Of a DNA stretch of 32,364 bases, positions 1 to 32,364 are shown piece after piece (positions within the stretch are counted from its first letter, which is position 1; every line of letters starts with the position of its first letter). The DNA comes from Thermoproteota archaeon (GTDB lineage Archaea; Korarchaeota; Korarchaeia; Korarchaeales; Korarchaeaceae). A program made the position numbers and the translations under genes. The stretch lies in the NCBI GenBank assembly GCA_027491415.1, contig JAOZFH010000016.1:1-32364 (forward strand), written 5' to 3'. The notes under the pieces are model-generated. The model had not been told where the DNA came from. It saw nothing but the letters and a program-made list of their open reading frames with translations, and ran no database searches.

Positions 1-2
1 TC

Positions 3-194
3 TTCTCGCTCGTCCACGTGGCGCCGCTCTCCAAGGCTCCACGGGTCTACCTCGCCTCAGTCATGACGGGCGCGTTCGTCTTGGGCCTACTGGCCAGCCT
101 CTTCAGGGCGGTCAGCGGGTCGCTCGCCCCCGCTGTCGTGACCCACGCCTGCCTCAACCTCGTCGGCATGCTGGTGGAGGAGATCCTGGGGTAA
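3..194 (+). CDS. CPBP family intramembrane metalloprotease, C-terminal fragment
   Basis: The window opens inside this gene; only the last 63 codons are present, ending in TAA. The reading frame shows FSLVH near its start and, 40 residues on, GSLAPAVVTHACLNL. These match the second and third conserved motifs of the CPBP (ABI/Rce1-like) membrane proteases, F-x-x-x-H and H-x-x-x-N, whose histidines and asparagine are thought to bind the catalytic metal. The stretch between them is hydrophobic, as expected for a membrane helix. The family cleaves or processes substrates within the membrane; the substrate here cannot be told. The N-terminal EExxxR motif lies outside the window. About 190 nt separate it from the next gene. 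Confidence 0.72.
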   Translation, partial: FSLVHVAPLSKAPRVYLASVMTGAFVLGLLASLFRAVSGSLAPAVVTHACLNLVGMLVEEILG

Positions 195-319
195 TCCCTC
201 CGCTCCCCGAGGACGGGCGCGCGGGGCCTCAGTGGGGTCTCTATCCCCTGCAGTCCGATCGGGGCTGGGTGGTGGGGCTCGCACGATCTTGCGGGAGCGC
301 CTGTCTGACCCCCGGCGCG

Positions 320-376
320 TACTTGCACTTGCCGCGAACTCCCACGTGTAAGTATATGTATTTGCTTTACTTGCAC
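320..376 (+). promoter_or_regulatory. Promoter with three copies of a TACTTGCAC-like repeat ahead of the PhoU-type gene
   Basis: TACTTGCAC occurs at 320-328 and again at 368-376. A one-mismatch inverted copy (TACTTACAC on the minus strand) lies at 346-354. A TATA-like stretch (AGTATATGTATTT) covers 351-363, so the copies bracket and overlap the core promoter. The start codon at 387 is about 25-30 nt below the TATA element, which fits a leaderless or nearly leaderless mRNA. The arrangement suggests an operator, possibly for the AbrB-type domain of the gene it precedes; that assignment is inference. Confidence 0.5.
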
Positions 377-386
377 GCTCGAGGAG

Positions 387-1391
387 ATGCCCCCCGAGAA
401 GGAGATAAGGAAGGTCCAGATGCTCGGCAGGTCGTCGCTCTCCGTAACCCTGCCCAAGTCCTGGGCCAGGAGCATCGGGCTGACCAAGGACGACCTCGTC
501 GAGATAAGGATCCTCCCGGACCAGAGCCTGAAGCTCATCCCCTTGGGGCGGGCCAGGGAGGAGTTCCAGGAGGTCGTCGTCCGGGCGAGGCCGAGCGACG
601 ACCTCAGGTCCCTGATCATGAGAGTGATATCGGCCTACCTTGCGGGCAGGGACCTAATAACGGTCGAGCTCGGTGGGAAGTCCGCCTGGGCCAGGGAGCT
701 CAAGTCCGCCGCGAGGTCGAAGCTCGTCGGGGTTGAGGTGGGCGCCGAGAAGGGGGGGACCCTCACGTTCCAGTGCATGAGGACGTACTCCGACTTCCCG
801 GCGCCGAGGGCCTTCAGCAGGATGAGTTCACTGGCCGCGGACATGGTCACGGACGCGACCGAGGCCCTACTGAGCGGAGACGCTGAGCTTGCGGAGGAGA
901 TAGTTGCTCGGGACGAGGAGGTCGACAAGTTCTACTTCCTGATCGGGAGGCAGGCCTCCGCGGTCGTCTCTGGCCGGCTGGACCCCGAAGACGTTGGCCT
1001 GAGGTGGGCAGCGGACGCCCTGGGCTACAGGCTCGCAGCAAAGGCCGTGGAGAGGGTTGGCGATCACGCCTCAAACGTCGCCAAGTCGGCGCTCAAGTTC
1101 AAGGAGCCCCTCAGCGGGCTCGAGGACATGCGAAGGCTGGCCAGAATGGGCGCGGATGTCCTGAGGCTCGCGACCGACTCGCTGACGTCGCTCGACATGA
1201 TCAAGGCGGGTGAGGCCCTGAGTATGGCGAGGGGGGCATCCCCTCTCGCCGACCGCATCTTAGAGGTGATAATCGTCTCGGACGCGCTGAGGGGCAAGAA
1301 GGTGAGGCTCGGCCTCACCCTGGAGAGCCTGAGGAGGGTCGCGGAGTACGGGTCAGACGTGGCCGAGGTGACCATGGACCTCCTCGGGTGA
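387..1391 (+). CDS. phoU: Phosphate uptake regulator PhoU with N-terminal AbrB/SpoVT DNA-binding domain
   Basis: 334 residues. Residues 5-50 (EIRKVQMLGRSSLSVTLPKSW and following) are a typical archaeal AbrB/MazE-like swapped-hairpin DNA-binding domain. The remainder is helical with two PhoU-type repeats, one around residues 140-230 and one around 210-320; the second contains AVERVGDHASNVA, the E-R-x-x-D metal-binding signature of PhoU proteins. Family members are predicted to tie phosphate transport to transcription, the AbrB half giving DNA contact that bacterial PhoU lacks. The ATG at 387 is preferred because the AbrB domain starts almost at once and a TATA element lies about 28 nt upstream. 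It ends 18 nt before the convergent ferritin-like gene and lies upstream of an ABC transporter operon that ends in a second PhoU-like gene, so a role in anion uptake control is likely. Confidence 0.88.
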   Translation: MPPEKEIRKVQMLGRSSLSVTLPKSWARSIGLTKDDLVEIRILPDQSLKLIPLGRAREEFQEVVVRARPSDDLRSLIMRVISAYLAGRDLITVELGGKSAWARELKSAARSKLVGVEVGAEKGGTLTFQCMRTYSDFPAPRAFSRMSSLAADMVTDATEALLSGDAELAEEIVARDEEVDKFYFLIGRQASAVVSGRLDPEDVGLRWAADALGYRLAAKAVERVGDHASNVAKSALKFKEPLSGLEDMRRLARMGADVLRLATDSLTSLDMIKAGEALSMARGASPLADRILEVIIVSDALRGKKVRLGLTLESLRRVAEYGSDVAEVTMDLLG

Positions 1392-1409
1392 ACCTAGTCG
1401 GATCGAAGC

Positions 1410-1703
1410 TCACCGTTCCCCCAGGATCTCCTCCACTTCCCTCCTTCCCTCTTCCAGCTCCCTCGCCTGCTCAGGGTCGAGCCTCAGCAAGGCCTCCAGG
1501 AACTCTCCAACGTGGGTCTTCTCCTCCTTTGCGACGTCCAGGAGCAGCCTCTTCACCCCGTCATCCTCGCAGGCAGAAGCCAGCTGGACGTAGAGGTTGA
1601 TCGCGTCCAACTCAGCGATCACGGCAAGCCTGAGGGCCTGCGCGACTTCTCCCCCGCTCAGCTTCTTACCGGCGGGGACCTTGATGGGGTTCTCTCCCAG
1701 CAA
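1410..1703 (-). CDS. Ferritin-like (rubrerythrin/encapsulated-ferritin type) protein
   Basis: 97 residues with a TTG start. The pattern is two helices: the first carries AVIAELDAINLYVQL, the second DVAKEEKTHVGEFLEALL, giving the E...E-x-x-H iron-ligand set of the short ferritin-like family that includes encapsulated ferritins (EncFtn). Such proteins assemble as multimers so that two half-sites form one diiron centre with ferroxidase activity. The charged C-terminal tail (DPEQARELEEGRREVEEIL) is also typical of the archaeal/EncFtn subgroup. No encapsulin shell gene lies in the window, and I see no obvious encapsulin-targeting peptide at the C-terminus. A T-rich element about 30 nt upstream (minus strand, near 1730-1740) may be its TATA box. 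It is divergent from the permease operon and convergent with phoU. Role inferred: iron or peroxide handling. Confidence 0.8.
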   Translation of the reverse strand: MLGENPIKVPAGKKLSGGEVAQALRLAVIAELDAINLYVQLASACEDDGVKRLLLDVAKEEKTHVGEFLEALLRLDPEQARELEEGRREVEEILGER

Positions 1704-1800
1704 CGTATCACCCGGCCGAGTTGGACGTGACAGCTGAAAAATGCGGCGCCCCGTTCTACATGTTCTCCATACAATACCAGCATCGCGGACCCCACAGATG

Positions 1801-1812
1801 AATCATTTTTAC
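1801..1812 (+). promoter_or_regulatory. Putative TATA element of the ABC permease operon
   Basis: AATCATTTTTAC is the only AT-rich stretch just ahead of the permease. It lies about 28-35 nt upstream of the ATG at 1841 and 17-28 nt upstream of the GTG at 1829. No good Shine-Dalgarno precedes either start, which fits a leaderless transcript. Confidence 0.4.
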
Positions 1813-1828
1813 CTGTGCGTGTGAGACT

Positions 1829-3430
1829 GTGGCGGTCAGGATGGACTCGGCCCTCTCAAGGCTGTCGCGGCTGACGCCAATCCGCTGGGCGTGGTACGCT
1901 GCCGCCCTGGCGTTCTTCTTCTTCATCGTCCTCCTGCCGCCGACGTACGTGTTTGGATACGTAATCTCGGGATGGTCGGCCGTCAGAGAGGTTCTCTCGA
2001 GGCCCGAGATATCCTCCCAGGTCAGGTACGCCGTCCTGCTCTCCTACAAGGTCGCGACCCTGACGACGCTGGTCGACCTCGCCTTCGGGCTCCCCCTGGC
2101 GTGGGCGCTGGTCAAGAGGCCCTTCCCCGGCAAGAGGGTCGTCAACACCCTCCTCGACATCCCTATGTCCGTTCCGACCTCGGCGAGGGGCCTCTCGGTC
2201 GCCCTCTACTGGATGGCCCTGACGCAGCTCGCGGATCCGCTGCTCGGCCTCACCGCGCTCCAGGTCGCCATCACGTTTCCGTACATGGTGAGGAGCATCT
2301 CCTCGGCACTGGAGGAGGTGGACTACACATACGAGGTGGCGGCGAGGACGCTCGGGGCCGTCCCCCTCACGGCCACCAGGACGGTCACGGTCCCTCTGGC
2401 CAGGGCGGGGATAGTCGCCGGCTCGGTCCTATCGTTCGCGCAGGCCCTGAGCGAGACGGGAGGCGCCACGGTCCTGCTCCTGACTCTCGGACTTGAGCAG
2501 AAGAACGCGTCGGTCCTCATAGGGTACTGGAAGTCCCTCATGAAGCAGGATCCCTCGCTCGTCCCGACCCTGCTCCCGGCGGCCGCATTCCTGAGCTTCC
2601 TGATGATGGCATCCTCGCTCGCTCTGCTCTACGCCTTCAAGGAGGCGGGCATGAGGCTCAGCCTCCCGGAGGGCAGGGTGCTCCGCTCGCTGGAGGACAG
2701 GCTCAGCAGGCCGCCGTTTCCGGACTTGAGGGACCTCACCTCCGGGACCTTCGCCCTCATCGCGTTCATCCTCCCCTCCTTCTTCGTGGCCTCCTCAGCA
2801 ACCCTGGTGGGCGTCCCACTTGACTTCTGGCTGTCGGTGGGCAGGTCCTTCCTCGTGGCGGCGGGGGTGACGGTCCTCGACCTGATCTTCGCCGTCCCCC
2901 TGGCCATCCTGGTGACCAGGAAGCTCCCGCACGCCGCCTCCAGGCTCCTGGACAGCCTCGTCGACGTCCCCCTCCTCGTGCCGACGGCGGCCCTGGGCTT
3001 CAGCCTCGGGCTGTTCTGGACCGGCCTCGTACCCGGGGCGCCGGGCCTCCTTCTGGTCGGGCTGGCCCACGTCAGCTTCACGTTCTCGCTGGTGGCCAGG
3101 AACCTCATAGCCGCCCTCCACTCGATGGACCCGGGCCTGGAGGCCGCCGCCAGGACCCTCGGCGCCGACGGGTCGGTGACCTTCAGGAGGGTGGTCCTCC
3201 CTGTCATCAAGCCCTCCGTCGCGGCCGGCGCGGTCTTGGCGTTCGCAAGGAGCTTGAACGAGACGGGCGCCACGCTGGCGGTGTACCCAGAGGCCATCAC
3301 CGCTCCCGTGTACATAGTCGGGCTGGTGAAGGCCGGTAGGATGGACCTCGCGGGCCTGGCCACGCTCCTGCTTGGTGGAGTGTCGTTCGCTGTGATCTAC
3401 GCGCTCAGGAAGGCGGCGAGGGTGAGGTGA
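1829..3430 (+). CDS. ABC transporter permease, two fused permease domains (iron/thiamine/sulfate type)
   Basis: 533 residues, mostly hydrophobic, with about twelve predicted membrane helices in two homologous halves. Each half carries an EAA loop that docks an ATPase: EVAARTLGAVPLTATRTVTVP followed by ALSETGGA in the first, and EAAARTLGADGSVTFRRVVLP followed by SLNETGAT in the second. This duplicated architecture is that of FbpB/ThiP-type importers, which usually work with a periplasmic binding protein and one ATPase. Here two ATPase genes follow at once (1-nt gap, then an 8-nt overlap) and no binding-protein gene is present in the window. The frame opens with GTG at 1829; an in-frame ATG at 1841 is an equally good start and fits the upstream TATA element better. 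Flanking PhoU-type genes suggest phosphate or a related oxyanion as cargo; sequence alone does not settle it. Confidence 0.85.
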   Translation: MAVRMDSALSRLSRLTPIRWAWYAAALAFFFFIVLLPPTYVFGYVISGWSAVREVLSRPEISSQVRYAVLLSYKVATLTTLVDLAFGLPLAWALVKRPFPGKRVVNTLLDIPMSVPTSARGLSVALYWMALTQLADPLLGLTALQVAITFPYMVRSISSALEEVDYTYEVAARTLGAVPLTATRTVTVPLARAGIVAGSVLSFAQALSETGGATVLLLTLGLEQKNASVLIGYWKSLMKQDPSLVPTLLPAAAFLSFLMMASSLALLYAFKEAGMRLSLPEGRVLRSLEDRLSRPPFPDLRDLTSGTFALIAFILPSFFVASSATLVGVPLDFWLSVGRSFLVAAGVTVLDLIFAVPLAILVTRKLPHAASRLLDSLVDVPLLVPTAALGFSLGLFWTGLVPGAPGLLLVGLAHVSFTFSLVARNLIAALHSMDPGLEAAARTLGADGSVTFRRVVLPVIKPSVAAGAVLAFARSLNETGATLAVYPEAITAPVYIVGLVKAGRMDLAGLATLLLGGVSFAVIYALRKAARVR

Positions 3431-3431
3431 G

Positions 3432-4526
3432 ATGGCGGGCCTCGAGCTCGTTGCGGTGAGCAAGCGCTTCGGGCGGGTGCAGGCCCTGAGGGACGTGACG
3501 CTATCCGTGGGGGACGGGGAGTACCTGTGCCTGCTCGGCCCAACCGGGGCCGGGAAGACGACGCTCCTCAACGTGGTCGCAGGGGTGGTGAGGCCCGACT
3601 CGGGCAGGGTCCTGATAGGCGGCCGGGACGTCACGGCCCTCCCACCCGAGGAGAGGGGGGTTGGGTACATGCCGCAGGGCTACGCCCTCTTCCCCCACAT
3701 GACGGCCTGGGAGAACGTGACCTTCGGCCCGGAGGTGAGGGGCTGGCCGCGCGGGGACGTGGTGAGGGTCGGCAGGCAGATGCTCGAGTCGGTGGGCCTG
3801 CTCGAGAGGGCCGACGCGCTTCCCAGGGAGCTTAGCGGGGGGATGCAGCAGAGGGTCGCCCTCGCCAGGGCCCTGGCGAGCTCCCCAAACGTCCTCCTGC
3901 TGGACGAGCCCCTCCGCGCGCTGGACGCCCTCCTAAGGCTCAGGCTGAGGTACGAGATCAGGGAGATGGCGAAGGCCCTCGGGATGACCACCGTCCACGT
4001 CACCCACGACTATGAGGAGGCCCTGAGCGTGGCGGACAGGGTTGCCCTGCTCAGATCCGGCGAGCTCGTGGAGGTCGGTACGCCGGTGGACCTGTACGAG
4101 AGGCCGAAGACCCTCTTCACGGCCTACTTCGTGGGTGAGGGCACGCTGACCCTGGGTACGGCCGAGCCTGACGGCGAGTGGACCAGGGTCAGGATAGGCG
4201 AGCTCGAGCTCAGGTCCTCCCGTCCAGCAAGCGGGGAGGTGGTGGTGGCCGTCAGGTCCAGGCTCGTGAGGATCTCGCTCGATGGAGCTGGCCCCGGGAC
4301 CGTCGAGGCACGCGTGCTGGAGGCGAGGTTCCTGGGCAGGTTCACCAGGCTCAGGCTGATGGCCGGGGGCGTAGAGCTCGTGGCCGACGTTCCCTCAACG
4401 CTCGTCCCGCGGATCTCCGAGGGTAGGGAGGTCACCGTAGCCATCAGGCCTGAGCACGTCCTCCTCTTCGAAGTTAGCGAGTTCGAGAGGTTCCCGGAGG
4501 TCAGGGAGGTGTTGGTGGGTGCCTGA
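3432..4526 (+). CDS. ABC transporter ATP-binding protein with TOBE domain (first of two)
   Basis: 364 residues. The nucleotide-binding domain fills residues 1-235: Walker A GPTGAGKTT at 36-44, Q-loop glutamine at 82, signature LSGGMQQ at 134-140, Walker B LLLDEP at 155-160, and switch histidine H192 in VHVTHD. All catalytic motifs are canonical. The C-terminal 120 residues form a TOBE-like beta domain of the kind found in sulfate/molybdate/iron/sugar importer ATPases, where it binds a regulator or the transported ligand. The gene begins one base after the permease stop codon, and its last 8 bases overlap the second ATPase, so all three are surely co-translated. It energises the fused permease from the cytoplasm, probably as a heterodimer with the next gene product. 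Confidence 0.9.
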   Translation: MAGLELVAVSKRFGRVQALRDVTLSVGDGEYLCLLGPTGAGKTTLLNVVAGVVRPDSGRVLIGGRDVTALPPEERGVGYMPQGYALFPHMTAWENVTFGPEVRGWPRGDVVRVGRQMLESVGLLERADALPRELSGGMQQRVALARALASSPNVLLLDEPLRALDALLRLRLRYEIREMAKALGMTTVHVTHDYEEALSVADRVALLRSGELVEVGTPVDLYERPKTLFTAYFVGEGTLTLGTAEPDGEWTRVRIGELELRSSRPASGEVVVAVRSRLVRISLDGAGPGTVEARVLEARFLGRFTRLRLMAGGVELVADVPSTLVPRISEGREVTVAIRPEHVLLFEVSEFERFPEVREVLVGA

Positions 4527-5580
4527 GATAAGGCTGGAGGGGCTTGTCAAGCGATACGGCAGGGTCACGGCGGTGGACGGGGTCGACCTGCTGGTGGGGG
4601 ACGGGGAGTACGTAGGGATAATTGGGCCGAGCGGCTGCGGGAAGTCCACCACCTTCCGACTCGTCGCGGGCATCGAGACCCCCGACGAGGGGGACGTCCT
4701 CTTCGACGGGGAGTCGATCCTTCACCTGCCCCCCGAAGAGCGCGGCGTCGCCCTGGTGTTCCAGAACATAGCCCTGTTCCCCCACATGACCGCCCTAGGT
4801 AACGCCGCCTACTCGCCGCGCGTCAGGGGCCTGCCGGTGGCCAGGGCCAGGGAGGTTGGGAGACAGGCCCTCAAGGCCGTCCGAGCCAGGGCCAGGCCGG
4901 AGGACAGGCCCGAGGAGATGAGCATGGGCGAGATGCAGGAGGTGGCCCTGGCGCGCGCCCTGGCGTCGGAAGCCAAGGTTCTGCTGCTGGACGAACCCCT
5001 GTCCGCGCTGGACGCGAAGGCGGCCGCGGAACTCAGGGCGAGACTCAGGGAGCTGGTGAAGTCAAGGGGGCTCACCGCCCTCCACGTCACCCACGACCAG
5101 GAGGAGGCCATGGCCGTCTCCGACAGGGTGGCGGTGATGAGGGCCGGCAGGATAGAGCAGGTCGGAACTCCCAGGGAGCTCTACGAGCGACCCAAGACCC
5201 TGTTCGTGATGAACTTCGTCGGGGAGGCCAACTTCTTGGTGGGGTCCGTCAGGCGCGGGCAGGTGGAGCTCCACGCCGGGCCCTCCGTGGACCTGCCCCC
5301 GGGCTCCAACCTCAGGGAGGGAGACCTCGTGGTGGTCGGGTTCAGGCCTGAGGAGGCCACGTTGGACGGTGGACCCCTCGAGGGGAGGGTGAAGCTCAGG
5401 AGCTATCTGGGAGGCATGTACAGGCTGGAGGTGGTGCTGCGGGGCGGAGAGGTGGTCCGAGTGATTCTACCAGGAGATCCAGGGGTTCGAGAGGGGGACA
5501 GGGTCAGGCTCTCCATCGGGAGGTACAGGGTCTTCCCCTATCCCAGGGAGGGCCTCGCGCGGGCGCTCGCGATAGAGTGA
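4519..5580 (+). CDS. ABC transporter ATP-binding protein with TOBE domain and degenerate signature motif (second of two)
   Basis: 353 residues from a GTG start that overlaps the preceding gene by 8 bases. Walker A GPSGCGKST (36-44), Q-loop Q82, Walker B LLLDEP (155-160), D-loop SALD and switch histidine H192 are intact. The family signature LSGGQ/M is changed to MSMGEMQ at 134-140: the second glycine is kept, the first replaced by Met. The following helix reads EVALARALAS in place of the usual QRVALARA, losing the arginine. In an ABC dimer the signature of one subunit closes on ATP bound to the other's Walker A, so pairing with the canonical first ATPase would give one normal and one impaired site. 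A TOBE-type beta domain fills residues 235-353. It is paralogous to its neighbour and presumably arose by duplication. Confidence 0.88.
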   Translation: MPEIRLEGLVKRYGRVTAVDGVDLLVGDGEYVGIIGPSGCGKSTTFRLVAGIETPDEGDVLFDGESILHLPPEERGVALVFQNIALFPHMTALGNAAYSPRVRGLPVARAREVGRQALKAVRARARPEDRPEEMSMGEMQEVALARALASEAKVLLLDEPLSALDAKAAAELRARLRELVKSRGLTALHVTHDQEEAMAVSDRVAVMRAGRIEQVGTPRELYERPKTLFVMNFVGEANFLVGSVRRGQVELHAGPSVDLPPGSNLREGDLVVVGFRPEEATLDGGPLEGRVKLRSYLGGMYRLEVVLRGGEVVRVILPGDPGVREGDRVRLSIGRYRVFPYPREGLARALAIE

Positions 5581-5600
5581 ACGGGGCCGCACGCCGCCGA

Positions 5601-5610
5601 GGTTTAATCA
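5601..5610 (+). promoter_or_regulatory. Putative TATA element of the DUF47/PhoU-like gene
   Basis: GGTTTAATCA is 23-31 nt upstream of the ATG at 5632, the expected spacing for a leaderless archaeal transcript. It suggests the PhoU-like gene can be transcribed separately from the ABC operon that ends 51 nt earlier. Confidence 0.45.
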
Positions 5611-5631
5611 GACCGGGAGAGTGGTATAGGG

Positions 5632-6315
5632 ATGGCCGACCGGTACATGGACTACTTCAGGAGGAGCGCCTCCTCCTCGATCCTTGAGTCGGTCGCCGAC
5701 CTGGCTCTCAAGGGGAGAGACGCCGCGAGGGAACTCGCCAGGGTGGTTGAGGCGCTCGAGTCAGCCGGTTCCTCGGCCGTTGAGTCGGGGGTCGAGAGGA
5801 TATCCTCCATCGAGGAAGAGGGGGACTCCCTCCGCAGGCAGATCTTGGCCAGGCTCTCCAGGTCAGAGGTCCCGGCCAGAGACGCCGAGATGCTGGCCAG
5901 ACTGGCAAGGAGAACTGATCTCATCATCGATCAGATAAAGAACACCGCGCTCGCCATAAGGGTGGCCCTGGAGGCCGGGGGGGTGGTTCCCGAGGATCTC
6001 AGGAGGACCCTCGCCGACATGGTCGGGAGGCTGGCCGAGGAGACGGGGGCCGTGGCCGCCGCCATAAGGTCGGTCAACTCCTCGCTCGAAGACGCCAGGG
6101 CTCAAATCGAGCGAGTCGAATCCATCGAGCACGAGATAGACCTCCTCTACTACCAGGCGAAGGGCAGGCTGCCCGAGTCCGGCTCGGTGAGGTTCGCCAT
6201 CCTGCTCAACGACGTGATTAATGAGGTGGAGTACGCGGCGGACCTATGCGAGGACTCCACCGACGTTCTATCGGTTCTCGTGGTGAGGCTCAGCCTGCCC
6301 GGGGAGGTACCCTGA
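5632..6315 (+). CDS. DUF47 / PhoU-like protein
   Basis: 227 residues, almost wholly helical with long amphipathic heptad stretches. The order MDYFRRSASSSILESV, then SIEEEGDSLRRQILARL, then RRTDLIIDQIKNTALAI, then SIEHEIDLLYYQ, and finally NDVINEVEYAADLCEDSTDVL matches the DUF47 family, which is structurally PhoU-like. Its E-x-x-x-D motifs (EEEGD, EHEID, EVEYAAD) form metal sites in PhoU relatives. Family members usually sit beside PiT-type phosphate permeases and are thought to modulate them. Here the neighbour is an ABC importer instead, 51 nt upstream. The start is supported by the TATA spacing and by the family's usual length of about 215-230 residues. Likely role: sensing or gating of the transporter, by inference. 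Confidence 0.8.
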   Translation: MADRYMDYFRRSASSSILESVADLALKGRDAARELARVVEALESAGSSAVESGVERISSIEEEGDSLRRQILARLSRSEVPARDAEMLARLARRTDLIIDQIKNTALAIRVALEAGGVVPEDLRRTLADMVGRLAEETGAVAAAIRSVNSSLEDARAQIERVESIEHEIDLLYYQAKGRLPESGSVRFAILLNDVINEVEYAADLCEDSTDVLSVLVVRLSLPGEVP

Positions 6316-6325
6316 GGGGTTGAGG

Positions 6326-6356
6326 GGAGAGCCTGAGTCACATAACCGGGCTCTCC
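6326..6356 (+). terminator. Stem-loop after the DUF47 gene
   Basis: GGAGAGCC (6326-6333) pairs perfectly with GGCTCTCC (6349-6356) around a 15-nt loop, starting 11 nt after the stop codon. No U-tract follows, so it may act as an mRNA 3' end stabiliser or weak terminator rather than a classical terminator. Confidence 0.35.
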
Positions 6357-6484
6357 GAGCGGGGTCATTCCAATGCCGAGGGCTGGGGCTTCCCCCGTGG
6401 AGACTTCAACATGGCGGGTGGTCTCCCCATGCCCGCGCAGCTGCGGTATGTCGCGGTAAGCGAGAGGGCCCTTCCTAGGGCCAT

Positions 6485-6783
6485 CTAGAGGGACGGCGGT
6501 CCGACCTTTCGCAGTCTGGTGAGTGCCGTCTCTGTCCCCGCGGCAAAGAGCAGCATTATCACGCCGATCTCCGCGAACGCCCTGACGTATTCGTTCACCA
6601 AGACCAGGGGCCCTCTCCGAAAATCCGTATTCCAGTGCCCAGAGCATATGGGCCGAATATCACACACCCCCAAGATTTCGCCCAGTTCGGGGGCAACTTG
6701 AACGCTCTGAACGTACCGGCCAGCAGCTTGGCCAATAGGACCAAGATGCCTATCCTGACGATCTCCCTAAGTGGCTCGTCCAT
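6485..6783 (-). pseudogene. Decayed N-terminal fragment of a Na+/H+ antiporter
   Basis: Read on the minus strand from 6783, the frame gives MDEPLREIVRIGILVLLAKL and then FGPYALGTGIRIFGE, clearly matching the first 57 residues of the intact antiporter whose start lies at 12174. At about 6610-6615 two extra bases shift the frame. The homology continues in the next frame as GPLVLVNEYVRAFAEIG and VIMLLFAAGTETALTRLRK, then meets a stop at 6485. The remaining three quarters of the gene are absent. Within the fragment, 6549-6610 matches 11942-12003 at 60 of 62 bases, although the rest of the fragment is far less similar. It is a dead, truncated paralogue; the 250 bases on its 5' side (to 7040) contain no recognisable gene. 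Confidence 0.8.
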
Positions 6784-7040
6784 TGCGGCAGCGGGGTATA
6801 CCTCGACTGCATATTCGTTATAGTGGCTCGGCTACTCGTGCTGATGGTCGACGCGGCTCGAGGTATCAATCGAAGCACGGGAAGGTGGCTTCTAGTCCTA
6901 TAGGTCTCGCACTGGGTTCAGAGGCGACCTCTGCCAAAGTGAGAATCCGCCTCAATTAGGTGATCCTCAATGAGGCCAAGAGACGAGGGTATCAATGGGG
7001 ATCTCGGAGCCGACCAGATGCTTAACACCACTATTCCTGA
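6784..7040. other. Non-coding stretch of lower GC, no gene seen
   Basis: About 257 bases between the antiporter pseudogene and the Roadblock gene. Short open frames exist but show no codon bias, start signal or recognisable motif. Third positions and overall composition are visibly more A+T-rich than in the flanking operons. It probably contains eroded sequence plus the promoter of the signalling module (TTAA-containing element near 7018-7026). Confidence 0.4.
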
Positions 7041-7478
7041 ATGTTAGGTAACTTTTTTACTAAGTTGTACCTAAGGTCGCTCTCTAGGGGTGTGAGACCT
7101 CTGTCCGGTAGGGGCAAGAGGGTGGAATCTATCGTTCAGGATTTCGTGAGGTCCAACGCTCCCGACGTTACGGGCGCGGCCGTGGCATCCCCAAGGGGAT
7201 TGCCCATAGCCGTCGCCGTGGGCCCAGAGGTCGACCCAAGGATGCTCTCCGCTCAACTGGCGGCCATCGTGTCGGCGCAGGACAGAATAGTCTCACAGTT
7301 GGGTCTCGGAGACATGCGAACATCGACCGTTGAGGCCGACAGGGGCAGTCTGGTGGTGAGGAGGACAGGGGAATACATAATTGGCGTGCTGATCGGTAAG
7401 GATGCCAATCTGGGACTCATCCTGATAGAGCTTGACAGGCTCTCCAATGAGATTAGCGAGGTCCTCAGCGCCGGGTGA
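7041..7478 (+). CDS. Roadblock/LC7 domain protein (MglB-like)
   Basis: Up to 145 residues. From RVESIVQDFVRSNAPDVTGAAVASPRGLPIA to the end it has the alternating helix/strand layout of Roadblock/LC7 proteins, including the central VDPRMLSAQLAAIVSAQDRIV helix and the edge strand YIIGVLIG before the terminal helix. In bacteria MglB, of this fold, is the GTPase-activating partner of the small GTPase MglA; a small GTPase lies two genes downstream. The ATG at 7041 gives an extra 17-residue basic/hydrophobic extension. A GTG at 7092 gives a more usual length (128 residues) and lies about 26 nt below a T-rich element at 7053-7066 framed by an inverted repeat, so 7092 may be the true start. A 22-nt gap separates it from the V4R gene. 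Confidence 0.8.
   Translation: MLGNFFTKLYLRSLSRGVRPLSGRGKRVESIVQDFVRSNAPDVTGAAVASPRGLPIAVAVGPEVDPRMLSAQLAAIVSAQDRIVSQLGLGDMRTSTVEADRGSLVVRRTGEYIIGVLIGKDANLGLILIELDRLSNEISEVLSAG
7044..7074 (+). promoter_or_regulatory. Inverted repeat TTAGGTA...TACCTAA around a T-rich element
   Basis: TTAGGTA at 7044-7050 is mirrored exactly by TACCTAA at 7068-7074, with 17 nt between. The spacer contains ACTTTTTTACTAAG, a plausible TATA element 26-39 nt ahead of the GTG at 7092. It could be a repressor site overlapping the core promoter. If the Roadblock gene starts at 7041 instead, the repeat lies inside its coding sequence. Confidence 0.4.
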
Positions 7479-7500
7479 GCCTCTGGGAGGGATATAGGCC

Positions 7501-8058
7501 TTGTCATCACATGAGACTGAAGGGAAGAATGACCTGCTCTCCATGCTCAGGCGAGAGGAGGCTGGACTCTTTCTAGGGGGGAGCAGGGTTGTTATAGCAC
7601 CGGCACTCCTCCTTGGGATGCTCGGCGCCGTAATGGAGAGATTGTTCGGTCACCAAGGCGCCGACGCTGCATTCAGGGAGGCCGCATATAGAGCGGGGGT
7701 AGCCTGCGGAGCCAACGTGCATGAGATGCTTGTTGAGAGGGGTGTCGAAGATCCCTGGGAGATGGTCAGGGTGCTGGTGGAGCATGTAATGCCTGGCTTG
7801 GGTTGGGGGGAATTTCAACTGGTAGAAATGAGAAAACAGCCCTTGAGGATCGTCGTTAGAGTTTCTAAGCCCTACGTGGAGGTGACAGGGATCTCCTCCT
7901 CCGAGAGCCCAATCTGCTATCCCATGAAGTGGCTGCTCGCGGGGGTGCTGAAGGTCGTGCTCTCCGAGGCTGGCTTTTCAGGAGACCTTGAGGCCGAGGA
8001 GGTGAAGTGCGTGGCCATGGGAGACCCCCACTGCGAAGTAGTCTTTCGCGAGGCCTGA
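7501..8058 (+). CDS. V4R (4-vinyl reductase-type) ligand-binding domain protein
   Basis: 185 residues from a TTG start, preceded by a GGGAGGG Shine-Dalgarno about 8 nt upstream. The second half is a V4R domain: ESPICYPMKWLLAGVLKVVLSEAG followed by EVKCVAMGDPHCEVVF, with C139, C170 and C178 in the positions that bind a metal, probably zinc, in this family. V4R domains bind small hydrophobic ligands in proteins such as BchJ and the XylR/DmpR sensor region, and bear on vesicle-tethering Bet3/TRAPP folds. The first half is helical (LLGMLGAVMERLFGHQ, then DAAFREAAYRAG), as in other single-domain archaeal V4R proteins. The gene sits 22 nt after a Roadblock gene and 12 nt before a small-GTPase gene, so it may supply the sensing input of that module. 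Confidence 0.8.
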   Translation: MSSHETEGKNDLLSMLRREEAGLFLGGSRVVIAPALLLGMLGAVMERLFGHQGADAAFREAAYRAGVACGANVHEMLVERGVEDPWEMVRVLVEHVMPGLGWGEFQLVEMRKQPLRIVVRVSKPYVEVTGISSSESPICYPMKWLLAGVLKVVLSEAGFSGDLEAEEVKCVAMGDPHCEVVFREA

Positions 8059-8070
8059 TCTTCGGGTCAA

Positions 8071-8754
8071 ATGTGGAGGGAAGATGAAGAAATGTCGGAG
8101 GAGGACCACTCGACCGAGGAGCCCCCCGATGTGAGTCGCAAAAAGGTGAAGATCGTCATAATGGGGCCGTCAGAGGCGGGTAAAACCACGTACCTCCGGG
8201 CCCTAGACGACAAGGCGGTCTTAATGGTCGACAAATCTGGCAGAACCGTCGGAATGGATGTCGGGTTCGTGGCCGTAGACCCGCATAGCGGGGAGATCAT
8301 GAGGCGCGATGAGGTTAGGGGGAAGGCCGGGTTTTTCGGCAGGCTGCTTGGCCGGGAGAGACCGTCCCCAGTGATCGTAGAGATTCAGCTCGTTAGTACG
8401 CCAGGTCAGGAGAGGTTCAGGTGGGTCAGAGAGGCCCTCGCTAGGGGTGTGCACGGCGCCATTCTCATGGTGGACTCCTCTAGGCCTGACCAAGTGGGTG
8501 AGGCGGGGGTCGTATACCACGAGATCCGCGCCATCCTACCCGAAGTCCCCGTGGTGCTCGTTGCCAACAAGCAAGATCTAGAGGGGTCGCTCTCCCCCCA
8601 GGAGGTGAGAGATCTCACCGGTCTGGATGAGCTGGAGGTCTTTGGAACGTCCGCCCTCAAAGGAGAAAACGTAGAAGCTCCACTTAAGAGGCTCATCCAG
8701 CTTATCTTGGGGAGGGAGCTTGACCAAAAGGCCAATTGGGCCGCAATGGCCTAG
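8071..8754 (+). CDS. Small Ras-like GTPase (MglA/Arf-like)
   Basis: 227 residues counted from the first ATG. Residues 32-40 are a P-loop (GPSEAGKTT). RTVGMDVGF at 58-66 is the switch I/G2 region, STPGQERF (109-116) is G3, ANKQD (165-169) is G4, and TSALKG (193-198) is G5. G3 has Ser in place of the usual Asp before TPGQ, as in other MglA-like GTPases that lack the canonical Asp. Compared with minimal Ras folds there is a charged insertion of about 25 residues (73-98, with RRDEVRGKAGFFGRLLGRER) between switch I and G3. A GGAGGG at 8075-8080 precedes the in-frame ATG at 8092 by 11 nt, so translation may begin there (220 residues); the first 20 residues are acidic and probably disordered either way. 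Expected to cycle with the Roadblock protein as its regulator. Confidence 0.85.
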   Translation: MWREDEEMSEEDHSTEEPPDVSRKKVKIVIMGPSEAGKTTYLRALDDKAVLMVDKSGRTVGMDVGFVAVDPHSGEIMRRDEVRGKAGFFGRLLGRERPSPVIVEIQLVSTPGQERFRWVREALARGVHGAILMVDSSRPDQVGEAGVVYHEIRAILPEVPVVLVANKQDLEGSLSPQEVRDLTGLDELEVFGTSALKGENVEAPLKRLIQLILGRELDQKANWAAMA

Positions 8755-8857
8755 TGTAGCCCTTAATCGCATCGCTAAGCGCTAGTTCCCCCTCCACGAG
8801 GCTGGTTCATCTGTCAGATTAGGTCTTGGCTCCCTTTGCGTCGGGCTGACTCACAAA

Positions 8858-8866
8858 CGTTAAATT
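8858..8866 (+). promoter_or_regulatory. Putative TATA element of the pyrophosphatase gene
   Basis: CGTTAAATT is the AT-rich block nearest to the pyrophosphatase start codons (GTG 8882, GTG 8888). It is about 16-30 nt upstream with no clear Shine-Dalgarno between, consistent with a leaderless mRNA. Confidence 0.4.
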
Positions 8867-8881
8867 GACGATGAAGAAGGC

Positions 8882-10891
8882 GTGGCGGTGCCCAAAATGA
8901 TAGAGCTGGTTCCCGTGATAATCGGCGTGGTCGCCCTAGCATTCGTGCAGTTCCTTTACTACAGTGTCTCACGCGAGGACGCGGGCACCGAGCGCATGAG
9001 GGAGATTGCCTCCTACATCCAGGAGGGCGCCAACGCCTACATGAAGAGACAGTACACGACCATCGCCTACTTCATCCTGGCCCTCGCGGTCGTCATGGGG
9101 GTGACCAGGGGGAGCCTCTCGGCCCTCTCCTTCCTGATTGGCTCGGGCCTCTCGCTGACCGCCGCGTTCATCGGCATGAACGCCGCCACGAGGGCCAACG
9201 TCAGGACCGCGGCCGCGGCCATGAAGTCGCCGGGCAAGGCGCTCAGGATAGCCTTCTGGGGCGGGGCCGTCATGGGGGTCGCCATAGTGGGCCTCAGCGT
9301 GCTGGGCATAGGGGGGCTCTACGCCGCGTTCAAGACCATCCTGGGCGGAGAGGATGCGGCCCTGGAGGCGATAGTGCCGTTCGGCCTCGGAGCCAGCCTG
9401 GCCGCGCTCTTCGCGCAGCTAGGGGGTGGCATATACACCAAGGCCGCCGACATAGGCGCAGACCTCGTGGGCAAGGTCGAGGTTGGCATCCCGGAGGACG
9501 ACCCCAGGAACCCGGCGGTCATCGCCGATCAGGTGGGCGACAACGTCGGCGACTGCGCGGGACGTGGCGCCGACCTGTTCGAGTCCTTCTCGGACAACAT
9601 AATTGGCATGATGATCCTCGGCCTGGCGTTCATGGCCAAGTACGGGGAGGCCGGCGTGCTGTTCCCGCTCCTGGCCGAGTCCCTCGGGGTCCTCTCGACC
9701 ATAGTGGCCATCCTGCTGATCCGGGAGGAGACCGGCAACCCGGTCAAGACGATCAACGTCGCCCTGCTGACCGCCGGGACGCTGAACGCGGTGGCCTTCT
9801 ACTTCCTGGCGGACAGGATGCTGGGAGACCCCGGGCTCTTCGAGTCCGCCATTCTGGGCCTGGCCGCGAGCCTGTTCGTGGGCCTCATAGTCCAGTACTA
9901 CACGGGGACCGGCTACAGGCCTGTGAGGGACATAGCCGACGCCAGCAGGTTCGGCCCGGCGCTAAACGTCATCACCGGCCTTGCAGTCGGCCTCGAGAGC
10001 GCCTTCCTGCCCCTGATAGTGATCTCCGTCGTCGTGGCCGCGGCCTACTTCCTGGCGGGCCTCTACGGAATAGCCGCCGCCACCGTGGGGATCCTCTCCA
10101 CCACCGGCATCATCATGGCCTCCGACACCTTCGGCCCCATCAGCGACAACGCCGCCGGCATAGCCGAGATGAGCGGCCTGAGCGACGAGATCAGGTCCAG
10201 CCTCGATGTGCTGGACGCCGTGGGCAACACGACCAAGGCCATCACCAAGGGGTACGCGATGGCCTGCGCCGTCCTCTCGGCTTTCGTCCTCTTCGCCGCC
10301 TACCTGCAGTCCATAAGCTCCGGAGGGTCAGCCGTGGCCATTGACATCGGCGACCCCTACATCCTCGTCGGCCTGATACTGGGAGGGACGCTGGCCTTCC
10401 TCTTCTCGGCCATGGCAATAAGGGCCGTTGGCAGGACCGCCAGCGAGATGGTCGCCGAGGTCAGGAGGCAGTTCAGGGAGATACCTGGACTCCTCGAGGG
10501 CAAGGCGAAGCCGGACTATGCAAGGGCGGTGGACATATCCACCAGGCACGCCCTCAGGGAGATGATCCCGCCGACCCTGATCACGCTGGCGGCTCCGATC
10601 TTGGTGGGAGCGGCCTTCGGCGTCAGGCCCCTGGGGGCCTTCATAGTCGGGGGGACCATAGTAGGCGGACTGCTGGCGGTGTACATGATCAACGCGGGCG
10701 GGGCGCTGGACAACGCGAAGAAGCTCATCGAGTCCGGGCTCCACGGCGGCAAGGGCTCCGACGCCCACAAGGCTGCCGTGGTTGGAGATACCGTGGGAGA
10801 CCCGCTAAAGGACACCGCCGGACCGTCGCTGCACATATTCGTGAAGCTGATCACCATAGTGGCCCTTACATTCGCCCCCCTCTTCCTCTGA
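8882..10891 (+). CDS. hppA: Membrane-bound H+-translocating pyrophosphatase, K+-independent type
   Basis: 669 residues with about sixteen predicted membrane helices. It hydrolyses PPi to two Pi and pumps protons out of the cytoplasm. The substrate-binding loop is intact: DIGADLVGKVE, DDPRNPAVIADQVGDNVGD and CAGRGADLFES, followed near the C-terminus by NAGGALDNAKKLIE and DTVGDPLKDTAGPS. The diagnostic position after GNTT is lysine (K452, in GNTTKAITKG); in this family Lys here (with Thr three residues on) marks K+-independent, H+-pumping enzymes, whereas Ala marks K+-dependent ones. GTG at 8882, GTG at 8888 and ATG at 8897 are all possible starts; the first gives the full length. Codon use is strongly GC-biased, unlike the preceding three genes. 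It faces the antiporter gene tail to tail, 38 nt away. Confidence 0.95.
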   Translation: MAVPKMIELVPVIIGVVALAFVQFLYYSVSREDAGTERMREIASYIQEGANAYMKRQYTTIAYFILALAVVMGVTRGSLSALSFLIGSGLSLTAAFIGMNAATRANVRTAAAAMKSPGKALRIAFWGGAVMGVAIVGLSVLGIGGLYAAFKTILGGEDAALEAIVPFGLGASLAALFAQLGGGIYTKAADIGADLVGKVEVGIPEDDPRNPAVIADQVGDNVGDCAGRGADLFESFSDNIIGMMILGLAFMAKYGEAGVLFPLLAESLGVLSTIVAILLIREETGNPVKTINVALLTAGTLNAVAFYFLADRMLGDPGLFESAILGLAASLFVGLIVQYYTGTGYRPVRDIADASRFGPALNVITGLAVGLESAFLPLIVISVVVAAAYFLAGLYGIAAATVGILSTTGIIMASDTFGPISDNAAGIAEMSGLSDEIRSSLDVLDAVGNTTKAITKGYAMACAVLSAFVLFAAYLQSISSGGSAVAIDIGDPYILVGLILGGTLAFLFSAMAIRAVGRTASEMVAEVRRQFREIPGLLEGKAKPDYARAVDISTRHALREMIPPTLITLAAPILVGAAFGVRPLGAFIVGGTIVGGLLAVYMINAGGALDNAKKLIESGLHGGKGSDAHKAAVVGDTVGDPLKDTAGPSLHIFVKLITIVALTFAPLFL

Positions 10892-10929
10892 CCCCTCCCC
10901 CCTTTTCTCCCCCATCTTCGGCCAGGCCG
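10892..10929 (+). terminator. Pyrimidine-rich tract between convergent genes
   Basis: Directly after the pyrophosphatase stop comes a C/T run with a TTTT core (CCCCCCTTTTCTCCCCC at about 10898-10914). T-rich tracts of this kind can end transcription in archaea. It sits in the only gap between two converging genes. Confidence 0.3.
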
Positions 10930-12174
10930 TCAGCCAGCGGGACCGCCTCGACTCCCGTCTGACCGCCACGTTCGTGGACCGGGTTCGGCCCTTGCGTACG
11001 CGCACATTCGGGTAAACAGGGCTGGGGCGAGAAAGGTCGTGACCGCGGCCACCCCCACCAGTTCCGCGTACTCCCTGAGTCCCAATGCGCCCGTCTGCAT
11101 GGCCATGCTCGCAACGACGAGCCCGAGGTCGCCCATGGGTACCATCCCCATTCCGATGGACAGGGCCTGCCTCACGGGAAACCTCAGGGCCGCGGGCGCT
11201 GCCGAGGCAAGTGTCTTGACGACCAGGGCAACCGTTGAGAGCAGGAGGGTGGCCGAGACGACACTCGACTCGAGGAACAGTCTTGGATCGACCAGCGTGC
11301 CGACGTAGGTGAAGAAGAGGGATCCAAAGAGAAGCCTGAGGCTTTCCACGAACTCGCCCACATCCTCCTCGCTCCGGGCCTCGCCCACCGCCAGTCCGGC
11401 CGAGTAGGCGCCGAGAAGAGGGCTGAGCCCGACCGCCCCAGCCCCAGCGGCCGTGATAAAGCAGAGGGAGACGGCAACCGTCTCAGCCGCCCCCCTCGCG
11501 CCCAGCCTGGCCGCCTGGTCCACGATGGGCGGGATGAGGAACGTTGCGGCGGCCAGCACGAGGAGCCACGCGCCCACGAACAGGGCGCCCCTCACGACCA
11601 CGTAGCTCAGGCTCAGGCGGACCCCGCTCTCCACGGCCCCCAGGGTAACCCCGAGAGCCGAGAGTACCAAGATGTCATTCATCACCGCAGAGTTGATGAG
11701 GACCTCGCCCACCTCACTCCCGATCAGGCCGACCTCCCTCAATGTCTCAAGTGTGATGGCCACACCCGTCGCCATGAACACGGTAGAGGCGATCAAGGCC
11801 GACTCGGTGGCCTCGCCCATCAACCGGTAGATCGCGAAGGACGCAGCGTACGGTATTAAGCCGCCGCTGAGGGCGACCAACGCGGCGAAGGTGCCCGTCC
11901 TCCTCAGACTGGTAAGCCCCATCTCTATCCCGGCGGCGAACAGCAGCATTATCACGCCGATCTCCGCGAACGCCCTGACGTACTCGTTCACCACGACCAG
12001 GGGCTCACCGAATATGACCACACCGCCGCCTAAGGCGTATGGGCTAAGGACGATGCCAGCCAGCAGGTCTCCTAGGATCGAAGGCAGCCTGAGCGACCTC
12101 ATCAGGCCAGCTAGCATCTTGCCTGTGAAGACAAGTATCCCTATCGAGACCGTCGCCCTCAGCAGTGGCTCCAT
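10930..12174 (-). CDS. Cation:proton antiporter (Na+/H+ exchanger family, CPA type)
   Basis: 414 residues with about twelve hydrophobic helices. MEPLLRATVSIGILVFTGKM through VNEYVRAFAEIGVIMLLFAAGIEM is the typical start of the KefB/NapA-like Na+/H+ exchanger fold. The ion-binding site in helix 5 reads AVMNDILVL, i.e. Asn166-Asp167. In this superfamily an ND pair is usually linked to electroneutral exchange and DD to electrogenic exchange, so Na+/H+ 1:1 exchange is a reasonable guess. No C-terminal TrkA-N (RCK) domain is attached. A minus-strand TATA (TAAATTTTGT, 12197-12206) lies 23-32 nt before the ATG. A truncated paralogue is at 6485-6783, on the other side of the pyrophosphatase and signalling genes. 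Confidence 0.9.
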   Translation of the reverse strand: MEPLLRATVSIGILVFTGKMLAGLMRSLRLPSILGDLLAGIVLSPYALGGGVVIFGEPLVVVNEYVRAFAEIGVIMLLFAAGIEMGLTSLRRTGTFAALVALSGGLIPYAASFAIYRLMGEATESALIASTVFMATGVAITLETLREVGLIGSEVGEVLINSAVMNDILVLSALGVTLGAVESGVRLSLSYVVVRGALFVGAWLLVLAAATFLIPPIVDQAARLGARGAAETVAVSLCFITAAGAGAVGLSPLLGAYSAGLAVGEARSEEDVGEFVESLRLLFGSLFFTYVGTLVDPRLFLESSVVSATLLLSTVALVVKTLASAAPAALRFPVRQALSIGMGMVPMGDLGLVVASMAMQTGALGLREYAELVGVAAVTTFLAPALFTRMCAYARAEPGPRTWRSDGSRGGPAG

Positions 12175-12196
12175 CGAGCGTCTTCAATCGGATCGA

Positions 12197-12206
12197 CAAA
12201 ATTTAC
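12197..12206 (-). promoter_or_regulatory. TATA element of the antiporter gene
   Basis: Minus-strand TAAATTTTGT, centred about 27 nt before the ATG at 12174. The spacing indicates a leaderless transcript. Confidence 0.5.
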
Positions 12207-12261
12207 CTTACCGGAGGGACACCTGCCAGCCGGAGGATCACAAAAATGAGGGTGAGGGGGG

Positions 12262-12645
12262 TTACTCCCGGGTGAAGGAGGACACGTCCTTCGCCGCCCT
12301 TCCCACCGCCTTAAGCAGCTCGACCATCAGGCCCAGGCCCCTCTGGAAGTCCTCGTCCCTCATTGCGGCCATCAGCCCACCCAGCCCGACCCTCGGCGGA
12401 TCCACAAGGGCCTTGTCGAGATGAGGGTCCTGCAGGGCCCTCTCCAGCACGTCCACGAGGTCGGTGCTGACGATTCCGTCTAGTAGCTTGAACAGCGCGG
12501 ACGCTACCTTGCTGAGCTCGCTGACCAGCTGATCCGTCATCATGTCCGCCATCATTCGGTAGACGCTCAGCAGGTCTGACAGGGCCTCCAGGTCCTCCTT
12601 GCTCAGGGCCAGAGCCTCGGACTCTCGCTCTCCCATCACGGACAC
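12262..12645 (-). CDS. DUF1641 protein
   Basis: Up to 127 residues, helical, without membrane segments. It contains the motif arrangement of DUF1641: LLDGIVSTDLVDVLERAL, then VGLGGLMAAMRDEDFQRGLGLMVELLKAVG. The same domain is found next to flavoprotein oxidoreductases of the sulfide:quinone reductase group and beside formate dehydrogenases; its biochemical role is not established. It follows the SQR-like gene by 7 nt, so the two form one operon. The GTG at 12645 opens the frame, but GGGAGG at about 12645-12650 (minus strand) is 8 nt before the ATG at 12636, which is the better-supported start (124 residues). Confidence 0.8.
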   Translation of the reverse strand: MSVMGERESEALALSKEDLEALSDLLSVYRMMADMMTDQLVSELSKVASALFKLLDGIVSTDLVDVLERALQDPHLDKALVDPPRVGLGGLMAAMRDEDFQRGLGLMVELLKAVGRAAKDVSSFTRE

Positions 12646-12652
12646 CTCCCAA

Positions 12653-13846
12653 TCACATCAGGGCCTTCAGCGTTGAGTCCCAGAAGATGTAGTAGTACAT
12701 CCTGTACACCCTCCACCCGAGCCTCGCCGGCTTGAACGGACCTAGCGGAACTCCGTACTTCCAGACCGCCAGGGTCGCCGCGCCCCTGCTGGCTGGAGTC
12801 GGCGCGCCTCCCACGTACGGGCACCCCATGTGCCCCCTGTAGAGGACCATGTCCCCCACGCCCCTGATGTCCCTTAGGATGTTCTCCCCCACCACGAACG
12901 CTTGGAAGTGGGACGTGACCCCCATCTTCGGTATCTCCTTCGGCCCAGCGTCTCCGGCCACGAAGACCTCGTCGTAGTTCCCCGCCGGACCCCTGTACTG
13001 GAGGGTGTACTTGTCCGAGGGGACCCATCCGTCCCCGTCCGTAATGCCGGAGTCCTTGAGGGCCTTGACCCCCCTGTGCGGCGGGATCGTGACGAGGAGG
13101 TCGTACTTGTACCTCTCGCCGTCCTTGGAGACCACCTCCTTCCTCTCCTCGTCCACCCTCTCGAGCTGGAACTCCCTCACGTCCCTTATCCCCCTTGCCT
13201 TGAAGTTCTCCGTGATGTTCTCGTTGTACGCCGGGGGCCCGATGTTGGGGACCGGCCAGAGGAAGGTGATGTCGAAGTCCTCCCTGTTCTGCTTCACGCC
13301 CCTGAGGTAGTCGTCCAAAATCACGGTGAACTTACCCGGGGCCCCAGGGCAGGCTATGGGCATCTTCGGCGTCATCACGACGATCTTCCCACCGGACATG
13401 GTCTTTATCTTCTCCCCCAGCCGCTTGGCGTCTTCTATGGAGGTGTAGAACGAGCTGAAGTCGTTCTTCAGGCCTGGAACGGCGCTTGGGTCGAGGGCGC
13501 AGCCGGTGGAGATGAGCAGGTAGTCGTAGGTGAACTTCCTGCCGCTCTTGACCGTGACCTCCCTGTTCGCCAGGTCGACCCTCACGACCTCCCCCTCGGG
13601 CCCGATGAAGGCTCTAACCCGAGGGCTCAGGAGCATGGCCCTCGGCCTCGTCAGGTCCTCCTCGGTGTAGTACCCGAAGGGGACGAACGTGAACCCGGCC
13701 TGGTTCACTGCGGTGGGGCTCTTGTCGAGCACCGTCACGCTGACCTTCCCCCTGGCGATGTCGGTCCTCAGGTCCCTGGCCAGCTTGTTGGCCACCATGG
13801 TCCCCACGGCCCCGCCTCCCAGAATCAGCACTCTCGTCTCTCCCAT
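12653..13846 (-). CDS. Sulfide:quinone oxidoreductase-like FAD flavoprotein
   Basis: 397 residues. The FAD-binding Rossmann fold starts at residue 6 (VLILGGGAVGTMVANKL), and a second dinucleotide motif region surrounds GDAGPKEIPKMG at 299-310, the FAD-closing segment. Cysteines C166 (PIACPGAP) and C342 (GHMGCPYVGG) are placed like the two redox cysteines of sulfide:quinone oxidoreductases; C116 (STGCALDP) is a third. The C-terminal end (RLGWRVYRMYYYIFWDSTLKAL) is amphipathic and aromatic, as expected for membrane attachment near quinone. The reaction would be oxidation of sulfide (or another thiol compound) with electrons passed to quinone, but related proteins paired with DUF1641 have not been shown to use sulfide. 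The promoter upstream includes a perfect 8-bp palindrome in the leader. Confidence 0.82.
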   Translation of the reverse strand: MGETRVLILGGGAVGTMVANKLARDLRTDIARGKVSVTVLDKSPTAVNQAGFTFVPFGYYTEEDLTRPRAMLLSPRVRAFIGPEGEVVRVDLANREVTVKSGRKFTYDYLLISTGCALDPSAVPGLKNDFSSFYTSIEDAKRLGEKIKTMSGGKIVVMTPKMPIACPGAPGKFTVILDDYLRGVKQNREDFDITFLWPVPNIGPPAYNENITENFKARGIRDVREFQLERVDEERKEVVSKDGERYKYDLLVTIPPHRGVKALKDSGITDGDGWVPSDKYTLQYRGPAGNYDEVFVAGDAGPKEIPKMGVTSHFQAFVVGENILRDIRGVGDMVLYRGHMGCPYVGGAPTPASRGAATLAVWKYGVPLGPFKPARLGWRVYRMYYYIFWDSTLKALM

Positions 13847-13861
13847 GCTTCCACTTCCCCT

Positions 13862-13879
13862 CCGTCGCCTGGGCGACGG
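13862..13879 (-). promoter_or_regulatory. Perfect 8-bp palindrome in the SQR leader
   Basis: CCGTCGCC-TG-GGCGACGG is a perfect inverted repeat with a 2-nt centre. It lies between the TATA element and the ATG of the SQR-like gene, starting 16 nt from that ATG. It would fall at the very beginning of the mRNA, so it is either a repressor operator at the transcription start or a leader hairpin. Confidence 0.5.
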
Positions 13880-13904
13880 GAGCGAAACCCCAAACGCCTA
13901 TCAT

Positions 13905-13913
13905 GTATAAATA
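13905..13913 (-). promoter_or_regulatory. TATA element of the SQR/DUF1641 operon
   Basis: Minus-strand TATTTATAC, about 60 nt before the ATG at 13846. This predicts transcription starting near 13880 and a leader of about 35 nt that contains the palindrome at 13862-13879. Confidence 0.5.
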
Positions 13914-14007
13914 TTCTGAACCCTAGAGATTTACGATCTTTCAACAATCGATATACCGCTCGAGTCCGCCACTCCCGCCGACTTGGGGAAAGGGACCCCA
14001 CACCCGG

Positions 14008-15774
14008 CTACGGAGTGCAGATATCCTTTAGCCTCTGGTGGTAGTGCTCCAGCGCCCTCTGAACGTAGTCGGGGGATATCAGGCCGTGGGGACTCGGCGT
14101 TTCGAAGATCCTGTCCGGGATCCTGAGCCTAGACGGGTCAAAGCCCGCGTCCACCTTGAGCCTCATCCTCTCGCGGTAGATCCTCCAGCCGAGTTCCCGG
14201 AGGTCCTCTACGGAGCGCCTTATGCCGAGCGGGTCCAGGGCCTTGGAGACCATCTCTGGCCTGTAGATCCCCCTCGCAAAGAGGCACACGACTAGGCTAT
14301 TGAGGACCATTCTCCAGGCCTCCTCGGCCATGAGGTCGTCCACAACCTGCTCAGGATCTGGGAGCTCGGCCCTCTTTTGATCGTAAGAGTAGCCGGCGTT
14401 GTCGAGGTGGCTGTGCCTCCCGCCTATCAGGAAGCCGATGTGGGCGGCCGGGCCGGTGTGATACCCGGGCATCTCATTCCCGCCGAACGCCATGGCGAAC
14501 TCGGATCCTCCGTAGATCTGAGACGCCCTCTCCACACCCTGTGCCAGCGCAGAGTAGAAATCGTTCGGCTGCTCGACCAGCAGGGAGATTGCCCTCCTAT
14601 AGGCCTCGGCGTCACCCCACCTCAGCTTCACGATCGTGTCCCCCTCCCTGACCAGCCCGCGCTCCAGCGCCTCCGTGGCCCACGCCAGGGCGACGCCGGT
14701 GCTCATTGCGTCCAGCCCAACCCTCTCCACCTCGTGGATGAGCCTGAGGAGCCGCTTGGCGTCTCCAACCCCGAGCATGCTCCCGAGCGAGTAGGTAGGC
14801 TCGTAGTCGTAGGAAACGACCGTGGTCTTGTAGAAGTACTTCTCGTGGGGGTAGGGCTCTCTGATCCCCGCCAGGTGTATGCAGGCAACGGGGCAGCCGG
14901 AGCAGGCAGCCCTGCGGATCAGGTAGTTCTCGGCCATGTGCTCCCCCGAGATGCCCTCAGCCTGCTCGAACCTGCCCGACTTGAGGTTCTTGGTCGGGAG
15001 GGCCCCAATCTCGTTCAGGGGGAGGACGTTCATCGGCGTGCCTAGGTCGTGATACTTCCTCATTAGGTTGGACTTGGTGGAGAGTTCGTAGAGCTCGTCG
15101 TACACCTCCCTGTACCCCCTCCTGTCCGGGACCTCCAGGGATCGCCTTCCGGAGACCACTAGGGCCTTGAGCCTCTTGGCCCCGAATACCGCGCCGAGGC
15201 CGAGCCTCCCGAAGTGCCGGTAGGTCTCCGTGACCACGCAGGCGAACCTCACTAGCCTCTCCCCGGCCAGCCCAATCCTCATTATGGTCCTGAACCCGGG
15301 GTTCGGCTCCCTCTCCCTGATCACCCTGCCCACGGTCTCGCTGCTGGACATGCCCCACAGGGCACTTGCGTCCCTGAACTTCACCTCATCCTCGTGAACT
15401 GCGACGTACACCGGGGACTCGCTGGCCCCCCTGATCACTATCGCTTGGTAGCCGGCGAACTTGATGGCGAGGCTGCTCCTCCCCCCGGCGTAGCTCTCTC
15501 CGAGGTTGCCGGTGAGGGGGCTCCTGAACACCGCGACGGTCTTGGACCCCATCGGGTAGGCCCCATTGAACGGGCCCACCGCGAACACTATGCCGTTCTC
15601 CGGGCCCAGGGGATCGGCCCTCTCCACTCCCTCCTCCCTGGCGAGGGCTACCGCCAGGCCAACGCCCCCGAGGTACTCCTCGATCAGATCCCTCCGATCC
15701 TCCACCCAGGACCTCTTCCTGGTAAGGTCCACGTACAGGACCCTCGCCAGGTTCACCGGAAGCTTGACGGCCAC
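14008..15774 (-). CDS. Aldehyde:ferredoxin oxidoreductase family tungsten enzyme
   Basis: 588 residues from a GTG start immediately after the ferredoxin stop codon. It covers the whole AOR fold: N-terminal domain with GPFNGAYPMGSKTV and SPLTGNLGESYAGG (residues 67-98), then the pterin-binding centre region. Four cysteine ligands for one [4Fe-4S] cluster are present: C291-x2-C294-x3-C298 in CSGCPVACIH, and C497 in SLVVCLFARG. The family binds tungsten (sometimes molybdenum) in two pterins and oxidises aldehydes to acids, reducing ferredoxin at low potential. Substrate specificity (AOR, FOR, GAPOR, WOR) cannot be read from sequence. The tight pairing with a four-cluster ferredoxin resembles the YdhY/YdhV and WOR-type pairs and suggests that this ferredoxin is the electron-transfer subunit. 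Confidence 0.9.
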   Translation of the reverse strand: MAVKLPVNLARVLYVDLTRKRSWVEDRRDLIEEYLGGVGLAVALAREEGVERADPLGPENGIVFAVGPFNGAYPMGSKTVAVFRSPLTGNLGESYAGGRSSLAIKFAGYQAIVIRGASESPVYVAVHEDEVKFRDASALWGMSSSETVGRVIREREPNPGFRTIMRIGLAGERLVRFACVVTETYRHFGRLGLGAVFGAKRLKALVVSGRRSLEVPDRRGYREVYDELYELSTKSNLMRKYHDLGTPMNVLPLNEIGALPTKNLKSGRFEQAEGISGEHMAENYLIRRAACSGCPVACIHLAGIREPYPHEKYFYKTTVVSYDYEPTYSLGSMLGVGDAKRLLRLIHEVERVGLDAMSTGVALAWATEALERGLVREGDTIVKLRWGDAEAYRRAISLLVEQPNDFYSALAQGVERASQIYGGSEFAMAFGGNEMPGYHTGPAAHIGFLIGGRHSHLDNAGYSYDQKRAELPDPEQVVDDLMAEEAWRMVLNSLVVCLFARGIYRPEMVSKALDPLGIRRSVEDLRELGWRIYRERMRLKVDAGFDPSRLRIPDRIFETPSPHGLISPDYVQRALEHYHQRLKDICTP

Positions 15775-16179
15775 TCAGCTCACCTCCCTCATCTCGATCA
15801 CACCGTAGGGGCAGTACTCGACGCAGTAGCCGCAGTAGGTGCAGATGACAGGCTTGTCCACCTCCTCGTCCCAGAGGATGGCGCCGAACGGGCAGGCCTC
15901 GACGCAGTAGCCGCAGCCGATGCACTTGTTCGGGATCAGGCGAACCCCTCCACCGTCTCTGGGAAGTAGGGCATCCTCGGGGCAGACTTTGGCGCACGGT
16001 GGGTTCTTGCAGGCCCTGCACACGATGACGACGAAACCCCTCTCGACCCCGCCCGCGCTCCGGATGTGTATGGCCGTCTTACCGTAGCCGACCTCAGCGA
16101 ATCGACGGTTACATGCCAGCATGCAGCTCCCACATCCGACGCACAGGTCCGAGTCGACCACGGCGACTCGCCTTACCAT
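15775..16179 (-). CDS. Polyferredoxin, four [4Fe-4S] clusters, partner of the AOR-family enzyme
   Basis: 134 residues with sixteen cysteines in four C-x2-C-x2/4-C-x3-C groups: CVGCGSCMLAC (13-23), CRACKNPPCAKVC (54-66), CIGCGYCVEAC and CTYCGYCVEYC. This is the layout of the DmsB/HycB/YdhY type of electron-transfer subunit, with no signal peptide, so it acts in the cytoplasm. It ends exactly where the AOR-family gene begins (TGA directly followed by the GTG start), so the two are co-translated and most likely form a complex. The ATG at 16179 is about 40-50 nt below an AT-rich promoter. Confidence 0.92.
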   Translation of the reverse strand: MVRRVAVVDSDLCVGCGSCMLACNRRFAEVGYGKTAIHIRSAGGVERGFVVIVCRACKNPPCAKVCPEDALLPRDGGGVRLIPNKCIGCGYCVEACPFGAILWDEEVDKPVICTYCGYCVEYCPYGVIEMREVS

Positions 16180-16219
16180 CGGACGTCTCCGTCGGGATCT
16201 CGCGTAAGTAAACAGATAA

Positions 16220-16230
16220 CTTAATATTTC
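16220..16230 (-). promoter_or_regulatory. TATA element of the ferredoxin/AOR operon
   Basis: Minus-strand GAAATATTAAG, inside a strongly AT-rich block (16205-16250) that stands out from the GC-rich surroundings. It is about 45 nt before the ATG at 16179, giving an estimated leader of 15-20 nt. Confidence 0.5.
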
Positions 16231-16251
16231 ACTAATACATAATATCGATCG

Positions 16252-16797
16252 TTACCCCCTCCTGTCGAAGTAGGGGTTCTTACCCCTTGCCGCAAGCGGT
16301 ATCCCAAGGGCCACGGTCGATCCGGGGAGCAGCCCCAGGGAAATGGCGGCGTCTCCCACGCTGTACATGACTCTGTTGTCAACGTTGAGGAGGGAAGCGA
16401 GTTTGACGGCCGATCCAACCGCTATGCCCAGGTCCATGACCTTGAACTCACAGAATGGGCCTCTCATCGGCTCACCTCGGGATCTCCACGCCTCCACCCG
16501 CTCAGCACAGCTCGGGTATCCGCACATCCTGCAGTCCATGCCCAGCGCCTCCTGAGCCCTTGCGCCGATCACCACGACGCAGTCGGAGGCCTCAACGTTC
16601 CCGGCGTCCCTCTCGTAGAAGGAGTAGCCCCTCTCCCGAGAGAGTTCTCGCATCTTCTCCGCCAGCCTCAGCAGGCCGTCCCCCTTGACGATCGTGGCCT
16701 CGATCGAGTCAACCCCCTTTGCCTTTGGGGCGGTTCTCGCGGCTACCAGCATGAGTCGAGCAACCTGAATCACGGCCTCGAACCCCTGGTCCCTCAC
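16252..16797 (-). CDS. DUF2148 protein with an Fe-S (C-x2-C-x4-C) domain
   Basis: 181 residues from a GTG start. It matches DUF2148, a family of small archaeal and bacterial proteins with no assigned reaction. Residues 89-116 carry C89-x2-C92-x4-C97-x18-C116 (CRMCGYPSC and later GPFCEF), the spacing of the four-cysteine Fes domain that binds one [4Fe-4S] cluster in CODH/acetyl-CoA-synthase subunits and related proteins. The preceding SDCVVVIGA and the closing DLGIAVGSAVKLAS region are also family features. It lies 72 nt upstream of the ferredoxin/AOR operon on the same strand but is separated from it by that operon's own AT-rich promoter. A link to AOR maturation or electron transfer is only a guess. 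Confidence 0.78.
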   Translation of the reverse strand: MRDQGFEAVIQVARLMLVAARTAPKAKGVDSIEATIVKGDGLLRLAEKMRELSRERGYSFYERDAGNVEASDCVVVIGARAQEALGMDCRMCGYPSCAERVEAWRSRGEPMRGPFCEFKVMDLGIAVGSAVKLASLLNVDNRVMYSVGDAAISLGLLPGSTVALGIPLAARGKNPYFDRRG

Positions 16798-17044
16798 GGG
16801 GGGCTCTCCCAGGCGCCTTCGTCATAACCATTGTCGTCGTACCGCGGCCCAGATTGACGTCCTTGCCGAACTTGGGGAAACGCCTCGATGGTCGCCCCAT
16901 CTGCCCATTTTTCGACCCTCCAGAGTTGCCGGGACTATCTGAACTCCATTCCTTACGGGCGCTAAAATCGCTCATACACTGCCGGAAAACCACCCAACGG
17001 TTGTTGCCGGCAAGTCCTGCGTTCTCACGCGGGCCCCGATATAT

Positions 17045-17063
17045 GTTACCCTTTTCCGGTAAC
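17045..17063 (+). promoter_or_regulatory. Inverted repeat GTTACC-N7-GGTAAC upstream of the mutase operon
   Basis: GTTACC (17045-17050) and GGTAAC (17058-17063) form a perfect inverted repeat about 50 nt upstream of the probable TATA element. Related GGTAAC/TTACC elements lie in the dpp operon promoter region (28980-28985; 29270-29285). This could be an operator of the NrpR-like regulator, by inference. Confidence 0.4.
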
Positions 17064-17111
17064 GAGTAAATGGAGGGAAGTGATAAACATTTATGTGGTA
17101 TATTTGCTAGT

Positions 17112-17121
17112 GTTTTTAAGG
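17112..17121 (+). promoter_or_regulatory. Putative TATA element of the mutase operon
   Basis: GTTTTTAAGG, about 47-56 nt before the ATG at 17168, predicting a short leader of about 20-25 nt. An alternative TATA is TATATTTGCT slightly upstream, at about 17099-17108. Confidence 0.4.
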
Positions 17122-17134
17122 AACTGAGGATCGT

Positions 17135-17163
17135 CCACCCGGCAACACCTTACCGCTGGGTGG
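17135..17163 (+). promoter_or_regulatory. Hairpin CCACCC...GGGTGG next to the mutase start
   Basis: CCACCC (17135-17140) pairs with GGGTGG (17158-17163), ending 4 nt before the ATG. There is no Shine-Dalgarno before this start, so the element may affect initiation or be an operator at the transcription start. Confidence 0.3.
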
Positions 17164-17167
17164 TCGC

Positions 17168-18853
17168 ATGTCGTCCGGCGAGAAGAGTGAGGGAAGGCGA
17201 CCGAAGATCCTCGCCGCCGCCCTTGGCGAGGACGTCCACGTGGCTGGGATAATCAAGTTTCTGAGGCTGGCGGAGCAGGTCGGATATGAGACGATATTTC
17301 TGGGGCCGGCAAACACCCCCGAGGAGATAGTGGCGGCGATAAAGGAGACAGACCCCGACATAGTCGGAATAAGCTACAGGCTGATGCCAGAGTCCGGAAG
17401 GTACTGGATAGAGCGGTTCATAAGCGCGGTGAAGGAGGCTGGCCTGGAGGACAAGAGGTACGTGTTCGGGGGCACTCCGCCCGTCGCCGAGGTGGCCAAG
17501 AGCTTCGGGTTCTTCGACAGGGTGTTCAGCGGCAGGGAGACCATGGACGAGGTCGTGTCCTACCTGAAGGGAGGGGGCGAGGCTGGCAGGGGAGAAGAGC
17601 ACTACCCGCAGACCACCGTCGAGAGGATCGCCTGGAAGTACCCCTACCCCATCATCAGGCAGCACCTGGGGCTGAGCTCCGTCGAGGAGACCGTGGAGGC
17701 GGCCAGGAAGGTGGCCGAGTCCAAGCTCATCGACGTGATCTCAATAGCCCCGGACCAGGAGTTCCAGGAGAACTTCTTCCACCCGGAGAAGTGGGACCCC
17801 GGGAGGGCCGGGGCTGGAGGCGTGCCCATAAGGTCGGAGGACGACCTCATCAAAATCTACGAGGCCACCAGGACCGGCAACTACCCGCTTCTGAGGTGCT
17901 ACCAGGGCACCAGCGACCTGTTCAAGATGGCCGACCTCCTGGTGAGGACCATCAAGAACGCCTGGGCGGCCATCCCGATCTTCTGGTTCAGCAGGCTCGA
18001 CGGGAGGGGGCCCCTGGACCTAGTCGAGGCCATAGACGAGCACCAGAGGCTGATGGCCTGGCACGGCGAGAGGAACATCCCCGTCGAGCTGAACGAGCCC
18101 CACCACTTCGAGCTGAGGGATGCGCCCGACGTCATCGCGGTGGCCGACGCTTTTCTGTCAGCCTACAACGCCAAGAAGGCGGGTGTGAAGCACTACATCG
18201 CCACGCTGATGTTCGACCTCCCGCCTGGGATCTCGGCCGAGATGGACCTGGCCAAGCAGCTGGCCAAGATAGACATAATCAAGCCCCTGGAGGACGAGAA
18301 CTTCAAGATCTTCATACAGACCAGGACCGGCCTGTCCAGCTACCCGCCGGACCTCGACGCGGCCAAGGGCCACATGGCCTACTCCGTTACGATGCAGATG
18401 CACCTGAAGCCCCACATAATCCACATGGTGGCGTACACCGAGCCCGATCACGCCGCCACGGCCGAGGAGATCATAGAGAGCGGCAAGATCGTGCACCAGG
18501 TGATCAGCGACACGCTGCACGGCCTGCCCGACGTGACCAAGGACCCGAAGATCCTGGCCAGGAGGGAGGAGCTGGTGAGGGAGGCCAAGATCACGCTGGA
18601 CGCCATTAGGAAGATCGCTGACCCCGATGTCGAGGACCCGTGGACCGACCCCGAGACGCTCGCCAGGGCCCTGAAGGTTGGGATACTGGACGCGCCTCAC
18701 CTGAAGAACAACCCCTACGCCAGGGGAGAGATCGAGACCAGGATCATCAACGGGGCAGCCTACGCGGTCGACCCGGAGACCAAGAGACCCCTCCCCGAGA
18801 GCGAGCGCATCCAGAGGATCTTGGACGACTACTTCAAGGGAAGGCTCATCTGA
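17168..18853 (+). CDS. Cobalamin-dependent mutase-like protein (B12-binding domain fused to a glutamate-mutase-E-like barrel)
   Basis: 561 residues. Residues 12-135 form a B12-binding Rossmann domain with the base-off/His-on signature D22-x-H24-x-x-G27, a serine in GISYRL (66-72), and the glycine pair FGGTP (100-104) that cradles the nucleotide tail. Residues 150-500 look like an alpha/beta barrel with aromatic- and Arg-rich stretches, most like the catalytic E subunit of B12 carbon-skeleton mutases; the assignment to the glutamate-mutase group rests mainly on the adjacent MutL-type gene. In classic glutamate mutase the two parts are separate (GlmS, GlmE) with the B12 domain as its own protein; here the B12 domain is N-terminal and fused. 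Substrate is not predictable. First gene of a three-gene operon; next start is 30 nt on. Confidence 0.75.
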   Translation: MSSGEKSEGRRPKILAAALGEDVHVAGIIKFLRLAEQVGYETIFLGPANTPEEIVAAIKETDPDIVGISYRLMPESGRYWIERFISAVKEAGLEDKRYVFGGTPPVAEVAKSFGFFDRVFSGRETMDEVVSYLKGGGEAGRGEEHYPQTTVERIAWKYPYPIIRQHLGLSSVEETVEAARKVAESKLIDVISIAPDQEFQENFFHPEKWDPGRAGAGGVPIRSEDDLIKIYEATRTGNYPLLRCYQGTSDLFKMADLLVRTIKNAWAAIPIFWFSRLDGRGPLDLVEAIDEHQRLMAWHGERNIPVELNEPHHFELRDAPDVIAVADAFLSAYNAKKAGVKHYIATLMFDLPPGISAEMDLAKQLAKIDIIKPLEDENFKIFIQTRTGLSSYPPDLDAAKGHMAYSVTMQMHLKPHIIHMVAYTEPDHAATAEEIIESGKIVHQVISDTLHGLPDVTKDPKILARREELVREAKITLDAIRKIADPDVEDPWTDPETLARALKVGILDAPHLKNNPYARGEIETRIINGAAYAVDPETKRPLPESERIQRILDDYFKGRLI

Positions 18854-18883
18854 GCTTAGCGTGAACCTGCGGGAGGCGATTGG

Positions 18884-19969
18884 ATGAAGATAGCCGTGAT
18901 GGGAGCGGGCCACGGTGGAAAGGCCATGTCCGCCCACCTTGGGCTGATGGGGCACGAGGTCAGGCTCTACAACTACAAGGAGAAGGAGCCGGAGTTCAAG
19001 GTGGACCTCGAGGAGGTCAGGAGGAGAGGAGGGATAGAGCTGGAGGGGGCGGTGGAGGGCTTCGGCCCCATCGCCCTCGCCACCACCGACGCCGGGGAGG
19101 CCGTGAGGGGCGCCGACCTGATCATGGTGGTCGTCCCCGCCCACGCCCACAAGTACATCGCCCGGTCAGTTGCTCCCCACCTTCAGCCGGGTCAGAAGAT
19201 CCTGTTGAACCCCGGCAGGACCTTCGGGGCGATCGAGTTCAAGAGGATACTGGGTGAGAGGGCCGAGGGCGTGATAGTCGGGGAGGCCGAGACCCTGATC
19301 TACGCGGCCAGGGGGCTGTCGCCCACCAGGGTGAAGGTGCTGGGAGTCAAGAAGGAGGTCAAGCTTGCCGCCCTCCCAGCTCCCGACACCGGGGAGCTGC
19401 TGGACACTATCCGCCAGTTGTACCCGCAGTTCGACGGGGCCAGGGACGTCCTCGAGACCAGCCTGACCAACATAGGGGCCGTGTTCCACCCCACAATAAC
19501 GCTCATGAACGCCGGCTGGATCGAGCGCGGCGGGGACTTCGAGTTCTACGTCGAGGGCGCCAGCCCCTCCGTGTCGAAGGTGCTGGAGAGGGTCGACGCC
19601 GAGAGGGTGGCCCTGGCGAGGGCGCTCGACACCCGCGTCCTGAACCTGCTGGAGTGGCTTGAGGAGAAGTACGGAGCGAAGGGCAAGGATGTCTACGAGG
19701 CCCTGCAGAACAACGAGGCCTATAGGGGTATCAAGGCGCCCTCCACGCTCGCCGTCAGGTACCTGCTTGAAGACGTCCCCACCGGCCTGGTCCCATACGC
19801 GGACGTCGGGGAGCAGGTCGGCGTGAGCACTCCCGTGTCCAGGTCCCTCATATCCCTAGCGTCGGCGGTCTTCGAGAGGGACTTCTACGCCGAGGGGCGG
19901 AGCGCGAAGAACCTCGGGCTGGAGGGGATGTCTGCGGAGGAGATAGTGGCATTCGCGAGGGGCGAATAG
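18884..19969 (+). CDS. NAD(P)-dependent opine dehydrogenase-like protein
   Basis: 361 residues. The N-terminal Rossmann domain opens with VMGAGHGGKAM (5-15), the dinucleotide-binding glycines. LLNPGRTFGAIEF (107-119) and the C-terminal helical domain with TNIGAVFHPTITLMNAG (195-211) are hallmarks of the octopine/nopaline dehydrogenase family, where the histidine (H202 here) is the catalytic base and the asparagine (N196) helps bind the carboxylate. Family enzymes reversibly join an amino acid to a 2-oxo acid by reductive condensation, or split the resulting opine by oxidation. The gene lies between a B12 mutase and its MutL-type partner, with a 30-nt and a 3-nt gap, so it is expected to act in the same pathway. 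It is cytoplasmic, with no signal peptide. Ketopantoate-type reductases share the fold but lack this HP motif. Confidence 0.82.
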   Translation: MKIAVMGAGHGGKAMSAHLGLMGHEVRLYNYKEKEPEFKVDLEEVRRRGGIELEGAVEGFGPIALATTDAGEAVRGADLIMVVVPAHAHKYIARSVAPHLQPGQKILLNPGRTFGAIEFKRILGERAEGVIVGEAETLIYAARGLSPTRVKVLGVKKEVKLAALPAPDTGELLDTIRQLYPQFDGARDVLETSLTNIGAVFHPTITLMNAGWIERGGDFEFYVEGASPSVSKVLERVDAERVALARALDTRVLNLLEWLEEKYGAKGKDVYEALQNNEAYRGIKAPSTLAVRYLLEDVPTGLVPYADVGEQVGVSTPVSRSLISLASAVFERDFYAEGRSAKNLGLEGMSAEEIVAFARGE

Positions 19970-19972
19970 CCC

Positions 19973-21382
19973 TTGAGGGCCCTCCTCATAGACTTCGGCA
20001 GCACCTTCACAAAGGCCGTGGTGGTGGACCTGGCGGAGGAGCGGGTGGTCTCCTCCGCAAAGGCCCCCAGCACAGTGGACACGGACATCAGGCGCGGCCT
20101 GGCCGGCGCCCTGGAGAAGCTGGGGCTCTCGCTGAGCGACCTGTCCGATGGCCCGTTCGAGTACAAGCTGGCCTGCAGCAGCGCGGCCGGCGGCTTGAAG
20201 ATGGTCGTGGTAGGGCTCGTGCCGAAGTACAGCGCCGAGGCTGGCAGGCGGGCGGCGCTGACGGCCGGGGCGAAGGTCATTGGGGTGTACTCCTTCGAAC
20301 TCACCAAGAGCGAGGTGGCGTCGATAGAGGCCCAGGGACCTGACATCGTCCTCCTAACGGGCGGGACGGACGGGGGAGACAAGAGGACAATAACCCACAA
20401 CGCCAGGATGCTTGCCGCCTCCGGGCTGAAATGTCCCATCTTGGTGGCTGGGAACAAGGAGGCCAGGGACGACGTGGTGGAGATACTCTCATCGGCGGGT
20501 AAGGAGGTCTACTGGACCGAGAACATCATGCCGGAGCTGGGCAAGCTCAACGTGAGGCCCGCAAACGAGAAGATCAGGGAGATCTTCCTGAAGAGGATCA
20601 TTCAGGCCAAGGGGCTCGATAAGGTGACGAAGATGCTCCACATCCTCATGCCGACCCCCTCCGCCTCCTTGGGGGCGGCGGAGCTGCTGGCGAAGGGGAC
20701 CAAGTCGCTTAGCGGGATGGGCGAACTCCTCGCGGTGGAGATCGGCGGAGCCACGACCAACGTGTACAGCGTGGCCGAGGGCAAGTCGAAGCTCCCAGGG
20801 GTCGTCGAGAAGGGTCTTGAGGAGCCCTACGTGAAGAGGACCGTGGAGGGAGACCTGGGCGTCAGGGTGAGCGCGGAGTCGCTGATGGAGGCTGCGGGCT
20901 TGGAGAGGATCGTGTCGAAGATGAGGGAGTACGTGACGGACATAAGGCCGGAGGCCGTTGAGGAGCACATCCGCATGCTGCGCCGGCAGACCAGCTACCT
21001 GCCCAGGACCTACTTCGACTGGCTGGTGGACGAGGCGCTGGCAAGGTCGGCGGTGGAGCTGGCCGTGGAGAGACACGTTGGGAGGCTCGAGGAGATACCG
21101 ACGCCGATGGGCAGGTTCTACGTCCTCACGGGTAAGGACCTCACCGGGGTCGAGACCGTGGTCGGAACCGGAGGACCGATCGTAAACAGCAAGAGGCCGT
21201 GGAAGGTCCTCGGCGAGGCTGTCTACGACGAGTCCCGCCCCTTCGTTCTGAAGCCGAAGAACCCGGAGCTGTACGTGGACAGGGACTACGTTTTCTGGGC
21301 TATGGGCCTCCTCTCGGGCGAGGAGCCAGACAAGGCGCTCAAGATCCTGCTGGACTCGGTGTCCCCGGTTAGACGGGGATGA
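19973..21382 (+). CDS. MutL/GlmL-type protein (glutamate mutase accessory, ASKHA ATPase)
   Basis: 469 residues from a TTG start 3 nt after the previous stop. It has an actin-like ATPase fold: phosphate-1 motif LLIDFGSTFTKAVVVD at 4-19, LLTGGTDGGDKRT near 122-134 and the adenosine region LAVEIGGATTNVYSV near 250-264. GTGGPIVNS near 400 completes the site. This matches the MutL/GlmL family that is encoded beside glutamate mutase and ornithine aminomutase; it is thought to reactivate or chaperone the B12 enzyme, although direct evidence is limited. The name is shared with, but unrelated to, the mismatch-repair MutL. It ends 14 bases inside the convergent regulator gene, the tightest possible tail-to-tail arrangement. 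Confidence 0.85.
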   Translation: MRALLIDFGSTFTKAVVVDLAEERVVSSAKAPSTVDTDIRRGLAGALEKLGLSLSDLSDGPFEYKLACSSAAGGLKMVVVGLVPKYSAEAGRRAALTAGAKVIGVYSFELTKSEVASIEAQGPDIVLLTGGTDGGDKRTITHNARMLAASGLKCPILVAGNKEARDDVVEILSSAGKEVYWTENIMPELGKLNVRPANEKIREIFLKRIIQAKGLDKVTKMLHILMPTPSASLGAAELLAKGTKSLSGMGELLAVEIGGATTNVYSVAEGKSKLPGVVEKGLEEPYVKRTVEGDLGVRVSAESLMEAAGLERIVSKMREYVTDIRPEAVEEHIRMLRRQTSYLPRTYFDWLVDEALARSAVELAVERHVGRLEEIPTPMGRFYVLTGKDLTGVETVVGTGGPIVNSKRPWKVLGEAVYDESRPFVLKPKNPELYVDRDYVFWAMGLLSGEEPDKALKILLDSVSPVRRG

Positions 21383-22352
21383 CGTTCCTGTCGAAGGCGC
21401 CGAGGTCGTCCATGGCGGTGTCGAAGGCCATCCTCAGGTCGAATCCGCCCTCCTTGATCATGGCCGCAAAGTTGGCCCCGGTGACGCTGATCACCACTCC
21501 CCTGAGCTTTCCGGTTCGGAGGCCGTAGGCGAAGCCAGGCTCCCTGATCTCCATTATCCCCTCAAAGCCCAGCTCTCTCATCTTGTTCAGGATCTTCTGC
21601 GCCTTTGGTATGCTGTTGTAGGGGATCTCACCGAAGGTGGCCAGGACCGTGCCCGTCCCCCTCTTGGCAGCCTCGGCGACCCTCGTCATTCCGGCGAATA
21701 TGAGGAGCTGAGAGGGGCTTATGGTGGTTCCGGAGTAGTGCATGACCTCCGCGAAGGTCGTGGGCCTGTAGTCCTTCAGCTCCAGTAGTCCCACGCCCTT
21801 CACGCTGACCGGAACTCCGTTGCGGAGGAGGATGCCGTACAGGGTGTTTGAGGAGACGTACTTGATCTCGAGCAGGTCTCCCCTCCTCAGGCCGGTCTCC
21901 CTGACCTGATACTTCGGGTAGAAGAGGAGCTTCGGGACCTCCTTCCCGAGGCTGATCACGTGCCGCATGACCCAGGTGAAGTCCTCCCTCCTGATGAACA
22001 GCTTGTTGGCTATCACCGATCCGCTGCCGGTCGAGAGGTCGAAGTCCATCTCGGCGATCCTCTGGTACATCCTGTCCAGCATCCACTCCATCCTGGTGGA
22101 GACGGTGAGGGCCCGCATCCTCCTGCGGCCCTCGCTGGTTATCTGCCTGGCCTTCCTGACCTTCCGTGTGAGCCCAAGCTCGTCCATGAGCTTCAGGTAG
22201 TAGCGGATCGTCCTCTGGCTGAGGTAGATGCCCCTCCTGTTTAGCTCCCGCTGAATCTCGCCCGACGTGGCCGGCCCCTCGATCCCGTCGAGGATGGCCA
22301 GGATCTCGAGCATGTTCTCATTCAGCTTTCGAGTCTCCTGTACAGGTGACAT
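21369..22352 (-). CDS. NrpR-like transcriptional regulator (winged helix + DUF128)
   Basis: 327 residues. Residues 13-80 form a winged-helix domain (MLEILAILDGIEGPATSGEI through RTIRYYLKLMDELGLT). The remainder carries the NrpR regulatory domain, DUF128: LLEIKYVSSNTLYGILLRNGVPVSVKG, PTTFAEVMHYSGTTISPSQLL and LATFGEIPYNSIPKA. NrpR in methanogens represses nitrogen-assimilation genes and is released by 2-oxoglutarate. This protein has a single DUF128 copy, as in some NrpR subgroups, and its own operator is unknown. A good Shine-Dalgarno (GAGGGGAGG) precedes the ATG. The start overlaps the end of the dpp ATPase gene by 31 nt, so it belongs to the transporter operon and probably regulates it, and perhaps the convergent mutase operon. 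Confidence 0.85.
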   Translation of the reverse strand: MSPVQETRKLNENMLEILAILDGIEGPATSGEIQRELNRRGIYLSQRTIRYYLKLMDELGLTRKVRKARQITSEGRRRMRALTVSTRMEWMLDRMYQRIAEMDFDLSTGSGSVIANKLFIRREDFTWVMRHVISLGKEVPKLLFYPKYQVRETGLRRGDLLEIKYVSSNTLYGILLRNGVPVSVKGVGLLELKDYRPTTFAEVMHYSGTTISPSQLLIFAGMTRVAEAAKRGTGTVLATFGEIPYNSIPKAQKILNKMRELGFEGIMEIREPGFAYGLRTGKLRGVVISVTGANFAAMIKEGGFDLRMAFDTAMDDLGAFDRNVIPV

Positions 22353-23299
22353 GCCACCATCCTCCCCTCGCCGGGGAGCGGCACGAGGGCCGGCTCCTCC
22401 TGGTCGCAGGGGTCAAACCTCCTGGGGCACCTGGGGTGAAACCTGCACCCAGGAGGGGGGTTCGCCAGGTTCGGGACCGTCCCGGGGATCTCGGTAACCC
22501 GCCCCTTCCTGCCACCCCTGCCCGGTATCGCGCCCAGCAGCCCCCGGGTATAAGGGTGTTTCGGGTCAGTGAGCACGTCGACGGTCCTGCCCACCTCAAC
22601 GAGCTTCCCGGCGTACATGACGCCCACTCGATCCGTGTACTCGGCCACGATGCCTATGTTGTGCGTGATCAGCAGGATGGACATGTTGAGCTTCCTCCTC
22701 AGCTCGTCGAGCAGCGTGAGGATCTGGGCCTCTATGGTGACGTCCAGGTTCGTCGTGGGCTCATCGGCTATCAGCAGCTCTGGGTTGTTGGCGAGGGCAA
22801 TCGCGATGACCGCCCTCTGCCGCATGCCGCCGCTGAACTGGTGCGGGTACTCGTGGACCCTGGCCTCCGCCCCGGGGATGCCCACGAGCTTAAGCAGCTC
22901 TATCGCTCGGGCCTCGGCGTCCTTCCTACTCACCTCCGGGTTGTGGGCGAGTATGGTCTCGACTATCTGGTCCCCTATCGTGTAGACGGGGTCGAGGGCG
23001 GCCGTGGGGTCCTGGAATATCATCGAGATTCGGTCCCCCCTGATCTCCCTCATCCTGTCCTCGGGGAGCTGAAGGATGTCCTCTCCCTGGAAGTAGATGC
23101 TCCCGCCCGCCACCCTACCGGGCGGGGGCACGAGCCTGAGGATTGCGTTGCCTAGGGTGGACTTCCCGCACCCCGACTCCCCGATGAGGCCGAAGAACTC
23201 CCCGCTCTCGAGCTCTAGCGACACGCCGTCGACGGCCTTGACCACGCCGTCGAAGGCGTAGTAGTACACCTTCAAGTCTCGTATCTCGAGGAGCGTCAC
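22322..23299 (-). CDS. Peptide/opine-type ABC transporter ATPase (DppD-like)
   Basis: 325 residues. Walker A GESGCGKS (40-47), Q-loop in IFQDPTAALDP, signature FSGGMRQ (155-161), Walker B LLIADEP (175-181) followed by TTNLD (Asn replacing the usual Ala), and switch histidine in LLITHN. The C-terminal extension with PPGCRFHPRCPRRFDPC is the oligopeptide/dipeptide-family tail, whose cysteines may bind an Fe-S cluster. It pairs with the DppF-like ATPase encoded two genes earlier to drive the importer. It overlaps the C45 gene start-stop by 4 bases and the regulator by 31 bases. Confidence 0.92.
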   Translation of the reverse strand: MTLLEIRDLKVYYYAFDGVVKAVDGVSLELESGEFFGLIGESGCGKSTLGNAILRLVPPPGRVAGGSIYFQGEDILQLPEDRMREIRGDRISMIFQDPTAALDPVYTIGDQIVETILAHNPEVSRKDAEARAIELLKLVGIPGAEARVHEYPHQFSGGMRQRAVIAIALANNPELLIADEPTTNLDVTIEAQILTLLDELRRKLNMSILLITHNIGIVAEYTDRVGVMYAGKLVEVGRTVDVLTDPKHPYTRGLLGAIPGRGGRKGRVTEIPGTVPNLANPPPGCRFHPRCPRRFDPCDQEEPALVPLPGEGRMVACHLYRRLES

Positions 23300-24375
23300 G
23301 GCATACCACCTCCGAGGTCGAGGGTCAAGTAGGGGTGCTCGCAGGGGGGCCCCTCCGCGAACAGGATCCTAGACCTCTTTGGAAGCGCTATCATTGAGGC
23401 CACGGTCTCCACCGGCACGTCCCCCTCGCCGACGTGCCTGCAGATGGAGTGCCCGCCGGGGTCGTGGTACCTCATGAGCCTCTTTACGAAGTTGAGGTCT
23501 ATGGTGCCGAGGGCGCCTCTCACCCTCTCGTCCAGGTGCCTCCACCTGGCAAGGGTGTCCTCCCTCTCGTAGGCCGTGTAGTGGTAGGGGTCGTAGTACT
23601 TCTCGCTCATCCGGGCCGACTTGAAGTGGTTCGTGCGGAAGGCGTACCCCTCCTCCGGGATCTCCACATCCAGCTCCCTGTATCCCACCTCGACCACCGC
23701 TATGTCCCCCTTGGCGTCCCCCAGCGTGAAGGTGAACTGCCCCAGCCTGGGGACGGACTTGAGGAAGTCTATGGCCTCCTCCACCGTCGAGCAGCTCTCG
23801 AGGATCATCTTGGCCAGGACGTTGTCTGGGAGGCCCACGCCGATGTCTGAGGAGGCCACGTAAGTGGAGAACACCGTGAGGCCCCTCTCGTTCATGCCGC
23901 CCCCCGCCACGCCCGGGTCGCCCGCGTTGGTGGAGGCGAAGTACGCCAAACCGCCCTTCGGCCGGGCGTAGACGAAGAGATGCAGCGGCTTGTATCTGAC
24001 CCTCTTGTCCCTGTTCTTGGCCAAGATAGGCTCCCCGTGTGATGTGTGCTCCGCCTTCACGGCCCAGACCGAGCACTCGAGGCCGTAGTGGAGCATGTGC
24101 CGGAGGAACGTAGAGCAGGTGGTTTCGAAGAGGATGTCCCTGGCGAACCAGGCCCCCTCCGCCACCCCCTCCAGCATCTGGACGAACTCGGGGGAGTGCC
24201 TCTCCACTACCTCTCTCATGTCCTCCACGAGCTTCTCCAGGGAAGGGTTCTCTCCTATCTCCCTCCTGACTGCGTCGAAGAGTTCTCGGATGTACGGGGT
24301 CAGCCCCCTTATCTCCTTCCCCAGCTGAAGCCCCATCTCGTAGGGATCTCCAGCCAGGGCCACCATCCGGAGCAT
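23296..24375 (-). CDS. C45 family Ntn-hydrolase (acyl-CoA:6-APA acyltransferase-like amidase)
   Basis: 359 residues. Residues 80-123 contain ETTCSTFLRHML, then LECSVWAVKA, then LAKNRD. C101 with the downstream N121-R122-D123 matches the autocatalytically exposed N-terminal cysteine nucleophile and oxyanion-hole region of peptidase family C45 (fungal isopenicillin N acyltransferase group); the fold continues with STNAGDPGVAGGGMNERGLTVF and ends with CEHPYLTLDLGG. Such enzymes cut or exchange amide bonds, often N-acyl amino acids. The residue before Cys here is Glu, so self-cleavage would be between E100 and C101. No signal peptide: it is cytoplasmic. It is encoded between the two transporter ATPases (10-nt gap and 4-nt overlap), suggesting that it processes the imported compound. 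Confidence 0.82.
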   Translation of the reverse strand: MLRMVALAGDPYEMGLQLGKEIRGLTPYIRELFDAVRREIGENPSLEKLVEDMREVVERHSPEFVQMLEGVAEGAWFARDILFETTCSTFLRHMLHYGLECSVWAVKAEHTSHGEPILAKNRDKRVRYKPLHLFVYARPKGGLAYFASTNAGDPGVAGGGMNERGLTVFSTYVASSDIGVGLPDNVLAKMILESCSTVEEAIDFLKSVPRLGQFTFTLGDAKGDIAVVEVGYRELDVEIPEEGYAFRTNHFKSARMSEKYYDPYHYTAYEREDTLARWRHLDERVRGALGTIDLNFVKRLMRYHDPGGHSICRHVGEGDVPVETVASMIALPKRSRILFAEGPPCEHPYLTLDLGGGMP

Positions 24376-24385
24376 CTTCTACCAA

Positions 24386-25354
24386 TCACCCCCCGACCTT
24401 GTGGCAGGCGACCCAATGCCCCGGCTCAACCTGCACCAGGGGCGGCTCCTCCCTCCTGCAGAGATCGTCGGCCAGCGGGCACCTGCTCGAGAACCTGCAC
24501 CCCGGCGGGGGGTTGGCGGGATCTGGGGGGTCCCCGCGGAGGAGCATCTTCTTCCTCCCCCGCTGCCTCGGGTCGAGCGTCGGCACGGAGGAGAGGAGGG
24601 CCCTCGTGTAGGGGTGTAGGGGTCTCTCGAAGAGTTCCTCCGTATCGGCGGACTCCACCAGCTTCCCGAGGTACATCACGTTGATCCTGTCAGAGATGTG
24701 CTTGATCACGTTCATGTCGTGGGTTATGAAGAGGTAGGTGAGCCCGAACTCCCTCTGGAGGTCCAGCAGCAGGTTGAGGATCTTCGCCTGAACCGAGAGG
24801 TCCAGGGCCGATGTGGGCTCGTCCAGTATGAGGAACTTCGGCTTGACTATCAGGGCCCTGGCTATGGCTATCCTCTGCCTTTGCCCGCCGCTGAACTCGT
24901 GGGGGAACCTCTCTACGTCAGCCGCCCTGAGCCCGACCTGCTCCAGCATCTCCCTGATCATTGACTCCCTCTCCTCGAAGCTCAGGCTGGGCATGTGCAC
25001 CTTCAGCGGCAGGCCGACTATGTCCCTGACCCTCTTCACCGGGTTGAGGGAGAGGTAGGGGTCTTGGAACACTATGCCCATCTTCCTGCGGACCCTCGTG
25101 AGCTCCCTCCCCTTGAGCTCGAACAGGTTGACGCCCTCGAATATGGCCTGCCCCCTAGTGGGTTCGTAGAGCCTCAGCACCGTCAGCGCCAAGGTGGACT
25201 TTCCGGACCCGCTCTCGCCGACGAGCCCGACGGTCTGTCCCTCCTCGACGTCGAAGCTGACGCCGTCGACGGCCTTGACAACCCTCCTCTCGAATACCCC
25301 CCTCTTGATCTCGAAGTACTTGGTCACGTCCCGGAGCGAGAGAAGCGCCGTCAT
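24386..25354 (-). CDS. Peptide/opine-type ABC transporter ATPase (DppF-like)
   Basis: 322 residues. Walker A GESGSGKST (46-54), signature FSGGQRQ (154-160), Walker B FLILDEP (174-180) with TSALD, and switch histidine in LFITHD are canonical. The tail PPGCRFSSRCPLADDLC near residues 284-300 is the cysteine-containing extension of the oligopeptide family. The ATG overlaps the permease gene on its 5' side by 4 bases. With the DppD-like subunit it forms the heterodimeric motor of the importer. Confidence 0.93.
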   Translation of the reverse strand: MTALLSLRDVTKYFEIKRGVFERRVVKAVDGVSFDVEEGQTVGLVGESGSGKSTLALTVLRLYEPTRGQAIFEGVNLFELKGRELTRVRRKMGIVFQDPYLSLNPVKRVRDIVGLPLKVHMPSLSFEERESMIREMLEQVGLRAADVERFPHEFSGGQRQRIAIARALIVKPKFLILDEPTSALDLSVQAKILNLLLDLQREFGLTYLFITHDMNVIKHISDRINVMYLGKLVESADTEELFERPLHPYTRALLSSVPTLDPRQRGRKKMLLRGDPPDPANPPPGCRFSSRCPLADDLCRREEPPLVQVEPGHWVACHKVGG

Positions 25355-26268
25355 TGTACCTCCACAACCCCCAGCTTCTTCTTGATGGTAGGATCGAGCG
25401 CGTCCCTGAGCGAGTCACCCAGCAGGTTGATTCCCAGCACGACCATGGTTATCGCGAGCCCGGGGAACATGGCGATCCACCAGGCGTCCAGGATGTGCTG
25501 CCTCCCGGTGCCCAGCATGAGGCCCCACGACGGGTTTGGCGGCTTCACGCCTATCCCGATGAAGCTGAGCGAGGCCTCGTAGATTATGTTCCTGGCTAGC
25601 TGGAACGTTGAGAGCACGATCAGCGACGGGAAGGTGTTGGGCAGGGCCTCCCGGAATATTATGTGGGCGCTCCCCACCCCTATAGCCTTCGCCGCCAGGA
25701 CGAAGGGCCTCTCCTTCAGCGTGAGGAACTCTCCCCTCACGACCCTCGCGAACGGGACCCAGGATGTGAGGGTCATGGCGGCGACCACGTTCCAGTAGCC
25801 CGGTCCCAGGACGACCATCAGGGAGATCGCCATGAGCACCGCCGGGAAACTCAGCCAGAAGTCGACTATCCTCATCAGGACCTCGTCTATGAGCCCCCCG
25901 AAGTACCCGGACAGGGCCCCCAGCGAGACCCCAACGAGGACGGCCAGGGTCACCGACACGGCCGCGACGGACAGCGAGATCCGAGCTCCGTATATCAGCC
26001 TGCTCAGGAGATCCCTCCCGATCGCGTCGGTCCCCAACGGGTGCTCCCAGGATCCGCCGAACCCCACGGGGGGCTGCAGGGAGTTCGCCAGGTCGGCCTG
26101 GTAGGGGTCGTAGGGCGCGACCACCCCGGCGAACAGGGCGGACATCAAGAACACAAGGAATATCGTCCCGCCCACTATCGCGCCGGGGTCTCTCTTCATG
26201 TAACTGACGGTGGGGCCCCCCAGAAACCTGAGGAGATCCTCTCTGAGAGTCGTCAGCGTCCTGCTCAC
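25351..26268 (-). CDS. Peptide/opine-type ABC transporter permease (DppC-like)
   Basis: 305 residues from a GTG start directly after the upstream permease stop. The N-terminus (PTVSYMKRDPGAIVGGTIFL) and the following PYDPYQADLANSLQPP are typical of OppC/DppC; an EAA loop occurs at REALPNTFPSLIVLSTFQLA, and about six membrane helices are visible. It forms one half of the pore, paired with the DppB-like permease. Confidence 0.93.
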   Translation of the reverse strand: MSRTLTTLREDLLRFLGGPTVSYMKRDPGAIVGGTIFLVFLMSALFAGVVAPYDPYQADLANSLQPPVGFGGSWEHPLGTDAIGRDLLSRLIYGARISLSVAAVSVTLAVLVGVSLGALSGYFGGLIDEVLMRIVDFWLSFPAVLMAISLMVVLGPGYWNVVAAMTLTSWVPFARVVRGEFLTLKERPFVLAAKAIGVGSAHIIFREALPNTFPSLIVLSTFQLARNIIYEASLSFIGIGVKPPNPSWGLMLGTGRQHILDAWWIAMFPGLAITMVVLGINLLGDSLRDALDPTIKKKLGVVEVQ

Positions 26269-27294
26269 TCACCTCACCCCCCTGGTGCGCGGGTCCGTCA
26301 CGAGAATCAGGATGTCCGCCAGCAGGTTGGAGAGAACGAAGAAGAGGGCCGATATCATCACGGCGGCTATGACGACTGGATAGTCCCTTGCGTAAATCGC
26401 GTCTACTGCCAGCCTGCCCATGCCGGGCCACGCGAACACGGTCTCCACGAAGAAGGACCCCGTTAGGAAGAAGCCGAGCTGGAGGGCGACGATGTTTATG
26501 GTCGGTATGAGGGCGTTCCTGAGGGCGTGCTTGTAAATCACGGCGCTCTCCCTGAGGCCCCTGGCCCTGGCCGCCCTGATGAACTCGGCCCCAAGGACGC
26601 TGATCAGGTTGTTCCTGAGGAGCCTCACTATCAGGGCCGCCGCCGGGATGCCCAGCGACAGGGCCGGGAGGATTATGTGGCTGAGGGCTGACCTGACCAC
26701 CTCCCAGTCCCCGGCGAGTATCCCGTCGAGGATGTAGAAGCCCGTCACCCTCTCGACGGTCAGGGTGACGTCCAGCCTCCCCGAGATGGGGAGGACCTTG
26801 AGGGTCGTCCCGAACACGAGGATGAGCAGCATGGCTATCCAGAAGTTGGGCATCGAGAAGCCCACGACGGAGAGGCCCACGATGCCCCTGTCCACCGCCC
26901 CTCCCTTCAGGGCGGCGAATATGCCGGCGGGGATGGCTATCACGATGGCCACGGCCAGGGCGAAGAAGGCCAGCTCAACCGTGGCCGGAAGCCTCTCGAG
27001 AACCACTTCCAAGGCTGGCCTGTTGAACTGGTAGGATATGCCGACGTCCCCGTGAATCAGCTGCCTCAGGAAGTAGAAGAACCTGACGTAGAGGGGCCTG
27101 TCAAGTCCGTACTTGTGCCTGAGCTGCTGAATGAACTCCTCGCTGACGTCGCTCTGCTTACCTATCAGCATGGTGACGGGGTCTCCCGGGACGAAGCTGA
27201 ACACCAGGAAGACGATTATCGCAATTCCAAACATCACGGGAATGAGGCCGACGATCCGCCGTCCGATCAGCCGGAGGAGATCACTGTCTAACAT
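26269..27294 (-). CDS. Peptide/opine-type ABC transporter permease (DppB-like)
   Basis: 341 residues, about six membrane helices. LIGRRIVGLIPVMFGIAIIVF at the N-terminus, VPGDPV and the EAA-loop sequence KHALRNALIPTINIVALQ followed by GSFFVETVFAWPGMGRL are classic OppB/DppB features. It follows the binding-protein gene by 44 nt; that gap contains a T-rich tract on the coding strand, so this gene and those after it may be transcribed less than the binding-protein gene. Confidence 0.93.
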   Translation of the reverse strand: MLDSDLLRLIGRRIVGLIPVMFGIAIIVFLVFSFVPGDPVTMLIGKQSDVSEEFIQQLRHKYGLDRPLYVRFFYFLRQLIHGDVGISYQFNRPALEVVLERLPATVELAFFALAVAIVIAIPAGIFAALKGGAVDRGIVGLSVVGFSMPNFWIAMLLILVFGTTLKVLPISGRLDVTLTVERVTGFYILDGILAGDWEVVRSALSHIILPALSLGIPAAALIVRLLRNNLISVLGAEFIRAARARGLRESAVIYKHALRNALIPTINIVALQLGFFLTGSFFVETVFAWPGMGRLAVDAIYARDYPVVIAAVMISALFFVLSNLLADILILVTDPRTRGVR

Positions 27295-27313
27295 TGGCGC
27301 ACACGCTCCCGCC

Positions 27314-27326
27314 TAAAAAAGAAAGA
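27314..27326 (-). terminator. T-rich tract between dppA- and dppB-like genes (possible attenuating terminator)
   Basis: On the minus strand the sequence 13-25 nt after the binding-protein stop reads TCTTTCTTTTTTA, unusual in this GC-rich context and the kind of T tract at which archaeal RNA polymerase terminates. Because the permease genes follow, it would be a partial terminator that lets the binding protein be made in excess. Confidence 0.4.
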
Positions 27327-27338
27327 GGGGGGGAAGGA

Positions 27339-28955
27339 TTAGACGCTTATGTCGGCATCCACCAGGTTGTACCTCTCGTCGGTCCTGGGGGTGAACGTGA
27401 CCTCCTTCCTGTAGACCCACGGGTCGAACTGCTCCCACAGCCAGATGGCGGGAGCGTCCTCCTGCAGGATCCTCTCGAGCTCCATGAACTTCTGGGCCCT
27501 CTGCTCCGGGTCGAGCGTGGCGAGGGCCTCCTTCATAAGCCTAGTGACCTCGTCGTTGTGGTACTGGAACGCGTAGGTGTCCTTCTCCCTGGCGAAGGTG
27601 GAGTTCACGTTCCCGTAGAGCTCCAGCTCGCCGCATCCCCAGGAGCCGAAGTACATGTCACCCTTGGCCTTGAGGAGGTACTCGTTCTTGATGGTGCCCC
27701 AGTCCATGAGCTGGATCGTTACGTTGACTCCCACCTGCCCGAGGTAGTAGGCGATGGCCTCGGCCTGGTCCTTCCTCCACTCCTCGTCGTACATCATGAC
27801 GGCGTCAAAGCCGTCAGGGTAGCCAGCCTCGGCGAGCAACTGCCTCGCCCTGTCGGGGTCGTACGGGAAGGGCTCCAGGTTCGGGTCGTGCCCCAGGACG
27901 CCGGGGAAGGACATGCAGGCTATCCTGCGTCCGTAGCCCTTCAGCACGTTCTTAATGATGGCGTCAACGTCCACCGCCATGTTGAGGGCGTGCCTGACCC
28001 TCTTGTCGTTGAACGGGGCCTTGTGGGTGTTCAGGAACACGAAGACGGACCTGGCCGCCCTGACCTTCTCGACCACCAGGTTCGGGTCCTTCGCCATCTC
28101 CTCGGCCTGGTCCGCGGTGAACCCATAGGAGATGTGGATCTCGCCCGCCTTCAGGGCCTGCATCCGCGTGGCGGAGTCCGGAATGACCTTGAAGATCAGC
28201 TTGTCGACCTTCGGCGGGCCGACCGGCGGCACCTCAGCTGGACCGCCCCAGTAGTCGGGGTTCTTCTCGAAGACTATCCTCTCCCCGGGCACCCACTCCA
28301 CGAACTTGAACGGGCCGGTGCTGAACGGGTTCTTGAAGAAGTCCTCCCCCTGCGCCTCGACGGCGTGCTTGGGCAGTATCTCTTGGTACGTGAGGTCCAC
28401 CATCAGCGGGCCGCTCGGGTACTTGGTCTTGATCTCCAGTGTGTAGTCGTCGATTATCGTAATGGTGTCGATCTCGTCTATCATGCTGGCCCTGGGGGAG
28501 TTCTGGTTGGGGTCTAGGATCCTCTCCAGCGTGAACTTCACGTCCTCCGCCTTCAGCTCGGTCCCGTCGTGGAACTTGATCCCTTTCCTCAGCTTCAGCC
28601 TCCAGGTCAGGTCGTCGACGAATTCGTAGGACTCCAGCAGGTGCGGGATGACCCTCATGTCGTTGGTCCTCCAGAACAGCGGCTCGGCGTACTGCTGGAT
28701 GACGCTCTCGGTGACCCTCTTCCTGTGCATCGCCGGGTCGAGGGTCACTATGTCCTCCTTCAGCCCGAAGATGAGGACCTTCTCCTTCGGCGGCGGGGCG
28801 GTCGTCGGCGCCGCGGTCGTGGAGGGGGGCTGGGTGGTGGGGGTGGGGGTTGGGGACGGCTTTTTGGCCACCTTATACCCTATGATGCCCAAGGCGGCGG
28901 CCACGACGGCCGCTCCGGCCACCTTCAAGAAGTTACGTCGGGGGGTCTCGGACAT
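27339..28955 (-). CDS. Peptide/opine-type ABC transporter substrate-binding protein (SBP family 5, DppA-like), Tat-type signal
   Basis: 538 residues. The N-terminus TPRRNFLKVAG is a near-perfect twin-arginine (Tat) motif, followed by a hydrophobic stretch (AAVVAAALGIIGY) and then a Thr/Pro-rich linker at 34-58, as in archaeal binding proteins held at the membrane. The mature part is SBP family 5: EDIVTLDPAMHRKR, WRLKLRKGIKFHDGTELKAEDV, LDPNQNSP and RKGIKFHDG-type motifs, with KNPFSTGPFKF. Family ligands include oligopeptides, opines, nickel chelates and amides; none is predictable here. Shine-Dalgarno AGGTGG lies about 5 nt before the ATG, and the promoter is at 28980-29013. First gene of the operon that ends with the NrpR-like regulator. 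Confidence 0.93.
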   Translation of the reverse strand: MSETPRRNFLKVAGAAVVAAALGIIGYKVAKKPSPTPTPTTQPPSTTAAPTTAPPPKEKVLIFGLKEDIVTLDPAMHRKRVTESVIQQYAEPLFWRTNDMRVIPHLLESYEFVDDLTWRLKLRKGIKFHDGTELKAEDVKFTLERILDPNQNSPRASMIDEIDTITIIDDYTLEIKTKYPSGPLMVDLTYQEILPKHAVEAQGEDFFKNPFSTGPFKFVEWVPGERIVFEKNPDYWGGPAEVPPVGPPKVDKLIFKVIPDSATRMQALKAGEIHISYGFTADQAEEMAKDPNLVVEKVRAARSVFVFLNTHKAPFNDKRVRHALNMAVDVDAIIKNVLKGYGRRIACMSFPGVLGHDPNLEPFPYDPDRARQLLAEAGYPDGFDAVMMYDEEWRKDQAEAIAYYLGQVGVNVTIQLMDWGTIKNEYLLKAKGDMYFGSWGCGELELYGNVNSTFAREKDTYAFQYHNDEVTRLMKEALATLDPEQRAQKFMELERILQEDAPAIWLWEQFDPWVYRKEVTFTPRTDERYNLVDADISV

Positions 28956-28979
28956 AGGACCACCTTTCGCCTACGGTGT

Positions 28980-29013
28980 GGTAACCTTTTGCCGAAAGAA
29001 TACAATATAAACA
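28980..29013 (-). promoter_or_regulatory. Promoter of the dpp-like operon with a GGTAACC element
   Basis: Minus-strand TGTTTATATTG (29003-29013) is a strong TATA element about 50 nt before the ATG at 28955; transcription should start near 28980. The plus-strand GGTAACC at 28980-28986 overlaps that start and resembles the GTTACC/GGTAAC element at 17045-17063, so it may be an operator. A second AT-rich block at 29036-29048 (ATTAAATTTTTCC on the minus strand) is an alternative core promoter. Confidence 0.5.
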
Positions 29014-29327
29014 TGCTCCCTTCCTCGATTAGGTTGGAAAAATTTAATCCACAATCTCACCCTCTTGCCCACTAAGGGTAATCGATACCGGGGCAATTGG
29101 CGGATAGGGACGTTGCTTAATCGCGCTTGAGGTCACGAGAAGAGTCCACTTACTCGCCAACCACGCGTGAAAGACCGTCCCCGCTGGCGTGTTGTGGTGG
29201 GATTTTGCCCAGGGAGGGGCAGCCGGTTAGTCCAACTTGTTTGCCGCTGAGCGGTCAGTAAACTCCCGTTACCGGCTTGCCGGTAGCGAGGAGTCTACGG
29301 CCCCGCGCGTGAATCCCCAAGCCCAGC
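28987..29327. other. Non-coding region between the dpp promoter and the trxB partner gene
   Basis: Apart from the dpp promoter it holds no supported gene. Open frames are short and without bias. The only strong structure is an inverted repeat TACCGGC-TT-GCCGGTA at 29270-29285, which is 43 nt after the stop of the small protein (29328). Confidence 0.4.
29270..29285 (-). terminator. Perfect 7-bp inverted repeat downstream of the trxB operon
   Basis: TACCGGC (29270-29276) and GCCGGTA (29279-29285) are perfectly complementary around a 2-nt loop. The element lies 43-58 nt after the stop of the 79-residue gene that ends the trxB operon, so it may mark the mRNA 3' end. Because it also contains TACC...GGTA it could instead be a regulator site; its large distance (about 310 nt) from the dpp start argues against that. 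Confidence 0.35.
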
Positions 29328-29567
29328 TCACTCAAGGTCTTCTACGACTATGCGGATGCTTGGATCAACGCTCGTGACGGCTTCTACGATCTGATTCACT
29401 GCTTTGCGTCGAAGTCGGAGAATCGTGGCCTCTCCCCTGTGAGGCTCCAAGAGGATTATGGACAGGAACCCACGGTCGTCTCCGACTAGGTATTCGTAAG
29501 CGTGCATCCTCACGTAGAAGCCCCGCTCCCTGAGTTCCCTCAGCAGCCTCAGCCGCTCGCCTGGCAT
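29328..29567 (-). CDS. Small conserved-looking protein of unknown function, trxB partner
   Basis: 79 residues. I do not recognise a family. It reads MPGERLRLLRELRERGFYVR, then MHAYEYLVGDDRGFLSIILLE, and ends with a helix-strand segment (AVNQIVEAVTSVDPSIRIVVEDL): charged, alpha/beta, no membrane segment or cysteine. A longer frame starts at 29612, but the ATG at 29567 is 2 nt after the thioredoxin-reductase stop codon, a classic coupled start, and I prefer it. The coupling implies an operon with trxB; it may act in the same redox process or just be co-transcribed. Confidence 0.6.
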   Translation of the reverse strand: MPGERLRLLRELRERGFYVRMHAYEYLVGDDRGFLSIILLEPHRGEATILRLRRKAVNQIVEAVTSVDPSIRIVVEDLE

Positions 29568-29569
29568 GA

Positions 29570-30553
29570 TCAGCGGCGACGGAGATCGAAAGCCTCCCAC
29601 TCCTCCCTCCACCTCCTGTCTACCTCCTCCGACCCGCCGTAGGGCCCGCCCAAGACCTCTTCAAACGCGTCCACGGCCGCCCTGGTGCCGTCGCCGACGG
29701 CCTTACTGATCTGCATGGGGTAGCCGACCACGTCGCCGACGGCATACACCCCAGGGACGCTGGTTCTCTGCCTCGCATCGACCAAGATAAAGCCCCTCTC
29801 GTCTGTCCTCACGCCGAGGGACCTGGCCAGCCCTGAGACGGGCCGGACCCCCACGAATATGAAGACGCCGTCGACGGCGACCTCTTTCTTCTCTCCCGTC
29901 TTCAAGTCCCTCAGGAGGACTCCTTCTACCCTCTCATCCCCGACTATGCGCTCGACGACGGTGTTCCACACGGGCTCGACGTTCGGAAGGGAGAGTAGCC
30001 TCCTCACGCGGGCCTCGTTGGCCCTCATCCTGTTCCTCCGGTGGACCAGGTAGACCTTTGAGGCCAGCCCGGCGAGGTGAATTCCGGATATGGCGGCGGT
30101 CTCTCCGCCACCCACCACCGCAACCACCTTCCCACGGAACAGCGGGCCGTCGCACACCGCGCAGTAGCTCACGCCGCGGCCGTAGAGTTCCCTCTCGCCG
30201 GGGACTCCAAGCTCCCTCTCCTCGGCCCCGGTGCCCACGATCACCACCCTCGCGGTCAGGGTCCTTCCCGACCTGGTAGCCGCGACGAATCGGCCTGAAT
30301 CCGCCCTCAGGTCGATTACTTCGTCAGGGAAGAGGAACTCAACCCCGGCGGACTCGGCGTGGTAGGCGAACCTCCTCGCCAGATCCTCGCCGGGGATCTC
30401 GACGAAGGGGGGATAGTTCTCCACCAGCGGATTGAGGGTCACCCTGCCTCCCAGCGCCTCCCTCTCGACGACCAAGACCCTCGCGCCGAACCTGACCAGG
30501 TAGATAGCCGCGGTCAGACCCCCAGGACCGCCTCCGATCACCAGCGCGTCCAA
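29570..30553 (-). CDS. trxB: Thioredoxin-disulfide reductase (NADPH, FAD)
   Basis: 327 residues from a TTG start. GGGPGGLTAAIYL (7-19) binds FAD. The redox disulfide is CAVC at 131-134 inside VSYCAVCDGPLFRGK, the usual place in the NADPH domain of low-molecular-weight reductases. VVGGGETAAISGIHLAGL is the second dinucleotide fold, and HRRNRMRANE carries the HRRxxxR motif that contacts the NADPH 2'-phosphate. GVYAVGDVVGYPMQISKAVGDG closes the FAD site. The enzyme reduces thioredoxin or glutaredoxin-like proteins using NADPH, in the cytoplasm. It is followed at once by a small gene. The upstream region has no good TATA nearby; a distant one at about 30831-30842 would give a leader of about 250 nt. 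Confidence 0.92.
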   Translation of the reverse strand: MDALVIGGGPGGLTAAIYLVRFGARVLVVEREALGGRVTLNPLVENYPPFVEIPGEDLARRFAYHAESAGVEFLFPDEVIDLRADSGRFVAATRSGRTLTARVVIVGTGAEERELGVPGERELYGRGVSYCAVCDGPLFRGKVVAVVGGGETAAISGIHLAGLASKVYLVHRRNRMRANEARVRRLLSLPNVEPVWNTVVERIVGDERVEGVLLRDLKTGEKKEVAVDGVFIFVGVRPVSGLARSLGVRTDERGFILVDARQRTSVPGVYAVGDVVGYPMQISKAVGDGTRAAVDAFEEVLGGPYGGSEEVDRRWREEWEAFDLRRR

Positions 30554-31048
30554 GTTCCTCTACACACCCCTCTCGGAAGGCGCGGCGGCCAGAGTCGGAG
30601 TGAACACCGCTGCGGTCGTCATCACGAGATCGCGCCCGGTCACGTTAAGGGTTTTGTCGGCCACCCAGAGGTCGATCCCAAACAAAAACAGATCGCCGCG
30701 GAGTGACTTGACCTCGCAGTCGTAGAGAGGTGGAAAGGAGAGGCGCGGTCAACCCCTTACAGGGCCTCCCACCCTCATCCCTCCCACCTCCCGGGGCTTT
30801 CGCCCCGCTTATGCGGGGGCGGGAATGTCGCATATAAATATTTCTCATATTGTTTTGCTATATTATGGTACATCTTAAGAAATCATTAACCTAATGAGGG
30901 GGGTTTAATCCATTCTTAGGTATCACGGCGATTAATAGCTCATTGAGGGAAGAGTTACCCTTGGAGTGCCAGGGATGACCTCCACGCGGGTGCGGAGGTT
31001 TGTTCGGCGTGAAGTTTGGAGGAAAAAGGGTAGGGAGGGGGATCACCT
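30554..31048. other. Long non-coding region with an AT-rich block and GC-rich hairpins
   Basis: About 495 bases with no supported gene. From right to left on the minus strand: a T-rich run after the MscS-type gene stop (31022-31026), a hairpin ACCTCC...GGAGGT (30978-30999), an AT-rich block (about 30826-30945) with a good TATA (AATATTTATATG), and a very GC-rich structured stretch (30735-30825). It may hold a small RNA gene or the promoter and long leader of trxB. Confidence 0.45.
30735..30810 (-). ncRNA. Candidate structured small RNA or long trxB leader
   Basis: Minus-strand TATA AATATTTATATG (about 30831-30842) predicts a transcript beginning near 30808. The first bases form a perfect 6-bp stem, CGGGGC-GAAA-GCCCCG (30792-30807), closed by a GNRA-type GAAA tetraloop, followed by a G-rich run and a C/T-rich segment that could pair with it. 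No coding frame is credible. A free small RNA and the leader of trxB (start 30553) are both possible. The 3' end cannot be seen. Confidence 0.3.
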
Positions 31049-31729
31049 TCACTTCTCCAGCCTCGGCAGGATCTTCTTCTCCGCGTACTCCTTGACGACG
31101 TCCTTGAGTCCCCAGCCCAGCGCGACTCCCAGGCCAACCGCGGAGCCCACGGCCACTCCGATGGCGAGGTACTTGACCAGCGCCTCGAGAAGCGTCACGT
31201 CTATCCTCATCTGCCTGAGGCCCACTAGGAACACTACGAAGTACACCATGACCTTGAAGAGGTTGCCGAACAGGCCTCCCCACTCGATGCCCCCCTTCTC
31301 CGCCGTCTCGATCACCAGGTCGCCCAAGAGGTCGCCCACGACGAATCCGACGAGTATGATCACTATGCCCGCCGCCAGGTCGGGTAGGTAGGCCACGACC
31401 TGCTGCAGGAAGGCGCTGAGCCTCTCGACCCCCAGCACCTCGGAGGCCGCGGTGAGCGCGAGCAGGTAGACGAACCACCTAGCTATGACGTCAAAGACGG
31501 AGACGAGGCTTATCTTCGCCCGCGCCTCTATCGCCTTGCCCACGCTGGTCTGCCTGAGGGCGTCGTCTACTCCCACCTTGTCAAGGGCGAAGGAGACCGC
31601 CTTGCCGAACACCCTGCCCGCCGCCCAACCGATTATCAGGATAGCCACGGCCTTTATGATGCCGGGTATCCAGCCGACTATCTGCTCGATTATTCCGGCC
31701 AAGTAGGCCGAGAGGCCCATCATTTTCAC
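31049..31729 (-). CDS. MscS-type conserved transmembrane-helix protein (CmpX-like)
   Basis: 226 residues, four to five hydrophobic helices with Gly-rich turns. GRVFGKAVSFALDKVGVDDALR and FLQQVVAYLPDLAAGIVIILVG(F) with VVGDLLGDL match the 'conserved TM helix' repeat of small mechanosensitive-channel-like proteins. It lacks the MscS beta domain and pore motif, so channel activity is unproven. GTG at 31729 opens the frame; ATGs at 31723 and 31720 are alternatives, with AGGGGGTG just upstream. The minus-strand TATA (CTTATATT, 31756-31763) lies 27-34 nt before the GTG, supporting a nearly leaderless mRNA. A T-rich run follows the stop. Confidence 0.75.
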   Translation of the reverse strand: MKMMGLSAYLAGIIEQIVGWIPGIIKAVAILIIGWAAGRVFGKAVSFALDKVGVDDALRQTSVGKAIEARAKISLVSVFDVIARWFVYLLALTAASEVLGVERLSAFLQQVVAYLPDLAAGIVIILVGFVVGDLLGDLVIETAEKGGIEWGGLFGNLFKVMVYFVVFLVGLRQMRIDVTLLEALVKYLAIGVAVGSAVGLGVALGWGLKDVVKEYAEKKILPRLEK

Positions 31730-31755
31730 CCCCTGAGCGCGCGGAGCCCTCCGGG

Positions 31756-31763
31756 AATATAAG
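31756..31763 (-). promoter_or_regulatory. TATA element of the MscS-type gene
   Basis: Minus-strand CTTATATT, at the expected 27-34 nt from the GTG at 31729. Confidence 0.45.
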
Positions 31764-31915
31764 CGTTTCAGGTAGTTTGAGGGTATTCACCGTTAACTAA
31801 GAACAACCTTGGTGGGCCTTCAGGGTATCACGCGTAAATTGTATTGATCCTCGGTCTCGGCAAGATTTTATGGTTCGAGCCGGCCCCGACGATGCCGTCT
31901 TAACGTGTGCCGGCG

Positions 31916-32364
31916 ATGCCGGCGCGTTTGCGCGTTCGGAGGCTGCTGCTGTCGGGCTGCGACGCGATGCTGGACATGATCTTCTATTTGGATTCGCTTC
32001 CCCCGCCCGGAGGGGACGTCAGGGCGAGGGAAGCCCTGATCTCTCCGGGAGGAGCGTCAGTCAACTTCGCTGTCGCCGCCTCCCGGCTTGGCCAGCCCTC
32101 TGCTGTCGTGGGGAAGGTGGCGGGGGACCCCGCGGGGCTGACGATCCTCGACTTCCTAAGGCGGGAGGGTGTGGACACTGGCGGGCTGACGGTCTCCACC
32201 TCGTGCGGGGCGACCGGGGTGGTCGCGTCTCTGGTGGACGGATCCGGCAAGAGGACCATGATCTCCTACCTCCCCCGGGGCTGTGAGGTCGCCAGGGCCG
32301 ACGTGCCCTGGGGCCTGGCGAGGCGGGCGCGGGTCTTCCACTTCGCAGGGTACTCCCTCCTTCC
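31916..32364 (+). CDS. PfkB family carbohydrate kinase, N-terminal part (runs off the window)
   Basis: The frame from ATG 31916 stays open to the end of the window, giving the first 149 residues. SPGGASVNFAVAASRLGQPS (about residues 44-63) with the GG motif and asparagine is the N-terminal PfkB signature, then VGKVAGDPAG and FLRREGVDTGGL, and TGVVASLVDGSGKRTMI. These belong to the ribokinase/adenosine-kinase/2-keto-3-deoxygluconate-kinase superfamily, which phosphorylates sugars or nucleosides with ATP. The C-terminal catalytic D-x-x-x-G-A-G motif lies beyond the window, so the substrate cannot be told. The ATG at 31891 meets a stop after three codons, so it cannot be used. A TATA-like ATTTTATG lies about 45 nt upstream of 31916. 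Confidence 0.82.
   Translation, partial: MPARLRVRRLLLSGCDAMLDMIFYLDSLPPPGGDVRAREALISPGGASVNFAVAASRLGQPSAVVGKVAGDPAGLTILDFLRREGVDTGGLTVSTSCGATGVVASLVDGSGKRTMISYLPRGCEVARADVPWGLARRARVFHFAGYSLL

Follow-up and report, generated by a model that had tools for sequence, protein, structure and literature searches.

In this study, we show that a fused adenosylcobalamin-type mutase and an opine (N-carboxyalkyl amino acid) dehydrogenase (OpDH) form a two-enzyme module that is kept across domains of life. The strict pairing, together with a Chloroflexota operon that carries the same importer and amidase genes as the archaeal locus described here, points to an undescribed amino-acid pathway. We propose that the core module serves the metabolism of an opine built from an acidic amino acid and that it is catabolic in this archaeon as in Chloroflexota, a reading in which our confidence is evenly balanced. 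The initial annotation of the locus had stated that no described pathway is known to join an opine-type dehydrogenase with a glutamate-mutase-like enzyme. Literature searches on opine dehydrogenases with glutamate mutase, Asgard archaea, cobalamin and ornithine racemase agree with this, as none returned a description of such a pathway.

Gene content of the locus

The window, i.e. the whole stretch of 32,364 nucleotides that was analysed, belongs to a Thermoproteota archaeon (JAOZFH010000016.1). All ten open reading frames (ORFs) of the initial annotation (10/10) were confirmed together with their coordinates. They form two convergent operons which meet tail to tail, the 3' ends of mutL and nrpR overlapping by 14 bp. 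The forward strand carries the mutase with an N-terminal B12-binding domain and a C-terminal TIM barrel (17168..18853, +; PF02310, Foldseek, HMM-HMM comparison), OpDH (18884..19969, +; PF02317, R112/G198, H202/D297) and a MutL/GlmL-type mutase partner with a TTG start (19973..21382, +; PF13941, NF040745). The reverse strand encodes a Dpp/Opp-type ABC importer, identified by family-model searches: DppA (27339..28955, -), a family-5 substrate-binding protein with a twin-arginine-like signal, the permeases DppB (26269..27294, -) and DppC (25351..26268, -), and the ATPases DppF (24386..25354, -) and DppD (22322..23299, -). Between the two ATPase genes lies a C45 (AAT family) autoproteolytic amidase/acyltransferase (23296..24375, -; NF040521, conserved Cys nucleophile). 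The last gene of the dpp operon encodes an NrpR-like regulator consisting of a winged helix and one NRD domain (21369..22352, -; PF01995). An Rfam search revealed no riboswitch.

Mutase and OpDH are a conserved pair

Mutase and OpDH genes are adjacent and co-directional in 58/58 loci of relatives, a count that leaves out loci cut by contig ends and for which L029 and L140 were completed by hand. Linkage of the two genes is therefore far above chance. Their stop and start codons mostly overlap. Mapped on the mutase tree, the order of the two genes switches four times, with a minimum of two forced switches, and the divergence of mutase and OpDH is matched (r=0.91; 0/2000 permutations). The pair is found in Asgard archaea, where the mutase is present in 89/228 genomes (about 39%), and in Chloroflexota, Neomarinimicrobiota, Cloacimonadota and others.

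OpDH carries a signature for acidic amino acids

OpDH is a member of the octopine dehydrogenase family (PF02317, 165 bits; cut-off 30), and its closest solved structure is 1BG6 (ArODH, E=8e-83). The catalytic opine dehydrogenase residues H202, W258 and D297 are all present; the PF02317 fold, the catalytic His-Asp and the Trp are common to OpDH, ArODH and the hot-spring mODHs (PMC10787698). At the positions equivalent to ArODH 111 and 198, however, OpDH is mODH-like, with Arg (R112) and Gly (G198), whereas ArODH, with A111/N198, favours apolar amino acids. R112 and G198 are each conserved in 57/57 mutase-linked OpDHs and also in 8/8 divergent ones. Unlinked control OpDHs have Arg in 0/8 and Gly in 1/8 at these positions and the Arg/Gly pair in none. 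Double mutants demonstrated that this pair confers specificity for L-Asp/L-Glu and pyruvate, and the characterised enzymes bearing it carry out opine formation with pyruvate; no mutase or operon is mentioned for the hot-spring mODHs (PMC10787698). From its signature, OpDH is predicted to prefer an acidic amino acid (L-Asp/L-Glu) and pyruvate.

The mutase combines a glutamate-mutase-like fold with changed active-site residues

The N-terminus of the mutase is a B12-binding domain (PF02310, 42.5 bits) whose DxHxxG motif reads D22-V-H24-V-A-G27, with H24 and G27 invariant even when divergent subfamilies are included. The C-terminal catalytic part is matched by no Pfam or NCBIfam model. Its top Foldseek match is glutamate mutase (6h9e/1cb7, E=4e-14 and 2e-13, TM about 0.57), and in HMM-HMM comparison (hhalign) it aligns to the GlmE-type TIM barrel over 344 columns (probability 96%, E=3e-9). 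The designation glutamate-mutase-like thus holds at the level of the fold, but it extends neither to the Met_asp_mut_E family (PF06368, no match; NF002612, 30 bits, below the cut-off of 110) nor to the glutamate-binding residues. The arginine claw of glutamate mutase, for which we assume the numbering R66/R100/R149 (and E171) after checking the spacing on the sequence, aligns to H166, Q200 and Y245, all three invariant; near R164/R243 of the mutase the alignment may be shifted by two residues. E171 aligns to a variable A/C/G at position 267. Since the glutamate-binding residues are not kept, free glutamate is an unlikely substrate, and given the replaced claw even the acidic nature of the amino acid is not certain for the mutase. 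Beyond the B12 domain, eight Arg are invariant, which suggests a substrate bearing several carboxylates.

The locus resembles GlmES with GlmL/MutL in its DxHxxG B12 domain, in the TIM barrel as best structural match and in the MutL partner. In contrast to GlmES, the mutase is a single chain in the order B12 domain-barrel, and it is accompanied by an opine dehydrogenase, not by methylaspartate ammonia lyase. D-ornithine 4,5-aminomutase and lysine 5,6-aminomutase, the second-best structural match, have the barrel and B12 architecture in common with the mutase, and ornithine-racemase-like and MutL genes lie near some of its relatives. The known aminomutases require PLP and have a larger B12 subunit with the PLP lysine; the window mutase differs from them in its fusion order. 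A true B12 aminomutase was rejected, since none of the family models matches and the structure agrees better with glutamate mutase.

The MutL/GlmL protein scores 543.7 bits with PF13941 and 582 bits with NF040745 (GlmL; cut-off 475) and is probably a mutase reactivating factor. Its gene adjoins the mutase set in the window and in locus L022, and mutase::MutL fusions occur in two phyla (L145/L150-type proteins). MutL is nevertheless optional: it is present in 3/228 Asgard genomes, far fewer than the mutase, and an obligate partnership was rejected for this group.

Another possibility is that OpDH functions as a dehydrogenase of amino acids: the mutase would make 3-methylaspartate from glutamate, and OpDH would deaminate it (towards 2-oxobutyrate, isoleucine or propionate). 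Isoleucine formation by way of glutamate mutase is known, and both the glutamate mutase fold and the acidic side-chain signature of OpDH would suit 3-methylaspartate. We regard this as quite improbable: OpDH keeps H202, W258 and D297, the mutase lacks the glutamate-binding residues, importer and amidase are left unexplained, and enzymes with the Arg/Gly signature form opines with pyruvate (PMC10787698).

Importer and C45 are linked to the pair in Chloroflexota

C45 scores 194.8 bits with NF040521 (cut-off 85), shows no signal peptide, and shares the Cys nucleophile and an NRD motif with its Chloroflexota homologues. The initial annotation had read the two operons as one joined uptake-and-conversion set, while conceding that they may simply be neighbours. 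In several Chloroflexota genomes a single operon contains OpDH, mutase::MutL, DppABCDF and C45, the fusion proteins being 62-79% identical. Among 298 genomes of one Chloroflexota class, 14 have both C45 and the fusion, seven the fusion only, six C45 only and 271 neither (Fisher p=1e-14). These results speak mostly for the joined set.

The neighbour reading, in which dpp/C45/NrpR scavenges peptides and only mutase, OpDH and MutL are a module, is mostly answered by this operon and by the tracking of the fusion gene by C45, and we consider it improbable. It accords with the Asgard archaea and most of the bacteria found, in which dpp and C45 are absent beside the pair, and with the window's phylum, where both sets are carried by only two, near-identical genomes. 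Co-occurrence of the full importer and C45 set with the pair was thus found in Chloroflexota but not in Asgard archaea, whose pair stands without dpp, C45 and NrpR. As this also applies to most of the bacteria found, the transport part is an add-on.

Neighbouring genes and direction of the pathway

In Neomarinimicrobiota, Cloacimonadota and some Asgard archaea the pair is joined by a D-Ala-D-Ala-ligase-like ATP-grasp enzyme and an ornithine-racemase-like enzyme. Downstream of the pair, some Chloroflexota have genes for asparagine synthetase B, a glycosyltransferase and glucosyl-3-phosphoglycerate synthase, a compatible-solute setting, and two Asgard loci have one for a membrane protein that, judged by eye, resembles an MFS transporter. 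The amide-forming neighbours (Ddl-like ATP-grasp, asparagine synthetase B) in many genomes point toward synthesis rather than breakdown. The module might be biosynthetic everywhere, making an acidic opine, perhaps amide-capped, as compatible solute or metal chelator, with Dpp and C45 recovering or remodelling it; the ATP-grasp and racemase-like partners, the solute genes and the MFS-like protein all favour this. Staphylopine-type opinophores likewise employ a racemase, an opine dehydrogenase and an Opp-family importer, which may co-occur in their clusters (CntKLM and CntABCDF). The window's set differs from these clusters: it has a B12 mutase, no nicotianamine-synthase-like enzyme was seen in it, and NCBIfam Cnt models score far under their cut-offs in the window. 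Against biosynthesis, the layout of window-like operons is catabolic, with an importer and added amide hydrolases (C45, gamma-glutamyltransferase, an amidohydrolase), and neither an exporter nor a ligase lies close to the window's set. We therefore judge biosynthesis throughout unlikely, though still a contender.

The AsnB-like neighbours in Asgard members lack an N-terminal Cys, and a beta-lactam-synthetase-like role was considered for them.

Regulation

The NrpR-like protein, initially annotated as a nitrogen-regulator homologue, has an HTH and an NRD domain (PF01995, 155.6 bits). Its gene, however, is linked to the set in the window's genus only, a genus represented by two near-identical genomes, and the window contains no NrpR-type operator (GGWA-N6-TWCC). 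The palindrome GTTACC-N7-GGTAAC at 17045-17063 was rejected as an operator: allowing up to two mismatches, the window holds no second copy, 39% of shuffles give at least one match, and a look-alike upstream of dppA is not kept in the sister genome. The Chloroflexota set is accompanied by an RpiR regulator. Sugar phosphates are the usual signal of RpiR regulators, which counts against the opine reading.

Discussion

In the catabolic opine reading that we favour, the Dpp-type importer would take up an amide or peptide of the opine compound, and cytoplasmic C45 would cleave the amide bond. As substrate we envisage glutamate, aspartate or 3-methylaspartate carrying an N-(1-carboxyethyl) group. Using NAD(P)(H), OpDH would form or split the C-N bond that links the acidic amino acid to pyruvate, and the mutase, its activity maintained by MutL, would rearrange the carbon skeleton of the amino acid (glutamate <-> 3-methylaspartate type), either on the opine or on the released amino acid. 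Together, mutase and OpDH would yield reduced cofactor along with pyruvate and an acidic amino acid. Through the NrpR-like protein the module may be coupled to nitrogen supply.

A bolder and decidedly tentative proposal is that the mutase rearranges an opine itself, which would make it the first such B12 enzyme. It would interconvert N-(1-carboxyethyl)-glutamate with N-(1-carboxyethyl)-3-methylaspartate, or act on a closely similar compound. Microbes with ATP-grasp/AsnB would make and amidate the product as a solute; those with Dpp and C45 would take it up, remove the amide and break it down. If true, a new compound would pass between Asgard archaea, Chloroflexota and others.

A pair so strictly kept over two domains of life marks an unnamed metabolic step, and its B12 enzyme has no domain model. 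Since the OpDH signature gives a concrete substrate prediction, the function is testable by few assays. The module would supply a physiological context for the hot-spring opine dehydrogenases, which have been characterised solely as biocatalysts.

Results

Gene content of the window

All ten genes of the initial annotation were recovered at their positions and in the families assigned to them. On the plus strand, the fused mutase (17168-18853, 561 aa) begins with a B12-binding domain that bears a DxHxxG motif; its C-terminal part has no match among Pfam or NCBIfam models. It is followed by an opine dehydrogenase (OpDH, 18884-19969), closest to ArODH/CENDH (1BG6, E=8e-83), and by a MutL-type protein (19973-21382) scoring above the GlmL equivalog cut-off. 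Tail to tail with this operon lies a second one on the minus strand (21369-28955), with genes for all components of a Dpp/Opp-type importer, for a C45 amidase and for an NrpR-like regulator. The same arrangement is found in a sister genome of the same genus (loci L021/L147, about 97% identical DNA).

Around these operons, a perfect palindrome, GTTACCCTTTTCCGGTAAC (17045-17063), lies approximately 100 bp upstream of the mutase and is kept in the sister genome; at two mismatches, as many matches occurred in 39% of shuffles. Divergent from the mutase operon, 14008-16797 (minus strand) encodes an aldehyde:ferredoxin oxidoreductase, a polyferredoxin and a Cys-rich protein which, judged by eye only, is DUF2148-like. 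Also present are a membrane pyrophosphatase (8882-10891) and, in this archaeal genome, a small GTPase similar to Ras/Arf (8071-8751, plus strand; PF00025/PF00071).

Mutase and OpDH genes are coupled

A scan of 84,980 genomes revealed relatives in Asgard archaea, Neomarinimicrobiota, Cloacimonadota, an Armatimonadetes-labelled MAG, Chloroflexia and two Thermoproteota-labelled MAGs. By targeted search the mutase was found in 89/228 Asgard and 14/251 Chloroflexota genomes, in 5/125 genomes of the Cloacimonadota phylum, 2/149 of the Neomarinimicrobiota phylum and 3/29 of the window's own phylum. A same-strand OpDH accompanies the mutase in all 58 loci uncut by contig ends, nearly always directly adjoining and often with stop/start overlap; in the seven loci lacking OpDH, the mutase or its operon lies at a contig end. 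The 58 include L029 and L140, whose mutase ORFs were added by hand. The tree shows four switches of gene order, two or more of them on well supported branches, and the two proteins have diverged in step (r=0.91, against at most 0.14 in 2000 permutations). No stronger indication of functional coupling can be had from gene context.

OpDH carries an acidic-amino-acid signature

Opine dehydrogenases from hot springs that share about 40% identity with ArODH prefer L-Asp and L-Glu, together with pyruvate; by means of double mutants, this preference was traced to an Arg and a Gly, at ArODH positions 111 and 198, respectively (PMC10787698). The equivalents in the window OpDH, R112 and G198, are present in 57/57 core mutase-linked OpDHs and in 8/8 divergent OpDHs adjoining a mutase::MutL fusion (see below); P0002-type OpDHs adjoining fusions have R112 in 3/4 and G198 in 4/4. 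Among control plasmid OpDHs from loci without adjacent mutase, two of which lack gene annotation, R112 occurs in 0/8 and G198 in 1/8. Thus, the linked OpDHs bear a signature for acidic amino acids that experiments have validated, which agrees with a partner resembling glutamate mutase. At position 35, the Arg that marks NADPH use (PMC10787698) is found in 56/57 mutase-linked OpDHs; the window enzyme has Tyr, so its cofactor may be NAD(H) or NADP(H). Near one mutase-MutL operon (locus L189), a second OpDH (2501-3619) with the signature Arg and catalytic His exchanged (R112C, H202N) is perhaps a decaying or repurposed copy.

The mutase resembles glutamate mutase but has a different site

An AlphaFold model of the mutase, built with 11 relatives (mean pLDDT 82), matched glutamate mutase subunit E best (6h9e, E=4e-14; 1cb7, 2e-13); ornithine 4,5-aminomutase and lysine 5,6-aminomutase ranked next, and TM-scores were moderate (about 0.57). 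HMM-HMM comparison with four GlmE sequences aligned residues 166-535 (probability 96%, E=3e-9). The substrate-binding residues of glutamate mutase, which we take to be R66, R100, R149, E171, Y177 and Y181 (spacing checked), correspond to H166, Q200, Y245, A/C/G267, W273 and G279, with a possible register shift of two residues at R164/H166 and R243/Y245. H166, Q200, Y245 and W273 are invariant in 59 sequences, and conservation reaches 97% or more for eight Arg that lie outside the B12 domain. The mutase thus has a strictly conserved site of its own, distinct from that of glutamate mutase; as aligned, it would suit a substrate that bears several charges and is not free glutamate.

MutL adjoins the mutase in the window genus and a sister Asgard lineage (L022), and is fused to it in two other lineages. 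As a mutase partner it is optional, any MutL occurring in only 3/228 Asgard genomes; nearly all mutase-bearing Asgard genomes are without a MutL-type protein.

Importer and amidase join the pair in Chloroflexota

The initial annotation had proposed a joined uptake-and-conversion set, leaving room for the two operons being mere neighbours. In Asgard archaea neither dpp nor C45 genes were found beside the pair. Chloroflexota have a second type of mutase, a fusion with MutL (1264 aa, PF13941 at 713-1234), which occurs in 21/298 genomes of one class. Its operon runs RpiR regulator, OpDH, mutase::MutL, DppA, DppB, DppC, DppD, DppF, C45 in loci L173 and L182; variants with a different gene order or with genes missing are found in L174, L176, L179/L193, L180/L190, L181/L191, L184/L192 and L187/L196. 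Some operons add an ornithine-racemase-like enzyme, a gamma-glutamyltransferase and an amidohydrolase. In these 298 genomes, C45 and fusion co-occur in 14, with fusion only in 7, C45 only in 6 and neither in 271 (Fisher p=1e-14). Since the same functions are combined there, a chance neighbourhood in the window is unlikely, and the proposed set stands firmer than from sequence alone. The co-occurrence holds for importer and C45 in Chloroflexota, not in Asgard archaea, and the NrpR-like gene falls outside the wider pattern.

Amide-forming neighbours

The pair has two further companions in loci of Neomarinimicrobiota and Cloacimonadota and in some of Asgard archaea: a D-Ala-D-Ala-ligase-like ATP-grasp protein and a racemase similar to Orr (320-422 bits against the Orr model, cut-off 480). 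Four Chloroflexota loci and two of Asgard archaea (L022, L093) have an asparagine-synthetase-B-like protein joined to the pair. The N-terminal glutaminase Cys is lost in the AsnB-like proteins of Asgard mutase neighbourhoods (L022 8391-9734, L093 8431-9954, L087 12754-14292) and retained in those of Chloroflexota. With amide-forming neighbours of this kind, some lineages may synthesise the very compound that others break down.

A third mutase subfamily, strongly diverged (31-36% identity), occurs in the Cloacimonadota phylum (L148 1228-3096, L149 6356-8218); its B12 motif is DAHTLG, and in L148 it is found together with OpDH, ATP-grasp and Orr-like genes.

Discussion

We infer a chemistry centred on an opine of an acidic amino acid, which the B12 mutase would rearrange and OpDH would split. 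New here are the mutase-OpDH pairing, an uncharacterised mutase family and a testable substrate prediction.
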